Assembly (NCBI RefSeq): GCF_022690685.1
Contig: NZ_JALCYY010000017.1
Span: 1 to 64,000 of the forward strand
Source: Anaeromyxobacter terrae
GTDB lineage: Bacteria > Myxococcota > Myxococcia > Myxococcales > Anaeromyxobacteraceae
Direction of reading: 5' to 3'
Length of the DNA stretch: 64,000 bases
The notes below the pieces were generated by a model. It was not told where the DNA came from. It saw nothing but the letters and a program-made list of their open reading frames with translations, and ran no database searches. A program made the position numbers and the translations under genes. Positions 1 through 64,000 of this stretch are shown one piece after another; the first letter of the stretch is position 1, and each line of letters starts with the position of its first letter.

Positions 1-650
1 CCCGCGGCGCCCGCGACCTCGCCCGCGGCGAGGTGTGCGTCCGCGCTCTCCGGGTCGGCGCGGAGCCCCTCCGCGGCGAGCGCCGCCGCCTCGGCCGGCG
101 CGCCCGGGAGCGCCTCGCGGGCGGCCGCCGCGAGGAGGTGTGCGAGGACGGGATCGGCCCCCTCGATCGCGAGCGCGCGCTGCGCCGCGACCGCGCCCCG
201 GAGATCCCCGGCGTCGACGAGCACGTCCCGGAGCCCCTCCCCCGCCGCGCGGTCCGTCGGCCCGAGCTTGCGGTAGATCTCCGCCGCCTCGGCGAGCATC
301 CCGCTCCGCCGGTAGTCCTCGGCGAGCTCCCGCTCGACCTCGGCGCGGCGTGCGGGATCGAGCGCGGGCCCGAGCAGCATGTTCCGGTGGAGCCGGACCG
401 CGCGCGAGAGATCGCCGGTGCGCCGGAACAGGTGGCCGAGCGCGAGGTAGGTCTCGACGGCCTCCGGGCTGCCGAGGCGGGCGGCGTCGGAGAGCGCCTC
501 GATGGCTGCGTCCGGATCGCCGGAGATCACCGAGCGGACGCCCTTCAGATACGCCTGGGCCTCGTCGCGGCGGCGGCGCAGCCGGTCCCACAGGAGGACG
601 GCGACCGCAGCGAACGACACCGCGGCGATGGCGACCCAGGCGTCGGTCAC
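1..650 (-). CDS. LapB/YciM-like TPR protein, C-terminus outside window
   Basis: Read from a GTG at 650-648, the first ~216 residues begin with one N-terminal membrane segment (about residues 5-21, followed by a run of Arg) and then helical repeats rich in Ala, Leu and Glu with TPR-like spacing. A short N-terminal anchor followed by TPRs is the plan of LapB/YciM, which in Gram-negatives controls lipopolysaccharide synthesis; whether a rubredoxin-type metal domain follows cannot be seen because the gene runs off the window. The start lies 5 nt after the stop of the HIT-hydrolase gene, so the two are probably one transcript. The TPR architecture is seen; LapB function is inference. Confidence 0.7.
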   Translation of the reverse strand, partial: MTDAWVAIAAVSFAAVAVLLWDRLRRRRDEAQAYLKGVRSVISGDPDAAIEALSDAARLGSPEAVETYLALGHLFRRTGDLSRAVRLHRNMLLGPALDPARRAEVERELAEDYRRSGMLAEAAEIYRKLGPTDRAAGEGLRDVLVDAGDLRGAVAAQRALAIEGADPVLAHLLAAAAREALPGAPAEAAALAAEGLRADPESADAHLAAGEVAGAA

Positions 651-655
651 GGGCG

Positions 656-1150
656 CTAGCGGACGCCGGCGAAGCCGGCGTGGAGCCGCTCCCACGCGGC
701 GTCGAGCGCCTCGACCACGACCCGCTGGTCCGCGAGCACGGGCATGAAGTTGTTGTCGCCCGTCCAGCGCGGGACCACGTGCCAGTGCAGGTGGTCGGCG
801 ATCCCCGCGCCGGCGGGGCGGCCGAGGTTCATCCCGACGTTCATCCCGTCCGGCCGGTACACCGCGCGCACGACCTCGACGGCGCGGCGCAGCTCGTCCT
901 GCAGGTCCGCCCACGCGTCCCGCGCGAGCGCGCCGAGATCGGCGACGTGGGCGCGGGGGATCACCATCACGTGGCCCGAGTTGTACGGGAAGCGGTTCAG
1001 GCAGGTGAACGCGTGCGCGCTCCGGTGCACGACGAGGTTCTCCCGGTCGCGCGCCTCCGGCGCGGCGGGGAAGTCGCAGAAGATGCAGCCCGTCGGCTTC
1101 TCGGCGCGGATGAACTCCATCCGCCAGGGCGCCCAGAGCGGCTGTTCCAT
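656..1150 (-). CDS. HIT-family nucleotide hydrolase
   Basis: A 164-residue histidine-triad protein. The triad HLHWHVV (His120, 122, 124) is the nucleotidyl-hydrolase signature in which the middle histidine attacks the alpha phosphate. Two cysteines near the N-terminus (Cys22, Cys25 in GCIFC) suggest the zinc-binding subgroup. The N-terminus (LWAPWRMEFI) is typical of bacterial HIT proteins related to Ap4A phosphorylases and hydrolases, cytoplasmic enzymes that split dinucleoside polyphosphates or nucleoside phosphoramidates. The exact substrate cannot be told. It lies 14 nt after sppA and 5 nt before the TPR gene in one minus-strand set. Confidence 0.92.
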   Translation of the reverse strand: MEQPLWAPWRMEFIRAEKPTGCIFCDFPAAPEARDRENLVVHRSAHAFTCLNRFPYNSGHVMVIPRAHVADLGALARDAWADLQDELRRAVEVVRAVYRPDGMNVGMNLGRPAGAGIADHLHWHVVPRWTGDNNFMPVLADQRVVVEALDAAWERLHAGFAGVR

Positions 1151-1164
1151 GTCGGTTCTCGACC

Positions 1165-2277
1165 TCAGCGCGCGAGGAAGTAGACCCCGGGCTCCTGGGC
1201 GGCGGAGGCGCCCTTCTGGATGCGCGCGGCGACCGCGTCGGCGGCGGCGCCGGCCGCGCTGCCCATGAGCTGCTCGAGGAACGCGGCCCGCTCGTCCGCC
1301 GGGTAGACGAGGTGCGGCTCGCCGGAGAGCTTCGCCTCCGTCTTCGCGAGCTCGACCGCGTCGTAGAAGTTGCCGAGCGCGTCGACGAGCTTCAGCGCCT
1401 TCGCCTGCTCCCCGGTGATGACGCGCCCGTCGGCGAACTTCCGGACGGCGGACTCCTCGAGGCCGCGCCCCTTCGCGACGGCGCGGACGAACTGGGCGTA
1501 GACCTGGTCGATGAGCGACTGCCAGTAGGCGCGCTCCTCGGCGGTCATCTCGGAGAACGGGTTCCCCGCGTCCTTCAGGGCGCCGCTCTTCACCGTCTCC
1601 ATCTTCACGTCCCAGCGATCGAGCAGCCCCTTCACCTTGGGGAACTGGGTGATGACGCCGATCGAGCCCGTGAGCGTGCCGGGCTCGGCGACGACCTTCG
1701 GGCACGCGACGGCGATGTAGAACCCGCCCGACGCGGCGAGGTTCCCCATCGAGCAGACGACGGTCTTCTTCTGCGCGAGCTTCTTCACCTCGTCGTGGAT
1801 CTCCTGCGAGGGCGCGACCGCGCCGCCGGGAGAGTCGATCCGGACGACCACCGCCTTGAGCCCGTCGTCCTGCGCGACCTTCCGGATCTGCTTCAGGATC
1901 CGGTCGGCGTCCGCCGCGCCCGGTCCCGTGGAGATCGCTCCCTTCACCTCGATGATCGCGATGCGCGGGCCGGTCGCGATGGACGGCGACTCGCCCTTCA
2001 CCACGCTGTAGGCGAGGAAGAGGAACCCGAAGAACACGAGGAACAGGCCGCCGAAGATGAAGGCCACGATCCCGATGGCGAGCCGGTCGCGCCGCGGCGG
2101 CGGTGGCGGCGGCATCGACGGGGGCGTCGGTCCCCAGCCGGCTCCACCCCCGCCGCCCCACCCCGGAGGCGGCGCCGGGGGCGCGCCCCACTGCGTCGGG
2201 CCCGCCGGCGGCGCAGCCGGAGGAGCGGAACCGATCGGCGTCGTGGGCAGGGGCTCGTTCGGGTCGTTCGTGCTCAT
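1165..2277 (-). CDS. sppA: Signal peptide peptidase SppA
   Basis: A 370-residue membrane serine protease that degrades cleaved signal peptides. Residues 1-65 are an unusual Pro/Gly-rich cytoplasmic tail; a single membrane segment follows at about 66-93; the protease domain fills the rest. The Ser-Lys dyad is visible as Ser183 in AASGGFY and Lys235 in SGALKDAG, and the family sequence LTGSIGVI is present. The size fits the short (B. subtilis-like) single-domain SppA rather than the 600-residue E. coli form. The ATG at 2277 is the natural start. It is followed by the HIT hydrolase and TPR genes, so membrane and envelope quality control is a plausible theme of this operon. Confidence 0.93.
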   Translation of the reverse strand: MSTNDPNEPLPTTPIGSAPPAAPPAGPTQWGAPPAPPPGWGGGGGAGWGPTPPSMPPPPPPRRDRLAIGIVAFIFGGLFLVFFGFLFLAYSVVKGESPSIATGPRIAIIEVKGAISTGPGAADADRILKQIRKVAQDDGLKAVVVRIDSPGGAVAPSQEIHDEVKKLAQKKTVVCSMGNLAASGGFYIAVACPKVVAEPGTLTGSIGVITQFPKVKGLLDRWDVKMETVKSGALKDAGNPFSEMTAEERAYWQSLIDQVYAQFVRAVAKGRGLEESAVRKFADGRVITGEQAKALKLVDALGNFYDAVELAKTEAKLSGEPHLVYPADERAAFLEQLMGSAAGAAADAVAARIQKGASAAQEPGVYFLAR

Positions 2278-2404
2278 GGTCGGTCAGGTAAGCACGCGGA
2301 CCTCGGCGCCGCAACAGATCGCGCGGGCGTGGGGCGCGGCACGCGGGGGCGCGCTGATCGGCCGCGTACCTGCTCACGCGGGCGGTCCAGGCGGCACCCC
2401 GCGG

Positions 2405-2441
2405 GCAAAAGACGAGCGGCGCGCCCGTGAGGGCGCGCCGC
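2405..2441 (-). terminator. Rho-independent terminator after rpsA
   Basis: On the minus strand a perfect 11-bp stem (2416-2426 with 2431-2441, loop of 4) is followed by TCGTCTTTT. It lies 28 nt beyond the rpsA stop and separates rpsA from sppA. Confidence 0.85.
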
Positions 2442-2468
2442 CATGAAAGACCTGCCGCCGCGCTTCGA

Positions 2469-4175
<1,707 letters not shown>

Positions 4176-4383
4176 TCGGTAAGGACCAACCTTTGTCGGG
4201 ATCACGCCGGACCTGCGACTCTGGGTGAGCGGCTCAGGACCGCCCCGGCGTCAACCACAGCAAGCCCCCTGGTTCGTGTCGCGGCCGACGCCCCGGGGAT
4301 CGAAGGCGCGCCGCGCGCCGGGCATACCCCGGCGTACATCGGGAATCTTGGAAGGCGCACGCTACACGCCCGAGATCAGGCGG

Positions 4384-5235
4384 TCAAGGCGCGCCCTGAG
4401 GGCGGAGGGCGCGCAGCCAGCTCGCCACGCCCTCGACCACCCAGTCGGGCGTCGAGGCGCCGGCCGAGAGCCCGACCACCCGGCAGCCCTCGAACCACTC
4501 CGGCCGGAGCTCGGCCTCCGTCTCCACGTGCCAGGTGCGCCCCTGGATCTCCCTGCAGATCTCGGCGAGGTGGCGCGTGTTCGCGCTGTTCTTGCCGCCG
4601 ACGACCACCACCGCGTCGACCTCGCGGGCGAGCGAGCGGGCGTCCGCCTGCCGCTCCTCGGTGTCGTTGCAGATCGTGTTCACCGCCCGGACCTCCTTGT
4701 GCCGGAGGGCGAGCGCGCCCACGACCGCCTCGAAGTCCGCGCCGATGCAGGTGGTCTGCGCGATGACCGCGACCTTCTTCGCCGGGATCTCCGGGATGGG
4801 ACCGCCCGGCTTCACCACCGTGCACGGCCCCTCGCTGAAGGAGACGACGCCCTTGATCTCGGCGTGGTTCGCGTCCCCCACGATCACGACGTGGTACCCC
4901 TCGGCGCTGAGCCGCTGGGCCATCGCCTGCGGGTACTTCACGTACGGGCAGGTGCCGTCCACCACCTCGAGGCCGCGTCCGTCGGCGCGCTCGAGCTCCT
5001 CCTTCACCGCGCCGTGGGTGCGGACCACGACGGTCGTCCCGTCGGCCACCTCGCCGACGGCGTTGACGGTGCCGACGCCCTTCTCGCGGAAGCGCGCCAC
5101 CGCCTGCGGGTTGTGGATGATGGGCCCCAGCGTCACGACGGGCCCCGAGGACTGGTCGGCGACCTCCATCACCTTGTCGACGGTGCGACGGACGCCCCAG
5201 CAGAAACCGGCGGTCTTGGCGATCTTCACTTCCAC
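4384..5235 (-). CDS. ispH: 4-hydroxy-3-methylbut-2-enyl diphosphate reductase
   Basis: IspH (LytB) performs the last step of the MEP isoprenoid pathway, reducing HMBPP to IPP and DMAPP with a [4Fe-4S] cluster. The three cluster cysteines are visible: Cys12 (GFCWGVRR), Cys96 (DGTCPYVK) and Cys189 (NTICNDTEERQ), together with the substrate histidines in PIIHNPQ and RTHG. Starting at the GTG at 5235 gives 283 residues; the longer reading frame upstream adds Gly/Arg-rich sequence absent from the family. A second GTG two codons later is also possible. A TATATA stretch just upstream could be a -10 element. Confidence 0.96.
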   Translation of the reverse strand: MEVKIAKTAGFCWGVRRTVDKVMEVADQSSGPVVTLGPIIHNPQAVARFREKGVGTVNAVGEVADGTTVVVRTHGAVKEELERADGRGLEVVDGTCPYVKYPQAMAQRLSAEGYHVVIVGDANHAEIKGVVSFSEGPCTVVKPGGPIPEIPAKKVAVIAQTTCIGADFEAVVGALALRHKEVRAVNTICNDTEERQADARSLAREVDAVVVVGGKNSANTRHLAEICREIQGRTWHVETEAELRPEWFEGCRVVGLSAGASTPDWVVEGVASWLRALRPQGAP

Positions 5236-5313
5236 GCGGCGCTCTATATAACGCCCCTCTCCGCCGTGGCCAGCCCGCCTGGCCCCCGTCCCTCCCGGCA
5301 CCACCCCTCCCCG

Positions 5314-6093
5314 CTACTCGGCGTCGTGCACGTGGAAGTGCGCGTGCTCGGCGGAGCCGTGCCGGTGGGCGTGCCGGTGCGCGAGCCCGCTGCGCACGAG
5401 GAGCGCCTCGTCGCGGAGCAGGTCGCTCGGGGCGCCGTCGAAGAGGATCCCGCCGCCGGCCCGGTCGAGCAGGATCGCCCGCTCCCCCAGCTCCTCGACG
5501 ACCGACAGGTTGTGGGTGGTGGCGAGGGTCGTCACGTCGAGCCCGGCGAGGAGCTCCACCACGCGCGCGGCGGCGGCGGGGTCGAGGTTTGCGGTGGCCT
5601 CGTCGAGGAGCAGCACCTTCGGATCGAGCGCGAGGATCGCGGCGAGCGCAACGCGCTTCTTCTCTCCGCCGGAGAGCTCGAACGGCGCGCGGTCCAGGAA
5701 CGGCACGAGGTCGAGCGCCTCCGCCCAGCGCCGCACGCGCGCGTCCACGTCGGGGACCCCGAGCTGGCGCGGTCCGAACGCGAGCTCGTCCGCCACGGTC
5801 GGGTTGAACAGCATCGCGTCCACGTTCTGGAAGAGGAGCCCGACCTCGCTCCGGAACCGGCGCCGGAAGGCGGCGTCGTCGAGCGCCCGCGCCGACAGCG
5901 CGCTGCCGCCGTAGCGGATCTCGCCCGTGGCCGGGAAGGCGAGGCCGTCGAGCGCCCGGAGGAGCGTGGTCTTCCCGCAGCCGTTCACTCCCAGGAGGAC
6001 GACCCGCTCGCCCGGCGCGACGGAGAGCGAGACGTCGCGCAGGACCGCGCGACCGGAGAGCTCCAGGGTCACGTGGCGGAGCTCGAAGGGCAC
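5314..6093 (-). CDS. cbiO: ECF nickel/cobalt transporter ATPase (CbiO/NikO)
   Basis: A 259-residue ABC ATPase that energises metal uptake with CbiQ and CbiM. Visible motifs: Walker A GVNGCGKT (35-42), Q-loop Gln89, signature LSGGEKKR (140-147) and Walker B LLLDEA (161-166). The C-terminus is histidine-rich (ten His in the last ~21 residues), which may store or sense the metal. The GTG start overlaps the cbiQ stop by one base (TAGTG), implying translational coupling. Family and context support nickel or cobalt; the two cannot be separated by sequence alone. Confidence 0.93.
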   Translation of the reverse strand: MPFELRHVTLELSGRAVLRDVSLSVAPGERVVLLGVNGCGKTTLLRALDGLAFPATGEIRYGGSALSARALDDAAFRRRFRSEVGLLFQNVDAMLFNPTVADELAFGPRQLGVPDVDARVRRWAEALDLVPFLDRAPFELSGGEKKRVALAAILALDPKVLLLDEATANLDPAAAARVVELLAGLDVTTLATTHNLSVVEELGERAILLDRAGGGILFDGAPSDLLRDEALLVRSGLAHRHAHRHGSAEHAHFHVHDAE

Positions 6094-6659
6094 TAGAACC
6101 CCCGTGAGCGCATGGCGTCGGAGACGTCGCGCGCGTTCTTCATGGAGAGCGTGAGGAGCGCGGCGGTGAGCCCCCCGGCCCCGCGGACGACATCCAGCGG
6201 CCCGGGGCGGCGCAGCATGCGGCTCTTCAGCCCGAGGAGCGACTCCGTCGCCACGAGCCGGAGCGCGTGCACCTGCGCGAGCGTGAGGACGAGGAGCCGG
6301 CTCGCCGTCGGGAACGGCGCGAGCGCCCGGAAGAGATCCATCCGCGCGAGCGCGGAGAAGGTCACGAAGGCGATGAGGGCGGCGCGGAGCGCGAGCGCCG
6401 CGAACGGCCCCGCGTCCGGCCAGCGCCCGGCGACGAGCCGGAGCCAGCCCGCCGACGCGAGCGACAGCAGGGCCGTGACCGGCACGACCGAGCGCAGGAC
6501 GCGCCTCGCCGCGCGGAGCGCGCCCCGGTGGAGGAGCAGCAGCGCGACGAGCGTCGCGAGCCCGAGCGAGCGGAGGCCGGTCAGCGCCGACAGGCCGAAG
6601 ACCGACGCCGCCCACAGGGCGAGGAGGAGCTGGCTGCGCCGGGGCTCAGAGGGCTTCAC
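6093..6659 (-). CDS. cbiQ: ECF transporter transmembrane T component (CbiQ/NikQ)
   Basis: A 188-residue integral membrane protein with several hydrophobic segments and the coupling-helix signature near the end (SMKNARDVSDAMRSRGF) that contacts the ATPase. Shorter than the usual ~225-260 residues of CbiQ, mostly at the N-terminus. Its start overlaps the cbiM end by 14 nt and its stop overlaps the cbiO start, so the module is translated as one unit. Confidence 0.9.
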   Translation of the reverse strand: MKPSEPRRSQLLLALWAASVFGLSALTGLRSLGLATLVALLLLHRGALRAARRVLRSVVPVTALLSLASAGWLRLVAGRWPDAGPFAALALRAALIAFVTFSALARMDLFRALAPFPTASRLLVLTLAQVHALRLVATESLLGLKSRMLRRPGPLDVVRGAGGLTAALLTLSMKNARDVSDAMRSRGF

Positions 6660-7278
6660 GGATCTTCGCCCTCCGCAGCACCGACAGCGCGAACAGCGTG
6701 TATAGCCCCTCCGCCGGCCCGGTGACGGCGAGGCTCGGGATCATCATCGCCGCGAGGGTCACCGGCAGCGGGGTCGGGAAGTAGTCCGCCGAGAGCCGGT
6801 GCTGCAGCCCGAGCACGAGCGCCACCGCGAGCGAGGAGACCTGCACGGCGACCCACGCGGCGAGGAACGCGGCGGCCCGCCCCGAGAGCCGCCGCGCGGC
6901 GAGGTACACGAGCCAGCCGGCGAGCGGGCCGAGGAGCCCCATGGCGAGCGCGTTCACGCCGAGCACGGTGAAGCCGCCCGCGCCGAAGAAGAGCGCCTGC
7001 ACCACGAGAACGAGCGACTCGCACACGAACGCGACGAGCGGCCCGTGGAGGAGCGCGAGGAGCGTCACGCCCAGGAGGTGCGTGGAGGTGCCGCCCGGGA
7101 GCGGGATCATGATCGACTGGACGACGAACGCGACGGCCGTGAGCGCGCCGACCACCGGGAGCGAGTCGGCGGCCGAGCGGCCGAAGTGACGGCGCGCCGC
7201 CCACGCCCACAGCGGCGCCGAGACGGCCAGGGCCGGGAGCGTGATCTGCGGGGAGACGAAGCCGTCGGGGACGTGCAT
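6646..7278 (-). CDS. cbiM: Nickel/cobalt ECF substrate-binding membrane component (CbiM/NikM)
   Basis: A 210-residue membrane protein beginning MHVPDGF. The N-terminal Met-His motif is the hallmark of this family because the amino terminus and His2 coordinate the metal. Six or so hydrophobic segments follow. The conserved region PGGTSTHLLG (about residues 61-70) also fits the family. It sits 2 nt after the NikL-like gene. Confidence 0.95.
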   Translation of the reverse strand: MHVPDGFVSPQITLPALAVSAPLWAWAARRHFGRSAADSLPVVGALTAVAFVVQSIMIPLPGGTSTHLLGVTLLALLHGPLVAFVCESLVLVVQALFFGAGGFTVLGVNALAMGLLGPLAGWLVYLAARRLSGRAAAFLAAWVAVQVSSLAVALVLGLQHRLSADYFPTPLPVTLAAMMIPSLAVTGPAEGLYTLFALSVLRRAKIREAL

Positions 7279-7280
7279 CG

Positions 7281-7733
7281 CTAGCGATTCGCGGACCTGC
7301 GCCGCGCGAGGAGGACGAGCCCGGCGAACACGGCCGCGATGACCGCCGCGCCGAGGAGCGGCCGCAGCACGAACCCGGCGCTCCCTGCCGCCGGCGTTCC
7401 GGCCTGGGTGGTCGCGCCGGATCGCGCGACGTCGATCGTGGTGTCGAGCCCGTGCCCCGTGGCCTCCACCACCTTCACCCGCCACGGGCCGGGCGCATCG
7501 GGGACGAACGCGAGCCAGCCGGCTCGATCCGTCCGACCGGCCAGGTACGCGGCGCCGGGCGCCGACGGCGAGAACACCTCGAACGGCGCGTTCGCGAGCA
7601 CCTCGCCGTCCGACTCGTACACCCTGACCGCCACCGCGCGCCCGCGATCGACGTCGTGGAGCACCTCGTGCGCCCGTGCGCCGGCGGGGACGAGCGCTGC
7701 GAGCAGGAGGACCAGGATGGACTGCGAGCGCAT
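7281..7733 (-). CDS. NikL-like periplasmic accessory protein of the metal transporter
   Basis: A 150-residue protein with a signal peptide (about 1-22, ending ARA), a beta-rich domain resembling the carboxypeptidase-regulatory/DUF4198 fold (pattern FEVFSPSAPG... GRTDRAGWLAFVPD), and one C-terminal membrane helix followed by RRRSANR. In nickel ECF systems such NikL or NikK proteins replace CbiN. A purine-rich ribosome site precedes the ATG at 7733. As first gene of nikL-cbiM-cbiQ-cbiO it points to nickel more than cobalt; this is inference from context. Confidence 0.8.
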   Translation of the reverse strand: MRSQSILVLLLAALVPAGARAHEVLHDVDRGRAVAVRVYESDGEVLANAPFEVFSPSAPGAAYLAGRTDRAGWLAFVPDAPGPWRVKVVEATGHGLDTTIDVARSGATTQAGTPAAGSAGFVLRPLLGAAVIAAVFAGLVLLARRRSANR

Positions 7734-7763
7734 GCGATCTTCCTTTTCCGGCGCGGCGCCATT

Positions 7764-7779
7764 CGCACGATTTCGTGCG
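7764..7779. promoter_or_regulatory. Palindromic operator upstream of the metal-uptake operon
   Basis: Perfect 7-bp arms CGCACGA / TCGTGCG separated by 2 nt, centred about 38 nt before the NikL-like start in a locally AT-richer patch. It does not match the E. coli NikR box. A metal-responsive repressor is a reasonable guess. Confidence 0.55.
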
Positions 7780-7988
7780 TCGTAATACCGAGAGCCCCAG
7801 GTGGGCGTCAAGCACGCTTCCGGTCGCAGGCGCAGGAGGGCCGGGCGCCCTTCCCGAGGCGCCTGGTTCCTGCACCGAGCGTCACGAACCCAGCCCCCGA
7901 GCCTCCGATGTGGGAGGCTCGGCCTCTCGCCCGGGCGGCCCCGCGCCGGGTGTCCTCCCCCGACCCTCACCTCCCCGGAGGCACCTCC

Positions 7989-9257
7989 ATGAAGCTCCTC
8001 GCCGCCGCCCTCCTCGCCGCCGCCGCGCCTGCGCTCGCGCAGGACCTCTCGGTTCGCGTGGTGACGCTGAAGTCTCCGGCGCTCGGCGAGGAGCGCACGG
8101 TCTACGTGCTCACGCCGCCGGGCTACGCGCATGGCGAGCGCCGGTACCCCGTCGTCTACTTCACGGACGGCGAGCGCACCTTGCCGCTCCTCGCCACGAC
8201 GGCACGCTTCCTCGCGAGCACCGGTCGCATGCCGGAGGTGATCCTGGTGGGCCTCTCCCACCCCGACCGCGTGCGGGACCTGACGCCCACGCGCGGGAAG
8301 CTCGTGGAGGACGGGGGGGAAGCGGTCGCCTACGAGACGAGCGGTGGCGCCGACAAGTTCCTCGCCTTCGTCGTGCAGGACCTCGTGCCCTGGGTGGAGA
8401 AGAGCTACCGGACGGAGCGCTTCCGCATCCTGGCCGGCCACTCGTTCGGCGGACTCTTCGCGCTCCACGCGATGACGGCGCGGCCCGGCGTGTTCCAGGC
8501 GGCCATCGCCGCGAGCCCGGCGCTCACCTGGGACGGCGACCTCCCGGCGAGGCGCGTGCGCGAGGCGCTCGCGCGCAAGGACGGGCTCTCCGGGACGATC
8601 GTCTTCACGGTCGGTGATGAAGGTCGGCTCTCCGACTCGCGCTTCGAGGAGCTGAAGCGGCTCCTCGCCGGCGCGGGCGCCGTCCGCGCGAAGGCGCTCC
8701 ACCTCGCGGGCGAGGATCACGCGACGACGCCGTTCGCGACCTACTACGCGGGGCTGAAGGAGGCCTTCGACGGATGGTCGATGCCCGTCGCCCCCGAGGC
8801 CGTCGGCCCCCGCGGCGGCGCCGCGGCGGTCGAGGCCCATTACCGCGCGCTGTCGCAGCGGCTCGGGTTCGCGGTCCCGCCTCCGGAGCGCGCGCTCGCG
8901 CTCGCGGGCCTGCAGCTCCTCTCGGAAGGCGACGGGGACGGCGCCCTCCGCACGCTGCGCCGGACCGTCGAGCTCTATCCTTCGTCGTTCCGCGCGCAGC
9001 ACGCGCTCGGGGCGGCGTTCGAGCGCGCGGGGGAGCTCGAACGCGCGCGCGACGCCTACCGGCGCGCCTGGGACTCGGCGAAGGCCGCGGGCGATCGGGA
9101 CGCTTCCGCGTACGAGGCGAGCTACGTCCGCGCGAGCGCCGCGAAGAGCGGGCAGCGGCGCTCGCTCGCGACCCCGGGCGACACGGATCTCCTGCGGCCG
9201 TCCTGCGATCACTACGGCAGGTACGATCCGGACACGCGGCGAGACGGCCCGGAGTAG
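7989..9257 (+). CDS. Secreted esterase D-like alpha/beta hydrolase with TPR tail
   Basis: A 422-residue protein with a signal peptide (about 1-17, cleavage near ALAQ). Residues ~20-270 form an esterase D/putative siderophore-esterase type hydrolase: nucleophile elbow GHSFGG and a late acid/His region (GEDHATTPF). Residues ~295-385 read as TPR-like helices (QLLSEGDGDGALRTLRRTVELYP... GAAFERAGELERARDAYRRAW). GGAGG lies 7 nt before the ATG. Hydrolysis of an ester in the periplasm is expected; the substrate is unknown. It converges on the 9392-10099 gene. Confidence 0.88.
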   Translation: MKLLAAALLAAAAPALAQDLSVRVVTLKSPALGEERTVYVLTPPGYAHGERRYPVVYFTDGERTLPLLATTARFLASTGRMPEVILVGLSHPDRVRDLTPTRGKLVEDGGEAVAYETSGGADKFLAFVVQDLVPWVEKSYRTERFRILAGHSFGGLFALHAMTARPGVFQAAIAASPALTWDGDLPARRVREALARKDGLSGTIVFTVGDEGRLSDSRFEELKRLLAGAGAVRAKALHLAGEDHATTPFATYYAGLKEAFDGWSMPVAPEAVGPRGGAAAVEAHYRALSQRLGFAVPPPERALALAGLQLLSEGDGDGALRTLRRTVELYPSSFRAQHALGAAFERAGELERARDAYRRAWDSAKAAGDRDASAYEASYVRASAAKSGQRRSLATPGDTDLLRPSCDHYGRYDPDTRRDGPE

Positions 9258-9274
9258 CCGGCCGTCGTCCAGCC

Positions 9275-9289
9275 CGGGGCTGCGCCCCG
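9275..9289. terminator. Hairpin between convergent genes
   Basis: CGGGGC-TGC-GCCCCG stem in the 134-nt gap between convergent genes; no T tract follows. A second GGCGG...CCGCC hairpin lies about 45 nt further. Likely a bidirectional stop signal, but could be part of an intergenic repeat. Confidence 0.4.
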
Positions 9290-9391
9290 CCCCCGCTCGC
9301 CGGGTGCCCTGCGCCACCGCGGGCGGCTTCGCCGCCATCGCGGCGGGCGCCCCGGCGGGCTCGCCTCGCTCGCCGATTCGCGATCGGCCGT

Positions 9392-10099
9392 CTAGCCCTT
9401 CTCTCCCTTGTCCCCGACGAACTTGTCGCGCTCGTCTCGGAAGAGGACGTTGAAGGTCGTGAGCGAGCCGTAGCAGCGCGTCACGTACTGCTGCAGCTCG
9501 ATCTTCTCCGCGTCCGAGAGCTTGTCGTTCGCGTTGACCTTCTGCTCGAGCACGCGCAGCCGGTCGCGGATCATCACGATCTTGTGGAACAGGCTGTCGA
9601 GGGGGATCTCCTTCGCCTGCGTCTGCGCGTCGCCGGGCTTGAGGAGCACGGTGCCGCCCTCCCAGCGCGGCGCGAGCCGGACGTCGGCCCCCTCCTCGCG
9701 CAGCGCCTCGCGGATCGCCTCGGCGAACTCCTCGCGGGTCATGTCGGTCAGCTCCTCGGGCAAGGGGGACGGCGGCGCGGACTGCGGGACGGGATGGAGG
9801 TGAGCCGCGGCGGGCGCGAGCGGCGCGCGCTCGACCGGCGCCGCCGCGTCCGCGCCGCGGTGAACGAGCGGGCTCGACGGGCGCGTCGCGCGGCGCCGGG
9901 TCGGCGTGGAGAGCGGCGCGGCGGGGATGGCGGCGTCGCGGGAGAGGTAGCGCTCGCAGGCGGGCGCGGTGCCCGGGAAGTCCCCGGTGCGGACGCCGAG
10001 GCGGCATGGGCCGATGGGTCCGCGGGCATCCTCCAGGATGGGCCGCCAGAGCCGGCAGCTCCCGCACTCCTTCGGCCCGTACCTGCGCTCCTCGCTCAC
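9392..10099 (-). CDS. Unknown protein with N-terminal cysteine cluster
   Basis: A 235-residue protein of unrecognised family. The N-terminus has four cysteines in a zinc- or Fe-S-like arrangement (CGSC, then one Cys in PCRLG and one in APACERYL). A Pro/Ala/Arg-rich linker follows (about 57-115), then an alpha-helical C-terminal half with EFAEAIREALREEG and a long helix around RDRLRVLEQKVNANDKLSDAEK. Its GTG start overlaps the cmk stop (GTGA), so it is translated with cmk and probably constitutive. No function is proposed. Confidence 0.8.
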   Translation of the reverse strand: MSEERRYGPKECGSCRLWRPILEDARGPIGPCRLGVRTGDFPGTAPACERYLSRDAAIPAAPLSTPTRRRATRPSSPLVHRGADAAAPVERAPLAPAAAHLHPVPQSAPPSPLPEELTDMTREEFAEAIREALREEGADVRLAPRWEGGTVLLKPGDAQTQAKEIPLDSLFHKIVMIRDRLRVLEQKVNANDKLSDAEKIELQQYVTRCYGSLTTFNVLFRDERDKFVGDKGEKG

Positions 10100-10809
10100 G
10101 CTCCGCCCCGCCCCTCCGCCTGGAGCCGCTCCTCGACCGCGCGCACCAGCGCGTCCACCACCGCCTCGAGCGGGACGCCGCTCGTGTCGACGACCCGCGC
10201 GTCCTCGGCGGGCCTGAGCGGCGCGATGGCGCGCTCCGAGTCGTTCTTGTCGCGCCGCAGCTGGTCCGCCAGCACCTCGTCGTAGGTCGACGCGTCGCCC
10301 TTCGCGGCGAGCTCCGCGTGGCGCCGGCGCGCGCGCTCCTCCGCGGAGGCGGTGAGGAAGAACTTCACGTCGGCGTCGGGGAACACCACCGTCCCGATGT
10401 CGCGGCCCTCGAGCACGGCGCCCCGGTTCTCCGGCGCGCAGGCGAGGCGGCGCTGCAGCCCGAGGAGCCCCGCGCGAACGACCGGCCGCGCCGACACGTC
10501 GCTCGCCCCGATGGACATGGGAGGCGTGCGGATCTCGACCGAGACGTCGTCCGCGCCGAGCAGGACGCGCTGGCCGCCGCCCGGCGAGGGGGCGAAGTGG
10601 ATCTCGAGCTCGGGCAGGAGCGCCCCGAGCGCCGCGTCGTCCTCGAACGCGATCCCCCGGCGCGTCGCGGCGAGCGCGACGGTACGGTAGATCGCGCCCG
10701 TGTCGACCATGGCGAAGCCGAGGCGGGACGCCACGCGGCGCGCCGCGGTGGACTTCCCTGCCCCGGCGGGCCCGTCGATCGCGACGATGAACGGCCGGCC
10801 GGCGATCAC
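10096..10809 (-). CDS. cmk: Cytidylate kinase
   Basis: Phosphorylates CMP and dCMP to the diphosphates. The P-loop GPAGAGKST lies at residues 13-21, and the family features VDTGAIYRTVA, MSIGASDVSARPVVR and EGRDIGTVVFPDA are present. The GTG at 10809, overlapping the hisC stop as GTGA, gives 237 residues; the longer frame adds an unconserved Arg-rich extension. Both neighbours are coupled to it by 4-nt overlaps. Confidence 0.95.
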   Translation of the reverse strand: MIAGRPFIVAIDGPAGAGKSTAARRVASRLGFAMVDTGAIYRTVALAATRRGIAFEDDAALGALLPELEIHFAPSPGGGQRVLLGADDVSVEIRTPPMSIGASDVSARPVVRAGLLGLQRRLACAPENRGAVLEGRDIGTVVFPDADVKFFLTASAEERARRRHAELAAKGDASTYDEVLADQLRRDKNDSERAIAPLRPAEDARVVDTSGVPLEAVVDALVRAVEERLQAEGRGGA

Positions 10810-11900
10810 GCTGCGAGGATCCTCCCGAGCGCCGCGAGGCACCGCTCGTTCTCCCGCCGGAGCCCCACCGTGATCCGGAGCGCGCCTGGGAACCCGTAGC
10901 CCGCCACCGGGCGCGCGATGACTCCCTCGCGCAGCAGCGCCTCGAAGAGATCCTTGCCCGCCCGGCCGGGGAAGTCGGCGAGGACGAAGTTGCCCTGCGA
11001 CGGCACGACGGTCGCGCCGAGCCCCGCGAGGCCGTTCGCGAGGAAGGGCCGCTCCTCGAGGACGAGCGCGCGGCTCCGCGCGACGTGCGCGTCGTCCCGG
11101 AGCGCCGCGGCGGCGGCCGCCTGGGCGACGAGGCTCGTGTTGAACGGCGGGCGCACGCGGTCCACGTACTCGACCACCTCGGGCCGCGCGAGCCCGTATC
11201 CGACGCGCATGCCGGCGAGGCCGTAGATCTTGGAGAAGGTCCGGAGCACCACGACGTTCGGATACTTCCGGCGGAGCGCGAGCCCGTCCTGGAACCCCGG
11301 GGCGTCAACGTACTCGACGTACGCCTCGTCGAGCACGACGAGCGTGTCCTTCGGCACCGCGTCGAGGAACGGGGTGAGCTCCGCCTCGGTGAACCAGGTG
11401 CCCGTCGGGTTGTCCGGGTTCGCGAGGAACACGACCTTGGTGCGGCGGGAGAGGAGCTTGCGGAGCGCGTCGAGGTCGTAGTGGAAGCGCGCCTTCATCG
11501 GCGCCTCGACGAGCGTGCGGCCGTGCTCCTGCGCGGCGAGCTTGTAGGCGACGAAGCTCTGCGCGCTCGTCAGGACCTCCTCGCCGTCGAGCACGAAGGT
11601 CCGGACGAGCAGCTCGATGAGCTCGTTCGAGCCGTTCCCGACCATCACCTCCTCGGACGGGACGCCGAGCTTCGCGGCGATGGCGTTCCGGAGCTCGTAG
11701 GCGGAGCCGTCCGGGTAGAGGTGCACCTTCGCGCACGCCTCGCGGGCTGCCGCCAGCGCGAGGGGCGAGGGGCCGAGCGCGTTCTCGTTGGAGGCGAGCT
11801 TCGCGACGTTCGAGACGCCGTACTCCCGCTCGACCTCCTCGATGGGCTTCCCGGGGACGTACGGCGTGAGCGAGGCGACGTGGGGCGGGACGAGAGGCAT
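10806..11900 (-). CDS. hisC: Histidinol-phosphate aminotransferase
   Basis: A 364-residue PLP-dependent class I/II aminotransferase of histidine synthesis, converting imidazole-acetol phosphate to histidinol phosphate. Seen: KLASNENALGPSP at the N-terminus, NPDNPTGT, the PLP lysine in RTFSKIYGLAGMRVGY, and the C-terminal arginine in LRITVG. No other his genes are adjacent; it stands between accA and cmk. Related enzymes sometimes act on aromatic amino acids, so the substrate is a family-based call. Confidence 0.92.
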   Translation of the reverse strand: MPLVPPHVASLTPYVPGKPIEEVEREYGVSNVAKLASNENALGPSPLALAAAREACAKVHLYPDGSAYELRNAIAAKLGVPSEEVMVGNGSNELIELLVRTFVLDGEEVLTSAQSFVAYKLAAQEHGRTLVEAPMKARFHYDLDALRKLLSRRTKVVFLANPDNPTGTWFTEAELTPFLDAVPKDTLVVLDEAYVEYVDAPGFQDGLALRRKYPNVVVLRTFSKIYGLAGMRVGYGLARPEVVEYVDRVRPPFNTSLVAQAAAAAALRDDAHVARSRALVLEERPFLANGLAGLGATVVPSQGNFVLADFPGRAGKDLFEALLREGVIARPVAGYGFPGALRITVGLRRENERCLAALGRILAA

Positions 11901-11948
11901 GGGGCGACGGTTATACCCGACGGCCCCGGCGCTCGCGAAGGCCCCGCG

Positions 11949-12917
11949 CTACTCCTCGGCGGTGAACACGCCCATCGCCCGGAACTTCTTGTAGCGATCG
12001 ACGACGAGCTGGTCCGGGGACAGCTTCTTCAGGTCGGCGAGGTGGCGGCGGATCGCCACGCGCACGTTCTCGGCGACGAGGTCGTGATCGCGGTGCGCTC
12101 CGCCCTCGGGCTCGGCGACGATCTCGTCGGTGATGCCGAAGCCGGCGAGGTCCTTCGCGGTGAGCTTCAGCGCCTCGGCGGACTTCTTCCCCTGCGTCGA
12201 GTCGCGGTAGAGGATCGAGCTGCAGCTCTCGGGCGAGATGACGTTGTACCAGGCGTACTGCAGCATCAGGATGCGGTTCGTCACGCCGAGGCCGAGCGCG
12301 CCGCCGGATGCGCCCTCGCCGATGACGACGGAGATCGACGGGACCGAGAGCGACGACATCACCTCGAGGTTCGTCGCGATGGCCTCGGCCTGGCCGCGCT
12401 CCTCCGCGCCGATGCCGGGGTACGCGCCGGGCGTGTCGATGAAGATGAGGACCGGGCGGCGGAAGCGCTCGGCGAGATCGAAGAGCCGCCGCGCCTTGCG
12501 GTAGCCCTCGGGGCGCGGCATCCCGAAGTTCCGCAGCATGTTCTCCTTCGTGCCGCGGCCCTTCTGGTGCCCCATCACGAGCACCGGCTCGCCGTCGAAG
12601 CGGGCGAACCCGGCCACGATCGCGCGATCCGCCGCGAAGCGCCGGTCGCCCTCGAGCTCGAAGAAGTCCGTGAACAGACGGCCCAGGTAGTCGAGCGTGT
12701 ACGGCCGGTTCGGATGGCGCGCGAGCTGGACGGTCTGCCAGGGCGAGAGGTCGCTGAAGATCTCGGCCTGGAGCCGCTTCGCCTTCTTCTCGAGCTTCTG
12801 GATCTCGTCGGAGAAGTCGACGCGGGCGCCGCCGGACAGCTCCTTCAGCTCGGCGATCTTGGACTCGAGCGCGATGATCGGGCGCTCGAAGTCGAGGGCA
12901 TGGGCTGGCTTCGTCAC
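11949..12917 (-). CDS. accA: Acetyl-CoA carboxylase carboxyltransferase alpha subunit
   Basis: A 322-residue crotonase-fold subunit that, with AccD, moves the carboxyl group from biotin to acetyl-CoA. Recognised from TPGAYPGIGAEERGQAEAIA and the SVVIGEGASGGALGLGVTNRI segment that forms the active-site oxyanion hole. The N-terminal helical region (DFERPIIALESKIAEL) is complete. The start is GTG at 12917. accD is not in the window. Confidence 0.97.
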   Translation of the reverse strand: MTKPAHALDFERPIIALESKIAELKELSGGARVDFSDEIQKLEKKAKRLQAEIFSDLSPWQTVQLARHPNRPYTLDYLGRLFTDFFELEGDRRFAADRAIVAGFARFDGEPVLVMGHQKGRGTKENMLRNFGMPRPEGYRKARRLFDLAERFRRPVLIFIDTPGAYPGIGAEERGQAEAIATNLEVMSSLSVPSISVVIGEGASGGALGLGVTNRILMLQYAWYNVISPESCSSILYRDSTQGKKSAEALKLTAKDLAGFGITDEIVAEPEGGAHRDHDLVAENVRVAIRRHLADLKKLSPDQLVVDRYKKFRAMGVFTAEE

Positions 12918-12971
12918 GACGCGCCTTATAGCACGAGGTGGCCGGAGCGCACGGTCGAGGCGCCGGGATTC

Positions 12972-13874
12972 TCAGCCGTTTTCGACGCGCCGCGCCAAGG
13001 CCTCGACGTCGACGGGCGGCGCGATCCACTCGACGCCGCGCTCGCGGCGGAGCCAGATGACCTGCCGGCGCGCGTAGCGGCGGTGCGCCACCTGCACGCG
13101 CCGGATCGCCTCCGCGAGCTCGAGCTCCCCGCGCACGCACGCGAGGGCCTCGGCGTAGCCGATGGGGAGCCTCGGCGGCAGCGCGCCGCCCGTCCGCGCC
13201 GCGAGCGCGCGCGCCTCGTCGAGGAGTCCGCCCGCGAAGATCTCCGCGACGCGCGCGTCGATCCGCGCGTGGAGCGCCGCGCGCGGCGGATCGAGCGCGA
13301 GGAGGAGCGCCGCGTAGCGGTCCGGCTGGAACGCGTGCTCCGCGTGGAGCTCCGACGGCCTCCGCCCGCCCGCGGCGATCTCGAGCGCGCGCACGATCCG
13401 CACGAGGTCGTTCGGGCGGATCCGCGCCGCCGCCTCGGGATCGATCGCGGCGAGCCGCGCGTGCAGCGCGGGGCGGCCGAGCCGCAGGGCCTCCTCCTCG
13501 AGGCGAGCGCGGAGCGCGGGATCGCGGCCGGGCGCCGCGACGACGCCGTGGAGCAGGGCGCGCAGGTAGAGCCCGGTGCCGCCGGCGACGATCGGCAACC
13601 GGCCGCGGGCGGCGATGTCCGCGATGGCGGCGTCGGCGAGCGCGGCGAAGCGCGCCGCGTCCATCCCCTCCCCCGCGTCCACCACGTCGAGCAGGTGGTG
13701 GGGCACCGCGGCGCGCTCGGCGGGGGTCGGCTTCGCGGTGCCGACGTCGAGCCCGCGGTAGACCTGCTGCGAGTCCGCGTTCACGATCTCGCCGTCGAGG
13801 CGGCGCGCGAGCGCGACCGCGAGCGCGGTCTTCCCCGACGCGGTCGGCCCGGCGATGACGAGGAGGCGGATCAC
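12972..13874 (-). CDS. miaA: tRNA dimethylallyltransferase
   Basis: Adds a dimethylallyl group to A37 of tRNAs reading U-starting codons. A 300-residue protein with P-loop GPTASGKT (9-16), substrate motif NADSQQVYRGLDVGTAKP, and GGTGLYLRALLHG. Its GTG start overlaps the hisS stop (GTGA), so the two tRNA-related genes are translationally coupled. Confidence 0.97.
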   Translation of the reverse strand: MIRLLVIAGPTASGKTALAVALARRLDGEIVNADSQQVYRGLDVGTAKPTPAERAAVPHHLLDVVDAGEGMDAARFAALADAAIADIAARGRLPIVAGGTGLYLRALLHGVVAAPGRDPALRARLEEEALRLGRPALHARLAAIDPEAAARIRPNDLVRIVRALEIAAGGRRPSELHAEHAFQPDRYAALLLALDPPRAALHARIDARVAEIFAGGLLDEARALAARTGGALPPRLPIGYAEALACVRGELELAEAIRRVQVAHRRYARRQVIWLRRERGVEWIAPPVDVEALARRVENG

Positions 13875-15118
13875 CTCACCCGCGCGACGAGCTCCGCGAG
13901 CGCGACCGGCGTCTCCTCGCGCGTCGCGAGGTCCTTCAGCTTCGCCTGCCCGGTCGCGACCTCGTTGCCGCCGAGGACGAGCGCGTAGCGCGCACCGACC
14001 CGCTCCGCCTGCTTGAACTGCGCCTTCATCTTCCCGCCGCGGGGGTCGAGCTCGCAGGCGATCCCGGCGCGGCGAAGCTCCGCGGCGCGCCGGAGTGCCT
14101 CGCGCGCGCCGTCGGCGTCCGCGGAGACGAAGAAGACGACCGGCTTGCGCTCGGGCGCGGCGCGGCCGGCCTTCTCCAGGATCATCGCGAGCCGCTCCTG
14201 GCCGAGCGCGAAGCCGATGCCGGGCGTGGGCGGCCCCCCCAGCGTCTCGACGAGTCCGTCGTAGCGACCGCCGCCCGCCACGGCGGACTGCGAGCCGAGG
14301 GCGTCCGAGGTGAACTCGTAGGCGGTGCGGACGTAGTAGTCGAGGCCGCGCACGAGGCGCGTGTCCACGGTGTAGCGGACGCCGAGCGCGTCGAGCCCGC
14401 TCCTCACCGCGTCGAAGTGCGCGGCGCACTCGGGGCAGAGCCGCTCGAGGAGCCGCGGCGCCTCGGCGAGCACCGGCTGGCAGCTCTCGACCTTGCAATC
14501 GAGGACGCGCAGCGGGTTCCGCTCCATCCGCTCGTTGCAGTCCGGGCAGAGCTCGCCCTTGCGCGAGGCGAGGTACGCGCGCAGATCCTGGAGGTAGGCC
14601 GGGCGGCAGCTGCCGTCACCGACGGTGTTGAGCTTCAGCTCGGCGCGGACGCCGAGGCGCGCGAAGTAGTCGTCGAGGAGCGCGATCTGCTCGGCGTCGA
14701 TGAACGGCTCGGCGACGCCGAACGCCTCGCAGCCGATCTGGTGGAACTGGCGGTAGCGGCCCTTCTGCGGCCGCTCGCGGCGGAACATCGGGCCCATGTA
14801 GAACCACTTCTGCGGGCCCTCGACGAACGCGCCGTGCTCGATGAACGCGCGCACCGTGCCGGCGGTGCCCTCGGGGCGCAGCGCGAGCAGGTCCTCGCCC
14901 TTGTCCTCGAAGACGTACATCTCCTTCTTCACGATGTCGGTCGCCTCGCCGACGCCGCGCGCGAACAGCTGCGCGGGCTCCACGACCGGGGTCCGCACCT
15001 CGCGGTACCCGTAGAGCGCGAACACCTCGCGCGCGACCGCCTCCATCTCCTGCCAGCGCGCCGCCTGGCCGGGCAGGAGGTCGTTCATCCCCTTGACCCC
15101 GTTGATCTTCGTCGCCAT
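13871..15118 (-). CDS. hisS: Histidyl-tRNA synthetase
   Basis: A 415-residue class II synthetase. Visible are the N-terminal GVKGMNDLLPG, motif 2 region (YMGPMFRRERPQKGRYRQFHQIG), the histidine-specific LVRGLDYYVRTAYEF, and motif 3 (GIGFALGQERL), followed by the anticodon-binding domain. The ATG at 15118 has a weak AGAGAG ribosome site. It lies 26 nt after psd. Confidence 0.97.
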   Translation of the reverse strand: MATKINGVKGMNDLLPGQAARWQEMEAVAREVFALYGYREVRTPVVEPAQLFARGVGEATDIVKKEMYVFEDKGEDLLALRPEGTAGTVRAFIEHGAFVEGPQKWFYMGPMFRRERPQKGRYRQFHQIGCEAFGVAEPFIDAEQIALLDDYFARLGVRAELKLNTVGDGSCRPAYLQDLRAYLASRKGELCPDCNERMERNPLRVLDCKVESCQPVLAEAPRLLERLCPECAAHFDAVRSGLDALGVRYTVDTRLVRGLDYYVRTAYEFTSDALGSQSAVAGGGRYDGLVETLGGPPTPGIGFALGQERLAMILEKAGRAAPERKPVVFFVSADADGAREALRRAAELRRAGIACELDPRGGKMKAQFKQAERVGARYALVLGGNEVATGQAKLKDLATREETPVALAELVARVR

Positions 15119-15144
15119 CGCCGCGTCTCTCTACCAGAATTGGG

Positions 15145-15993
15145 TCACGCCGGCCCGCCGATCGGCTCCCCGACGCGCACCCGCGCGCCCGCCACGAGGC
15201 GGGCGTCGAGGCGCACGCGCCCCGGCTCGAAGAGCAGGATGACGGTCGAGCCCATCTCGAACGCGCCGAGCTCGCCGCCCTTCTCGACCGGCAGCGGCGA
15301 CGCGTAGTCGCGCGCGGCGGCCGTCGCGGCGGGGAGGTTCGTCACCGGGACCGTGGGGTCGTAGTAGGCGCGCACCCGGCCGACGACCGTCGCGCCCACC
15401 GCGACGACCGCGCACGCCCCGAGCGGCGTCTCGAGGATCGTGACGAGCCGCTCGTTCACGGTGAACAGTCCCGGCACGCTCCGGACCGACGCCGGGTTCA
15501 CGGGCCAGAGCTGGCCCGGCACGTAGCGCCAGCCGGTGATCCTGCCGCCGAGCGGGAAGTGGATGCGGTGGTAGTCGCGCGGCGAGAGATAGATGGTGGT
15601 GTAGGCGCCGCCCTGGAGCCGCTCGGCGAGCGCCTCGTCGGCGACGAGCGCGCCCACGGAGTAGTCGATCCCCTTCGCCTGGACGAGCCGCCCGCCGGTC
15701 GAGGTGCCGGCCTCGGAGACGGCGCCGTCCACCGGCGAGACGACGACCGCGTCGCCGGGGGCGATGGGGCGGAGCCCGGGCCGGAGCGGGCGCGCGAAGA
15801 ACTCGCCGAACGTCCGGTACACCTCGAGATCCGGGCACTCCGTGAGATCGATGCCGTAGCGCGCGGCGAAGGCCCTCATGGCGGCGAGCCGCACCGGCGC
15901 GGGCGCGTTCCAGCGCGTGACCGCGCCGGCGAGACGGGAGACGGCGTTCTTCGGCAGGAGCTTCAGGGCCGAGATGAAGAGCTGATCGTTCAT
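15145..15993 (-). CDS. psd: Phosphatidylserine decarboxylase proenzyme
   Basis: A 282-residue membrane-associated enzyme that makes phosphatidylethanolamine. It self-cleaves at Gly248-Ser249 in EMGSTVIL, Ser249 becoming the pyruvoyl group; the catalytic Asp89 (SPVDG) and His142 (SPRDYHRIH) are present. The motif is GST (as in type I enzymes) rather than LGST. It is the first gene of the psd-hisS-miaA-accA-hisC-cmk run and is divergent from hutU with a 117-nt gap. Confidence 0.95.
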
Positions 15994-16110
15994 GGGGTCG
16001 GGCGCGGCAGTGTAAACCAACGCCCGGCTCGGGAGATCGTCCGCGGCCCCCGTTTTTGGCGGTGCGGCCAGGCGGACGGCGGGTGAGGCTTCGGGCCCGG
16101 AGGTGCACCG

Positions 16111-17751
16111 ATGGAGGCGATCCGCGCGGCACGGGGGACGGGACTCTCCTGCAAGGGCTGGGTGCAGGAGGCCGCCCTGCGCATGCTGATGAACAACCTC
16201 GATCCCGAGGTGGCCGAGCGACCCGAGGACCTCGTCGTGTACGGCGGGACGGGCAAGGCGGCGCGCGACTGGGACAGCTACCGGCGGATCGTCGCGAGCC
16301 TGCGCGCGCTCGGAGACGACGAGACGCTGCTCGTCCAGAGCGGCAAGCCGGTCGGCGTCCTCGGCACGCACCCCGACGCGCCGCGCGTGCTCATCGCCAA
16401 CTCGAACCTCGTCCCGCGCTTCGCCACCTGGGAGCACTTCTGGGACCTCGAGAAGCGCGGCCTCATCATGTACGGCCAGATGACCGCGGGGTCCTGGATC
16501 TACATCGGGACGCAGGGGATCCTGCAGGGCACCTACGAGACGTTCGCGCAGGCCGGGCGGACGCACTTCGGCACGGACGATCTCGCCGGCCGGCTCGTCC
16601 TCTCGGGCGGGCTCGGCGGGATGGGCGGCGCGCAGCCGCTCGCGGCGACGATGCTCGGAGCGGCGTTCCTCGGCGTCGACGTGGATCCCGCGCGGATCGA
16701 GAAGCGCCTCCAGGGCGGCTACCTCGACGCGCGCTCGGACGATCTCGACGACGCGCTCCGGAGGCTCGAGGAGGCGCGGCGCGCGCGACGGCCGCTCTCC
16801 ATCGGGCTCGTGGGGAACGCCGCGACGGTGTACGCGGAGCTCGCTCGGCGCGGCATCGCCCCGGACCTCGTCACCGATCAGACCTCCGCGCACGATCCCC
16901 TGAACGGCTACGTCCCCGCGGACCTGCCGCTCGCGGACGCGCCGGCGCTCCGGCGGCGCGATCCCGAGGGCTACGTCCGCCGCGCGAAGGAGTCGATGGC
17001 GCGCCAGGTCGAGGCGATGCTCGCCATGCGCGCCGCCGGGAGCCACGTCTTCGACTACGGCAACAACCTCCGCGCGGGCGCGCGCGAGGCCGGGCTCGCG
17101 GACGCCTTCGCCTATCCAGGCTTCGTGCCCGCCTACATCCGGCCGATGTTCTGCGAGGGCAAGGGGCCGTTCCGCTGGGTGGCGCTCTCCGGCGATCCGG
17201 CCGACATCGCCCGCACCGACGCGGCGGTCGCCGCCCTCTTCCCGGAGAACGAGGGCCTCCGCCGCTGGCTCGACCTCGCCGCCCGCAAGGTGAAGTTCCA
17301 GGGGCTCCCGGCGCGGATCTGCTGGCTCGGCTACGGCGAGCGGGATCGGGCGGGGCGCGTCTTCAACGACCTCGTCCGGCGCGGCGAGGTGAAGGCGCCG
17401 ATCGTCATCGGGCGCGACCACCTCGACTGCGGCTCGGTCGCCTCGCCGAACCGCGAGACCGAGGCGATGAAGGACGGCTCCGACGCGATCGCCGACTGGC
17501 CGATCCTGAACGCGCTCGTGAACGCGGTGAACGGCGCCTCGTGGGTGAGCTTCCACCACGGCGGAGGCGTGGGGATCGGCTGGTCCCTGCACGCCGGGCA
17601 GGTGGTGGTCGCCGACGGCACGGAGGCGGCAGGGCGCCGGGTCGAGCGGGTGCTCCGGAGCGATCCGGCGATGGGCGTGCTCCGCCACGCGGATGCGGGG
17701 TATGAGGAGGCGAGGGAGGTGGCGAGAGAACGGGGGGTGAAGATCCCGTGA
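16111..17751 (+). CDS. hutU: Urocanate hydratase
   Basis: Converts urocanate to imidazolonepropionate with tightly bound NAD, the second step of histidine degradation. 546 residues, normal length. Family signatures seen: [17 protein letters not shown]-like Gly-rich NAD loop ([13 protein letters not shown]), [29 protein letters not shown] with the conserved cysteine, and [22 protein letters not shown] is 7 nt before the ATG. hutI follows after a repeat; hutH is 25 kb away. Confidence 0.97.
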
Positions 17752-17770
17752 GCGGCGGCGGGCCGGCGAG

Positions 17771-17933
17771 GTCGACCTCGACCTCGACCTCGACCTCGAC
17801 CTCGACCTCGACCTCGACCTCGACCCAGGCCCTGGCCCTGGCCCTGACCCTGGCACTGGCCTGACCCCGACCTCGACCCCGACCCCGACCCCGACCTCGA
17901 CCCCTCGCCCGCACCCCGACCCCGACCCCGACC
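17771..17933. repeat. Hexanucleotide tandem repeat between hutU and hutI
   Basis: Nine perfect or near-perfect hexamers (one GTCGAC then eight CTCGAC, 17771-17824), then a degenerate CCCTGG-type block to about 17864, then degenerate CCCGAC/CTCGAC hexamers to about 17933. The array fills almost all of the 195-nt gap. Its length is a multiple of six, so copy changes would alter spacing but not a reading frame. It contains no recognisable gene. Confidence 0.9.
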
Positions 17934-17946
17934 TTCCCTCCCGCGC

Positions 17947-19227
17947 GTGCCCCCTCGCAAACCGCTCCGCCCCAAGGCCTCCCTCGTCGTCCGCAACGCG
18001 GTCGTCGCCACCTGCGACGCCGGCGCCTCCGACCCAGGCCTCATCCCCGGCGCCGCCGTCGCGGTGGACGACCGGCGCATCGCCTTCGTCGGACCGGAGC
18101 GCGGGCTCGAGGCGGTGGTCGACGTCGAGGGTGCGCAGGTGATCGACGCCGCCGGCGGGCTCGTCACCCCGGGGCTCGTGGACGCGCACACGCACCTCGT
18201 CTTCGCGGGCGAGCGGGCCGGTGAGTTCGCGCTGCGCTGCTCGGGCAAGAGCTACCTCTCGGTCGCGCTCTCCGGCGGCGGCATCGCGGCGACGACGCGG
18301 GCCACGCGCGCGGCCTCCGACGCGGCGCTGCTCGAGACCGCGATGGCCCGCGCCCGCCGCCTCCTCGCCCAGGGCGTCACCACCGTCGAGGTGAAGAGCG
18401 GCTACGGGCTCTCGACGGAGGACGAGCTCAGGCTCCTGCGCGTCATCCACGACCTCGCGCACGCGCTCTGGGCCGAGGTGACGATCGTCCCGACGCTGCT
18501 CGCCCACGCGGTCCCGCCCGAGCGCGCGGGAGACCGGGACGCGTTCGTGCGCGAGCTGTGCGAGGTGCTCGTGCCGCGCGCCGCGCGCGAGAAGCTCGCG
18601 GAGCACGTGGACGTCTTCGCGGAGGAGGGCGCGTTCACGCTCGACGAGGCGCGCCGCGTCCTCGCGGCGGGCGCGCGCCACGGGCTCGTTCCGCACGTGC
18701 ACGCCGACCAGCTGACCGCCTCGGGCGGCTCCCGCCTCGCGGCCGAGCTCTCCTGCGCGAGCGCGGATCACCTCGAGGAGATCGACGACGAGGGGATCGC
18801 CGCCCTCGCCCGCGCCGACGTCGTGGCGGGGCTCCTCCCGCTCTCCACCCTCTTCCTCGGCTCGAGCCGCTACGCGCCGGCGCGCAAGCTCCTCTCCGCC
18901 GGCGTCCGCGTCGCCCTCGCGACGAACCTCAACCCGGGCAGCGCCATGAGCGAGAACGTCGGGCTCGCGCTCTCGCTCGCGTGCCTGCAGCTCGGGCTCA
19001 GCCCGGCGGAGGCGCTCGTCGCCTTCACCGCCGGGGGGGCGCGGGCCCTCCGCCGCCCGGACGCGGGGCGCCTCCGGCCCGGCGCCGACGCCGACCTCGT
19101 GCTGTGGGGCTGCGGCTCGCCCGAGCACCTCGCCTGGCACATGGCGGTGAACCACGCCCTCGTCGTGGTGAAGCGCGGGCGGGTCGTCCACACCGCCGCT
19201 GCGGGGGCGGCGGTCGATTGCCGCTGA
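17947..19227 (+). CDS. hutI: Imidazolonepropionase
   Basis: Third step of histidine degradation, hydrolysing imidazolonepropionate to N-formimino-glutamate. 426 residues, slightly long at the N-terminus. Metal-site motifs of the amidohydrolase superfamily: [27 protein letters not shown], and [11 protein letters not shown] with the metal aspartate replaced by the family-typical pattern; substrate segment [13 protein letters not shown]. The GTG at 17947 lies directly after the repeat array, with no clear ribosome site, so translation level may depend on that region. Confidence 0.95.
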
Positions 19228-19231
19228 GCGT

Positions 19232-19756
19232 ATGCGGATCGGCCTCGTCTCGGACACGCACGGGCTCGTCGATCCCAGGCTCGGCGACGTCTTCGGTGGG
19301 GTCGAGCTCGTCCTCCACGCCGGCGACATCGTGAAGCCGCGGATCCTGGACGTGCTCCGGGAGATCGCGCCGGTGAAGGCGGTGCGCGGGAACAACGACG
19401 AGGGGCTGCCCGCGCTCGGGCGCCTGCCGGAGACGGCGCTCGTCGAGGTGGGCGCGCTCACGCTGCTCCTCGTGCACGATCTCGGCGCGCGCGAGCGGCC
19501 GAAGCCCCCGGCGCGCCCGCTCCTCGCGCGCCACCGGCCCGAGCTCGTGGTCCACGGCCACTCGCACCGCCCCGGCGTCGCGCGCGTGGGCGACACGCTG
19601 TTCGTGAACCCGGGCAGCGCGGGACCGCGCCGCTTCTCGCTGCCGCGCACGGCGGCGCTCCTGGAGGTGCGCGGCCGCACCGTGCGCGTCACGTTCTTCG
19701 ACCTCGCCCGCGACGAACCGGACCTCTTCGGCGAGCCGGTCGAGGCCGCGCTTTGA
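19232..19756 (+). CDS. YfcE-type metallophosphoesterase
   Basis: A 174-residue calcineurin-like phosphodiesterase. Metal ligands are visible in order: SDTHG, HAGDI, GNNDE, HDLG and HGHSHRPG, then NPGSAG. Enzymes of this size (YfcE/MJ0936 family) hydrolyse small phosphodiesters; the physiological substrate is unknown. It starts 4 nt after hutI and overlaps the DUF99 gene by 4 nt, so it is carried on the hut transcript, without an obvious role in histidine use. Confidence 0.92.
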
Positions 19757-20337
19757 TGATGACGCGCTTCCCGCCAAAGGGCCGGACGCTGCGCGCGATC
19801 GGCTTCGACGACGCGCCGTTCGCGCGGCGCCGCGGCGGCGACGTCGGGCTCGCGGGCGTCGTCTGCGCGGGGACGCGCTTCGAGGGGCTCGTCTGGGGCC
19901 GCGTGCGCCAGGACGGCTGGAACGCGACCGAGGCCATCGCCGCGCTGCTCGTGGGCGGGAAGTTCCTCCCCCAGCTCCACCTCGTCCTCCTCGACGGCCT
20001 CGGCTTCGGCGGGATGAACCTCGTGGATCTCGAGGCGCTCGCGGCGCGGCTCGGCCGCCCGTGCGCCGCGGTCATGCGTCGACTTCCGGACGTCCCCGCG
20101 ATGGAGCGCGCGATCCGCCGCCTGCCGCGGCCCGAGCGCCGCCTCGCGCTCCTCGCGCGCGCCGGCCCGGTGCACCGGCTCGGAGGGTTCGTCTTCCAGG
20201 TGCGGGGAGCGGAGCCCGCCGCCACGGCCGAGGCGCTGGCGCAGATCACCGACCGGGGCGCCGTCCCCGAGCCGCTCCGGCTCGCGCACCTCGTGGGCGC
20301 GGCGGTGCGCGAGGGGGAGAGCGGAAGACGCGCCTGA
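19753..20337 (+). CDS. DUF99 family protein (endonuclease V-like fold)
   Basis: A 194-residue protein matching DUF99: [10 protein letters not shown] near the start, [42 protein letters not shown] and [11 protein letters not shown] near the end. DUF99 is distantly related to endonuclease V and best known from archaea; its function is not established. The acidic residues of FDD and LLDG could form a metal site. ATGA overlap with the phosphoesterase indicates coupling. Confidence 0.85.
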
Positions 20338-20357
20338 ACGGCCCTCGCCGCCTCTAC

Positions 20358-20381
20358 CCCGGCGAGCGGATGCTCGCCGGG
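20358..20381. terminator. Strong hairpin after the hut/DUF99 operon
   Basis: Perfect 10-bp stem CCCGGCGAGC / GCTCGCCGGG with a 4-nt loop, 21 nt after the DUF99 stop. No T tract follows, so termination is likely but not certain. Confidence 0.5.
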
Positions 20382-20445
20382 CCGGGTGCCAGCGCGACCT
20401 CCGATTGGCGCGCGCGCTCGCCCGCTGCTAGGTTTCGAGACCGCG

Positions 20446-21216
20446 ATGTGCCGCCTCTTCGGCCAGCACGCTCACCCCGACTTCGACGTCTGCGAGCCGC
20501 TCTGCAGCGCGGAGAATGCGCTCCGCTTCCAGTCGCACCGCCATCCGCACGGCTGGGGCATCGGCTGGTACGTCGACGGGGCGCCGCACGTCCGGCGCGG
20601 CATCCTGCCCGCCCACGCCGACGAGTCGTTCGTCGTCGCCGGCCGGGAGGTCCGCTCCGCGGTCGTGATCGCGCACGTGCGCGAGGCGAGCGTCGGCCCG
20701 GTGCTCCGCGAGAACACGCACCCGTTCCTGTTCGACCGCTGGCTCTTCGCCCACAACGGCACGGTGGCGCGCTACCGCGAGGTCCCCGCGGTCCGGTCGG
20801 CCATCGAGGCGGAGATCGATCCCGACCTGCGCCAGGAGATCCGCGGCGACACCGACAGCGAGCGGGTCTTCTACCTCTTCGTCTCCCGCCTCCGCGCGCT
20901 CGGCACCCCGCGCGCGGCGGACCTCTCCCTCGTCCGACGGGCCCTCGCCGACACGACCGAGACCGTCCTCCGCATCGCCGACGCCGAGCCCTCGCCGAAG
21001 CCGACCTCGCTCAACCTCGTCGTCTCCGACGGCCGGCTGCTCGCCGCGTGCCGGCACGGGCGGACGCTCCACGTCGCGTCCGCCGCCGCCCCGCGCCACG
21101 TCTTCGCGGTGGCGAGCGAGCCCATCGGCGCGGGCCCGTGGCAGGAGCTCCCCGAGGGCGGGTTCGCCGGCACCGAGGACGGGGCGCGGGTGCAGCGCAG
21201 CGCCTTGCGTCTCTAG
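20446..21216 (+). CDS. Class II glutamine amidotransferase domain protein
   Basis: A 256-residue Ntn-type amidotransferase. After Met removal, Cys2 (MCRLFGQ) would be the nucleophile; HPHGWGIGWYVDG, HVREASVGPVLRENTHPF and FAHNGTVARYRE are the conserved glutaminase features. There is no synthase domain, as in YafJ/EgtC-type proteins, so it either pairs with another protein or hydrolyses a gamma-glutamyl compound. I start at the ATG of MCRLFG (20446) because the nucleophile must be residue 2. Its stop overlaps that of the convergent gene (CTAG). Confidence 0.9.
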   Translation: MCRLFGQHAHPDFDVCEPLCSAENALRFQSHRHPHGWGIGWYVDGAPHVRRGILPAHADESFVVAGREVRSAVVIAHVREASVGPVLRENTHPFLFDRWLFAHNGTVARYREVPAVRSAIEAEIDPDLRQEIRGDTDSERVFYLFVSRLRALGTPRAADLSLVRRALADTTETVLRIADAEPSPKPTSLNLVVSDGRLLAACRHGRTLHVASAAAPRHVFAVASEPIGAGPWQELPEGGFAGTEDGARVQRSALRL

Positions 21217-22859
21217 TCGAGCCCCGCGATCGCGAGGCCTCGCGGAGTGCGCACCTCGTAGCGGAGCTCGACGACCTTCGCCTCGCGGGCGCCGAGGGCG
21301 AGCTCGTGGATGCGCACGCCGGGGCGCTCGGGATCCTCCCGCGTCGGCGCGGTGGTGCCGTCGAGGATCGCCACCTTGATCCGCTCGTCGCGGCTCACCG
21401 GGACGAGGTCGAGGAGCCTCACCGCGACCGGGGTCGCGTAACGGTTCTTCACCTCGATGCGGACGCGGTAGCGCTGGACGTCCTCCTTGGAGAGGAGGCC
21501 GGCCGTGAGCCGCTTCCGCTCGAGCACCTTGCGCTCCACCTCGACCCGGCCGTCCACGCCGAAGGCGAGCTCGAGCTCGCCGCCGGGCGGGGTGAGGGCG
21601 ACGGGCGCCCGGCCGACGAACTCGTCGCCCACGTAGATGCCGGCGAGGCCGGGAAGGAGCGGGAAGCCGGTCTCGTTCACCGCCTTGGCCGTGAGGAACG
21701 TCGCGGCCTCGCGGCGCGGCGCGGCGATGCGGACGAGCTCAGCGCGCAGCGGGAAGCGCTGCAGCGCGATCTTGCGGGCCTGCCCCGCGCCGTCCACGGA
21801 CTCGCGCCGCGGCGCCGTGAACGCGGCGGAGAGGAGCCCCTGCTCGACCGACGCGGCCGCGAGCTCGACCTCCTGGGGCTCGCCCTCGGCGACGTCCTGC
21901 TCCGGCTCCTGCGCGAACGCGCTCTTCGCGGCCGCCGGGGCGCTCGCTTGCGAGCGCCGCGCCACGCCGAGGGTGTGCACGTCCCGGCGCTCCGTCAGGT
22001 AGACGGGCTCGAGCTCGGGGACGTACACGCCGCGCGCGGGCTCCGCCGTGGAGACGACGAGCTTCACCTCGGACCAGTCCTCACCGGTGCGCTGCCACAC
22101 CGAGCCGAGGAAGGTGAGCTCCATCGTCGCGCGCTCCGGCTCGAGCCGGGCGTCCCAGATCGGCGTCCAGCCTGCGGAGCCGACCGCGTACGAGACCGCG
22201 AGCTCGAGCGCGCCGTCCCGCTCCGCCTCCAGCTCGACGCCGACCGCCTTCGTGGTCCGGGCGCGCTTCGACTGCACCTTCTCGAGCTCCGCGCGCGCCT
22301 GCGCGAGCTTCCGGGCGAGCTCGCGCCGCCCGGCCTCCGCCTTGCGCACCCGCGCGGCGGCGTCCGCGAGCTCGCGCTCGACGTGACCGGCGAGCTCCGC
22401 CCACTCGCGGGCCGAGACGCCGCGGACCGCGAGGTTCTTGGCGCGCTCCTCGGAGTAGGTCGAGCGGAGCGACTCGACGAACTTCGCGCGCGCCTGGGCG
22501 GCGCGGCTCGCGTCCTCGAGCGCGCGGTCGTCGTCCTGGAGCCGCTCGATCCGCTCCTCCACCGCGCGCGCCTCCGCCGTCACCGCCGCCTGCGCGGTCA
22601 CCCGCTCGACGCTCACGCCGAACACGCGCGCCCGGGCGGCGCCCTTCCCTTCCACCCGGATCGAGTCGTCGTCGAGCTCGTCCGGGAGCCCCTCCAGCAC
22701 GACGCGGCTCGCGCCGGCCGGCAGCTCGAAGCGGGCGACCCGGGTCACGCGGGCGGACTGACGGTAGACGGTGACCGCGTCGATGCGAGACGCGGGCTTC
22801 ACGGTGGATGCGGCGGCGAGGGCGGGGAACACGAGGGCGACGAGCGCGAGGTTGCGCAT
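21213..22859 (-). CDS. MuiA-like protein with DUF4140 and DUF4139 domains
   Basis: A 548-residue exported protein. Signal peptide 1-18; N-terminal DUF4140 (IDAVTVYRQSARVTRVARFELPAG); a long coiled coil of about residues 95-200; then DUF4139 (SYAVGSAGWTPIWDARLE... EDWSEVKLVVSTAEPARG... LTAGLLSKEDVQRYRVRIEVKN). The family is named after a 'mucoidy inhibitor A' homologue; no activity is established. AGGAGG lies 9 nt before the ATG. It diverges from the cytochrome operon with a 369-nt shared control region. Confidence 0.9.
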   Translation of the reverse strand: MRNLALVALVFPALAAASTVKPASRIDAVTVYRQSARVTRVARFELPAGASRVVLEGLPDELDDDSIRVEGKGAARARVFGVSVERVTAQAAVTAEARAVEERIERLQDDDRALEDASRAAQARAKFVESLRSTYSEERAKNLAVRGVSAREWAELAGHVERELADAAARVRKAEAGRRELARKLAQARAELEKVQSKRARTTKAVGVELEAERDGALELAVSYAVGSAGWTPIWDARLEPERATMELTFLGSVWQRTGEDWSEVKLVVSTAEPARGVYVPELEPVYLTERRDVHTLGVARRSQASAPAAAKSAFAQEPEQDVAEGEPQEVELAAASVEQGLLSAAFTAPRRESVDGAGQARKIALQRFPLRAELVRIAAPRREAATFLTAKAVNETGFPLLPGLAGIYVGDEFVGRAPVALTPPGGELELAFGVDGRVEVERKVLERKRLTAGLLSKEDVQRYRVRIEVKNRYATPVAVRLLDLVPVSRDERIKVAILDGTTAPTREDPERPGVRIHELALGAREAKVVELRYEVRTPRGLAIAGLD

Positions 22860-23069
22860 GCGAGAGGCCTCCTGCGGGCTCGTAACGCATGCACCCCGGA
22901 GATCGGTCTATCGCCTCCCTTCGATCACTCCATCAGCCGCCACGCGAAGTCGGGAGTGCCGGCACACCCAGGGGGTCCCTCGCCCCACCCGTCGCGAGGT
23001 TTGAGGCCGACCGGCGAGTGCGCCCTTTTGCCGCGATCCGTGCTCGCCAAGCGCGTCTTTCCGGCGAAC

Positions 23070-23084
23070 ATCACGCACCGTGAT
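23070..23084. promoter_or_regulatory. Inverted repeat in the cytochrome operon control region
   Basis: ATCACG-CAC-CGTGAT, perfect 6-bp arms, about 85 nt before the -24 element. Candidate binding site for a regulator of the divergent 21213-22859 gene or of the cytochrome operon. The rest of 22860-23228 shows no gene. Confidence 0.4.
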
Positions 23085-23101
23085 TGAGGTACAGCCTCGG
23101 A

Positions 23102-23119
23102 CTGCGCGTTCGAGCGCAG
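23102..23119. promoter_or_regulatory. Candidate upstream activator site
   Basis: CTGCGC-GTTCGA-GCGCAG, perfect 6-bp arms, 50 nt before the -24 element, a usual distance for an enhancer-binding protein of sigma-54. Inferred from position and symmetry only. Confidence 0.4.
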
Positions 23120-23168
23120 CACGCCACACGGCAGCCTGACACCCATCAAGCCCCAACCGGGGGCCTCA

Positions 23169-23184
23169 CGGCACCCCGATTGCA
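23169..23184 (+). promoter_or_regulatory. Sigma-54 (RpoN) type -24/-12 promoter
   Basis: CGGCACCCCGATTGCA matches the consensus TGGCAC-N5-TTGCA at every fixed position except the first base, with GG and GC at the required 10-nt separation. It lies 44 nt before the first cytochrome start. Confidence 0.75.
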
Positions 23185-23228
23185 GCCCGGCCCCGCGACC
23201 TCCTCTCGGTGACCGGAGAGCCGCAACC

Positions 23229-24761
23229 GTGTCCGACAGACTCACCCAGCGTCGCGCATCGTCCCTCCGCGTCGGCGCGGCGTGGGCGCCGGCTGCGATC
23301 CTCGCGAGCGCGCTCCTCTGCGCCGCGCCCCTCGGCTCGCTCGCCCAGGGCATCGACGCCTCGCAGACTCCGCCAACCGCCGATCCAGCGGCTCCGGAGC
23401 GCTGCACGGGCTGCCACGCGCTCGTCGTCCAGAAGCCGGTGGTCCACGGCGCGATGCAGGCCGCCGACTGCCGGGACTGCCACGCGCCGGTGCCCTCCCA
23501 GCCGGGCAAGTGCGGCGCGAGGACCGCGTCGCACTGGGCCCTCGCCAAGGCGGCCCCGGACCTCTGCTACGACTGCCACGAGCGCAAGGACAAGACCAAG
23601 TCCGTCCACACAGCGCTCCGCGACGGAAGCTGCCTGGACTGCCACGCCGCGCACGCCTCCGACCACGCCGGCCTCCTCAAGGCGCCGCGCGAGGAGCTCT
23701 GCTTCGGCTGCCACGACGCGAAGGCGCTGCTCCCGAAGTCCGTGAGGCACGCTCCGGTCGCGGAGGGTCGCTGCCTCGAGTGCCACGATCCGCACGGCAG
23801 CGATCGACCGAACGCGCTGCGCGCCGCCCAGGATCGAGCCGCGTGCCTGCGCTGCCACGACGTGCGCGCGCCGTCCGGGAAGGGCACGCCCGGGCGCTCG
23901 GCGCGCCTCGACCTGTCGAAGCCGAACGTGCACCCCGCGCTCGACGCCGGGGAGTGCGGCGCGTGCCACGAGACGGGTCACTCCGGCGAGCTCCCGAAGC
24001 TCCTCAAGAAGCGTCCGGTCGAGCTCTGCTACGAGTGTCACGACCGGAAGGACGGCACGCCGTTCCCGCACGGCGCGGTGACCCTCGGCGACTGCACCGC
24101 CTGTCACGACCCGCACGCGTCCGAGCAGAAGAAGCTGCTCGCCCGGAAGACCGACAAGGAGCTCTGCTTCGGCTGCCATCAGGACGACCTGACCGGCCGC
24201 GCGGTCGTCCACCCTCCCGCCGCGGACGGCTGCGGCGACTGTCACGATCCCCACGGCGGCAAGTTCCCGCGCGCGCTCAAGGGCGGCGCCGGCAAGGCCG
24301 TGTGCGAGGCCTGTCACGCGCCCGTGGACACGGGTTCCGTGAAGCACGCGGCGCTCGAGCGCTACGGGTGCACGGCCTGCCACGATCCGCACGGCTCGGC
24401 GAACGCCGCGCTGCTCGCCGACCGCGTCAACGCGCTCTGCGGCTCGTGCCACCCGGACCAGCAGGACGGCCGGCACGTGGCGGCGCTCTCCGGCCCGCCT
24501 CACCCGGTGGGCGGCGACCTCCTCGACCCCCGCCGTCCCGGTCGCGGCTTCAGCTGCGCGAGCTGTCACGCGCCGCACGGCTCGGACAACGCGAAGCTCT
24601 TCTACGTCGGGAAGACGCCCATGCAGTCCTGCGATGGCTGCCACGGGGACAAGTCGGGCGAGCACCCGGAGCTGCAGAACGTCGTCTCGCGAGCGCGACG
24701 CAAGCCGGGCGCGCCGGAGCCCGGCGCGGCCCCACCCTCGCCCTCGGGAGCCCCCCGGTGA
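23229..24761 (+). CDS. 17-haem c-type cytochrome (doubled CXXCH family)
   Basis: A 510-residue exported protein with a signal peptide (about 1-40, ending SLAQG). I count 17 CXXCH haem-attachment motifs, spaced 20-45 residues apart, many in the CxxCHDPHGS form typical of the doubled-CXXCH domain. There is no C-terminal membrane anchor; the tail is Pro/Arg-rich. Expected to be a periplasmic or surface electron carrier with closely stacked haems. It is the first gene after a sigma-54-type promoter and overlaps the next gene as GTGA. Confidence 0.95.
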   Translation: MSDRLTQRRASSLRVGAAWAPAAILASALLCAAPLGSLAQGIDASQTPPTADPAAPERCTGCHALVVQKPVVHGAMQAADCRDCHAPVPSQPGKCGARTASHWALAKAAPDLCYDCHERKDKTKSVHTALRDGSCLDCHAAHASDHAGLLKAPREELCFGCHDAKALLPKSVRHAPVAEGRCLECHDPHGSDRPNALRAAQDRAACLRCHDVRAPSGKGTPGRSARLDLSKPNVHPALDAGECGACHETGHSGELPKLLKKRPVELCYECHDRKDGTPFPHGAVTLGDCTACHDPHASEQKKLLARKTDKELCFGCHQDDLTGRAVVHPPAADGCGDCHDPHGGKFPRALKGGAGKAVCEACHAPVDTGSVKHAALERYGCTACHDPHGSANAALLADRVNALCGSCHPDQQDGRHVAALSGPPHPVGGDLLDPRRPGRGFSCASCHAPHGSDNAKLFYVGKTPMQSCDGCHGDKSGEHPELQNVVSRARRKPGAPEPGAAPPSPSGAPR

Positions 24762-25957
24762 GCGCGATCCCCTTCCTCTGTCTCGCCGTCGCCGCGCTCG
24801 CCGGAGGCGAGGTGATCGGCAAGGTCGGCGAGGTCCCGCTGTCGCGCGCCGCCTACGAGGAGCGGGCCGACGCGCTCCGCACCCTCGGCCAGCCCTCGCG
24901 GCCGGACGACGTCGTCGCGAGCCTCGTGGACGAGGTGCTCCTCGCGGAGGACGCCCGCCGCGAGGGCCTCGACCGCGCGCCCGAGCTGAAGGCGCGCCTC
25001 GACTCGGAGCGGCGCCGCATCGTCGGAGACGCCTTCGTGGAGCGGTCCCTCGGCGACGCGCTGGACCCGCCCGAGGCCGAGCTCCAGGCCGCGTTCCACG
25101 CGACCGCCGACTTCGCGCGCCTCCAGCTGCTCTTCTACGGAGAGCGGACCGCCGCGACGGAGGCCGCCGCGCGCCTCCGGGCGGGCGGCGCGCTCGCGGA
25201 GGAGGCCCGGCGGGCCGCCGTCGCGCAGGTGACGCCGGGCGACGCCGATGCGCCGCTCCTCATGCGCTCGCAGCTCTCGCCCGCGCTCGCGAGCGCGGTC
25301 TTCCAGGCCAGGGCCGGCGCGGTCGTCGGCCCGGTCGAGGTGCCGGAGGGGCTCGCGATCGCGAAGGTCGTCTCGCTCGACGTGGGCGACGCGGCGGCCT
25401 ACCAGGCCCGGCGCGGCGCGCTCCGCGCGCGCGCGCGGCAGCAGGTGCTCGGGCCGGCGCGGCAGCACGTCGCCGAGAACCTGCGCGCCCACGCGAAGGT
25501 CACCGTGGACGAGGCGTTCCTGCGCTCCACCGAGGCGCGCGAGCCCGCGGCCGCCGCCGACGGCCGCGTCATCGCGACGGTCCTCGGCCAGCCCCTCAGG
25601 TATCGCGACATCCTCGTGGCCCTGCGCTCGCTCGCGGAGCGGGGCGCGGGGCGCCACGTGTCCGGCGCGCAGGTCAAGATCGACGCCGCGTGGCGCGAGG
25701 TGGACGCGCGCCTGCTCGAGCACGCGGCGGTCGAGCGCGGCGTCGCCGCCGCTCCGGAGGTTCGTGAGCGCCTCGCGATGACCGAGCGCGGCGTGCTCGC
25801 TGCCGCCGCGGCGCAGCGGCTCCTGCGGCCCGCGTCCAGGGGCGAGGACGCCGAGCGGCGCATGGCGCGGGTCCGCGCGCGGCTCGAGCGGCTGCGCGCC
25901 GAGATCCCGATCTCCGTCGATCGAGCTGCCCTGGCGGCCGGCGCGGGCGCACGCTGA
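24758..25957 (+). CDS. Parvulin-type peptidyl-prolyl isomerase, exported
   Basis: A 399-residue protein with a short signal peptide (to about residue 15, ALAG), a SurA/PrsA-like N-terminal helical region, and a PpiC-like segment at about 118-210 (LQLLFYGER... ALASAVFQARAGAVVGPVEVPEGLAIAKV). A second SurA-like half follows. It probably helps fold the barrel or the multihaem cytochromes in the periplasm. The PpiC part is divergent (the usual HILV is LQLLFY), so catalytic activity is uncertain and a pure chaperone role is possible. Confidence 0.82.
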   Translation: MSAIPFLCLAVAALAGGEVIGKVGEVPLSRAAYEERADALRTLGQPSRPDDVVASLVDEVLLAEDARREGLDRAPELKARLDSERRRIVGDAFVERSLGDALDPPEAELQAAFHATADFARLQLLFYGERTAATEAAARLRAGGALAEEARRAAVAQVTPGDADAPLLMRSQLSPALASAVFQARAGAVVGPVEVPEGLAIAKVVSLDVGDAAAYQARRGALRARARQQVLGPARQHVAENLRAHAKVTVDEAFLRSTEAREPAAAADGRVIATVLGQPLRYRDILVALRSLAERGAGRHVSGAQVKIDAAWREVDARLLEHAAVERGVAAAPEVRERLAMTERGVLAAAAAQRLLRPASRGEDAERRMARVRARLERLRAEIPISVDRAALAAGAGAR

Positions 25958-25972
25958 GAGGACCGCGTCCGC

Positions 25973-28759
25973 GTGCGCTCCCGATCCGCCGTCGCCGGCC
26001 TCGTCCTGCTCGCGTCCGCGCGCGCCGTCGCGCTCCCCTCGCCGACGCGGGCGGGTGAGCTGGGGCTGCTCGACGTCCCGGATGCCGAGGTCATGGGCAC
26101 GGGCCGTGGGGCCCTCGGGGCGGAGCTCCGCTTCGATCGCGTGACGGGCCAGCCCGGCCGCTCCGGACCGCTGCCCGCGTCGCTCGTCATGGGCGTGGGG
26201 GCGCGGCTCGATCTCGGCCTCGCCGTCCGCGAGTGGGGCCAGCCCGGCGATCCGATCCCGGCACGCCCGACCTTCGGAGCCGCGGCGAAGCTGAAGCTCC
26301 TCTCGAGCTCCTCGCTGCGGGTCCCGAGCCTCGCCCTCGGCCTCACGCTGGACCGCTTCAACGCGGGCCCGGTGGCCGGAGCGCGCCTCGTCGCGTCCAC
26401 CTCGCCGACGGCTCCGGTGCGGCTCGCCGCGTTCGCCGGGCTCGAGGGGGAGCGTGGGCGCCTCGACGCGCCGGGCGTGACCGGGGGCGCCGCGCTCGCC
26501 GTGTCCCCGTTCGAACGGCTGGAGGCCATCTTCGAGGCCCTCGGCGGGCCCCGCGGCCCGAACTTCGGGGCGGCGCTCCGCGTGGGCGTGCGGCCGACGA
26601 TCGCGCTCCAGCTCGCGCTCAACTACCTGCCGTCGGACGACGGGCTGCGCGTGAGCCTCGGCGTCGCCCTGGGCTCGCCGCCGCGCGAGCGGCCGCCTGC
26701 CCCCGCCGTCGTGCCCGCGCCGCCGGCGGTCGACTCGCCGTCGGCGCCGCCGACGTTCGTCGAGCCCCGGCCGCGGTTCCGGCTCAAGCTGGGCCGCGCC
26801 GGCGCGGGGCCCCGGGCCCTCACCGGTGCTCAGGCTTCCGCTGCCGCTGGCCCCGTCGCAGCCGACCCGACCGCACCCGCCGCGCCCGCGCCCGCAGCAC
26901 CCTCCCCCACCGGCACGGCCACACCGGCGAGCGCCACAGCCCGCGCGACGGCGCAGCAGTCCGTGTCCACGATGCCGCTCGCGAAGAGCGGCAATGCGGC
27001 GCCGTCTCGCGCGGCCGCCGGCCCGGCACCCGCCGAGCCCGCCGCTGCCACGTCGCCGGAGCGCGAGCCCGCTCCCGCCGCCGCGCACGCCGACCCGCCG
27101 GCTCCGGTCGAGAAGCGCAGCCCCGCGGCACCGTCTCGCGCGGCCGTCGCCTCCGCAGAGCGCGTCGCCGCCACGCCGGAGCGCGAGGCCGTTCCCACCG
27201 CCGCGCACGATGCGTCGCCGGCACCGGACGCTGAGACGAGCGCGCCCACGCCGGCCCGCGCGACGGTCGCCTCGGCACCCGCCGCACCGGTCGCTGCCGA
27301 CGCGGACCGCGAAACCGTTCCTGCCACGGAGTCCGTGGCTCCAACCCAGGTCGGGAAGAGCAGCGCCCCGGCGCCGAGCCGCACCGCCCTGGCCTCGAAG
27401 CCCTCCGAGCCGGTCGCCCCCGTTGCCGCGCCCGAGCGCGAGCCCGCTCCCGCCCCCACGCAGGAGGCGGCACCGGCACCGGCAACGGCCGAGAAGACCA
27501 GTCCCCCGGCGCCGAGCCGCACCGTCCTGGCCTCGAAGCCCTCAGAGCCGGCCGCCCCCGTTGCCGCGCCCGAGCGCGAGCGCGAGCCCGCTCCCGCCCC
27601 CACGCAGGAGGCGGCACCGGCACCGGCTCCGACCGAGAAGACCAGCCCCCCGGCGCCGAGCCGCACCGCCCTGGCCTCGAAGCCCTCCGGGCCGGTCGTT
27701 CCCGTTGCCGCGCCCGAGCGCGAGCCCGCTCCCGCGCGCACGCACGCCGCGGGGGCGGCCCCCATCGAGCAGAGCAGCGCCGCGGCGCCGACGCGCCCGA
27801 CGATCTCCTCCACGCCCGCCGAGCCCGTCGCCGCCGCGTCGCCCGAGCACGAGACCGCTCCCGCCCCGGCGCGCGCCGCGGCGCCGGCCCCCGTCGCGGA
27901 GAGCAGCGCCGCGGCGCCGGCCCGCACGACGGACGCCTCCGCGCCCGCCGCCGAGCGCATCGCGCCGTCGAGCCCGCGCCTGGATCGGGAGGAGCCGCGG
28001 CTCGCCCCTGCGGTCGCGCAGCTTCACGAGGAGCACGCCACGGCGGTCGCCGAGGCGGGCTCGCACCCCGCGAAGCGCACCGCGACGACACGGGAACGCC
28101 GCGCGTCGCGCGGGCCCGCGCCCGCCGTCCAGCCCTCGCCTTCGCCGGCGCGCTCCGTCGCGGTGGCTTCGCCGCGGGCCACCCCGGGAGCGATCGCGCC
28201 CTCCCCTGCGCCCGCCCGAGCGGCGGCCGCGAGCCCCGGCGCGCCTGCGGCGGCGTCGTCGCGGCCGGCGCCCGTCGAGGCGCCGGCGCCGGCGCGCGTC
28301 TCCAACGTCCCGTCCCACGCCACGCCGGCGACGACGCGCGCGGTCACGGTGCGCGCCCTGACGAGCGACGTCCCCATCGAGCGCATCACCGCGCAGGGTC
28401 GCGTGATCACCTTCACGCTCCCGCTCGCGCCCGTCTCCGCGTCCGACCGCGATCGGATCCGCGAGATCGCCGCGCTGTCCGCGCGCGACGGGAGGCCGAT
28501 CTACGTGTGGGAGTGCAGCCGAGGCCGCGCGAAGGGTCCGAGCGCTCCACGGACCCTCGTGCCCCACGCGCCGTCGACCGCGCAGATCGTCACCCAGCTC
28601 GTCCTCGAGGGCCCCGTGACCGTGGACGAGCTCGTCGCGGCGCTGCGGCGGAGCATGCAGCCCGGGATCGAGCTCTGCGCGTCGCTCTACCTCCCAGGCG
28701 AGGCGCCGCGTGCCGTCGAGCTCGAGCCTCTGCGCTCCTCCGGAGGCGCCGCCCGATGA
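25973..28759 (+). CDS. Large Pro/Ala-rich envelope protein with tandem repeats
   Basis: A 928-residue protein starting at GTG. Residues ~1-22 are a signal peptide. Residues ~25-235 are beta-rich and Gly-rich with alternating hydrophobics, resembling part of an outer-membrane barrel. Residues ~240-800 are a low-complexity Pro/Ala/Glu/Ser linker containing in-frame tandem repeats (SKPSEPVAPVAAPERE type). The last ~130 residues are folded again and faintly recall OmpA-like domains (ITFTLPLAPVSASDRDRIREIAAL), with two cysteines. Its place between the isomerase and the barrel suggests an envelope-spanning scaffold; this is inference. The family is not recognised. Confidence 0.75.
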   Translation: MRSRSAVAGLVLLASARAVALPSPTRAGELGLLDVPDAEVMGTGRGALGAELRFDRVTGQPGRSGPLPASLVMGVGARLDLGLAVREWGQPGDPIPARPTFGAAAKLKLLSSSSLRVPSLALGLTLDRFNAGPVAGARLVASTSPTAPVRLAAFAGLEGERGRLDAPGVTGGAALAVSPFERLEAIFEALGGPRGPNFGAALRVGVRPTIALQLALNYLPSDDGLRVSLGVALGSPPRERPPAPAVVPAPPAVDSPSAPPTFVEPRPRFRLKLGRAGAGPRALTGAQASAAAGPVAADPTAPAAPAPAAPSPTGTATPASATARATAQQSVSTMPLAKSGNAAPSRAAAGPAPAEPAAATSPEREPAPAAAHADPPAPVEKRSPAAPSRAAVASAERVAATPEREAVPTAAHDASPAPDAETSAPTPARATVASAPAAPVAADADRETVPATESVAPTQVGKSSAPAPSRTALASKPSEPVAPVAAPEREPAPAPTQEAAPAPATAEKTSPPAPSRTVLASKPSEPAAPVAAPEREREPAPAPTQEAAPAPAPTEKTSPPAPSRTALASKPSGPVVPVAAPEREPAPARTHAAGAAPIEQSSAAAPTRPTISSTPAEPVAAASPEHETAPAPARAAAPAPVAESSAAAPARTTDASAPAAERIAPSSPRLDREEPRLAPAVAQLHEEHATAVAEAGSHPAKRTATTRERRASRGPAPAVQPSPSPARSVAVASPRATPGAIAPSPAPARAAAASPGAPAAASSRPAPVEAPAPARVSNVPSHATPATTRAVTVRALTSDVPIERITAQGRVITFTLPLAPVSASDRDRIREIAALSARDGRPIYVWECSRGRAKGPSAPRTLVPHAPSTAQIVTQLVLEGPVTVDELVAALRRSMQPGIELCASLYLPGEAPRAVELEPLRSSGGAAR
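27371..27745 (+). repeat. In-frame tandem repeat, units of 138 and 144 bp
   Basis: Copies begin at 27371, 27509 and 27653 with GCGCCGAGCC; the second is one hexamer (two codons) longer. The third copy decays after about 27745. All units keep the reading frame of the host gene. Confidence 0.85.
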
Positions 28760-30501
28760 ACTCCAACCGCGCCGCCATCGGGCTCCTGCTCGCGATCGCG
28801 ATCGGCCCCGCGCGCGGCCTCGCCTTCGACTACAGCGGCCGCCTGGGGCTCCGCTACGACCGGACCGACGGCTGGATCGACGGGCAGCACGGGTTCGTGC
28901 CCGTCCTGAACCTCGACGGCGCCGCGTCCGCGAGCGGCTACCTGTTCGCGCCCGACGCCCTGCGCCTGCGCGGCGGCCTCGAGTACGACCGGCTGCGCCG
29001 GGGGGCCGGCGGGGACGAGAGCACCGACGGGACGCTCACCTACGAGGGCTCCGCATCGCTCTTCGAGACGCGCGAGAGCCGGCTCGGCGCGTCCGCCGAG
29101 GCGTACCGCCGGGTCATCGACTTCACGACCTCGGCCGCGGCCGCGGCGGTCACCGGCACGCGGGTGGAGTCCGGCTACGGCGCGAGGGCGCGCTACGCCG
29201 ATCACGTCCTGCCGATGCTGTCGCTCGGCGCCTTCCAGCGCGACAGCAACAGCGTCGACGCCGCGGGCGTCGAGCGGGCGGAGACCACGCGCCTCGTCGA
29301 GGTGAGCACGCAGCACGGTCCCGGGCCGTACTCGGCCCGCGTGGACTACCGCGGCCGCTGGAACGAGGGGGACCTCGCGATCCAGGACTACACGACGCAC
29401 GAGGTGGACGCGAACGCGTCCACGTCCCTCGGCGGCGCCGTCGAGGGCTTCGCCTCCGTCCGCTACGACCTCCGGCTCCCCGGCAACGTCGACGCCGTGA
29501 ACCCGCGCTACGAGGGCGACCTCGTGCGGTCGGGGGCGCGCTGGACCGGCGAGGCCAGCCGCGGGTCGGCCCACTACGCGTACACGCATGTGAGCCTCTC
29601 CGCGCCCGCGCTCCTCGATCGCGAGCGGATCCAGCAGTCCGTCACCGCCTATCACGAGGTGACGCACTCGCCGCGCTGGGAGTCGGCGTGGACGGCGAGC
29701 CTGGCGCTCACGCAGGACCGGCTCGCCGCGGTGGAGGAGACGGCCGCAGGGCAGATGGCGGGAGCGGTGCTCCGCTGGCGCGCCCGGGGCGAGGCGCGCA
29801 GCCTGCTGCTCGAGGCCGGTCCGACGCTGGGCCTCCTGGAGCCCGCGGCGGGCGGGAGCGAGCTCGGGTACGGCGCGCACGCGCGGGCCCGGCTCGACGG
29901 GGCCTGGGACGTCGTCCGGTACGGGATCGACTACGCGATCGACCATCGCTCCAACCTGGACGCCGTGCTGGGCTGGGGCCTGCGCCAGTCCCTGCTCGTC
30001 GAAGGCGCGCGCAGCTTCTCGAGCGTCTCGACCCGGCTCGCGCTCACCGCCTCGGCCACGCGCCAGGACCTGAAGCTCTTCGGGGCGAGCTCGACGCGCG
30101 ACGTCCTCCTGCGCGCCGGCGCGACCTGGCGCCGCCACGAGGTCACCCTCGACGCGGGCGTGCTCGACGGCGTCTCTGGCGCGCTGCAGGGGATCCGCGG
30201 CGACGGCCTGTTCCTGCCGCCCGAGTTCGACACCCACTCGCGCTACGCGATGCTCATCATCGGGAGCGAGCTCGCCGAGCGGCTGCGGCTCACAGGCCGC
30301 ATCCGCCACGCCGCCGTCTCGGGGCCCGAGTATGCGGATCAGCGGGAGACGAACGTCGGCGGGGGCCTCTCCTACCGGATCGGGCTCGTGACGTTCTCGG
30401 TCGAGGAGACCTACACCTTCGCCGAGGCCGGCTCCACGACGCGCCGCCGCAACGACCTCTTCGTGCGCGCGAGCCGCACGTTCGGCGGACGCTTCCCGTG
30501 A
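28756..30501 (+). CDS. Outer-membrane beta-barrel, porin of an electron conduit (candidate)
   Basis: A 581-residue protein with a signal peptide (about 1-24, LAFDYSG) and long runs of alternating polar and hydrophobic residues rich in Tyr, Arg, Gly and acidic residues, as in large transmembrane barrels. The chain ends in RASRTFGGRFP, close to the usual C-terminal aromatic signal for BAM insertion though the final residue is Pro. No cysteine or haem motif is present. Between multihaem cytochrome genes this is the expected porin partner of a porin-cytochrome conduit. ATGA overlap with the preceding gene. Substrate channel function cannot be excluded. Confidence 0.8.
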   Translation: MNSNRAAIGLLLAIAIGPARGLAFDYSGRLGLRYDRTDGWIDGQHGFVPVLNLDGAASASGYLFAPDALRLRGGLEYDRLRRGAGGDESTDGTLTYEGSASLFETRESRLGASAEAYRRVIDFTTSAAAAAVTGTRVESGYGARARYADHVLPMLSLGAFQRDSNSVDAAGVERAETTRLVEVSTQHGPGPYSARVDYRGRWNEGDLAIQDYTTHEVDANASTSLGGAVEGFASVRYDLRLPGNVDAVNPRYEGDLVRSGARWTGEASRGSAHYAYTHVSLSAPALLDRERIQQSVTAYHEVTHSPRWESAWTASLALTQDRLAAVEETAAGQMAGAVLRWRARGEARSLLLEAGPTLGLLEPAAGGSELGYGAHARARLDGAWDVVRYGIDYAIDHRSNLDAVLGWGLRQSLLVEGARSFSSVSTRLALTASATRQDLKLFGASSTRDVLLRAGATWRRHEVTLDAGVLDGVSGALQGIRGDGLFLPPEFDTHSRYAMLIIGSELAERLRLTGRIRHAAVSGPEYADQRETNVGGGLSYRIGLVTFSVEETYTFAEAGSTTRRRNDLFVRASRTFGGRFP

Positions 30502-31517
30502 CGCCCGCCGCCGCACGCCTCGGCGCCCTCGCCGCCTGCGCCGCGCTCGCCTGCGCCCATGCCCCGCGCGCCGCGCCCAGCCAGCTCCCCGACCTTCGCT
30601 GGCCCGAGGGGCCCGCCGCCCCGCGCGCGCGGCTCGCGCGGCTGCTCCCGGACCCGCAGGCACAGGCGCCCATCGCCCCCGCCTGGCGCCGCGCCCTCGA
30701 CGCCGTCCTCGGCCTCGAGCGCCGCGCGCCGGACGCGGGCCTGCGCCGCCCGTTCGGCGTGCTCGCCGTCGACGGCGAGGAGACCCTCGTCGCCGACCCT
30801 GACCTCGCCCGCGTGGTGCGCGTGGGGGGCCGGGGGACGCAGCGGACCGTGGAGTGCAAGGGCCGCGCGTGGAGCGCGCCGTTCGCGCTCGCCCGCGCGC
30901 CCTCGGGAGAGCTCCTCGTCGCCGACGCGGGCGCCGCCGTCGTCGTGAGGATCTCGCCCGACGGGCGCTGCGCCGAGCTCGGCGCCGGACGGCTCGAGCG
31001 GCCGACCGGGGTCGCCGCGACGGCGGACCGGATCTACGTGGCCGATCCGCCGCGCCACGAGGTGGTCGCGCTCTCCGCGGCAGGCGAGGTCGTCGCCCGC
31101 ATGGGCGGACGCGGCGCGGGCGACGGGCAGCTCAGCTTCCCGACCGCGGTGGCGGTGGCGCCTGACGGCACCCTGCTCGTCGTGGACGCGCTCAACTTCC
31201 GCATCTCGCGGTTCTCGCCGGACGGGCGCTGGCTGGGCGCGTTCGGAGAGGCCGGCGACGAGGGCGGAGCGCTCGCCAGGCCCAAGGGGATCGCGGTGGA
31301 TCGCGAGGGGCGTGTCTACGTGAGCGACGCCCAGCGCGACGTGGTCCTCGTCTTCTCGCCTGCGGGCGCGCTCGAGTACGCCCTGGGCGCGAGCGGCGAG
31401 GGGCCGGGCCGGTTCGTCCACCCCGCGGGGCTCGCGGTCGCGGGGAACCGCCTGCTCGTCGCGGACAGCCTGAATGGCCGCGTCCAGGTCTTCGAGCTCA
31501 TCGGAGAGGCACCATGA
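30498..31517 (+). CDS. NHL-repeat beta-propeller lipoprotein (candidate)
   Basis: 339 residues from a GTG that overlaps the barrel stop (GTGA). The N-terminus has a signal sequence with possible lipobox cysteines (LAAC or ALAC). From about residue 95 there are repeats of the NHL type: FPTAVAVAPDGTLLVVDALNFRISRFSPDGRW, ARPKGIAVDREGRVYVSDAQ and similar, enough for a six-bladed propeller. Such propellers often sit beside multihaem cytochromes and isomerases in extracellular electron-transfer loci; their role is not settled. Confidence 0.85.
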   Translation: MTPAAARLGALAACAALACAHAPRAAPSQLPDLRWPEGPAAPRARLARLLPDPQAQAPIAPAWRRALDAVLGLERRAPDAGLRRPFGVLAVDGEETLVADPDLARVVRVGGRGTQRTVECKGRAWSAPFALARAPSGELLVADAGAAVVVRISPDGRCAELGAGRLERPTGVAATADRIYVADPPRHEVVALSAAGEVVARMGGRGAGDGQLSFPTAVAVAPDGTLLVVDALNFRISRFSPDGRWLGAFGEAGDEGGALARPKGIAVDREGRVYVSDAQRDVVLVFSPAGALEYALGASGEGPGRFVHPAGLAVAGNRLLVADSLNGRVQVFELIGEAP

Positions 31518-33229
31518 GGCTCCTCGTCGCCGTCGCGCTCCTCGCCGCCTCGCCCGCGCTCGCGGCCCCAGGCCGCGTCGCCGGCTCGAAGCACGACCTC
31601 TCCGTCACCGGACCGGGGCCCATCAAGGCGGAGCAGGAGACGCGCGTCTGCATCTTCTGCCACGTGCCCCACCAGGGGAGCCGCGAGGCGCTGTCGAGCC
31701 GGCCGGATCCCGGCGCCGGGCACCGGCCCTACGCGAGCGGCACGATGCGGGCCCGGCCCGGCGCGCCCTCCGGCGCGTCGCGCGTGTGCCTCTCCTGCCA
31801 CGACGGCACGATCGCGATCGGCCGGACCACCTCCGAGCTCATCGCGATGAACGGCGCCGCGCCGGGCGGCGTCATCCCGTCGACGCGACGGTCGAACCTC
31901 GGCACCGACCTGCGGCGCACGCACCCGATCTCCTTCGCTCCGGCGCCGGCGGCGTCCACGCACCGGCCCGCGCCGCACGACGCGGTGCGCCTCGACAGGA
32001 ACGGCGAGCTGCAGTGCACCGCCTGCCACGACCCTCACGCGGAGTATGGGGGTTCCGCAGAGGGCAAGTTCCTCGTCAAGCCGACGGCGGGGGCCCAGCT
32101 CTGCGCCACGTGCCACGTGTCGTCGGGCGCGTCGAGCCACGCCTCCTCGCCCGCGGCGCTCCCGCCCGCCGAGCGCGCCGCGACGGGCTACGCCTCCGTC
32201 GCCGAGGCCGCGTGCATGGCCTGCCACCGCTCTCACGGCGGCGACGCCCGCGGCGGACTGGTCGCCCGCGGCGACGTCGAGCGCGACGATGCCCTGTGCC
32301 TCCGCTGCCACGGCGGCGCGGTCGCGCGGCTCGACGTCGCCCTCGACGCGGCGAAGCCCTACTCCCACGCGATCGACGGCGGCCGCCAGCACGACGCCGC
32401 GGAGGGCCCGAGCGGCCCGGGCCCTCGGCTGCCCGAGACGTCCGCCGCCGCGCCCCGCCACGCCGTGTGCGTGGACTGCCACGATCCGCACGAGGCGAAC
32501 GGGCAGCGCACGGCTGCCCCCCTCGCCGGCGGCGCGCTGGCCGGCGTGTGGGGCATCGACCTCGCCGGCCGACCGGTGACGCCGGCGCGCTTCCAGTACG
32601 AGGTCTGCTTCAAGTGCCACGCCGACAGCGCGAACCAGGCCGACGCGCCGGGCGCGGTGCGGCGCGCGCGCCCCGAGCCGAACCTCCGGCTCGTGTTCGA
32701 CCCCTCCGCGCCCTCGTTCCACCCGGTCGCCGCGCCGGGCCGCAACCCCGAGGTCCCCGGGCTCCTCCCTCCGTACGACGAGACGAGCCTCGTCTACTGC
32801 ACCGACTGCCACGCCTCGAGCTCCGGCCCCGGGGCGGGCGGGAGCGGGCCCCGCGGGCCGCACGGCTCCGTCTACCCGCACCTGCTCGAGCGCAGCTACT
32901 CCACCGCCGACGGGACCGTCGAGAGCGCCGCGGCGTACGCGCTCTGCTACAAGTGCCACGATCGCGAGGTCCTCCTCTCGTCGCGCTCCGCCTTCCCGCA
33001 CCGCCGGCACGTCGTGGATGGGCGCGCGGCCTGCGCCGCCTGCCACGCGGCGCACGGCGTCGCGCGCACCTCCGGCACCGACACGGCGAACGCCCACCTC
33101 GTCGACTTCGACCTGTCGGTGGTGGGCCCGGGCCCGGGCGGACGGCGCGAGTACGAGCGCCGCGGCCCGCGCACGGGGAGCTGCGCGCTGCGATGCCACG
33201 GCAGGGAGCACGACCGGACCACGTACTGA
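31514..33229 (+). CDS. 12-haem c-type cytochrome with one CX3CH site
   Basis: A 571-residue exported cytochrome (signal peptide 1-18). I count 11 CXXCH motifs and a final CALRCH, a CX3CH motif that could bind a twelfth haem. The first four sites follow the layout CxxCHxPH, CxxCHDGT, HPIS, CxxCHDPH, CxxCH, the same as in the small tetrahaem cytochrome at 34774-35361, so the N-terminal domain is related to it. It is coupled to the NHL gene by an ATGA overlap. Likely a surface-exposed or periplasmic partner of the barrel. Confidence 0.94.
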   Translation: MRLLVAVALLAASPALAAPGRVAGSKHDLSVTGPGPIKAEQETRVCIFCHVPHQGSREALSSRPDPGAGHRPYASGTMRARPGAPSGASRVCLSCHDGTIAIGRTTSELIAMNGAAPGGVIPSTRRSNLGTDLRRTHPISFAPAPAASTHRPAPHDAVRLDRNGELQCTACHDPHAEYGGSAEGKFLVKPTAGAQLCATCHVSSGASSHASSPAALPPAERAATGYASVAEAACMACHRSHGGDARGGLVARGDVERDDALCLRCHGGAVARLDVALDAAKPYSHAIDGGRQHDAAEGPSGPGPRLPETSAAAPRHAVCVDCHDPHEANGQRTAAPLAGGALAGVWGIDLAGRPVTPARFQYEVCFKCHADSANQADAPGAVRRARPEPNLRLVFDPSAPSFHPVAAPGRNPEVPGLLPPYDETSLVYCTDCHASSSGPGAGGSGPRGPHGSVYPHLLERSYSTADGTVESAAAYALCYKCHDREVLLSSRSAFPHRRHVVDGRAACAACHAAHGVARTSGTDTANAHLVDFDLSVVGPGPGGRREYERRGPRTGSCALRCHGREHDRTTY

Positions 33230-33333
33230 CCACGCCCGACGGTGGCGTCCGCGATTTGCGCGAGCCGCTGGCGCGTGAGATCACCGGCTTCCCGGGTCCG
33301 CCCCTCGGGGCCCCGCACACAGGCGAGACGATC

Positions 33334-34455
33334 ATGAGCACCCGCACCGCGTCCCCTTCTCTCCCCCCCGCCGCGCTCGCGGGCGCCGCTCGGCGCCGCG
33401 CGGCGCTCGCCGCGGCCCACCACGCCGCGGCGACCGGCAGCGCGGGCGCGCAGCGGAATGCGGACACCCGGGTCTGGCCGCCGCCCCCCGACAAGGCGCG
33501 CATCGAGTACGTGGAGACGATCTCCGGCACGGAGGGGTTCTCGCGCTCGTTCTGGTCGAAGGCCCGCCGCGCGCTCTTCGGCCGAGGGGACGAGATCTCG
33601 CTCAAGAACCCGATGGCGCTCGCGCTCTCGCCGGACGATCGCAGGCTGTACGTCTCCTGCCCGATGGCCGGGTCCGTGGTGGAGCTCGATCTCGTGGAGC
33701 GCTCGGTCCGGGGGGTCGCCAGCGCGGACGGGCACCGCCCCGCGCAGCCGTTCGGGCTCGCGGTGGATGCGGCGGGGGACCTGTTCGTCGCCGACGCCGC
33801 CCAGCGGACGGTCCTCGTCTACGCGGCCGGCGGCGCGTTCCTGCGCGAGATCGGCCGCGGGCTGCTCGAGCGCCCGACGGGGCTCGCCATCGACCGCACC
33901 CGCGGCCTCCTGTATGTCGTCGAGGGTGGGAGCCGCGAGTCGGAGCGGCACCTCGTCGAGGTCTTTGCGCTCGATGGCCGCCACCTCAGGACGATCGGCG
34001 GGCCGGGCTCCGCGCCAGGACGCTTCCTGTTCCCGTCGCACGCGGCCGTGGACGCAGGCGGCAACCTGTACGTCTCCGACACGCTCAACTCCCGCGTCCA
34101 GGTGTTCGACCCGGCGGGCGAGCTCGTGACCGCGTTCGGGACGCTGGGGAGCGCACCGGGCTCGTTCGGCAAGGTGAAGGGGATCGCGTTCGACGCGTTC
34201 GGCAACCTGCACGCCGCGGACGGGCAGAACGCCACCGTGCAGATCTTCAACGCGCAGCACCGGGTGCTGCTCGAGTACGGCGGTCGCGGCGGTCGCGTGG
34301 AGTTCATGGAGCTCCCGACCGGCGTCGCCGTGAGCTCTGGAAACGACATCTTCGTGGCCGACTACACCGGCAACCGCGTGAACCACTACCGGCTCGTCAA
34401 CACCGCGGCGCAGGACTCGTCGGTGGTGGCGGGCGCAGCCGACGCGCCGCGTTAG
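33334..34455 (+). CDS. NHL-repeat beta-propeller protein
   Basis: 373 residues with at least five NHL blades (PFGLAVDAAGDLFVADAAQRT, FPSHAAVDAGGNLYVSDTLNSRVQVFD, KVKGIAFDAFGNLHAADGQNAT, LPTGVAVSSGNDIFVADYTGNRV). The first ~45 residues are Ala/Arg-rich with two His and do not form a normal signal peptide, unlike the sister gene at 30498; either export is unusual or the true start differs. Spacing from the 12-haem gene is 104 nt, the only loose joint in the operon. Confidence 0.85.
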   Translation: MSTRTASPSLPPAALAGAARRRAALAAAHHAAATGSAGAQRNADTRVWPPPPDKARIEYVETISGTEGFSRSFWSKARRALFGRGDEISLKNPMALALSPDDRRLYVSCPMAGSVVELDLVERSVRGVASADGHRPAQPFGLAVDAAGDLFVADAAQRTVLVYAAGGAFLREIGRGLLERPTGLAIDRTRGLLYVVEGGSRESERHLVEVFALDGRHLRTIGGPGSAPGRFLFPSHAAVDAGGNLYVSDTLNSRVQVFDPAGELVTAFGTLGSAPGSFGKVKGIAFDAFGNLHAADGQNATVQIFNAQHRVLLEYGGRGGRVEFMELPTGVAVSSGNDIFVADYTGNRVNHYRLVNTAAQDSSVVAGAADAPR

Positions 34456-34590
34456 CGGCGGCCCGACCACCAGCGCGCGCCACCGCCGAGGGCGAGGCGG
34501 ACCCAGGGTCGAGCCAGTACACCACCGCGCCTCTCGGTTACTCGCTGTGAACCATCTTCTGCGCGCCAGCGCGCAGGGACACAGGCGGGA

Positions 34591-34621
34591 ATTGACCTGA
34601 GGTCAATGCACCCGTTGACCT
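34591..34621. promoter_or_regulatory. Palindromic operator with third half-site before tetrahaem cytochrome
   Basis: ATTGACCTGAGGTCAAT (34591-34607) is a 17-bp palindrome with a central G; a further half-site TTGACCT lies at 34615-34621 and could also serve as a -35 box. A TGGGGG/CCCCCA hairpin follows at about 34635-34650. The region 34456-34773 otherwise holds no gene; its leader is ~150 nt long. Confidence 0.6.
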
Positions 34622-34773
34622 TTCGTCGGCGGCTGGGGGTACTCCCCCACCGTCGGCGATGTACGGCCGCGAAAGGACCCAGCTATCCCAGGTCCCGTGC
34701 GGGCCCTGCTCTTGCACCTGTGCCCGCCCGGCCGTGCGCAGGGGCACGGCAACACGAAAGGACTGTCCCTCAC

Positions 34774-35361
34774 ATGAAGAAGGCTATCGTTCTCGGCCTG
34801 GCGCTCTTCGCGACCACCGCCTCGGCGGCCATCACGGGCACGCCGCACGACCTCCTCAAGCTCGCGGGCAACACGGCGTCGAGCGCCTGCCAGTACTGCC
34901 ACATGCCGCACCACTCCAACACGGCCGTCACCGACGCGCCCCTCTGGGCGAAGGCGGTCCGGACGAGCTACACGGACGGCGGCGTGGCCAAGACCGTCGG
35001 CTCGAACTCGCAGCTCTGCCTGAGCTGCCACGACGGCACGGCGTCGGCGGTCACGACCCAGCACAACGGCCAGACGCTCGCGACCGCGTACACGATCAAC
35101 GGCGGCGCGACGGGCGGCACGAACGTCGGGACGGAGCTCGGCAACGATCACCCCGTGTCGATCACGTACGCCTCGGCCGGCGGCGGCCTCGCCGCGCTCG
35201 TCTCGCTCACGGCCGCGAAGACGGCCGGGTTCGTGTTCTTCGGCGCGACCGCCGACCAGCTCGAGTGCGGGAGCTGCCACGATCCGCACGTCCAGCCCAC
35301 CGGGGGCAACTTCCTCCGCGGCGGCACGGGCGACTTCTGCACGAAGTGCCACCAGAAGTAA
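34774..35361 (+). CDS. Small tetrahaem c-type cytochrome, possible filament subunit
   Basis: 195 residues with a clean signal peptide (1-18, ASA) and four CXXCH motifs (CQYCH, CLSCH, CGSCH, CTKCH). Between sites 2 and 3 lies a ~90-residue Gly/Ala/Thr-rich segment with NDHPVSITY. From memory, this layout and its neighbours (isomerase, NHL protein, larger cytochromes) recall the OmcE locus of Geobacter, whose tetrahaem protein polymerises; that identity is a hypothesis. It has its own operator region, an AAAGGA ribosome site and a strong terminator, suggesting high, independent expression. Confidence 0.93.
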   Translation: MKKAIVLGLALFATTASAAITGTPHDLLKLAGNTASSACQYCHMPHHSNTAVTDAPLWAKAVRTSYTDGGVAKTVGSNSQLCLSCHDGTASAVTTQHNGQTLATAYTINGGATGGTNVGTELGNDHPVSITYASAGGGLAALVSLTAAKTAGFVFFGATADQLECGSCHDPHVQPTGGNFLRGGTGDFCTKCHQK

Positions 35362-35372
35362 CGCAGGCGTCG

Positions 35373-35435
35373 CGCGGTCGATGAACGACCGCGGCGGTGC
35401 ACGAGGGGGAGAGGCCGAGAGGTCTCTCCCCTTTT
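35373..35435 (+). terminator. Terminator pair after tetrahaem cytochrome
   Basis: First an 8-bp hairpin CGCGGTCG / CGACCGCG (35373-35393), then GGGGAGAG / CTCTCCCC (35406-35431) followed by TTTT. The second is a canonical Rho-independent terminator. Confidence 0.88.
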
Positions 35436-35493
35436 CAGTTCCCCGCGCTCGGCGCCCCGTCGAACGAGCGCAGCCGTGGTATGCCTCGCACCC

Positions 35494-36003
35494 ATGGGGA
35501 AGCTCGCGAGCACCCTCCTCGTCGCCGCCGGCGCGATCTGGACCCTGGGCACGGGCTGGCTCGCGGCGAACATCGGCCTCGCGCTGTCGCGCGCCGCGGC
35601 CGCGCCGCTCGTGGTGAAGGTGGCGGAAGCGCCGGCGGAGCGCTGGGTGCGGCTCGAGGACGCGGAGCCGCGCTGCGACACGCGCGCGGTGAGCAAGAGC
35701 TACACCTTCTTCCTCGCCGCGCCGCGGGGCGGCGGCGCGCCGTTCGTCGTGCAGCGCGTGGGCGACGTCCCCTGCGAGGCCGGGGCCCTCGAGGGCGGCT
35801 TCGTCCCGGGCACATTCACCCGCGACTTCCTGCAGAAGCGCTTCGGGGTGAACCTCCCCACCGACGGCGAGGTCCGCATCTTCACCGAGGCGCTCTCGCC
35901 GGGCTACCTCAAGGCGGCCCTGGGGCGGATGCTGCTCTTCCTGGCGATGGGCTTCCTCGTCTTCATCGTCGGGCTGCGCGCGATGAGGCGAGCGCGGGAT
36001 TAG
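35494..36003 (+). CDS. Unknown two-helix membrane protein
   Basis: 169 residues from the ATG at 35494 (an upstream GTG at 35476 would add six). A membrane helix at about 5-30 and another at about 145-162 flank an extracytoplasmic loop of ~110 residues with two cysteines (PRCDTR, VPCEAG) that could form a disulphide. Ends in basic residues RRARD on the cytoplasmic side. The family is not recognised. Its stop overlaps that of the convergent lipoprotein gene. Confidence 0.75.
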   Translation: MGKLASTLLVAAGAIWTLGTGWLAANIGLALSRAAAAPLVVKVAEAPAERWVRLEDAEPRCDTRAVSKSYTFFLAAPRGGGAPFVVQRVGDVPCEAGALEGGFVPGTFTRDFLQKRFGVNLPTDGEVRIFTEALSPGYLKAALGRMLLFLAMGFLVFIVGLRAMRRARD

Positions 36004-36428
36004 CGGTCCCGCTCCGGGCCGGGTCGCTCGAACGGCCTCGTCGCGAAGTCGGAGACGACCTCGTCGGTGTAGCCTCGGACGACATCCTCGAGCCCGCAGC
36101 CGTTCAGCGCGGCGGCGTCCGGAGCGGCCATCACGCAGCGGTACCGCTCCTCGGGCCAGTCGCGGCAGTCGCGCACGAGCGCCTCGCGGTGCGCGCGCGC
36201 CCACGCGTCCGAGCGCGCCTTCACGCGCTCCTCGGCGGCGGCGGTGGAGAGCTCCGGATCGCGCGCGGCCGCGAAGCGTCTCAGGCCCTCGACGTAGACC
36301 TCGAGCCCGGCCCGCAGGAGCGCGTCGACGCGATCCGCGGCGGCCTCGCAGCGCCGCGCCTCCGAGCGGGGGGCGGTCGCGCACGCGGCGAGCAGGAACG
36401 GGACGAGCAGCGCGACGACTCGGGTCAT
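36000..36428 (-). CDS. Small Cys-containing lipoprotein, unknown function
   Basis: 142 residues with a lipoprotein signal (LLAAC, lipid Cys at about 16). The mature part is helical and charged, with four further cysteines (RRCEAA, RDCRDW, YRCVMA, NGCGLE), probably two disulphides. No family recognised. Divergent from the NlpC-like gene, convergent with the preceding gene. Confidence 0.75.
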   Translation of the reverse strand: MTRVVALLVPFLLAACATAPRSEARRCEAAADRVDALLRAGLEVYVEGLRRFAAARDPELSTAAAEERVKARSDAWARAHREALVRDCRDWPEERYRCVMAAPDAAALNGCGLEDVVRGYTDEVVSDFATRPFERPGPERDR

Positions 36429-36533
36429 GCGGCCTCCGGCGGGGCTGTGCCCCCCGGACGATCCTGCCCGCACGCGCTCGCCTCCGGAGGAGAAAATTGG
36501 ACGTGCGACGTCGCGTGCGTACCATCGACCTCG

Positions 36534-37184
36534 ATGTCGCCGAGCCGCGGAAGTCTCCTCGCGCTGGCCCTCCTCGTGACGGGCTGCGCCGGAGGAAAGC
36601 TCGCGGCGCGGCGCGATCCCCTGCCCCCGCCCGCCCCCGGAATCCGGACCGGCTCCCTCACGGGAGCCGGTCCGGAGACCGGACTTCCTCGCGTGAGGGC
36701 GCCCCGCGTCGCCACCGAGGTCTCCATCCCGCGCGCGCTCGAAGCCGCCGCGAGCCTCCTCGGAGCGAGCGCCATCGTGATCGGTGGCGCCGACCACGGC
36801 GACGGCTGTGATGCGCTCGTCCGGGCCGCCCTGGCGGAGGGAGGCGTCGCCCTCCCCGACGGCGACGCGAGCGCCCTCCACGCCGCGGCGAAGGCCCGTG
36901 GCGGGGTCCGGCGCGGCAACGCCCGCCCCGGCGACCTCCTGTTCCTCTCCGACCGCCCCGGCGGACCGGTCGAGCACGTCGGCCTCGTCGAGCGCGTGGC
37001 CGACGACGGCACGGTCGTCTTCCTGCACCGGACCGCGCGCGGCGTCGCGCGCCTGCGCCTCACCGCGTCGAGCCCGTGGAAGGCGCGCACCGAGGCCGGC
37101 AAGGCGCTGAACGACGTGCTCGTCGTCGGCGCCGGGCGCGTCACCACCGGCCGGCTGCTCGTGGGGTACGCGACGCCGCGGTGA
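36534..37184 (+). CDS. NlpC/P60-like cell-wall hydrolase lipoprotein
   Basis: 216 residues. Lipobox VTGC gives lipid Cys18. The domain at about 70-205 has the NlpC/P60 order: candidate nucleophile Cys92 (GDGCDALV), NARPGDLLFLSD, His148 (EHVGLVE) and a further polar residue at His165. Such enzymes cut peptide stems of peptidoglycan. The nucleophile context (GCDALV instead of DCSGLV) is divergent, so activity is probable rather than certain. The linker after the lipobox is built on a perfect DNA palindrome. Confidence 0.8.
   Translation: MSPSRGSLLALALLVTGCAGGKLAARRDPLPPPAPGIRTGSLTGAGPETGLPRVRAPRVATEVSIPRALEAAASLLGASAIVIGGADHGDGCDALVRAALAEGGVALPDGDASALHAAAKARGGVRRGNARPGDLLFLSDRPGGPVEHVGLVERVADDGTVVFLHRTARGVARLRLTASSPWKARTEAGKALNDVLVVGAGRVTTGRLLVGYATPR
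36644..36675. repeat. Perfect 14-bp inverted repeat inside a coding region
   Basis: Arms CCGGACCGGCTCCC and GGGAGCCGGTCCGG with a 4-nt loop, coding for the Gly/Thr-rich linker of the NlpC-like lipoprotein. Confidence 0.9.
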
Positions 37185-37264
37185 GCGCGGCGGCCGTGGA
37201 CGGCCGACCGCGATTCGCGACCACGCGAGCGACGCCGCGGGTGCCCGCGATCCGCGCCCGTCGT

Positions 37265-38863
37265 TCAGCGCTCGAACGCAACCCGGCCCCCGACCACCGT
37301 GTGCGTCACCTCGAGCCCCGGGAGCGCGCTCGCCGGCACCGCGAGCACGTCGCCCGCGAAGGCGGTGAGATCCGCGTCGTACCCCTCGCGGATCATCCCG
37401 CGGCGCCCCTCGGCGAAGGCCGCGTAGGCCGCGCCCGAGGTGAACGCCCGCAGCGCCTCCTCGCGGCCGATCCGCTCCTCCGGCAGGAACGGCGCGGCCG
37501 CGCCTGCGGCGAGGCGCGTCTCGGCCGCGGCGAGGCCCAGCCGCACGTCGGGGCTCTCGATGGGGAAGTCCGAGCCGAACGCGAGCGGCACGCCGGCGCG
37601 CAGCACCGTGCTCCAGGCGTAGGCGCCGGCGAGCCGCGGGCTGGCGACGCCGAGCCGGGCGGGGACCCAGGGCGCGTCGCTCGTCGCGTGCGAGGGCTGC
37701 ATCGACGCGATGACGCCGGCGGCTGCGAGCCGCGGCACGTCGGCGAGCCGCAGGATCTGGAGGTGCTCGATCCGCGGCCGGACCGCGCGCACCGCCCCGC
37801 GCTCGCCCGCGCCCTCGATGGCCGCGAGGGTCTCGGCGATGCCGCGATCGCCGATGGCGTGGATGGCCGGCTGGAAGCCGGCCTGGACGACCGCGCGGAT
37901 CTTCTCGCGCAGGAGCTCGGGCGCGGTGAGGAAGAGGCCGCGGTTGCCGGGATCGTCCGCGTAGTCCTCGTGCAGCGCCGCCCCCCGGCTGCCCAGCGCG
38001 CCGTCCGCGTAGATCTTCACGGCGCGCACCGTGAGCCGCCCCACCTCCGGCGTCGCCTTCCAGCGCGCCATCTGGGCGACCAGGCTCGACGGGGGTCCCT
38101 CCCCCTCGATCATGGCGTATACGCGGATCGGGAGCCGGTCCTCCGCCGCGAGCCGCCGGTACACGTCGAGCACGTCGGGCGTCACGCCTGCGTCGTGCGC
38201 GGCGGTGATGCCGAGCCGGACGAGCGCGTCGAGCCCGCGCCGGAGCGCCTCCGCGATCTCGGCGGGCGACGGCGCCGGGATCCGCTTCAGCACGAGGTCC
38301 ATCGCGGCGTCCACGAGGACGCCGCTGGGGTGGCCGCGCGCGTCGCGGACGAGCCTCCCTCCGGGCGGGTCCCGCGTGTCCGGCCCGATCCCCGCCGCGG
38401 CGAGCGCCGCGGCGTTCGCCCACCCCGCGTGGCCGTCGACGCGGACGAGGAAGACCGGGTGATCCGGGACGGCGCGCGAGAGCCTCGCCTCGGTCGGGAA
38501 CGCCTGCCCTGGCCAGCGGTTCTGATCCCAGCCCCGTCCGCGGATCCAGCTCCCCTTCGGCAGCGCCCGCGCTCGCTCCGCCGCGCGAGCGACGCACGCG
38601 TCCTCGCTCGCGACGCCCGAGCAGCTCACCTCGAGCTCGGCCCGCCCGAGCCCCATCACGTGACCGTGCGCGTCCACGAGGCCCGGCACCGCGCTCCCGA
38701 CCTCGATCCGCCGGGCGTCCGGTGCGGCGCGGGCCGCGCACGCCTCGACCGTGCCGACGCACGCGAAGCGCCCGTCTCGCACGAGCGCCGCCTGCGCCGC
38801 GGGCCGCGCCGGGTCGAGGGTGTGGAGGAGGCCGATGACGAGGAGCTCGGGCGCGGTGGCCAT
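37265..38863 (-). CDS. Amidohydrolase (amidohydrolase_3 / YtcJ type)
   Basis: 532 residues, metal-dependent hydrolase. Seen: VDAHGHVMGLG (metal His pair), the carboxylated-Lys candidate in VRAVKIYADGALGSRGA, HAIGDRGI, RIEHLQIL and GSDFPIESPDVRLG with the metal Asp. The pattern fits the YtcJ-like group, predicted amidases with unknown substrates. No signal peptide, so cytoplasmic. It stands alone, convergent with the NlpC-like gene. Confidence 0.9.
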   Translation of the reverse strand: MATAPELLVIGLLHTLDPARPAAQAALVRDGRFACVGTVEACAARAAPDARRIEVGSAVPGLVDAHGHVMGLGRAELEVSCSGVASEDACVARAAERARALPKGSWIRGRGWDQNRWPGQAFPTEARLSRAVPDHPVFLVRVDGHAGWANAAALAAAGIGPDTRDPPGGRLVRDARGHPSGVLVDAAMDLVLKRIPAPSPAEIAEALRRGLDALVRLGITAAHDAGVTPDVLDVYRRLAAEDRLPIRVYAMIEGEGPPSSLVAQMARWKATPEVGRLTVRAVKIYADGALGSRGAALHEDYADDPGNRGLFLTAPELLREKIRAVVQAGFQPAIHAIGDRGIAETLAAIEGAGERGAVRAVRPRIEHLQILRLADVPRLAAAGVIASMQPSHATSDAPWVPARLGVASPRLAGAYAWSTVLRAGVPLAFGSDFPIESPDVRLGLAAAETRLAAGAAAPFLPEERIGREEALRAFTSGAAYAAFAEGRRGMIREGYDADLTAFAGDVLAVPASALPGLEVTHTVVGGRVAFER

Positions 38864-38975
38864 GCCTCCGGCTCTCTAAACGGCCGCGCAGGATCCGGCA
38901 AGGGTCAACGAGCGGAGCGAGCCCGCCGGGGCGCCGCCGGGGGTGAGCGCGAATCGGGAACCGCCGTCGAGCGCG

Positions 38976-40184
38976 CTACGCGGCGCGGACCCCAGGAGGC
39001 GGCGCCACCCGCTCGGTGCGCTCCCACGTGGCGCGCTGCGTGCCGCGCACGAACCGCCAGAGCCCGACCGCCAGCGCGGCGTTCATCGTGACGAAGTAGT
39101 GCGCGAGCGACGCGACGCGGCGGAGCCTGCCCGTCGCCGCGCGCGGGCCCGCGAGCGCGAGGCCGTAGAAGAGGAGCTGGCCGAGGAGCAGCGCGCGGTA
39201 GAGCCAGGCGCCGGGCTGCGCCGCGAGCGGTACGGACAGGACGAGCGCCACCGCGAGGAGGAACGGCGTCGCCCAGCGCAGGAGCTTGTGCGAGACGAAC
39301 GAGAAGAACAGGAACCCGGTGCGCGGGTCGAGGAGGTCCGGCACGCGCGCGAGGGCCTGCCAGTCGCCCGCGCCGATGCGCGCGCGCCGCACGAACTCGC
39401 GCCCGGCGTCCTCGGTCGTCTCCTCGTGCGCGACCGCGTCGGGCTCGTAAGGCACCTTCCACCCGCGCACCGCGATCCGCACCGGGATGACGAAGTCGTC
39501 GATGATCGTGTCCGCCCGGATCGGGCTGAACAGGATGCGGCGGATCGCGTAGAGGCCGCCGTTCGCGCCCAGCACGGCGCCGTGCTTTCCTTCGTAGTAC
39601 TTGAGGACCGTCTCGTACTTCCAGTAGAGGCTCTCCTCGAACTCGGCGCGGGTCGGGTTGTAGAGCCGCAGCCGCCCGACCACGGCGCCGACGGCGGGGT
39701 CGCGGAAGCGGCGCACGAGCGCGCGCAGCGCGCCCGGCTCGACCATGACGTTGGCGTCGGTGAGGACGACGATGTCGCCGCGCGCGGCCGGGACGAGCTT
39801 CGAGATCGCGGCGGGCTTGCCGGCGCGCGGCGTGAGCTCGTGGACGGTCACGCGATCGCCCCCCGCCCCGCGCGCGATCTCGGCGGTGCGATCGGTGCAG
39901 CCGTCGCAGCCGACCACGATCTCGAGCCGGTCCGCCGGGTAGTCGAGCGCGAGGCAGTTCTCGATCTTGTGCCGGATGCACTTCTCCTCGTCGAACGCGG
40001 AGAAGACGATCGAGACGCGCGGCCATGCGTCGGTCTCGCGCCGAGCGCGCCGGTCCTCGCCGCCCGCGACGAAGCGCAGCGCCGACAACGCGTCGCGCGC
40101 GCCGTCCCAGACGAGGAGCACGAGGAAGTAGCCGAGGTAGCTGAACGCGACGAGACCGAGGCTGAGCCAGAGGAGGGTCGCCAT
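38976..40184 (-). CDS. Membrane glycosyltransferase, family 2
   Basis: 402 residues. One N-terminal membrane helix (about 3-25), a GT-A domain at about 55-290 and two to four C-terminal membrane segments. Catalytic features: VVGCDGCTDRTAEIA, the DXD-like TDANVM, the acceptor motif DDFVIPVR (ED/DD), and the QXXRW-like RRARIGAGDWQAL region. This is the architecture of processive or lipid-linked polysaccharide synthases. Product unknown. Confidence 0.9.
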   Translation of the reverse strand: MATLLWLSLGLVAFSYLGYFLVLLVWDGARDALSALRFVAGGEDRRARRETDAWPRVSIVFSAFDEEKCIRHKIENCLALDYPADRLEIVVGCDGCTDRTAEIARGAGGDRVTVHELTPRAGKPAAISKLVPAARGDIVVLTDANVMVEPGALRALVRRFRDPAVGAVVGRLRLYNPTRAEFEESLYWKYETVLKYYEGKHGAVLGANGGLYAIRRILFSPIRADTIIDDFVIPVRIAVRGWKVPYEPDAVAHEETTEDAGREFVRRARIGAGDWQALARVPDLLDPRTGFLFFSFVSHKLLRWATPFLLAVALVLSVPLAAQPGAWLYRALLLGQLLFYGLALAGPRAATGRLRRVASLAHYFVTMNAALAVGLWRFVRGTQRATWERTERVAPPPGVRAA

Positions 40185-40237
40185 CGGGCGTGGACAGGAG
40201 CAACCTGCGCGCCACGCCCGCGGACCTGCTCGGGGCG

Positions 40238-41878
40238 CTAGCCCCCGCCGACCGACTCCTCGTGCAGCGCGGGCTCGCGCGCGGGGTGCCGGGAGCCGTC
40301 GCTCGCGCCGGGGGGCGCGATCTGGGGCATCCCGGAGGTTGGGGCGACGTCGGGGATGCTCGCGGGCATGAGGGCGCTCGGCGCCAGTCCCCGCGCGGTC
40401 GCGGGTGCGCCGCCCAGCGAGGGGGCGGCCGGCGAGGCGCCCGCCTGGGGGGGCACGGGAGCCTGCGCTCCGCTCGCCCCATCGGGCGGTGCCGGCGTGG
40501 CTGGGCCCGGGGTCGCGGCGGGGGGCCGCTGGGCAATCGTCTTCCTCGCCGGTGGCGTGACGTTCCCAGGGGGTGACTCCCCGGGCGACGCGGCGGGCGG
40601 CCGCGTGGAGAGCGAATCGCGGAGCGCGCGCGCCGACTCGTGCCGCGGGTTCGCGGCGAGGAGGCGATCGAGGGTGCCGCGCGCCTCGTCGGTCCGGCCG
40701 AGCGCCGCCTGCGTGACGGCGAGCAGGTGGCGCGCGCGCAGGAGCTCGGGGCTCCGCGCCGAGAGCGCGGTCAGCTTCACGACCGCCCGCTCCTGCGCCG
40801 CCCGGTGCGCCTCCGTCGCGTCGAGCGCCGCGTCGACGAGCTCGATCCACGGGTCGCGATCGTCAGCGGTGCCCGCGGTGCGCGCGAGCGCGAGCGCGGC
40901 GGCGCGCTCACCGGCGGCGAGGTGGACGGCCGCGAGCGCGCGCACGAGCGCGGGATCGCCCCGCAGCTCCGCCTCGAGCGGCGTGAGCGCGCTGCGGGCC
41001 GACGCCACGAGCGAACGCGCGCGCTCGTCGAGGGCGCGAACCTCCGCCTCGAGCTTGCTCGCGGCACCCGAGGCGGCGCGCTCCGCCTCCTCCCAGCCCG
41101 GGGGCTGCTCGCGCAGGAGCCGCTCGCGCTCGACCTGCCGCGCGCCGCGCGCCGCCGCGAGCGCTCGCGAGCGCTCCGCGACCGCGGTCGCCTGCATCGC
41201 CTGGACGAGCGCGCGATCCGCGATCGCCGCGTGCAGCCTCGGGGCGCGCCGGAGGGCGTCGTCGAGGCGCGCGACCGCCTCGTCGAGGCTGTGGGTGTCG
41301 TCGAGGGCGAGGAGCGCGAGCCCCTCGGCGCGAGCGCCCGCCGCGCCCGGAGCGACGCGGCCGCGCAGGAGGAAGAAGCCACCCGCGGCGAGCACGACGA
41401 GGCCGAGGGCCACGGCGGGCACGAGCCAGCGCAGGCGCGCGCTCCAGCGGAGCCGCGACTCGAAGGCGCCGACCGTGTCGCGGCGCAGGACGGGGTGGGC
41501 GCGCACGGAGGTGGGGCCCGGCGTGGGGCGGTAGACGGCCGGGCTCGTGCCGCGCGCGTACCGCGGGTCTTGCGCGGGCGCGCGAGGCCCGGACGACTCG
41601 GCCCGCGAAGACGGCGGCGGCACGGCGCCCGCCGCGACGGAGTCGGGCGTCGGCGGATCGAGCGTTGCGCCCGAGGCGGGCGCGACGGCGAGCTCGAGCT
41701 CGGCGGGAGTGAGCGCGGGCCCGACCGATGCCGCCCGCGTCTCGGCGGCCTCCGGCGCGGGTGGGCGCGCCGTGAACACGTGATCGCAGCGAGTGCACTG
41801 GACCGGGGAGCCGTCGGGCGCGAGCAGCGTCTCGTCGAGCTCGTACAGCGTCGAGCAGCGTTCACAGCGGATGACCAA
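40238..41878 (-). CDS. MJ0042 zinc-ribbon / membrane / TPR protein
   Basis: 546 residues. The N-terminus is an MJ0042-type zinc ribbon (CERC...CTRC at about 5-33), typical of Myxococcota regulators and motility proteins. A Pro/Ala-rich stretch follows, then one membrane helix near 150-170, a helical TPR-like region to about 440, and a Pro-rich C-terminal tail. I start at the TTG at 41878, placed 8 nt after GGAGG; no ATG or GTG in frame gives a complete zinc ribbon. Possibly a scaffold linking cytoplasm and periplasm; function unknown. Confidence 0.85.
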
Positions 41879-41931
41879 AGCAAATCCTCCCGTCGGCGCG
41901 CGACAGGGTACCCCAGCTCCCCGCCAGGTCG

Positions 41932-42330
41932 CTACGGCTCCACGACGAGCGCCTCTCGCGCCTGGGCGAGCCGCCCCGGCCCGACCCCGCGCACGCGCAG
42001 GAGCGACTCGACGTCCGGGTACGGGCCGTTCCGCTCTCGGTCGGCGACCACCTCGGCGGCGAGCCGCCGGGAGAGGCCGGGGACGAAGGCGAGCTCGCGG
42101 GCGGAGGCGCGGTTCGGATCCACCCGGGCCCCGAGCGCGAGCCGCTCCTCGGAGGCGAGCGGCCGGGCGGCCCCGAGGTCCGCGGCGCAGCCCACCCAGT
42201 GGCGCGGGAACCGGCCGCGGCCGGAGGGCACGCAGGGGGTCGGGACGGCCGGAGTCTCGAGCAGATCTCGCAGCGGCGCGGCCGCGAGCGCGGCGGCGAG
42301 GGCGAGGAGCAGCGCGATCCGGCGGGCCAT
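41932..42330 (-). CDS. ComEA-like helix-hairpin-helix protein
   Basis: 132 residues with a signal peptide or anchor (1-18) and a C-terminal double helix-hairpin-helix: [33 protein letters not shown] and [19 protein letters not shown] (given here as two parts). This is the DNA-binding domain of ComEA, the periplasmic receptor for transforming DNA. Two cysteines (PTPCVP, WVGCAAD) may pair. It lies 53 nt upstream of the MJ0042 gene on the same strand. Confidence 0.85.
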
Positions 42331-42471
42331 GCACCGCGCCCGAGCAAGAGCCGCGCCGATGTGCGGTCCGCGCGCACCCACCCTCCCCTCGCGTCCCGGA
42401 CGCGCCACGCAGGGGGCGTCCGCCGACCGTCGCCGGGACAAGCGCGTCCCCACCGTGTAGGGAAGCCCTCC

Positions 42472-44067
42472 ATGAGCCATGGCGCGAGCGGCGGCAGGGT
42501 CCTGCAGCACGTCCTCCTCGACGGCGACACCCTCACGCTGGAGGAGGTCCAGGCGGTCGCCCTCGGCCGGGCGCGGGCGGAGCTCTCCCCCGACGCGCGC
42601 GAGCGGGTCCGGCGCGCCCGCGCGCTCGTCGAGGCGCGGCTCGAGGACGGCGAGCCGCACTACGGCATCAACACCGGGTTCGGGACGCTCGCGGAGGTGC
42701 GCATCGACCGCGCCGACCTGGAGCGGCTCCAGCGGAACCTCGTCCTCTCCCACGCGGCCGGCGTCGGCGCGCCGCTCCCGATCGTCGAGGCGCGGGCCCT
42801 CATGCTGCTCCGCGCGAACGTGCTCGCGAAGGGAGTCTCCGGGATCCGCGAGGAGACGCTCGATCTCCTGCTCGCGCTCCTCGATCGCGGCGTCGTGCCG
42901 GTCGTGCCGGAGCGCGGCTCGGTGGGCGCGTCCGGCGACCTCGCGCCGCTCGCGCACCTCGCGCTGCTGCTCATCGGCGAGGGCGAGGCGTTCCTTCTTG
43001 CTGGGGGGCGCGATGACGCTGCGCCCCCCAGGCCCCCGCTCCCCCACCCTGGCGCCTTCGCAGAGCGCGTGCCCTCGCGCGAGGCGCTGCGCCGGGTGGG
43101 GCTCGCGCCCGCCGTGCTTCAGGCGAAGGAGGGCCTCGCGCTCGTGAACGGGACGCAGGCGATGGCGGCGCTGGGGTCGCTCGCGGTGCTCCGCGCCGAG
43201 CGGCTCGCGGCGCTCGCCGACCTCGCCGGCGCGATGACGCTCGAGGGGCTGCTCGGCTCGCATCGGCCCTTCGCGCCCGAGATCCAGGCGGTGCGCGGCC
43301 AGCCGGGCCAGATCGCGGCGGCGGCGCGGCTGCGCGAGCTGCTCGCGGGATCCGAGCTCAACGCCTCGCACCAGGGGCCGGGCTGCCACAAGGTGCAGGA
43401 CCCCTACTCGCTCCGCTGCATGCCGCAGGTGCACGGCGCGGCGCGCGACGGGATCGGCTTCTGCCGCGCCACGCTCGCGGCCGAGGTGAACGCGGCGACG
43501 GACAACCCGCTCGTCTTCCCGGACTCGGGCGAGATCGTCTCCGGCGGCAACTTCCACGGCCAGCCGGTCGCGCTCGCGCTCGACGTCCTCGCCGTGGCCG
43601 CCTCGCACCTCGCGGCGATCTCCGAGCGGCGCGTCGAGCAGCTCGTGAACCCCTCGCTCTCGGGGCTGCCTCCCTTCCTCGCGCCGCGGCACGGCCTCAA
43701 CTCCGGGTTCATGATCGCCCAGGTCACGAGCGCCGCGCTCGTCTCGGAGAACAAGGTCCTCGCCCACCCCGCCTCGGTGGACTCGATCCCCTCGTCGGCC
43801 GGGCGCGAGGATCACGTCTCCATGGGCATGACCGCGGCGCTCAAGGCGAGGCAGGTCGTCGAGAACGTCCGGACCTGCCTCGCGATCGAGCTGCTCGTCG
43901 CGGCGCAGGCCATCGATCTGCGCGCGCCGCTCCGGCCCTCCGTGAAGGTGGCGGAGGCGCACCGCCGGATCCGGGCGGTCGTCCCCCGGCTCGACGAGGA
44001 CCGCGAGCTGCATTGCGACATCGAGGCGGTCTGCCGGCTCGTGGACGACGGCCAGCTCGACCTCTGA
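42472..44067 (+). CDS. hutH: Histidine ammonia-lyase
   Basis: First step of histidine degradation, deaminating histidine to urocanate. 531 residues. The MIO prosthetic group forms from Ala153-Ser154-Gly155 in [22 protein letters not shown] with the catalytic Tyr and the sequence [12 protein letters not shown] are present. A ~15-residue Pro/Asp-rich insertion (about 182-197) makes it longer than the usual 505-510. It is not with hutU and hutI but 25 kb away. Confidence 0.96.
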
Positions 44068-44087
44068 CCAAAGCTGCGCTCTTCGAG

Positions 44088-44142
44088 GAGGGGACGCCTG
44101 CGCCGCGTCCCCTCCCGGATCGCTGCCTCGGTGGGCCGAGGC
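44088..44142. terminator. Two hairpins between convergent genes
   Basis: GAGGGGACGC / GCGTCCCCTC (44088-44114) and GCCTCGG / CCGAGGC (44125-44142) fill the gap between hutH and the convergent gene. No T tract, but a bidirectional terminator is likely. Confidence 0.55.
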
Positions 44143-44146
44143 CCCT

Positions 44147-44842
44147 CTACTTCCGCCCCTCGCCGCCCGGCGCGGTCGTTCCGCCCTGGGTCGAGGTCCC
44201 GGGCGCCGGCCCCGCCGGCGTCCCGCTCGGCGTCGTCGTCGAGCCGGGAGGCGTCGAGCTCCCCGGCGGCGGCGTGAGCTCCGCGCCCTTGCCGCTCCGG
44301 GCCGCACCGTCCTCGCGGACCTCGATCCGCTTCGCGACGGAGACGCCCGCCTTTGGATCGAACGACACGCGGACCTGGTCGCCGCGCTTCAGCTGCGCGA
44401 CGCTCTTCCGCCCCGCGCCGCGCACCTCGGTCTTGCCGGTGACCTGGATGTCCCGCATCCCGTCGGGCGCCTGGATCGTGAGCCGGTTCTTCCCGGTGCT
44501 CACGATCTCCCCGCTGAGGATCGGCTGCTCTGCGCGCGCGTGCGGCTGGGTCACGCTCGCGCCCTCCTCCTGCTGCGGCGTCTTCGGCGTCTTGCGCTTC
44601 TGGGCGGAGGCCTGGCCCGTGCTCTCCGTCTCCACGCCGGACGGCGTCCCGTAGCCGTAGCCCTTCATGCTCCCGGGCTCCGCCTTCTGGGTGTCGGCGT
44701 CCTTCGCGCCCTTCGCCTTCTCCTCTCCCGGCTGCTCCTGCTGCTTCGTCTCGGACTTCTGCTGCGACTGCGACTTCGTCTCCTGCGCCGCCGCGGGCCC
44801 TGCGAGGAGCACCGCCGCGAGCGCGATCGTCCTGAGCTGCAT
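44147..44842 (-). CDS. Secreted low-complexity protein with a small OB-like domain
   Basis: 231 residues, signal peptide 1-19 (AAAQE). Residues 20-100 are Gln/Lys/Glu-rich and disordered; residues ~105-185 form a beta-rich module (LSGEIVSTGKNRLTIQAPDG... VSFDPKAGVSVAKRIEV) resembling DUF5666-type domains; the tail is Pro/Gly/Thr-rich. Function unknown. It follows the fdh operon by 84 nt on the same strand but is not a known part of such operons. Confidence 0.75.
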   Translation of the reverse strand: MQLRTIALAAVLLAGPAAAQETKSQSQQKSETKQQEQPGEEKAKGAKDADTQKAEPGSMKGYGYGTPSGVETESTGQASAQKRKTPKTPQQEEGASVTQPHARAEQPILSGEIVSTGKNRLTIQAPDGMRDIQVTGKTEVRGAGRKSVAQLKRGDQVRVSFDPKAGVSVAKRIEVREDGAARSGKGAELTPPPGSSTPPGSTTTPSGTPAGPAPGTSTQGGTTAPGGEGRK

Positions 44843-44926
44843 GACTTCTCCTCCCTCCGGAAAAGGTGACGACCGGCGGCGCGCGACGCCAGCCCGCTCG
44901 GCCGCAAGGCAGGACTCCGCCGCGGG

Positions 44927-45799
44927 TCAGGCTCGCTCGCCGCCCGGCGCGAGCGGGTTCGCCCCCGCGCGCAGGAACCCGCGCTCGCCCACGAGGAGAT
45001 CGAGCACCAGCGACGCGGCGTCGTCGGCCACCACGTCCGCGCCGTGCGCCTCGGCGAGATCGAAGACCTTGAGGTAGGCGCGACAGCCCTCGCACGCCTC
45101 GGCGGCGACGCCGCGCGGGCCGTCCTCGACGCTGAGATACGAGAGCTTTCCCGCCTCGCGGCACACCGCGCACTGGGCGCGGGGCAGGTGCCACTCCGCG
45201 CTGCAGAGGCCGCACACGACGTAGCGTACGCGCGCGTCGCCGAGGACCACGCTCGCGACCGGGGTCCCGCCGCAGACCGGGCAGGCGGCGCCGCCCGGCG
45301 CGACCGCCGTCGGCTCGACCGCGGCGGCGAGGCGGGTGAGGTGCGCCTGGAGCGCCCCGCCCACGAACGGCGCCGCGGCGAGGTCGGCCGGCGCGCCGGC
45401 GAGCAGGTCGTCCGCGAGCGCCTCGATCACGTCGGGCGGCGCGGCCTCGAGCCGGGCGATCGCGTCGGCGGCCGCGGCCGGGAGCGCGCCGTCTCGCGCG
45501 GAAGCCAGCACGACGCGGAGCATGGCGCGCCACGACGGATCGCGCCGCGCGGCGGCCTCCGCGAGCGGCGATCCGCCTCCGCCCGCCGGACGAGGCGCCG
45601 CGCCCGGGCGGACCTCCCGCAGCGCCCGGTCCTGGCCGCGCGCGATACGGGCGAGGAACCGGAGCCAGTCGCCCGCGGCGTGATCCTTCGCGAGCGCCTC
45701 GAGGCGCTCGGCCCGGGTGCGGAAGACGAGCGCCGGCTCCGGCAGCCGGAGCGGCGGCGGCGCATCGCCCGGCGTGATCGGGAGCGCGGTGGAGCTCAA
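44927..45799 (-). CDS. fdhE: Formate dehydrogenase accessory protein FdhE
   Basis: 290 residues with the rubredoxin-like FdhE C-terminus: four CxxC pairs (CPVCGG, CGLCSAEW, CAVCREAG, CEGCRAY) at about 180-265. FdhE is needed for formate dehydrogenase maturation in the cytoplasm before Tat export. The TTG at 45799 overlaps the fdoI stop (TTGA) and is preceded by GGAGA, which is why I chose it. It completes fdoG-fdoH-fdoI-fdhE. Confidence 0.9.
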   Translation of the reverse strand: MSSTALPITPGDAPPPLRLPEPALVFRTRAERLEALAKDHAAGDWLRFLARIARGQDRALREVRPGAAPRPAGGGGSPLAEAAARRDPSWRAMLRVVLASARDGALPAAAADAIARLEAAPPDVIEALADDLLAGAPADLAAAPFVGGALQAHLTRLAAAVEPTAVAPGGAACPVCGGTPVASVVLGDARVRYVVCGLCSAEWHLPRAQCAVCREAGKLSYLSVEDGPRGVAAEACEGCRAYLKVFDLAEAHGADVVADDAASLVLDLLVGERGFLRAGANPLAPGGERA

Positions 45800-46515
45800 C
45801 GCACCGTCTCCTTGCGCGCGACCCTGTCGTACCAGCCGGGGTGGTGGTAGCGGGCCCAGCGGCGCGAGACCCAGCCCTGCGTCATGGCCCGCATCGATCC
45901 GCGCGTCCAGACCGCCGCGTAGATGTGGATCCCGATCCCGACGAACATGATGAAGGCGAAGATCACGTGGATCACCGCCGCGATGCGCCGGCCGAGGAGC
46001 GGGACCGCCGGGGCGATGTACGGGCGCCAGATGAAGATGCCGGTCACGAGCAGGCCGACGACCATGATGATCATCGACCAGTACATCGCCTTCTGCCCGG
46101 CGTTGTACTTGCCCTCTACGCGCGCCTCCTCGCGCCCGTTCATGTACGCGAACATGCGGCGCAGCCAGAGCCGATCCGCGGCGGAGAACAGGTTCTCGCG
46201 CCAGAGCCGCGCCGCGTACGCGAAGAACAGGATCCCGAGCGCGACGCCGATGAACGGGTGCAGGATCCGCATGAACGTCGGCGTCCCGAACAGGAACGAG
46301 ATCCAGTAGAAGAACGGGTGGAACAGCGCGAGGCCGGAGAGGAACAGCACGGTATACGCGAGCGCCACCGCCCAGTGCGTGAGCCGCTCGCCGGTGGAGT
46401 AGCGCTGCACCGCGTCCGGCGGGCGCGTCGTCGCGAACTCGTGGCGCGGGGCCCGCTCGGGAGGCCGGGCCCCCACGGGCGTGGACGTCACGGAACGCTG
46501 CGTCTCGTTCGCCAT
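45796..46515 (-). CDS. fdoI: Formate dehydrogenase cytochrome b subunit (gamma)
   Basis: 239 residues, four membrane helices. The histidines expected to ligate two b haems are visible (ERLTHWAVALAY, RILHPFIG, GIGIHIYAAVW). The subunit passes electrons from the Fe-S subunit to quinone. Start ATG at 46515, 3 nt after fdoH. The ~40-residue hydrophilic N-terminal extension is longer than in E. coli. Confidence 0.94.
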   Translation of the reverse strand: MANETQRSVTSTPVGARPPERAPRHEFATTRPPDAVQRYSTGERLTHWAVALAYTVLFLSGLALFHPFFYWISFLFGTPTFMRILHPFIGVALGILFFAYAARLWRENLFSAADRLWLRRMFAYMNGREEARVEGKYNAGQKAMYWSMIIMVVGLLVTGIFIWRPYIAPAVPLLGRRIAAVIHVIFAFIMFVGIGIHIYAAVWTRGSMRAMTQGWVSRRWARYHHPGWYDRVARKETVR

Positions 46516-46518
46516 GGC

Positions 46519-47391
46519 CTACTCCCCCTCGCGCGGCGGCAGGGCGTCCGGATCGACCGGCCCGACCTTCATCCAGTGGAAGAATCCGGCGACCACGACG
46601 GACACCATCGTGAGCACGCCGAGCGTACGGGCGAAGCCGCTGCGCCAGAGGCCGACGAGCGGCGAGATGCTCGCCTCGCGCGGCATCCGGTACAGCGCCG
46701 GATCGCCGTGCGGCATCACGTATACGACGTGCGTCCCGCCCACCCCCGAGGGATCGTACACGGCCGCCTTGTCGAAGCCGCGCTCCTTCAGATCCACGAG
46801 CCGCGCGTTCGCGATGTCGATCATGTCCTCCTTCGTCCCGAAGCTGAGCGCCTGGGTCGGACAGGTCTTGATGCAGGCCGGCTCGAGCCCGACCCCGACG
46901 CGGTCGGAGCAGAGCGTGCACTTGTAGGCCTTGCCGTCCGTCACGCCGTAGCGCGGGATGTTGAACGGGCAGCCGGTCTGGCAGTAGCCACAGCCGATGC
47001 AGTTGTCCTGCTGGAAGTCGACGATGCCGTTCGAGTACTGCACGATCGCGCCCGGCGCGGGACACGCCTTCAGGCAGCCGGGGTCCGCGCAGTGGAGGCA
47101 CCCGTCCTTCACGATGAGCCACTGCAGGCCCTTGTCCGCGAGCTCCTCCTCGTAGAAGCGCATCACCGTCCAGGAGCGGTCGGTGAGCTCGATGGGGTTG
47201 TTGTACGTGCCGTTCGTGAGGCCGACCTCGTCGCGGAGGTCGTTCCACTCCATGCACGCGGCCTGGCAGGCCTTGCAGCCGATGCAGCGCGAGATGTCGA
47301 TGAGCTTCGCGACCTCGGTGTGCTTGCGCACGTCGGGAGCCCGCGTCTGGCTCGCGGAACGGCGGCGGATGTCGAGCGATTCGAGCGCCAT
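46519..47391 (-). CDS. fdoH: Formate dehydrogenase iron-sulfur subunit (beta)
   Basis: 290 residues. Four [4Fe-4S] clusters are encoded by [35 protein letters not shown] and CTLCSDR...CIKTC. A single C-terminal membrane helix (about 252-272, [17 protein letters not shown]) anchors it on the periplasmic side, as in FdnH. It lies 10 nt after fdoG. Confidence 0.96.
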
Positions 47392-47401
47392 GGCCGCCTC
47401 C

Positions 47402-50400
47402 TCACGCCACCCCGAGCTTCTCGACGTTCACCGTGAACGCCTTGAACTCGGGGGTCTGGACGTTCGCGTCTCCCACCGCGGGCGTGAGCGTGTTGGCGAG
47501 GTACCCGGGTTTGGTGAGCCCCTCGAACCCCCAGTGGATGGGGATGCCCACCGTGTGGATCGTCCTCCCCGCCACCGTGAGCGGCCGGATCCGCTTCGTC
47601 ACCACCGCCTTCGCCACGATCTCGCCGCGGTTCGAGCGCACGCGGATCCGCTCCCCGTCGCGGATCCCCTTCTCCTTCGCGAGCGCCTCCCCGATCTCCA
47701 CGAACTGCTCGGGTTGGAGGATGGCCGGGATGCGCGCGTGCTTCGTCCAGAAGTGGAAGTGCTCGGTGAGCCGGTACGTCGTCGCGGCGTACGGGAACTT
47801 CTCCGAGGTGCCGAGCGCCGCCTTGTCCCCCGCGAAGATGCGCGCCGCAGGGTTCGTGCTCGCGACGGCCCGCTCGTGGAGCGGGTTCTTCGCGAGTGGG
47901 CTCTCGAAGGGCTCGTAGTGCTCCGGGAACGGGCCGTCGGTCAGCTTGTCCGCGCCGAACAGGCGCCCGACGCCCTCCGGGTTCATGATGAACGGCGCCA
48001 TCCCCGACTCGGATGCGGGAGGCTGGTCCACCTTGAAGTCGGGCACGTCGGGGCCGACCCACTTCTCGCCGTTCCACTTCACGAGCGCGCGGCGCGGATC
48101 CCAGGGCTTGCCCGTGGGATCGCACGATGCGCCGTTGTAGAGGACCCGCCGGTTGGCCGGCCACGACCACGCCCACGAGGGCGTGAGCCCGAGCCCGCTG
48201 GGATCGGCGGTCTCCCGGCGCGCCATGTTGTTCTTGTCGGTGTAGCTGCCCGTGTAGATCCAGCAGCCCGCCGCGGTGGAGCCGTCGTCGGTGAGCTGGC
48301 CGAACGTGGTGAGCTGGTCACCGCGCTTGACCACGATCTTCGTCTTGTCCTTCGGATCGGGGAGGTCGGCCAGCGCCCAGCCGTTGTACTCGCGCGCGAG
48401 CTCCTCGGCCGACGGTCGGCTCGCGACCGCGTACGGCCAGGCCAGCTTCACCATGGGGTCCGGGAACGCGCCGCCCTCTTTCGCGTAGAGGGTCCGGATC
48501 CGGTGGAAGAGCTCGCCGAGGATCTCGAGATCCGTCTTCGCATCGCCCGGCGGCTCCGCGCCCTTGTAGTGCCACTGCAGCCAGCGGCCCGAGTTCGTCA
48601 GCGAGCCGTCCTCCTCGGCGAAGCAGCCGGACGGCAGGCGGAACACCTCCGTCTCGATCTTCGCGGGGTCCACCGGGTTGAGCTCGCCCGCGTTCCTCCA
48701 GAACGTGGAGGTCTCGGTGACGAGCGGGTCGATCACCACGAGGAACTTGAGCTTCGAGAGCGCCTCGAGGTTTTTCGCCTTGTGCGGCGCCGAGGCGAGG
48801 ATGTTGAAGCCCTGGCAGATGTAGCCGTTCACCTTCCCCTGGTGCATGAGCTCGAAGACGGTGAGGATGTCGTAGACCTTGTCCAGCTTCGGCAGGTACT
48901 CGTAGGCCCACTGGTTGTCCTTCGTCGCGGCGCCTCCCCACCACGCCTTCTGCAGCGACACGAAGAACTTGGGGTAGTTCTGCCAGTAGCTCATCTGCCC
49001 CGGACGCAGCGGCTTCAGCGTGCGCGCGGCGAGGTAGGTGTCCACGTCCTTGTCCGCCTCCTTCGGCACCGTCAGGTAGCCGGGGAGCAGGTCGGAGAGG
49101 ACTCCCACGTCCGTGAGCCCCTGGATGTTCGAGTGGCCGCGCAGCGCGTTCACGCCGCCCCCCGCCATCCCCACGTTGCCGAGGAGGAGCTGGATCATCG
49201 CCATCGCGCGGATGTTCTGGGTCCCGACGGTGTGCTGGGTCCAGCCGAGCGCGTAGAGGCTCGTCATGGTCCGGTCGGCGGGCGCGGTGGACGCGATCGT
49301 CTTGCAGACCTCGAGGAACTCCTCCTTCCTGGCGCCCGTGATCGAGGAGACGACCTCCGGCGTGTAGCGGGAGTAGTGCTTCTTGAGGAGCTGGTAGACG
49401 CAGCGCGGATCCTGGAGCGTGGGATCCACCTTGGCGTAGCCGTCCGGCCCGAGCTCGTACACCCAGGTCGACTTGTCGTACTTGCGGCCGGCCTCGTCGT
49501 AGCCGGAGAAGAGCCCGTCGTCGAAGTGGAAGTCGGCGCGCACGATGAACGCCGCGTTCGTGTACGACTTCACGTACTCGTGCTGGATGGCGTCGTTCGA
49601 GAGCAGGTAGTTCATGACGCCGCCCAGGAACGCGATGTCGGTCCCGGGGCGGATCTGGACGAACTGATCGGCGACGGCGGCCGTCCGGGTGAAGCGCGGA
49701 TCGATCACGATGAGCCGCGCCTTGTTGTGCGCCTTCGCCTCCGTCACCCACTTGAAGCCGCAGGGGTGCGCCTCCGCGGGGTTGCCGCCCATCACGACGA
49801 TGACGTTGGCGTTCTTGATGTCCGCCCAGTGGTTCGTCATCGCGCCACGGCCAAACGAGGGGGCCAGACCGGCCACCGTGGGGCCGTGTCAAACACGTGC
49901 TTGGTTATCCATGGCGGTCATGCCCATGGACCGGAAGATCTTGTGCGTGAGGTAGCCCGTCTCGTTGGACGAGGCGCTCGCCGCCAGCAACCCGACGGTG
50001 GTCCAGCGATTCACCGTCACGCCCGCGGCGTTCTTCGCGACGAAGTTCTTGTCGCGATCGTCCTTCATGAGGCGCGCGATGCGGTCGAGCGCCCACTCCC
50101 AGGTGACGCGCTGCCATTCGCTGGCGCCGGGCGCGCGGTACTCGGGGAACTTGAGCCGGTGCGGGCTGTTCACGAAGTCGATGAGGCTCGCGCCCTTCGG
50201 ACAGAGCGTGCCGCGGTTCACGGGGTGATCCGGATCACCCTCGATGTGCACGAGCTTGAGGTGCGCGTTCTTCGACCGATCGCCGAGGCCGTACATGATG
50301 ACGCCGCAGCTGACCGAGCAGTACGGGCAGGTGTTCCGCGTCTGCGTCGTCGAGGCGAGCTTGAAGTTGCGAACGTCGGCGAGGACGCGGTCGGGGGCGA

Positions 50401-50476
50401 ACCCGAGCGCGCCGAGGCTCGTGGCCCCGATCCCCGACGTGGTGAGCTTGAGAAACTGGCGTCGAGACAGGTTCAT
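47402..50476 (-). CDS. fdoG: Selenocysteine formate dehydrogenase-N, catalytic subunit
   Basis: 1,024 residues when the in-frame TGA at 49889-49891 is read as selenocysteine 196 (RV-Sec-HGPTVAG), the same position as in E. coli FdnG. Tat signal SRRQFLK at 4-10, [4Fe-4S] motif CPYCSVSC...TLCPKG, then the molybdopterin domains ([38 protein letters not shown]). Oxidises formate in the periplasm. The ATG at 50476 has GGAGA 7 nt upstream. The two open frames flanking the TGA are one gene, not a pseudogene. Confidence 0.96.
49860..49891 (-). promoter_or_regulatory. UGA selenocysteine codon and bacterial SECIS hairpin
   Basis: The UGA (49891-49889) is followed by a stem-loop GGUGGCC-GGUCU-GGCCCC whose loop GGUCU is the SelB-recognised loop of E. 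coli fdhF/fdnG SECIS elements; the loop lies about 19-23 nt after the UGA, the correct distance. Confidence 0.9.
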
Positions 50477-50545
50477 GGAGGGTCTCCGGGATCGCCCCTA
50501 GTGCCGTCCACGAATGCTCTCGCCGGCTGCGGCAGAAGGTCGCGG

Positions 50546-50577
50546 AATTTTGGGGAATCCTGCTCCGGGACCAAATT
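50546..50577. promoter_or_regulatory. AT-rich inverted repeat in the fdoG control region
   Basis: AATTTTGG (50546-50553) and CCAAATT (50571-50577) flank 17 nt, in a patch clearly richer in A and T than its surroundings, 70-100 nt upstream of fdoG. Candidate promoter/operator. The remainder of 50477-50794 shows no gene. Confidence 0.45.
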
Positions 50578-50794
50578 GTGCTCATCGGCCCGCCGGCATG
50601 ACGCATCGCGACGCGCGTCGCGGGAGGATCGCCGGGTCGGGCGCCGCCCCGCGCGCTCGCCGTACCGACTGCCGGCCGGAGCACGAGCTCCCGCCGCACG
50701 AGAAGCGCTGTCATCCAGCCTTTTCCCGGCGCACGCCGTCGGCGAGCGCCCGTGGGCTCGCGGCTCCGGCCGGGGCGTCGTATCCTGCGCCGGC

Positions 50795-52168
50795 ATGGTC
50801 GTCCGAATCGAAGACGTCGCGCCGGTGGTGCGCGAGGCGCAGTACGCCGTCCGAGGCCCGATCGTCGCCCGCGCGCAGGAGCTCGAGCGCCAGGGCCGCG
50901 AGGTCATCTACTGCAACATCGGGAACCCGCAGGCCCTCGGGCAGCGGCCGCTCTCGTGGGTTCGTCAGGTGCTGGCGCTCGCGGAGTACCCGGAGCTCCT
51001 CGAGCGCGTGCCCGCCGGGACCTTCCCTGCCGACGCCGTCGAGGTCGCCCGCGAGGTGCTGCGCGCCTCCCAGCACGGCCTGGGCGCGTACACCGAGAGC
51101 AAGGGCTTACGCTTCGTGCGCGAGGCGGTGGCGGACTTCATCCGCGCGCGCGACGGCATCGCCTCGGATCCCGAGGCGATCTTCCTCACCGACGGCGCGA
51201 GCAAGGGCGTCCAGTCGGTGCTCCGGCTCCTCATCGCCGACGGCCGCGACGGCGCGCTCATCCCCACCCCGCAGTACCCGCTCTACTCGGCGACCCTCAC
51301 GCTCTACGGCGGTGCGGCGGTGCCCTACCCGCTCGACGAGAGCGCGGACTGGGGGCTCTCGCTCGGCGACCTCGAGCGCGCGTACGACGAGGCCCGGGCG
51401 CGCGGGATCCGCCCGCGGGCCATCTGCGTCATCAACCCGGGCAACCCGACCGGCGCGGTGCTCGACGAGAAGAACGTCGAGGGCGTGCTCCGCTTCGCGC
51501 GCGAGCGCGGGCTCGCGGTGCTGGCCGACGAGGTCTACCAGGCCAACGTCTACCTCCCCGGCGACCGGTTCGTCTCGTTCGCGAGCGTGCTGGAGCGGCT
51601 CGGCCTGCGCGACGTCTCGCTCTTCAGCTTCCACTCCGTCTCGAAGGGCTATCTGGGCGAGTGCGGGCACCGCGGCGGCTACCTCGAGTGCCGCAACGTC
51701 CCCGCGCCGGTGATGGACGAGATCACGAAGCTGCAGTCGATCGCGCTGTGCGCGAACACGGTGGGGCAGATCGTGACCTACCTGCTCGTGCGGCCGCCGC
51801 GGCCGGGCGAGCCGTCCCACGCGACGTTCGTGCGCGAGCGGGGCGAGGTCCTCGAGAGCCTCCGCCGCCGCGCCGGGCTCGTGGAGCGCGGCCTCAACCG
51901 CATCGCGGGGATCTCGTGCAACCGGGTGGCGGGCGCGATGTACGCGTTCCCGCGGATCACCCTGCCCGAGGGCGCGACCGACGACGAGTGGTGCCTCGCC
52001 CTGCTCGAGGAGACCGGCATCTGCGTGGTGCCCGGCTCCGGCTTCGGCCAGCAGGCCGGCACCTGGCACTTCCGGACCACCATCCTGCCGCCCGTCGACA
52101 AGCTCGAGGCGGTGGTGGAGCGGATCGGCCGCTTCCACGCGAGCTTCTGCGAGCGGCGCGGGCGTTAG
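50795..52168 (+). CDS. Alanine aminotransferase-like PLP enzyme
   Basis: 457 residues, class I/II aminotransferase of the eukaryotic alanine-transaminase type: VIYCNIGNPQALGQ, FLTDGASKGVQSVL, PTPQYPLYSATLTLYGG, INPGNPTGAVL, ADEVYQANVY, and the PLP lysine in FHSVSKGYLGECGHRGGY. Expected to interconvert alanine and pyruvate with 2-oxoglutarate. Start ATG at 50795. Divergent from fdoG. Confidence 0.9.
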   Translation: MVVRIEDVAPVVREAQYAVRGPIVARAQELERQGREVIYCNIGNPQALGQRPLSWVRQVLALAEYPELLERVPAGTFPADAVEVAREVLRASQHGLGAYTESKGLRFVREAVADFIRARDGIASDPEAIFLTDGASKGVQSVLRLLIADGRDGALIPTPQYPLYSATLTLYGGAAVPYPLDESADWGLSLGDLERAYDEARARGIRPRAICVINPGNPTGAVLDEKNVEGVLRFARERGLAVLADEVYQANVYLPGDRFVSFASVLERLGLRDVSLFSFHSVSKGYLGECGHRGGYLECRNVPAPVMDEITKLQSIALCANTVGQIVTYLLVRPPRPGEPSHATFVRERGEVLESLRRRAGLVERGLNRIAGISCNRVAGAMYAFPRITLPEGATDDEWCLALLEETGICVVPGSGFGQQAGTWHFRTTILPPVDKLEAVVERIGRFHASFCERRGR

Positions 52169-52367
52169 CGGGGGAGACTGCGACCGAAGGCATCGCCGGA
52201 CGGATACGCCAGCGGCGCGACCGCTTCATGCCCGCGTCCTATCGGCTCGCGGCCGCAACGCACTCAGGACGTTCCGGTGCTCGCCTACGCCCAATGGCGA
52301 CGTCCTCCGTGAGTGCACGGAGGGTCGCTGCCACGGCTACGCTCGCCAGCCATGCCTCCCCGACCGG

Positions 52368-52838
52368 TCAATCAGCATCCGCACGGCGGGCCCGAACACG
52401 CCCCTTGAAGACGTTGCGGTACCAGTAGGCTTTTGGGTTCGCAAACCACGCTCTATTCCCTTCAGTGAGCAGGTCGGCAAGCTGAGTCATCTCGACGCCA
52501 TAACGGAAGAACAGGGCAATCACTTCACGTAAAGACTCGTCGGGCAGGCGCTTGCCCGCGAAAGTGATCAGCAAGGCTCGGCCGCGACCTTGCACGCTCT
52601 TCACGCCAGGGACGCTCTCGACCCATCCGAAGAAGGATCTCTCGTCGCCGTCTGAAAGGAATGCGACGCTTTCAGCGATCAGCACCACGGCTCGATCTCT
52701 CTTCATCCGGATCTTGGACATCCCAGTGAGGCCCGCCGCGCGCTCCGACTCGGAGCGATTCAAAGAATACCCTGCGGCTGCCATGGTTTCCGCTGCAATA
52801 ACTCCGATCGCTCCCTCAACTTGCGTGGTCGCGATCAC
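52368..52838 (-). CDS. Unknown protein in a low-GC patch
   Basis: 156 residues from a GTG at 52838; an inner ATG (MAAAGYSLNRSES) is possible. The sequence looks like a folded protein (several Phe, Trp, Tyr; segment ALLITFAGKRLPDESLREVIALFFRYG) but no family is recognised. Codon use is visibly less GC-rich than in all neighbours, which suggests transfer. No ribosome site or promoter stands out. The flank 52169-52367 shows no gene. Confidence 0.65.
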   Translation of the reverse strand: MIATTQVEGAIGVIAAETMAAAGYSLNRSESERAAGLTGMSKIRMKRDRAVVLIAESVAFLSDGDERSFFGWVESVPGVKSVQGRGRALLITFAGKRLPDESLREVIALFFRYGVEMTQLADLLTEGNRAWFANPKAYWYRNVFKGRVRARRADAD

Positions 52839-52944
52839 CGCCGCGGCAGCGTCCGATCGGACCTGGCAACTTTCCGGGTAGTAATGAGTGAGGGCGGTGA
52901 GCCGCGAGTGGCGCCGAGCCCTGCGGACGCGACGCCGCGCGCGA

Positions 52945-54471
52945 TCACGCGCGGATGAGCGAGCGGATCGCGCCGAGCAGGTCGCCGAGCGAGGTGGGCT
53001 TGCCCAGGTGCTGGTCGAAGCCGGCCTCCCGCGCCCGCGCCCGATCCTCCGGGCCGGCGTAGCCGGTCAGCGCCACGAGCGGCAGGTGGCGCAGGGCGGG
53101 ATCGGCGCGGACCGCGCGCGCGACGCCGTAGCCGTCGAGCTCACCCGGGAGCCCGATGTCGCAGATGACGAGGTCCGGCGGCCGCCGCCGGGCGGCCGCG
53201 AGCCCTGCTTCGCCGTCGGGCGCGACCGTGACGACCACCCCCTCGAGCTCGAGTGCGTCGCGCAACGTCTCCGCCGCGTCCGCGTTGTCCTCGACGATGA
53301 GCACGTGCGCGGCGCACGCCGCGACACCGGGCGCCTCCCGCGGCGCGGGCGCGCGCGGCGCCGCGGCGAGCGGCAGGCGCACCGCGACCTCCGTCCCTGC
53401 CCCCTTGCCGGCGCTCGTGGCGGCGACCGTCCCGCCGTGCAGCTCGACGAGGCGCTTCACGACGCTGAGCCCGAGGCCGAGCCCGCCGCGGGAGCGTGCG
53501 AGGCTGCGGTCGGCCTGCGAGAACGGCTCGAACAGCCGCGGGAGGACGTCCGCCTCGATCCCCTCCCCCGTGTCGCAGACCTGGAGGAGCGCGGCGCGCC
53601 CGGGCCCTTCTTCGACGCGCACCGTGACCGCGCCGCCGCGCGGCGTGAACTTCGCCGAGTTGGCGAGCAGGTTTCCCACGACCTGCGCGATCCTCGTCTC
53701 GTCGCCCTCCACCGCGACCGGCCCTGGCGGCAGCTGCAGGACGAGGGCGACACCGATCGCGTCGAACCCGGCGCGGTGGTCCTCGACCGCGTCGTGGACC
53801 ACCCGCGCGAGATCCAGCGGCTCGCGGCGGAGCTGGATGCGCCCGTGCGTGATCCGCGAGACGTCGAGCAGGTCGTCGACGATGCGCGAGAGATGCCCGA
53901 TCTGGCGCTCCATGACCGCGCGAGCCCGCGCGGAACGCACGGGGTCGTCCGGCGCGCGGCCGAGGAGGTGCAGCGCGTTCCGGATGGGCGCGAGGGGGTT
54001 GCGGAGCTCGTGCGACAGGATCCTGAAGAACTCGTCCTTGCGCCGGTCCGCCTCCGCGAGCTGCTCGGCGATCGCGCGAAGGCGCTCCTCGCTCTCCTGT
54101 CGCGCGCGCTCCGCCGCCTTCTCGGAGGTGAGGTCGACGACGAACGCGGCGACGCCATCCTGCTGGATCGAGAGGCCGACGAGGATCGGGACCCGTGTAC
54201 CGTCGGGCCGGACGCACTCGCTCTCGTGCCGCCCGGCGAGCTCGGGATGCAACCACTCGGGCGGCCGGGCGGCACCGACCCGGAACCGCTCGGCCTCGAA
54301 CTCCGCCCGCGAACGGCCGACGATGCGGAGGTACTCGTCGTTCGCGAACTGAACGGTGGCGTCTCTGCTGATGAAGAGGATGCCGATCGGGGCGTCGTTG
54401 GCGAACCGCTGGAAGCGGCTCACCTCCGCCTCGATCGCGCTGAGCCGGAGCTGCTGAGCGAGCAGGCTCAT
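52945..54471 (-). CDS. PAS-containing hybrid sensor histidine kinase
   Basis: 508 residues without membrane helices, so a cytoplasmic sensor. Order: PAS domain (about 18-118), HisKA with phosphoacceptor His154 (FRILSHELRNPL), HATPase (N-box GNLLANSAKF, CDTGEGI, GGLGLGLSVVK), and a C-terminal receiver with Asp438 (VICDIGLPG) and Lys491 (HLGKP). No output domain; it must signal through a partner. Divergent from the 54639 gene with a 167-nt shared gap. Confidence 0.94.
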   Translation of the reverse strand: MSLLAQQLRLSAIEAEVSRFQRFANDAPIGILFISRDATVQFANDEYLRIVGRSRAEFEAERFRVGAARPPEWLHPELAGRHESECVRPDGTRVPILVGLSIQQDGVAAFVVDLTSEKAAERARQESEERLRAIAEQLAEADRRKDEFFRILSHELRNPLAPIRNALHLLGRAPDDPVRSARARAVMERQIGHLSRIVDDLLDVSRITHGRIQLRREPLDLARVVHDAVEDHRAGFDAIGVALVLQLPPGPVAVEGDETRIAQVVGNLLANSAKFTPRGGAVTVRVEEGPGRAALLQVCDTGEGIEADVLPRLFEPFSQADRSLARSRGGLGLGLSVVKRLVELHGGTVAATSAGKGAGTEVAVRLPLAAAPRAPAPREAPGVAACAAHVLIVEDNADAAETLRDALELEGVVVTVAPDGEAGLAAARRRPPDLVICDIGLPGELDGYGVARAVRADPALRHLPLVALTGYAGPEDRARAREAGFDQHLGKPTSLGDLLGAIRSLIRA

Positions 54472-54638
54472 GTCTGCTGCCGTGCCTCCGTCCGCCTCTC
54501 GCTCCTGCGCCGGGGCGGCCGCGACGCGCGTGCCGCGCGACCGCGCGCCCGGACGCTCCGTCCGGCAGCCGGCGCACCCGCCCTCGGGCGGAGAGAGGGC
54601 GCGGGGACCGCGACGGCTCCCGCCGCTGCTTCGGGTAT

Positions 54639-55643
54639 ATGGTCGAGGTGGTGCAACGGCATCTCCTCGAGGTGGACGAGGTCGCGGCGCTGATCCGCGG
54701 CGGGGAGACGCTGCTGCTCGCCGGCGACGAGGGCAGGCTCAGCCTGCTGCCCCGGGGGAAGTGGATCGCGGGGACCATCCCGTACTTCATGAGCGAGGAA
54801 GGCGGCGTGGTGGACCGCCGGCGCGTCTTCGTCGACAGGATCCCCGCGCGCTCGGAGTACGCGGGGATCCGCCGCTACGACGAGACCGGGATCGCGCGGG
54901 TGTATTCCGAGCTGCCGCCAAGCGCGATGGGCGTCGTCATCGCCCCGTACGCGAGCCGCGTGCACCTCGCCTTCGCGATGAACGCGCCCAGGTACGAGAA
55001 GTTCGCCACCGCCCCGCTCTTCGGCTGGATCTCGGGGGTCGACCTCTCCGAGCTCGGCAAGACGCGGCCCAAGGTGTTCGACGGCACCACGGCCGAGGCG
55101 CTGGAGGACCAGGCCGTCGTGATGCACGTCGCCTTCCCCCCGGGCGTGCGCGCGGAGGTGGCGATCCTCAACATCTTCGAGAAGGGGACCGGGCCCGCCA
55201 TCACCTTCCCGGCGACCGGCTTCTCCGCGAGCACCGCGGAGATCGACGGCCGGGAGCGCAACTTCGCCGAGTATGTCGAGGAGGCGGGCCTCGACGCGCG
55301 CCTGCCCCTCGTCGCCGACTACTTCGGCGCGGCGATCAACGTGAGCTTCCAGGCCGTCGATCGAGCGCGGGGCGAGGTCCGGTTCTACGCTCCGGTGTTC
55401 GCCGGGGTCCGCTACCACCACGCCCGGCCGGTCGAGGACTACGTGGACGCGTTCGTCTCGGCGCTCCCCACCGGGATCGCCGAGCGTGTCGCGCTCTCGT
55501 GCAACTGCGTCGTGAACTTCGTCAACTCGTCGCTGGAGGGCAGGACCACGGGAGACATCGTCGGCCCCGCCACCTTCGGCGAGATCGCGTACCAGCTCCT
55601 GAACCAGACGATGGTCTATCTCACCGTCTCGGATCGAGGCTGA
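54639..55643 (+). CDS. Conserved hypothetical protein, family not recognised
   Basis: 334 residues, no signal peptide or membrane helix. It opens with an alpha/beta stretch (EVAALIRGGETLLLAGDEGRL) and contains KWIAGTIPYFMSEEGG and ALSCNCVVNFVNSS. The composition is that of a soluble folded enzyme or sensor. Because it diverges from a soluble hybrid kinase it may be functionally linked to it, but this is only context. Convergent with the 55659 lipoprotein gene (15 nt apart). Confidence 0.75.
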   Translation: MVEVVQRHLLEVDEVAALIRGGETLLLAGDEGRLSLLPRGKWIAGTIPYFMSEEGGVVDRRRVFVDRIPARSEYAGIRRYDETGIARVYSELPPSAMGVVIAPYASRVHLAFAMNAPRYEKFATAPLFGWISGVDLSELGKTRPKVFDGTTAEALEDQAVVMHVAFPPGVRAEVAILNIFEKGTGPAITFPATGFSASTAEIDGRERNFAEYVEEAGLDARLPLVADYFGAAINVSFQAVDRARGEVRFYAPVFAGVRYHHARPVEDYVDAFVSALPTGIAERVALSCNCVVNFVNSSLEGRTTGDIVGPATFGEIAYQLLNQTMVYLTVSDRG

Positions 55644-55658
55644 CGCTCGCCCTCGCGA

Positions 55659-56618
55659 TCAGAACGGCGGCGAGGGCACGGCCGGACACGCCGAGACGTC
55701 GCCCAGCGAGCAGGGCAAGGCGCCGCCGCAGCTGAACGCGGCGGGGTCGTCCACGTAGACGAGGCAGGCGGTGGGGTCCCAGCACTCGCGGAAGCCGCCC
55801 GTCACCCCGCCCACGGTGCGGAAGCCGACCGCGGCGCGGCCCGCCGACGCGGCGTCGAACGAGGCGGTCACCACGAGCAGGTCGCCCTGGGCGTTCCGGA
55901 ACGCGTACGTGAACTTGCCGCTGCGGTCCGCGTAACCCTCGAAGCGGTAGCCGAACTGCGCGAGCCCGAAGCCGTCCTGGTCGAGCACGAGGCCGATCGT
56001 CACCGGATCGGCGGACCGGTCGTACTCCACCCCCATCCGTCCGCGCGGCGTGGTCGCGTCGGCCATGCCGAGCGTCCAGAGCGCGTCGAAGTCGAGCCCG
56101 AGCGTCCCCTTCCCCCTCGAGGCGGACGCGCCCTCGAACGAGCCGGCGAGCACCGTGGTCCAGGCGCCGCCGGACGTGACGCGGGCGTCGAACGCGTACG
56201 CGAACGTGGGCGGCGCCTCGGCGCCGTTCGGGAACTGCCGCAGGATCGTCACCCGGAGCTCGCGGCCCGGGTGGCGATCGTCCGGGAACGGCCCCCAGCC
56301 GCGGGCGTCCACCTGCCGCCACGACGGCGGCTCCTTCCGGACGACGTCCACGAGTCCGAGCAGGAACTCGATCGCGCCGTTCAGCCGGTCCGACTCGGGC
56401 TTCGCGCGCAGCCACGTGGCGGCGGGGCGCGTGGGGCAGGCGGCGACCTGCGCCGAGGCGCCGGCGCTGGCCTGCGCGTCCGCCGGGACCTCCACGCGCA
56501 GGTCGGCGCGGCTCGGCACGGCGGCGAGGAAGCGGAGGTCCTCGGTCGAGTAGTCGCCGCAGGCGGCGCAGAGCCCGAGGCACAGCGCGGGAACGATCGC
56601 CCTATTCACCGAGCGCAT
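55659..56618 (-). CDS. Lipoprotein B of the sigma/caspase operon
   Basis: 319 residues, lipobox CAAC (lipid Cys at about 20). Residues ~80-290 are a beta-rich domain; the C-terminus has a Cys-rich end (ECWDPTACL, FSCGG, LPCSLGDVSACPAV). The pattern ECW...GDVSAC and the central RGKG...Y(D) segment are shared with the lipoprotein at 59513-60535, so the two are paralogues. The start overlaps the caspase stop by 17 nt and is preceded by GGGGGTGG. Function unknown; likely outer-membrane or periplasmic. Confidence 0.8.
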   Translation of the reverse strand: MRSVNRAIVPALCLGLCAACGDYSTEDLRFLAAVPSRADLRVEVPADAQASAGASAQVAACPTRPAATWLRAKPESDRLNGAIEFLLGLVDVVRKEPPSWRQVDARGWGPFPDDRHPGRELRVTILRQFPNGAEAPPTFAYAFDARVTSGGAWTTVLAGSFEGASASRGKGTLGLDFDALWTLGMADATTPRGRMGVEYDRSADPVTIGLVLDQDGFGLAQFGYRFEGYADRSGKFTYAFRNAQGDLLVVTASFDAASAGRAAVGFRTVGGVTGGFRECWDPTACLVYVDDPAAFSCGGALPCSLGDVSACPAVPSPPF

Positions 56619-58185
56619 ATTCCACCCCCAGCATCCCCTCGACGAACCCGAGGCTCCGGTTCTCGTCGACGTTGTAGAAGAGGTACGAGACCCGCAGGCG
56701 CGCGAGGGCGGCGAGGCGCGGCGTGAGGCGCCAGGCGGCGCCGCCCACGAGCCCGGGCGTCACGGTGAAGAAGGTCTGGCTCGGCAGCTCCTCGCGCGCC
56801 GGGAAGCTGCGGCCGAGGAAGGTGAGCCCGACCCGCGCGCCCGCCGAGAGCACCACCGGCCCGAGGACGAGGTCCTTCCAGAGCGAGGCGCCGCACGCAA
56901 CCTCCGCGAACTTCACCGGGATGGGCTCGACGCCGGGCAGCCGCAGCGTGCCGGCGCCGCCGCCCAGCGCCGCGTCGATCCCCCAGGCGAGCCCGCGCCC
57001 GAGGTCGTCGCGGACCGCGAGCTCCAGCCCGCCGAGCGTCGCGGGCGGGAAGAGCCCGTCCCGCGCGGCGCGATCGAAGAAGCGCTGCGCGCCGAGCCCG
57101 GCCACGAGCGCCCAGCGCGTGCCCGAGAAGCCCTTCTGCGGATCGCGATCGAGCCGGACTCGGTCCATGCGCGCGTCGTCCACGACGGCCGGCGCGCCGC
57201 CCCCGACCGAGACCGGCGTCACGAGGAGCGCCGAGTCGTCGGCGAGCCGCTTCTTCACGGTGTACCGGCCGGCGGGGAGCGCCACGCGCCGCTCGGCACC
57301 CGCGCCCTTCGCCACCTCGGCGACCGCGCGCCCGGCGCCGTCGAGCACGACGTAGAGCCCCTCCGCCGCCGCGGGCAACAGGAGCCCGCCCGTGACGGGC
57401 GCGAGGTCGGTGAGCACGAGATCCCCGGACCCGCCGAGATCGTAGAGGAACACCGGGTGCTGGACGCCGCCCGCGCTCGAGGCGGTGGAGCCGACGGTGC
57501 GCGCGTACGCGTACGCGTACGCCTCGGAGAGCGTGACGCGACCGTCGCCGGAGGCGTCGGCGCCGCCGAGGAGGCCCGAGGCGAGGTGGTGCGTGAACCA
57601 GCTCGCGCCGATGGCGTCCGACTCCTGCGAGTCCTCGTCCCCGGCGGACGAGGCGATGAGCACGAGCCCGCGCGGCCCCTCCTCCGCCGCCGAGACGTCG
57701 AAGGCCGGCGCGGGCCGGACGCCCTTGGCGCGGGCGATGGCCCCGGAGCGGCAGGAGTCGACGAGCCCCACGCGGACGTCGGCGGGCGCGGCCTCGAGCG
57801 CGGCGCGGAGGGCCTCGAACGGCACGCGCCCGCTCCCGAGCCGGAGCGCGCCGTCCTTCGCGTGGCCGGAGTAGTAGACGAGGAGCACGGTGCGCTCGCC
57901 GCGGGCGCGCGCCGCGCCGGCCCGGTCCGACAGCTCCGCGAGCGCGCGCATGAGCTCGCCCGCGGTCCCGGAGAGCAGGAGGCGCGCGTCCTCGGGGCGG
58001 ACGCCGCCGACGCGGGTCAGGATGCCGTGGATGCGCCGCGCGTCGCGCTCGGCGTAGCGGAGCTTCACGGTGCCGGCCCCGCCGTCGGGCGCGCCCGCCA
58101 CGAGCGCGAAGCGGTGCGGCTCGGCGGCGCGCCCGGAGGGGATCGCGAGGACGAGGACCGCGGCGGCTGCGAGGGCCCGGATCAC
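56602..58185 (-). CDS. Caspase-family protease fused to a barrel-like region
   Basis: 527 residues. Signal peptide 1-20. Residues ~25-235 are a peptidase C14 (caspase) domain with both catalytic residues: His108 (YYSGHAKD) and Cys145 (VDSCRSGAI); a Ca-type loop GDGRVTLSEAYAYAYA follows. Residues ~245-350 are a carrier-like beta domain. Residues ~360-527 are Gly/aromatic-rich alternating strands resembling an outer-membrane barrel. The GTG start overlaps the anti-sigma stop (GTGA). Cleavage after Arg/Lys or Asp cannot be predicted. Confidence 0.85.
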   Translation of the reverse strand: MIRALAAAAVLVLAIPSGRAAEPHRFALVAGAPDGGAGTVKLRYAERDARRIHGILTRVGGVRPEDARLLLSGTAGELMRALAELSDRAGAARARGERTVLLVYYSGHAKDGALRLGSGRVPFEALRAALEAAPADVRVGLVDSCRSGAIARAKGVRPAPAFDVSAAEEGPRGLVLIASSAGDEDSQESDAIGASWFTHHLASGLLGGADASGDGRVTLSEAYAYAYARTVGSTASSAGGVQHPVFLYDLGGSGDLVLTDLAPVTGGLLLPAAAEGLYVVLDGAGRAVAEVAKGAGAERRVALPAGRYTVKKRLADDSALLVTPVSVGGGAPAVVDDARMDRVRLDRDPQKGFSGTRWALVAGLGAQRFFDRAARDGLFPPATLGGLELAVRDDLGRGLAWGIDAALGGGAGTLRLPGVEPIPVKFAEVACGASLWKDLVLGPVVLSAGARVGLTFLGRSFPAREELPSQTFFTVTPGLVGGAAWRLTPRLAALARLRVSYLFYNVDENRSLGFVEGMLGVEYALGE

Positions 58186-58919
58186 CTTCGTCCCCGCGCG
58201 AGCGGCCGGACGATAACCTCGGCGCCGGCCCCGGCGGCTCCGTTCGCGCCCCGCTGCGCCAGCCGGGCGCGCAGCGCGCCGACGTCGACCGGCCGATCGT
58301 CGAGCACCGCGACGAGCGCGCCGTCCCCGGCGCCCGTCCACGCGAACGCGTCCCCCACCGCCCCCGCCGTGGCCGGCCCGGCGTAGAGGACCGCGACGCC
58401 ATCGCGGTCGACGAGGGCCACCGCGGCGTGGGCGTGCCCCGTCGCAGGGAGTCCGACGCGCAGCGATGCCCCGGGCGGCACCGGCTCGCCCGCCGCGAGC
58501 GCCCGCACGCTCCCGGCCTCGCTCGCCCACAGCGTGAGCTCGATCGCGCCCTTCGCGCGCCAGCCCTGCGCGTCCGGCCCCGGCACGATCCGCAGGAGGA
58601 GCGGCACCGCCGCCAGGGCGACGACGACGGCCGCGAGCGCCAGCCCGGCGCGGAGGAGGCGGAGGCGCGGCGCGACCACCGGCGCGTCCGCGCGGGCGAG
58701 CCCCTCCGCGACCCCCGCGGCGAACCGCTCGAACGGGAGCGACGCGTGGAGCGCCTCGCGCTCGCGCGCGAGCTCGCGCGCCGACGCCTGGCACCGGGCG
58801 CAGCCTGCGAGGTGCGCCTCGGTGCGGGAGCGCTCGTCCCCCGCGAGCTCGCCCGCCTCGAGGCGGCGGATCCGTGTGATCGAGCACGCGACGCCGGGGC
58901 CGCCCAGCTCGGTCCTCAT
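58182..58919 (-). CDS. Anti-sigma factor with zinc-binding N-terminus
   Basis: 245 residues. The N-terminus has the ZAS-type HxxxCxxC (His36, Cys40, Cys43) that grips an ECF sigma factor; one membrane helix at about 85-108; and a periplasmic domain with a DUF4384-like pattern (VALVDRDGVAVLYAGP). Its ATG overlaps the sigma-factor stop (ATGA). It should hold the sigma factor at the membrane until a periplasmic signal arrives. Confidence 0.88.
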   Translation of the reverse strand: MRTELGGPGVACSITRIRRLEAGELAGDERSRTEAHLAGCARCQASARELAREREALHASLPFERFAAGVAEGLARADAPVVAPRLRLLRAGLALAAVVVALAAVPLLLRIVPGPDAQGWRAKGAIELTLWASEAGSVRALAAGEPVPPGASLRVGLPATGHAHAAVALVDRDGVAVLYAGPATAGAVGDAFAWTGAGDGALVAVLDDRPVDVGALRARLAQRGANGAAGAGAEVIVRPLARGRR

Positions 58920-59500
58920 GGCAGCTCCTCCGGGTCGGGCAGGGAGAGGTCGGGGAACGCCTCGCGCAGCGCGCCGCGCGCGGCGCCCAGGAACTCGCGC
59001 AGCCGCTTGCGGACCGTCGGGAGGCTCCGGCCGGTCGCCTCGGCGATCTCGGCCTGCGTCAGCTCGTCGACGAAGTAGAGCACGGCGACCTCCTGCGCCT
59101 CCGCCGGCGCCGCGCCGAGGAGCACACGGACCAGCTCCCGGGACTCGGGCAGGATGCCCGCGCTGCGCCGCTCCTGGGCGAGCCGCGCGAGCTCGTCCTG
59201 CCACGCGGCCCGCGAGGCGCGCAGGACGTTCAGGCAATGGTGCGTCGCGGCGGTCATGAGATAGGCGGTGGGCGAGGCGGCAGCGCGCAGCTCGGGGAGC
59301 GCGCGCAGCGCGCGGACGAAGACCTCCTGCGCCGCGTCGCGCGCCCCCTCCTCGTCGCGCAGCAGGTAGCGGCAGCGCGCGAGCACCCCCGCGGCGTGCC
59401 GGCGGTAGAGCTCCTCGACGAGCCCGGCCGCCGGCGAGGCCGCGGGGAGCGGGCCGGCGGGGCCGGCCCTCCCTCCCGCGATGACCTCGAGCCGCGCCAT
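58916..59500 (-). CDS. ECF-type RNA polymerase sigma factor
   Basis: 194 residues. Region 2 (YRRHAAGVLARCRYLLRDEEGARDAAQEVFVRALRAL) binds the core and -10 element; region 4 (EVAVLYFVDELTQAEIAEATGRSLPTVRKRL) is a helix-turn-helix for the -35. Long sequences here are quoted only in part from two segments. It sits 12 nt after the upstream lipoprotein gene and before its anti-sigma factor. Its targets probably include this operon. Confidence 0.92.
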   Translation of the reverse strand: MARLEVIAGGRAGPAGPLPAASPAAGLVEELYRRHAAGVLARCRYLLRDEEGARDAAQEVFVRALRALPELRAAASPTAYLMTAATHHCLNVLRASRAAWQDELARLAQERRSAGILPESRELVRVLLGAAPAEAQEVAVLYFVDELTQAEIAEATGRSLPTVRKRLREFLGAARGALREAFPDLSLPDPEELP

Positions 59501-59512
59501 CCGGACTCTTGC

Positions 59513-60535
59513 TCAGGGGACGTCGAGCGTCGAGTACTGCGGCTCGCCCTGGAACGCGGCGGCGCAGGCCGACACGTCGCCGAACACCGGGTCGGTGTCG
59601 TAGGTGAGCGCGAACGCGCCCGCCTTGCCCGCCCAGCACTCGCTCGCGCCGTAGTCGAACGTCCAGCTCCCGTTCACGCCCTCGGCGAAGACGCGGGCGT
59701 CGCCGCGGCCCGAGCCCGTCCCGTCCCAGCGCGTGTGGAGCGAGAGGCCCACCGGGTTCGCCGCCGGGTCCTGGCCCCGGAACGCGACCTGGAGGTCGCC
59801 GCCGGCGCCGGTCGCCACGAACGCGTACGCGGCGTCGAGCGGGTTCCCGTTCTGCTCGTCGCGGGAGCCGACGAGCTGCGCGTCGATGCGGGTCGCGGCG
59901 GTGGTGTCGTACTGGAGGGAGAGCGTGCCGTAGCGCAGCTCGGACTCGGGGAGCTGGCGGGCGTTCTCGAAGGAGACGGTGAGCTCACCCTTGCCGCGAC
60001 CCGCGGCGGCCGGCTCGGCCACGCCGCTCACGATGGGGAGGAACGGGCCGGGCTCGACGAGGTTCATGGCCGAGAGCTCGTAGCGGAACTTGCCCTCCTC
60101 GACCTTCGTGACGACGAGCTGCCAGCGCTTCACCTTCAGGCCCGCGGTGATCTTGCTCTCCTCGTCCCAGGGCCCCCAGGTGCAGGTGTCGCCGCTGCAG
60201 CCGGTCGGCGGGAGGAGCGTGATGAAGCGGATCGTGGCGAGCGTCCACCACGCTCCGCCGTTCACGGTCCAGGCGGTGACGTAGGACCAGCGCGCGTAGT
60301 CCGAGGTCGTGACGGCGGGGAACCGGGCGTCGAAGGTCGCGTCGGCCGCCGTCGTCGCGGTCAGCGCGGCGGGGGAGGCGGCCGTGGACGACGCGTCGGC
60401 GCTGTCCTTCGGCGTGTCGATGCGGATGGCGCTCGCCGCGGGGATGGCGCTCCGCGCCTCGTCCGGGGTGATGTCCTGCTTGCCGCAGGCTGACGCGAGC
60501 ACGGCGAGGGCCAGGGTGGCGATCGTCTTTCTCAT
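59513..60535 (-). CDS. Lipoprotein A of the sigma/caspase operon
   Basis: 340 residues from the ATG at 60535 (MRKTIATLALAVLASAC); the upstream frame has no signal peptide. Lipid Cys at about 17. A Ser/Ala/Thr-rich linker precedes a beta-rich domain; two cysteines in SGDTC and SECW, and a C-terminal GDVSAC shared with lipoprotein B. First gene of the five-gene operon, 12 nt before the sigma factor. Candidate stress sensor or substrate; function unknown. Confidence 0.8.
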   Translation of the reverse strand: MRKTIATLALAVLASACGKQDITPDEARSAIPAASAIRIDTPKDSADASSTAASPAALTATTAADATFDARFPAVTTSDYARWSYVTAWTVNGGAWWTLATIRFITLLPPTGCSGDTCTWGPWDEESKITAGLKVKRWQLVVTKVEEGKFRYELSAMNLVEPGPFLPIVSGVAEPAAAGRGKGELTVSFENARQLPESELRYGTLSLQYDTTAATRIDAQLVGSRDEQNGNPLDAAYAFVATGAGGDLQVAFRGQDPAANPVGLSLHTRWDGTGSGRGDARVFAEGVNGSWTFDYGASECWAGKAGAFALTYDTDPVFGDVSACAAAFQGEPQYSTLDVP

Positions 60536-60613
60536 CTCGAAGACCTCGGTGGTCGGCCGGTTCATTCCGGCGCGGTCTACGGAGAGAGACACGCTACCCC
60601 CCTCGGAATGGAA

Positions 60614-60631
60614 ACGGGCAGGCGAGCCCGT
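60614..60631 (-). terminator. Weak hairpin after the aspartate kinase gene
   Basis: ACGGGC / GCCCGT stem followed on the minus strand by TTTCC. Short stem and T tract; may end ask transcription before the sigma operon. Confidence 0.4.
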
Positions 60632-60688
60632 GCCGCGAGGGGGGTGCGCGGAGGTGGGTGGCGACGCTCGCCGGACGTCGCCCGGGGG

Positions 60689-62080
60689 CTACGCAGCGAC
60701 CGGCGGGTTGAGGCAGAGCGCCGAGTTGAGCGCCACCACCGCCCGCTTGTAGTCGTCCCGGTTGATGACGAACTGGATGCTCGTCTGGCGCAGCGACTGC
60801 GAGACGGCGTTCACGTTGATGCGGTTCTCGGCGAGCGCCGCGGTCGCGCGGGCGAGGACGCCCGGGAACGCGATGTTCGTGCCGATGACGCAGACGATCG
60901 CGGACGGCACGGCGGTCACGACCTCGTAGGCGTTCTCGAGCTCCTCGACGAAGCCCGCGCTCACCGACTTGTCCCAGACGACGTGGGTGATCGAGTTCGC
61001 GTTGGTGGCCTTGAGGATGTACGAGACCCCGTGCTTGTGGAAGAGCTCCATCACCCCGTAGTCGAAGCCGACCGTCCCGACCATCGACGGATCGTGGATC
61101 TCGACGGCGGTCACCTTCGGTGACCCTGCGATGATCTCGATGCGCGCCTGCTTGCCGACGTACTGCTTGGTGATGAGCGTTCCGGGGTGGTCGGGCTCGA
61201 AGGTGTTCTTGAGCCGGATGGCGATGCCCGCGAGCTCCATCGGCTTCGCCGCCTTCGGGTGGATCGCCTCCATGCCCACGTCGGCGAGCTGATCGGCGAC
61301 GTCGTAGTTCGTCATGCCGACCACGACCGCGTTCTCCGCGCCCACGAGCTGCGGATCGGCCGAGGAGAGGTGGAACTCCTTGTGGATGACCGCCTCGTCG
61401 GCCTTGATCTCGACCGCGACCTTGCTGAAGGTGACCTCGGAGTAGCCGCGGTCGAACTCCCGCATGATCCCCTCGACGCCCTTCGTGTAGCCGGTGACGA
61501 CCACCACCTGGTGCGCGAGGTCGATCCCCTTGAACGAGGCGTGGATGCGCTCGTCGATCGTGAACGGCTCGTCGTCGTCGAAGCCGGTGAGGTCCATGAG
61601 CGAGGCCGCGACGCCCTTCGCCTTCAGGATCTCCACGCTGTTGAAGGCGCTGTGCGCCTCGCCGATGGCGGCGAGCATCTCGCGCGCGGCGAGGAGCACG
61701 CTGTCGCGCCGGAGGTAGCCGCTCGCGAGGACGTGGCGCATCGAGTCGAGGTACGCGCGCAGCTCCCGCATGCGCCGCTCGATGAAGCCATCGGCGCGGG
61801 CGAGATCGAGGCCGAGCGGCGCGAGGCCCGCGTTGATCTCCTTCAGCTGCCCGGTGAGCTTCTCGAGGGCGCCCACGTAGTCCGCGCCGTTCGCGAAGCG
61901 CGCGTACACGCCGGGCTCGCCGGTCTTCTTGTGCTCGAGGAGCTGGTTCGTCACGCCGGCGTAGGCGGACACGACGTACACGCGTCCGTGCACGCGCTTC
62001 GGGTCGCGCAGCATGATGTTGCGGAGGACATCCTCGAACGCCGACATCGAGGTTCCACCGATCTTCTCGACGCTGATCAT
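60689..62080 (-). CDS. Aspartate kinase, ectoine-cluster type
   Basis: 463 residues. N-terminal kinase domain starting ISVEKIGGTSM, then two ACT domains (VTAVEIHDPSMVGTVGFDYGVMELF and the C-terminal NVNAVSQSLRQTSIQFVINRDDY, both quoted in part). The start MISVEKIGGTSMSAFEDVL recalls Ask_Ect, the kinase of ectoine gene clusters, rather than LysC. No ectABC genes are nearby, so it probably serves lysine, threonine and methionine synthesis. ATG at 62080. Confidence 0.9.
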   Translation of the reverse strand: MISVEKIGGTSMSAFEDVLRNIMLRDPKRVHGRVYVVSAYAGVTNQLLEHKKTGEPGVYARFANGADYVGALEKLTGQLKEINAGLAPLGLDLARADGFIERRMRELRAYLDSMRHVLASGYLRRDSVLLAAREMLAAIGEAHSAFNSVEILKAKGVAASLMDLTGFDDDEPFTIDERIHASFKGIDLAHQVVVVTGYTKGVEGIMREFDRGYSEVTFSKVAVEIKADEAVIHKEFHLSSADPQLVGAENAVVVGMTNYDVADQLADVGMEAIHPKAAKPMELAGIAIRLKNTFEPDHPGTLITKQYVGKQARIEIIAGSPKVTAVEIHDPSMVGTVGFDYGVMELFHKHGVSYILKATNANSITHVVWDKSVSAGFVEELENAYEVVTAVPSAIVCVIGTNIAFPGVLARATAALAENRINVNAVSQSLRQTSIQFVINRDDYKRAVVALNSALCLNPPVAA

Positions 62081-62225
62081 CGAACGGGTCCCGCGGGGCT
62101 GGAAGGTGTTGGGTTCCGGGCGAAAGCCGGGATGATACCAACTGTGGCCGGGATGGCGACCCCCCTGGGGCGCGAGCGGCCGACCGCCGGGGTCCGGGAG
62201 CCAGGTGAGACCGTTCCGTCGGGCC

Positions 62226-62765
62226 CTACAGCTCGTTCAGATCGTCGAGCCACTGCGGCCAGTGGTTCGAGGGCGAGGCCATCGAGGGCGGGTCGATGCG
62301 CGCGAGATCCGTGCGGATCCGCTTGAGCCGCTGCGCGACCGACTCCTCGTCACCCCACCACTGCAGGAACACGTCGATCGCGTCGAGGAACAGGCCCGCG
62401 CTCGAGCTCACGAACACGGGCCGCTGCCCCTGCTCCAGATCGACGAGCAGCACGCGGCCGCTCCCCCGCTCGAGGACGAACACCGCGGCGGCCGGCTCGT
62501 CGCCCCACGACATCGGGTCGCGCATGGAGCCGAGCACCCAGCCCGCCACCACCCCCGCCCCCTCGGCGGCGCCGCCGGCGAACTGCTCGAGCGTGCGGAG
62601 CCGCCCGTCGGCGAGCTCGGAGGTGAAGAAAGTCGGGCCGGTCCAGCCCGGGATGCGGACCTCGCGCGGCACGCCGCGCAGCGCGAGCGTGCGCGCGGCG
62701 GCGCCGAGGTCCGGGTACTTCTCGCGGAGGCGATGGCGCTCGGTGACGACCACGGCGCGCATCAT
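62226..62765 (-). CDS. Unknown cytoplasmic protein
   Basis: 179 residues from the ATG at 62765 (62762 also possible; a frame extending to 62819 adds unlikely residues). Contains FFTSELADGRLRTLEQFAGGA and VFVSSSAGLFLDAIDVFLQWWGDEE, the latter faintly recalling SUKH-type immunity folds, which I cannot confirm. No signal peptide. Between ask and lipB on the same strand, 96 nt after lipB. Confidence 0.7.
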   Translation of the reverse strand: MMRAVVVTERHRLREKYPDLGAAARTLALRGVPREVRIPGWTGPTFFTSELADGRLRTLEQFAGGAAEGAGVVAGWVLGSMRDPMSWGDEPAAAVFVLERGSGRVLLVDLEQGQRPVFVSSSAGLFLDAIDVFLQWWGDEESVAQRLKRIRTDLARIDPPSMASPSNHWPQWLDDLNEL

Positions 62766-62861
62766 GCCATGACCGGGGGGTGGCGCGAACGCGCAGCCCG
62801 GAACCACCTCCAACCACATTTCGCGCCGCGAGCGCGAGCGCGAGGCAGGAGGAAGGTGGGC

Positions 62862-63980
62862 TCAACGCACGACGGAGGAGCCGGTCGCGAGCCGCACCGC
62901 CTTGCGCAGCCCCGGGAAGCGAAGCCGCAGGGCGGCCTCCTCCGGCGCGAGCCACGCGTGCTCGGCGTGCTCGTCGGAGATGCGCACCTCGAAGCCCGGC
63001 GGGAGCCGGGCGGCGAAGGCGGTCTCCTCCGCGAGCCGCAGCGCGCCCTCGGGGAGCCGCGCCAGGGCGGGATCGATCCCGAAGGCGTGCCGGTAGCCGA
63101 GCGGCTCGACCGGCACGTCCGCGCCGGTCTCCTCGTGGAGCTCGCGCCGCGCCGCCTCCGCCTCGCGCTCGCCCGGCTCGATGCGCCCGGTCACCGGCTG
63201 CCAGAAGCCGCCGCGCGCCTCGCTGCGGCGCAGGAGCAGCACGCGTCCGTCGGCGCCGATCGGCACGACCGAGATCGTGCGCAGATCCGGCGCCGCGTCG
63301 GCGCGCGCGCGCTCGAGGGCCTCGGCCGCGTGGGCGGCGAGCCGCTCCTCGACCTCCGGCAGCTCCGGCACCGCCCTGCCCCGCTCGCGCAGCTCGGCCT
63401 CGAGGCTCGTGACCCCGAGCCTCGGATCTGCGATGCCGCACGGCACGATCACCTGGAAGTGCGTGAGGTCGGTGCGGACGTTGAACGCGAAGCCGTGCGA
63501 GGTCACCCAGCGCGACAGGTGGACGCCGATCGCGCCGACCTTCTTGCGGCCGATCCAGGCGCCCCTGTGCTCCGCGTGCCGGCCCGCCTCGACCCCGTAG
63601 TCCCCGCAGGTGCGGATCATCGCCTCCTCGAGCGCGGTGACGTACCGGCGGACGTCGGGGCGGTCGTTGAGATCGACGACGGGGTAGCCGACGATCTGGC
63701 CGGGCCCGTGGTAGGTGACGTCGCCGCCGCGGTCGGTGTCGTGCAGCTCGAAGCCCTGCTTCGCGAGCCAGGCCGGCGCGGCGACGATGTTCGCCCGGTC
63801 CGCGCCGCGCCCGAGCGTCACGACCGGCGGGTGCTCGAGCAGGAAGAGGTGGTCGATCCCGGGCGGCGTCGCGGCTCGCACCGCGTCGCCTGCGAGGCGC
63901 ATGAGCGCGAGGCCGTCCTCGTACTCGACGCGGCCGAGCCTGTGGACGAGGAGCGTGCGCACGTTCGTGGCGCCCGTCAT
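62862..63980 (-). CDS. lipB: Octanoyltransferase LipB fused to a Nudix hydrolase
   Basis: 372 residues. Residues 1-225 are LipB, which transfers octanoyl from ACP to lipoyl domains: His91 (TYHGPGQIVGYP), Lys147 (RKKVGAIGVH) and nucleophile Cys181 (VPCGI). Residues ~232-365 are a Nudix domain with a complete box, G265-x5-E271-x7-RE279/280-L-x-EE-x-G. Normal LipB is ~210-250 residues, so the second domain is a real addition; the frame is continuous across the joint. The substrate of the Nudix part is unknown. Confidence 0.93.
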   Translation of the reverse strand: MTGATNVRTLLVHRLGRVEYEDGLALMRLAGDAVRAATPPGIDHLFLLEHPPVVTLGRGADRANIVAAPAWLAKQGFELHDTDRGGDVTYHGPGQIVGYPVVDLNDRPDVRRYVTALEEAMIRTCGDYGVEAGRHAEHRGAWIGRKKVGAIGVHLSRWVTSHGFAFNVRTDLTHFQVIVPCGIADPRLGVTSLEAELRERGRAVPELPEVEERLAAHAAEALERARADAAPDLRTISVVPIGADGRVLLLRRSEARGGFWQPVTGRIEPGEREAEAARRELHEETGADVPVEPLGYRHAFGIDPALARLPEGALRLAEETAFAARLPPGFEVRISDEHAEHAWLAPEEAALRLRFPGLRKAVRLATGSSVVR

Positions 63981-64000
63981 GCCCGCGCGGGCGCGGGCTC

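Follow-up and report, generated by a model that had tools for sequence, protein, structure and literature searches.

We find that eight genes on the forward strand of contig NZ_JALCYY010000017.1 of Anaeromyxobacter terrae, a soil bacterium, match the published description of the Uet set gene for gene and constitute an Anaeromyxobacter variant of it (positions 23229-35361 of the 64,000-nucleotide stretch analyzed, hereafter the window). We lean towards the view that their products build a Uet-type conduit across the outer membrane, with an OmcE-type filament docked on its outer cytochrome. The idea that the locus encodes an electron conduit had been put forward in a first-pass annotation of this DNA, and it is strengthened here by a predicted 28-strand barrel, an MtrA-like 17-haem cytochrome and a conserved core of barrel, NHL propeller and 12-haem cytochrome.

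The encoded proteins are a 17-haem, a 12-haem and a 4-haem cytochrome, a parvulin, a 928-residue Pro/Ala-rich protein, an outer-membrane barrel and two NHL propellers. The first-pass annotation had listed the same products, with all eight genes in one direction and six of them tightly joined, and this is borne out by gene calls, haem counts and Pfam matches (paired CXXCH domains, PPIC-type rotamase, NHL repeats). Among the first six genes (MHC17 to MHC12), neighbors overlap by 4 bases or, in one case, lie 15 bases apart; a gap of about 104 bases precedes NHL2, and 318 bases lie between NHL2 and the tetrahaem gene, TETRA. The CXXCH counts of MHC17, MHC12 and TETRA (17, 11 and 4) are far beyond chance when compared with shuffle means of 0.16, 0.07 and 0.02, and third-position GC is about 0.85-0.96 in the called frames, all eight of which are open. 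The best start is 23229, which places the previously annotated left edge, 23169, 60 bases too far upstream.

The Uet (undecahaem electron transfer) complex of Tenderiales and Gallionella is reportedly the subject of Eddie et al. 2022. As described in PMC10734462, the set found in these bacteria comprises a tetrahaem cytochrome (UetA), an isomerase (UetB), a barrel (UetC), NHL proteins (UetH and UetI) and an undecahaem cytochrome (UetJ). Counterparts of UetA, UetB, UetC, the two NHL proteins and the 11- or 12-haem UetJ are all present in 23229-35361, giving the same parts list in a comparison that rests on the published gene set, by description, rather than on Uet protein sequences. The locus differs in that it lacks the three periplasmic trihaems UetDEG, having one 17-haem MtrA-like cytochrome instead, and in that it encodes the extra 928-residue protein. 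Thus a gene set that had at first gone unrecognized fits Uet, as described there, with the addition of a family-specific 17-haem cytochrome and the 928-residue protein.

The MtrA/DmsE-like cytochrome MHC17 (23229..24761, 17 CXXCH) matches chain A of 6r2q, the MtrA of the Mtr complex, in a phmmer search (E 2.7e-16). It is 57-62% identical in relatives, and in many other phyla its slot holds a pentahaem lipoprotein. The UetC-like BARREL (28756..30501) yielded an AlphaFold2 model with a pLDDT of 92.2, 28 strands and no plug, predicted to be large enough to hold a cytochrome in the manner of MtrAB-type porin-cytochrome complexes. Its Foldseek match to MtrB (6r2q_B, TM 0.46) had the highest TM among the matches listed, and a profile match links it to barrels of 650-670 aa in other phyla (probability 96%). 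The prediction is of an open barrel rather than a non-pore structure, in keeping with the transmembrane pore suggested earlier. In MtrCAB (6r2q), too, an MtrA-like cytochrome accompanies a large barrel that lacks a plug, together with a multihaem cytochrome on the outside, but that complex has 26 strands and decahaem partners, whereas the present locus has 28 strands and 17- and 12-haem partners. In the conduit that we favor, MHC17 would thread the barrel and either take up electrons in the periplasm or deliver them there, either direction being possible.

The UetB-like PPI (24758..25957) has a signal peptide and a parvulin-type peptidyl-prolyl isomerase domain (Pfam Rotamase_2, 5.8e-9), is 35-40% identical in relatives and may aid cytochrome folding. 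NHL1 (30498..31517; Pfam NHL, 2.8e-23) is a six-bladed propeller and probably a lipoprotein, with Cys-Ala-His directly after its signal peptide; the second propeller, NHL2 (about 33334..34455, exact start uncertain; Pfam NHL, 7.8e-21), is 42-46% identical in relatives. The family-specific P928 (25973..28759) consists of a signal peptide, an N-terminal domain of ∼250 aa that is kept in relatives, Pro/Ala-rich repeats (tandem repeats at 27054-27950) and a C-terminal domain of ∼120 aa, and its probable role is to anchor the complex in the envelope or to act there as a spacer. It has no match in Pfam or NCBIfam, and a first tblastn against relatives returned mostly Pro/Ala composition noise. Assignment to the OmpA family was rejected: a weak match in one relative (0.026) was not repeated on C-terminal fragments of other relatives.

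The link to filaments comes from the tetrahaem protein and from the outer cytochrome. TETRA (34774..35361, UetA-like) matches OmcE 7tfs (5.3e-14) and 9yuq (3.9e-19) in phmmer searches, and a profile of 34 TETRA relatives matches OmcE 7tfs at 2.5e-48 over the full length, so that homology extends across the whole mature protein. Four CXXCH motifs and residues H25, H46, H126, H172 and K195 are invariant in 34/34 tetrahaem sequences, and the four haems have eight His available, which may pair as bis-His ligands. Judged by its sequence, TETRA is a member of the Geobacter OmcE nanowire family; it may polymerize, homology to OmcE being suggestive of filament formation rather than proof of it. The OmcE filament itself has a rise of 34 Å (PMC12954529). 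The earlier suggestion of a nanowire subunit is supported at the family level by the OmcE match and by the retention of every haem motif and candidate distal His. The AlphaFold2 monomer model, built from 13 sequences, reached a pLDDT of 36.

MHC12 (31514..33229, UetJ-like) carries 11 CXXCH motifs plus one CX3CH, giving 12 haem motifs, and at least 568 relatives were found in the genome contigs searched, the best 80 of which are 36-58% identical over near full length. Its sole PDB match is OmcE 7tfs (E 6.6e-17), with no significant match to MtrC in the PDB, and it has no obvious lipid anchor. The match points to an OmcE-like tetrahaem head at the N-terminus (31514..32161), a feature absent from the first-pass annotation. 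Aligned with TETRA, the head keeps all CXXCH motifs and the four candidate distal His, and phylogenetically the MHC12 heads form a clade apart from the free tetrahaem proteins. We propose that MHC12 would sit at the outer mouth of the barrel, held by lipoprotein NHL propellers. Its head copies the filament subunit, and therefore free TETRA could stack on it, so that the haem chain would run on outwards.

The same clades lend themselves to a plainer account, in which the locus is an ordinary porin-cytochrome conduit, TETRA acts as a shuttle, soluble or bound to the surface, without ever polymerizing, and the MHC12 head is merely an inherited electron-transfer domain. The split between the clade of heads and that of free tetrahaem proteins is ancient, so present-day heads may no longer pair with the subunit; moreover, in the literature examined, a polymer is reported in the OmcE family for OmcE itself and possibly 9yuq, and for no other member. 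We consider this account quite unlikely, as all four candidate distal His, the one that acts across subunits in OmcE being among them, are invariant in the 34 tetrahaems and kept in the heads.

The first-pass annotation had also likened the locus to those around Geobacter OmcE. GSU0616 is a putative periplasmic cytochrome of the operon gsu0615-0617, which adjoins omcE (PMC1829397), and the G. sulfurreducens OmcE locus GSU0615-GSU0618 adjoins ppcA and ResB/ResC genes. The likeness holds for the tetrahaem protein, which is an OmcE homologue, but does not extend to the barrel and the 12-haem gene, which are absent from published descriptions of the Geobacter locus.

The gene set is not confined to this genus. 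A set of tetrahaem, NHL, barrel, NHL and 12-haem genes recurs in at least 12 phyla, among them Planctomycetota, Bacteroidota, Verrucomicrobiota and Nitrospirota, the 12-haem cytochrome being its most widely conserved member. At the best 80 MHC12 loci, a nearby NHL gene was found in 76/80 (directly upstream of the 12-haem gene in 71/80), a tetrahaem gene in 54/80, a barrel candidate in 57/80 and the full set in 41/80, many of the contigs being truncated. Barrel and MHC12 distances are correlated (r 0.58), and those of TETRA and the MHC12 tail less so (r 0.40), correlations that partly reflect shared ancestry.

The accessory proteins of the Geobacter osc operon bear on a different function for these parts. 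According to PMC13194489, citing Shen 2025, osc accessory proteins act in nanowire folding and secretion; the operon, which has similar parts, is described there as serving OmcS nanowires, with OscH for folding and OscE, F and G for secretion. The barrel could therefore be a secretion pore, which counts against the conduit: barrel, propellers and isomerase would then mainly be a machine for assembling or secreting a tetrahaem filament, as proposed for osc, and the wire would be fed by other conduits. A 28-strand pore may well have room for a small protein in its folded state, and the same genome holds, at a separate locus (G000:C132), an osc-type set with OmcS (6ef8, E 7e-114), an isomerase, 26-haem and 16-haem cytochromes and NHL propellers. 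We nevertheless regard this explanation as rather doubtful. Pure secretion needs neither the MtrA-like MHC17, which lies in the same overlapping gene run, nor the widely conserved MHC12, and the barrel of the Osc locus has no detectable homology to BARREL (hhalign probability 5.7%). OetABI/osc loci likewise bring together an isomerase, an NHL propeller, very large MtrA-like cytochromes, a barrel and a filament cytochrome, but theirs are the hexahaem OmcS and 26- and 16-haem cytochromes, whereas the present locus has an OmcE-type tetrahaem and 12- and 17-haem cytochromes; the core of 16- and 26-haem cytochromes with isomerase and six-bladed propeller does not occur in the window. Membership of OetABI/osc was rejected on two grounds: a canonical OmcS/osc locus exists elsewhere in the genome, and no relationship between the two barrels was detectable.

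Within the genus, the cassette behaves as a discrete 12.6-kb indel (22889..35463) relative to the closest relative, G005. In blastn comparison it is missing from that genome almost to the base, the sequences ending at 22888 and resuming at 35464 being contiguous there with about 21 bases between them. All eight genes lie inside this one indel and behave as a single, movable unit, though the TETRA gene stands apart, a point absent from the earlier annotation. Cassette GC is 76.3% versus 73.8% in the flanks. The patchy distribution (absent from 5/9 genomes) and an insertion site unlike that of relatives would suit a decaying or unused mobile remnant, an explanation that we consider very improbable given eight open frames, strong third-position GC and no loss of any haem motif or candidate distal His.

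The intergenic stretch before TETRA (34456..34773) contains a perfect palindrome, TTGACCTGAGGTCAA (34592-34606), not found in the leaders of relatives, and a structured leader (folding z-score -2.4). Separate control of the tetrahaem gene had been claimed, but a sigma-70 promoter scan gave no match; an Rfam scan of this stretch identified no family and nothing credible at E ≤ 5, and the presence of a c-di-GMP riboswitch or any other element known to Rfam was accordingly rejected. Downstream of TETRA, folding of 35362-35450 gave a strong terminator-like hairpin with a 14-pair stem (z-score -3.7), followed by TTTT (35403..35435); the previously annotated right edge, 35435, is the last T of this element.

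The present analysis adds the placement of TETRA in the OmcE family, the MHC12 head, the barrel model, the recurrence in at least 12 phyla and the separate OmcS/Osc (OetABI-type) locus. We tentatively propose, as a possibility, that UetJ-type 12-haem cytochromes serve as base plates for nanowires, the OmcE-like head acting as the first pseudo-subunit on which an OmcE-family tetrahaem filament grows, so that a single haem chain would connect the periplasm with the filament in members of at least 12 phyla. According to a 2025 review (PMC12307469), it is unresolved how cells assemble cytochrome nanowires, anchor them and make the electrical connection to the outer membrane. A conserved conduit cytochrome with a filament-subunit-like head, encoded beside a filament subunit and a large barrel, offers a concrete, testable answer, and a pore cytochrome whose tip replicates the nanowire building block hints at how wires could plug into the cell. 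OmcE-type wires would then extend beyond Geobacter, as one component of a cassette that occurs in many phyla.

Eight genes lie in one direction on the forward strand of this 74% GC window, as the first-pass annotation had proposed: the 17-haem cytochrome MHC17 (23229-24761), the parvulin isomerase PPI (24758-25957), the Pro/Ala-rich protein P928 of 928 aa (25973-28759), the barrel (28756-30501), NHL1 (30498-31517), the 12-haem cytochrome MHC12 (31514-33229), NHL2 (about 33334-34455) and the tetrahaem cytochrome TETRA (34774-35361). The first six, from MHC17 to MHC12, are joined by 4-base overlaps or a 15-base spacing. The motif CXXCH occurs 17 times in MHC17, 11 times in MHC12 (whose twelfth haem motif is CX3CH) and 4 times in TETRA, compared with shuffle means below 0.2. 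A class-II glutamine amidotransferase (20446-21216) and a DUF4139/DUF4140 protein (21213-22859) are ordinary neighbours of the locus. Elsewhere in the window, a minus-strand formate dehydrogenase-N cluster (44927-50476) has a selenoprotein as catalytic subunit, with an in-frame TGA at codon 196 (NQARV-U-HGPTV) at which a naive ORF call splits it; fdhB, cytochrome b561 and fdhE follow.

TETRA matches OmcE (7tfs, 5.3e-14) and 9yuq (3.9e-19), a structure deposited under the name 'putative multiheme cytochrome c', and a profile of 34 TETRA relatives from many phyla covers the length of OmcE (2.5e-48). Invariant in those 34 sequences are four CXXCH motifs, H25, H46, H126, H172 and a C-terminal lysine; the four histidines would provide one candidate distal ligand per haem, fitting bis-His ligation. 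In OmcE, one ligand is shared between adjacent subunits (PMC12307469, PMC12954529), and by analogy TETRA may share its own in this way. OmcE is also the only PDB sequence relative of MHC12 (6.6e-17), over the N-terminal region: the first ~205 residues align to the free tetrahaem protein with all haems and distal His candidates retained, and eight more haems lie beyond this head. When 77 heads and 57 tetrahaem sequences are placed in one tree, the two groups separate (support 0.998, 2 misplaced), as old paralogues would and not as a recent fusion would.

The AlphaFold2 model of the barrel, built with 56 homologues (pLDDT 92.2), has 28 strands and no plug, so that prediction upholds the transmembrane pore on which the first-pass annotation had made its reading depend. 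Foldseek returned outer-membrane barrels, with MtrB of the Mtr complex giving the top TM-score among the listed matches (0.46); such modest scores are expected from the different strand number. At the threshold applied, MHC17 has a single PDB match, chain A of the Mtr complex structure 6r2q (E 2.7e-16), which we take to be MtrA, the molecule name in the structure file being different.

A profile scan of 84,980 species genomes found at least 568 relatives of MHC12. The best 80 of these loci, many of them metagenome-assembled so that individual phylum assignments may be wrong, come, as labelled in their record titles, from Myxococcota, Hydrogenedentes, Desulfobacterota, Nitrospirota, Nitrospinota, Acidobacteriota, Pseudomonadota, Bacteroidota/Ignavibacteria, Planctomycetota, Verrucomicrobiota, KSB1, Calditrichota, Zixibacteria and BRC1. 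The genes recur in the order tetrahaem, NHL, pentahaem, ~660-aa barrel, NHL, 12-haem: an NHL gene lies immediately upstream of the 12-haem gene in 71 of the 80, and the full set (tetrahaem, two NHL, barrel and 12-haem) is present in 41 of the 80, many contigs being too short to judge. Barrels of other phyla match the window barrel family with 96% probability across 292 columns. In place of MHC17, other phyla have a pentahaem lipoprotein-like cytochrome (L036:384-1076, L092:8769-9326, L046:6126-6821) that carries a shared FFF(T/D)GVP motif behind a lipobox-like Cys.

Within Anaeromyxobacteraceae, the eight-gene set recurs in G003, G006 (A. oryzae Red232, placed in the same genus as the host, Anaeromyxobacter), G010 and G017, and on partial contigs of others. 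Identity to relatives is highest for MHC17, NHL1 and MHC12 (about 50-62%) and lowest for the barrel and P928 (about 25-30%). Some relatives have NHL2 and TETRA relocated between PPI and P928, where there is usually an additional small HTH gene, a possible dedicated regulator; this gene, of the transposase-like HTH_32 type (L014:3064-3525, L013:15952-16314, others), is absent from the window cassette. Full-length or near full-length MHC12 was found in about 22 of the 195 Myxococcota genomes searched, and its distribution in the genus is patchy, with no match in 5 of 9 genomes, the window's own included. The genes on either side of the locus adjoin each other in G005, the closest relative: homology extends to window position 22888 and picks up again at 35464, and in G005 only about 21 bases separate the two points. 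Thus all eight genes, TETRA included, fall within one 12.6-kb indel. Other family members have the locus flanked by a sensor kinase/regulator pair on one side and a glycosyltransferase pair on the other. At the corresponding site in the window's genome (contig C132, L112:4338-12812), these neighbours persist together with the small HTH gene, but there are no cytochromes, which suggests either that the locus was lost from that site and gained at the present one or that it was relocated; for the G005 indel, either genome may have gained or lost the genes. Two small ~140-aa genes with similar starts also lie at the C132 site.

TETRA had been described as separately controlled. Its own leader of 318 bases contains a perfect palindrome (34592-34606), and the gene is followed by a strong hairpin-plus-TTTT, but a promoter scan gave no match and the palindrome is not conserved, so separate control is plausible.

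By its published parts list, the Uet complex of cathode-oxidising Tenderiales, which also occurs in Gallionella, comprises an extracellular tetrahaem (UetA), isomerase (UetB), barrel (UetC), periplasmic trihaems (UetDEG), NHL proteins (UetH/I) and UetJ with 11 or 12 haems (PMC10734462). The window gene set matches this parts list and differs only in having MHC17 in place of the trihaems and P928 as an extra component. Most likely, MHC17 would fill or feed the barrel, MHC12 would close its outer side, and TETRA subunits would prolong the haem chain outwards, starting at the OmcE-like head of MHC12; the lipoprotein NHL propellers and isomerase would aid assembly, and P928 would anchor or space. 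The homologies, ligand conservation, barrel prediction, synteny and indel form the demonstrated part of this mechanism. We infer complex formation, docking, polymerisation and the direction of electron flow.

The other system considered for the window locus, OetABI/osc, has a locus of its own in the same genome (L110, C132:46000-65900), of the OmcS type, with the order NHL, OmcS (7e-114), 732-aa barrel, isomerase, 26-haem, 16-haem, NHL, in agreement with Skennerton 2017 (PMC5539420) and Murali 2023 (PMC10553843). The osc genes are said to export and assemble the filament, and by analogy the main rival explanation holds that the barrel and propellers of the window locus do the same; this role and that of electron conduit could both hold. 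No relationship is detectable between the window barrel and the 732-aa barrel of the osc locus. The genome thus has two systems in parallel, of which one is OmcS-type and the other OmcE-type.

Follow-up and report, generated by a model that had tools for sequence, protein, structure and literature searches.

An exported caspase as a candidate site-1 protease of a membrane-bound anti-sigma factor in a conserved five-gene operon of Anaeromyxobacter terrae

Why should a caspase be encoded together with a sigma factor, an anti-sigma factor and two lipoproteins, and what might it cut there? This question is raised by a locus of Anaeromyxobacter terrae, found in a window of 64,000 nucleotides (the whole stretch of DNA analyzed here), in which five genes on the minus strand occupy positions 55659-60535.

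The operon, its promoter and its lipoproteins

The genes are transcribed in the order lipoB (59513..60535, on the minus strand like every feature given below; 340 aa, lipobox ASAC-G), ECF sigma factor (58916..59500, 194 aa), anti-sigma factor (58182..58919, 245 aa), caspase (56602..58185, 527 aa, GTG start) and lipoA (55659..56618, 319 aa, lipobox CAAC-G). They are separated, in this order, by 12, -4, -4 and -17 nt, and the five tightly packed or overlapping genes of the original prediction are thus all present. The order is also conserved in Myxococcota, as that prediction required: it was identical in 48 of 52 named loci (only loci with both flanks covered were counted), which is beyond chance, and it was found in distant families of the phylum as well. 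The caspase family itself was matched in 161 of 193 Myxococcota genomes (163/193 and 161/193 with other queries), and the trio of sigma factor, anti-sigma factor and caspase is present without lipoproteins at paralogous loci. The operon has as its nearest neighbors a DUF6976 gene and a gene for an amino-acid (aspartate) kinase, and a search for a mobile or viral origin found no caspase relatives among viral contigs.

The sigma factor has the ECF make-up, with Sigma-70 regions 2 and 4 only (PF04542, Sigma70_r2, 46.8 bits against a cut-off of 24; PF08281, Sigma70_r4_2, 28.9 bits against 25.7). A putative ECF-type promoter, TTTCCATTCC...GTGTC (TTTCCAT, 15 nt, GTGTC; 60588..60614), starts 79 nt 5' of the lipoB start. 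The strict motif TTTCCAT-N15-GTGTC occurred in 23 of 26 upstream regions, the window included, and was absent from shuffled sequences (0 in 200 shuffles). It precedes lipoB in 44 of 58 named loci, with 12 more at two mismatches or fewer, and at loci which have lost lipoB it is kept ahead of the sigma gene. About 800 kb of named loci contained 46 strict matches, every one of them ahead of this operon type, while the host genome has two, one being the lipoB promoter, and gains a single extra match when one mismatch is allowed. There were no strict matches in two relatives without the operon, and a third lipoprotein of the lipoA/lipoB family in the host genome (C113) lacks the motif. Taken together, this distribution points to a local regulon, and the operon very probably transcribes itself from this promoter. 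Because the ECF-like promoter precedes the whole operon, caspase gene included, the caspase is very probably under control of the sigma factor, which was the other point on which the original prediction depended. The second strict match in the host genome (C63) lies close to an EF-Ts-like gene, and no same-strand gene-called ORF follows it within the 1.5 kb covered.

The two lipoproteins had been proposed to be paralogues, and a profile-profile comparison bears this out (probability 100, E 4.9e-46, 301 columns, 21% identity). Their family gave no sequence match in Pfam, NCBIfam or PDB. The AlphaFold model of lipoB (pLDDT 82) consists of a helix and 12 antiparallel strands, a topology from which we had guessed a LolA/RseB fold; this guess found no support: Foldseek returned no PDB match at E<=0.001, and neither LolA nor RseB was among the matches listed for the model, although their absence from such lists does not count against either fold. 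A second structure comparison gave porins at a middling level (Z 9.0, rmsd 6.4 over 189 residues), and alternating hydrophobicity of the strands did not tell a soluble barrel from a membrane barrel.

The caspase and the anti-sigma factor

The caspase matches Peptidase_C14 (PF00656, 26.6 bits, cut-off 21.4), and in an alignment of 44 sequences its H108 and C145 dyad is invariant, as is Asp143, two residues N-terminal of Cys145, which presumably bears on specificity, that is, on cutting after a basic residue in the metacaspase/paracaspase manner. Its AlphaFold model (pLDDT 88) comprises a caspase fold (Z 21.7 and rmsd 2.8 over 209 residues against metacaspase 4), a beta-sandwich and eight C-terminal strands (residues 357-525, 56611..57117). 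The barrel claimed for this protein is indeed there, since Foldseek related these strands to OmpA (9fzc, E 2.5e-8), NspA (2.4e-7) and OmpX (1.2e-6). As to a surface or periplasmic protease, the periplasmic half of the claim agrees with the N-terminal signal peptide and the 8-stranded barrel, but surface exposure fits poorly, because an 8-stranded barrel here carries an N-terminal domain. The model thus suggests that the protease domain is periplasmic and that the barrel sits in the outer membrane. The match to the EACC1-associated caspase family (NCBIfam NF047832) was 61 bits, below the curated cut-off of 140.

The anti-sigma factor carries a zf-HC2 zinc finger (PF13490, 24.0 bits, cut-off 22.2), with C40 and C43 conserved in all 91 rows and H36 in 99% of them, followed by a single hydrophobic membrane helix and a periplasmic part, which is DUF4384-like in relatives; in nine genomes, 7 of 8 DUF4384 matches adjoin caspase genes. 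Judged by this make-up, it is the candidate inhibitor that would hold the co-encoded sigma factor. The host genome also encodes site-2 protease homologues (PF02163 matches over the cut-off), so that two components which regulated intramembrane proteolysis calls for are present, namely a site-2 protease and an anti-sigma factor that spans the membrane once and has a periplasmic part.

A basic-glycine motif in both proteins

A motif of a basic residue followed by glycine is common to the caspase and the anti-sigma factor, and at this locus it reads RAKG in both. In the anti-sigma factor it lies just outside the membrane helix (R121-A-K123-G124, 58548..58559). Lys123 was kept in 91/91 orthologues (74 distinct) and RxKG in 88/91, while the distance from motif to helix varied from 7 to 26 residues. 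In the caspase the motif (R152-A-K154-G155, 57721..57732) follows Cys145 by 7-10 residues, in a disordered loop of low model confidence, in or beside a segment of the model with pLDDT below 50 (residues 154-161); R152, K154 and G155 are invariant in the 44-sequence alignment.

K-G was found in caspase and anti-sigma factor alike in 129 of 131 pairs (121 of 123 distinct pairs), a set which includes the operon orthologues and in which 8 pairs are second copies of a locus. It combines a first set of 48 pairs, from which 5 of 53 candidates had been dropped as no anti-sigma factor was found upstream, with 83 added rows, for which 5 of 90 were dropped and 2 more were removed for weak membrane helices; the motif in L390 was set by eye instead of by regular expression. 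Among orthologous pairs, both partners had RxKG in 56 of 60. Of the four flagged, L167 and L187 lack the Arg but keep K-G, L171 reads RIK-S, and L132 was a faulty script pick whose counterpart L072 has RWKG. Anti-sigma factors encoded away from caspase genes had RxKG in 0 of 12 cases, and [KR]-G occurred somewhere in 6 of these 12 controls. In divergent classes the motif shifts or changes in both partners: either the anti-sigma factor and the N-terminal segment of the caspase each carry K-G, or R replaces K on both sides, these R-G classes being assigned by eye.

Because the motif is common to both partners, our inference is that K-G is the bond at which the caspase cuts itself for maturation and at which, as a site-1 protease, it cuts the anti-sigma factor. 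The earlier idea of the anti-sigma factor as a caspase substrate thereby gains a concrete candidate site, predicted between K123 and G124.

Two further lines of evidence were given up. The Arg two residues before the Lys (P3) seemed to covary between partners in the first 48 pairs (36/1/0/11, Fisher 5e-10). However, the first tree contained merely four changes, three of the four agreeing (p 0.25), and for this reason the 83 rows were added, many of them from clades without the Arg. In the enlarged table (71/28/27/4) the covariation failed the phylogenetic test (among independent pairs, 2 agreed, about 1 disagreed and 6 were without difference) and was dropped, while the shared K-G itself survived the enlargement. 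We also withdrew 20 weak caspases used as anti-sigma-free controls (K-G at Cys+9 in 0/20), because most of them have sigma and anti-sigma genes upstream; they form divergent classes.

Proposed mechanism, related systems and rival explanations

We propose a self-amplifying envelope-signaling operon in which the caspase would act as the site-1 protease of the anti-sigma factor, a reading which we consider about equally likely to be right or wrong. At rest, the zinc-finger anti-sigma factor would tether the ECF sigma factor to the inner membrane, while the exported caspase would be anchored in the outer membrane by its 8-stranded barrel and expose its protease domain to the periplasm. A signal, possibly sensed via lipoA and lipoB, would trigger the caspase, which would mature by self-cleavage at R-x-K-G in the loop after the catalytic Cys and then make the site-1 cut at R-x-K-G outside the membrane helix of the anti-sigma factor. 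A site-2 protease would next free the sigma factor, which would transcribe all five genes from the promoter ahead of lipoB; more caspase would be made in this way, and the response would therefore be switch-like. Two considerations speak against this mechanism, namely that the caspase, anchored in the outer membrane, would have to get to a substrate at the inner one, and that the anti-sigma K-G, being where the periplasmic domain begins, could be structural.

Such a pathway would resemble RseA-DegS-RseP, with its membrane anti-sigma factor bearing a periplasmic domain, and the site-1 cut would come before the site-2 cut. DegS, however, is an inner-membrane serine protease with a PDZ domain, whereas the candidate here is an outer-membrane caspase from the same operon, and we found no link of lipoA or lipoB to RseB. 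As in FecA-FecR-FecI, an outer-membrane barrel protein would signal across the periplasm to the anti-sigma factor of an ECF sigma factor; but the barrel there is a TonB-dependent transporter, and the one here is 8-stranded, carries a protease domain and matches OmpA, OmpX and NspA, which places it outside TonB-dependent signaling. In type III-E CRISPR systems, the caspase-like Csx29 cuts Csx30, an inhibitor of the ECF-type CASP-sigma, and inhibition is relieved in the authors' model, according to the part of that report available to us (PMC10028731). The likeness is that of a caspase-like protease and the inhibitor of an ECF-type sigma factor, as we propose it here; that system, however, is RNA-activated and CRISPR-encoded, and a caspase and an inhibitor free of export signal and membrane helix would be expected of it, whereas this locus combines a membrane-bound anti-sigma factor with an exported caspase that has its own barrel.

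The original prediction regarded the circuit as undescribed. This does not hold for operons of sigma factor and caspase as such: four metacaspase operons with sigma-70 factors were reported in Myxococcus xanthus in 2012, and a like operon structure in Anaeromyxobacter, Haliangium, Sorangium, Ralstonia and Fibrobacter (PMC3501461). The gene pair is of the same kind and the bacteria are the same; relatives of this locus are very probably among the four M. xanthus operons and the Anaeromyxobacter operon. The accessible portion of that paper names the sigma factors alone and makes no mention of an anti-sigma factor, a lipoprotein pair, a barrel, a promoter or a cleavage site, which leaves the claim partly right. 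Our literature search, which covered few subscription papers and no bioRxiv preprints, found no account of anti-sigma cleavage by a periplasmic caspase, and none of an orthocaspase together with a sigma factor.

Could the evidence be read differently? Many sigma operons encode their own outputs, and the caspase gene sits downstream within a sigma-controlled operon in which lipoproteins accompany this caspase type almost always (48/52). The caspase might thus be a mere output with targets elsewhere in the envelope (lipoproteins, surface proteins), for example in remodeling, while a DegS-like or other site-1 protease releases the anti-sigma factor. We consider this rather unlikely, as it leaves unexplained both the K-G shared at exposed places of the two partners in 121/123 distinct pairs and the persistence of the sigma-anti-sigma-caspase trio at paralogous loci without lipoproteins. 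On the other hand, conserved residues can have structural roles, and the anti-sigma motif opens a conserved periplasmic domain whose DUF4384 matches mostly adjoin caspase genes (the 7/8 given above). It might therefore be a structural or docking element of this DUF4384-like domain, bound but not cut by the caspase or a lipoprotein, with K-G in the caspase loop as a separate autoprocessing or structural feature. The spacing of 7 to 26 residues is, however, more linker-like, and the divergent classes change jointly, with R for K or with the caspase copy moved to the N-terminal segment, which makes this explanation improbable to us. As far as the available parts of the sources go, a possible role of metacaspases in developmental death has been suggested for Myxococcus (PMC3501461) and other bacterial caspases have been assigned to immunity systems (PMC8195603), so that an apoptosis-like module for cell death or lysis might be imagined, in which the sigma-driven caspase kills the cell in development or after attack. 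Yet the operon contains no toxin, pore or nuclease gene, the promoter motif indicates a local regulon and nothing in the analysis points to killing; we regard this reading as very improbable, and programmed death finds no support.

The preferred reading, with the caspase as site-1 protease, may reach beyond this locus. Throughout Myxococcota, exported caspases might serve ECF anti-sigma factors as their dedicated site-1 proteases, using one basic-Gly motif for maturation and for the cut within a self-amplifying switch, with the lipoprotein pair as a sensor or brake in this branch; we hold this extension tentatively, with somewhat less than even confidence. If true, it would mean caspase-run regulated intramembrane proteolysis in most genomes of a phylum, and an outer-membrane protease and its substrate that keep a common recognition sequence. 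Caspases are widespread in bacteria, and to our knowledge few of them have known natural substrates; for a widespread caspase family, we can now name together a candidate natural substrate, the exact bond predicted to be cut and a transcriptional read-out. If the cut is real, the caspase would be an envelope signaling protease and not a killer, one shared motif would tie its maturation to the release of a sigma factor, and the many paralogous protease-substrate pairs per genome would offer an evolutionary test bed.

Arrangement and distribution of the operon

The operon (window 55659-60535) is read entirely from the minus strand, in the order lipoB (60535-59513), ECF sigma factor (59500-58916), anti-sigma factor (58919-58182), caspase with a barrel (58185-56602) and lipoA (56618-55659), with spacings of 12, -4, -4 and -17 nt from lipoB to lipoA. 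Its proteins match Sigma70_r2, Sigma70_r4_2, zf-HC2 and Peptidase_C14, all above the Pfam cut-offs. No match to lipoA or lipoB was found in Pfam or NCBIfam, and the lipoA alignment (41 rows) gave only two stray matches, each coming from a single row. Profile-profile comparison aligned the two lipoproteins over 301 columns (E 4.9e-46, 21% identity); judged by their sequences, they are paralogues. Convergent with the 3' end of the operon lies a DUF6976 gene (54639-55643, plus strand; 429 bits), and G005, a relative's genome, has a very similar ORF at the same place. Elsewhere in the window, a formate dehydrogenase-like protein, named by eye (47402-50476, minus strand), has a TGA within its reading frame, interpreted as a selenocysteine codon (U196, ..NQARV-U-HGPTVA..), and an Rfam SECIS_3 element is located at 49836-49894 (minus strand; 78.9 bits, cut-off 63); a plain ORF list truncates this protein to 195 aa.

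Among 60 relatives, 48 had a match to the caspase and 28 to lipoB, and the same five-gene order was read again in several families. Scanning named genomes once yielded 80 loci. Both flanks were covered in 52 of 72 orthologous loci, which form the base for the order count. All five genes stand in the same order in 48 of these 52, while the other four, L123 (Anaeromyxobacter oryzae), L161, L181 and L188, miss lipoB alone. Among the named hosts are Anaeromyxobacter, Myxococcus, Corallococcus, Archangium, Pyxidicoccus, Hyalangium and Citreicoccus. The full order also occurs in other Myxococcota families (L216, L219), as does a variant with both lipoproteins last (L225). Sigma factor, anti-sigma factor and caspase also occur together without the lipoproteins at paralogous loci, one of which is the second locus of the A. 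terrae genome (L001/L096).

The lipoB profile finds a match in 145 of 195 Myxococcota genomes, and many members of the lipoprotein family are solitary in other Myxococcota families. Since such solitary members adjoin housekeeping genes in many Myxococcota (L212, L217, L218, L226 and others), the family extends beyond the caspase operon. A third member in the A. terrae genome (L095, C113:8500-17500, ORF 3953-4951), 49% identical to lipoB across the aligned part, adjoins epimerase-like genes; because similar epimerase genes adjoin lipoB and the operon start in G008 and G009, it may have been left behind at the ancestral site when the operon relocated. At L082 (G007:C1:2262500-2271000) the operon is decayed to the C-terminal half of the caspase and a broken lipoA, and sigma factor, anti-sigma factor and caspase are all present at L098, the paralogous caspase locus. 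Beside the second sigma/anti-sigma/caspase locus, one gene in L096 (5207-6292) and one in L098 (1146-2285) match just the C-terminal part of the caspase at that locus; each is a putative caspase-less partner.

A conserved motif upstream of lipoB

Upstream of lipoB we found TTTCCAT-N15-GTGTC, which in the Myxococcus-like branch is mostly TTTCTGT-N14-GTGTC. The strict motif is present in 23/26 upstream regions and in none of 200 dinucleotide shuffles. In the named loci it occurs in 44/58; of the 14 remaining loci, 12 match once one or two mismatches are allowed. About 800 kb of these loci contain 46 strict matches, all upstream of the caspase operon: 44 before lipoB and two, at L123 and L161, before the sigma factor gene, lipoB being absent there. 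The A. terrae genome has two strict matches, one at the operon and one on contig C63, the latter upstream of no gene-called ORF on its own strand within the 1.5 kb covered; one mismatch adds a single match, and the reversed pattern gave none. No strict match was found in two relatives without the operon. Such conservation points to the motif being the promoter.

A K-G motif common to anti-sigma factor and caspase

The AlphaFold model of the caspase (pLDDT 88) comprises a caspase domain, a beta-sandwich and, at the C-terminus, eight strands. Foldseek matched it to OmpA (E 2.5e-8), MALT1 (1.8e-7), NspA, OmpX and a metacaspase, a second structure comparison to metacaspase 4 (Z 21.7, rmsd 2.8, 209 residues), and its sequence profile to metacaspase-1 (E 1.4e-6). 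Because the caspase domain is N-terminal to an even-stranded barrel, it should be periplasmic. The lipoB model (pLDDT 82), a long helix with 12 antiparallel strands, had no confident PDB match.

Zinc finger and membrane region aside, the most conserved site of the anti-sigma factor is R121-x-K123-G124, its Lys lying 7 to 26 residues past the membrane helix. All 91 orthologues (74 distinct) have Lys123, and 88 of the 91 have RxKG; among 49 other caspase-adjacent anti-sigma factors, outside this set, RxKG occurs in 38 and [KR]G in all. Twelve control anti-sigma factors having a zinc finger, a helix and >60 periplasmic residues and lacking a caspase neighbour gave no RxKG, and [KR]G at some position in six. 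The caspase itself carries R152-x-K154-G155 seven to ten residues past the catalytic Cys, where the chain of the model becomes disordered from residue 154; in caspases whose mechanism is known, this stretch is the interdomain loop that is cleaved during maturation. Both partners have K-G in 129 of 131 pairs (121/123 distinct), the caspase Lys being nine residues past the Cys (Cys+9) in 124 and seven past it (Cys+7) in six.

Read by eye, two divergent classes fit the same rule. In the first, K-G is missing from the caspase loop; the N-terminal segment of the caspase has ..KGG.. or ..KGR.. instead, with G-x-K-G past the helix of the anti-sigma factor. In the second, both partners have Arg in place of Lys: R-G in the caspase loop and, for the anti-sigma factor, AR-G, YR-G or AR-S. 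L350-L360 form a divergent sigma/anti-sigma/caspase class, with a lipoprotein-like N-terminal signal and a conserved ..KG[GR]LVP.. in the caspase.

The Arg two residues before the Lys appeared coupled between the partners in 48 pairs. On the tree 3/4 independent pairs agree (p 0.25), which is unconvincing, and in a larger set two independent pairs agree, about one disagrees and six are alike; we thus rejected this covariation. Twenty caspases considered as a control set without anti-sigma factor were dropped, as most have anti-sigma genes upstream.

A possible proteolytic circuit

Sigma-70/metacaspase operons of M. xanthus, Anaeromyxobacter and others were described in 2012 (PMC3501461). Our literature search found no report of this operon's anti-sigma factor, lipoprotein pair, promoter, barrel or shared motif. 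A precedent for the site-1 cut of an anti-sigma factor is DegS/RseA. According to PMC10028731, caspase-like Csx29 cleaves the sigma inhibitor Csx30, a precedent for a caspase-like protease acting on such a target.

Beyond the shared motif we infer every step. Most likely, the caspase would mature itself at K|G, between Lys and Gly, and would cut the anti-sigma factor at its own K|G, as the site-1 cut. Geometry is the weakest point, as an outer-membrane protease has to reach the inner membrane; cell-surface signalling receptors likewise bridge outer to inner membrane (PMC11637429, PMC5411451). Release would be completed by a site-2 protease, several homologues of which are encoded in the A. terrae genome, and the freed sigma factor would then drive transcription of the entire operon, the caspase included.
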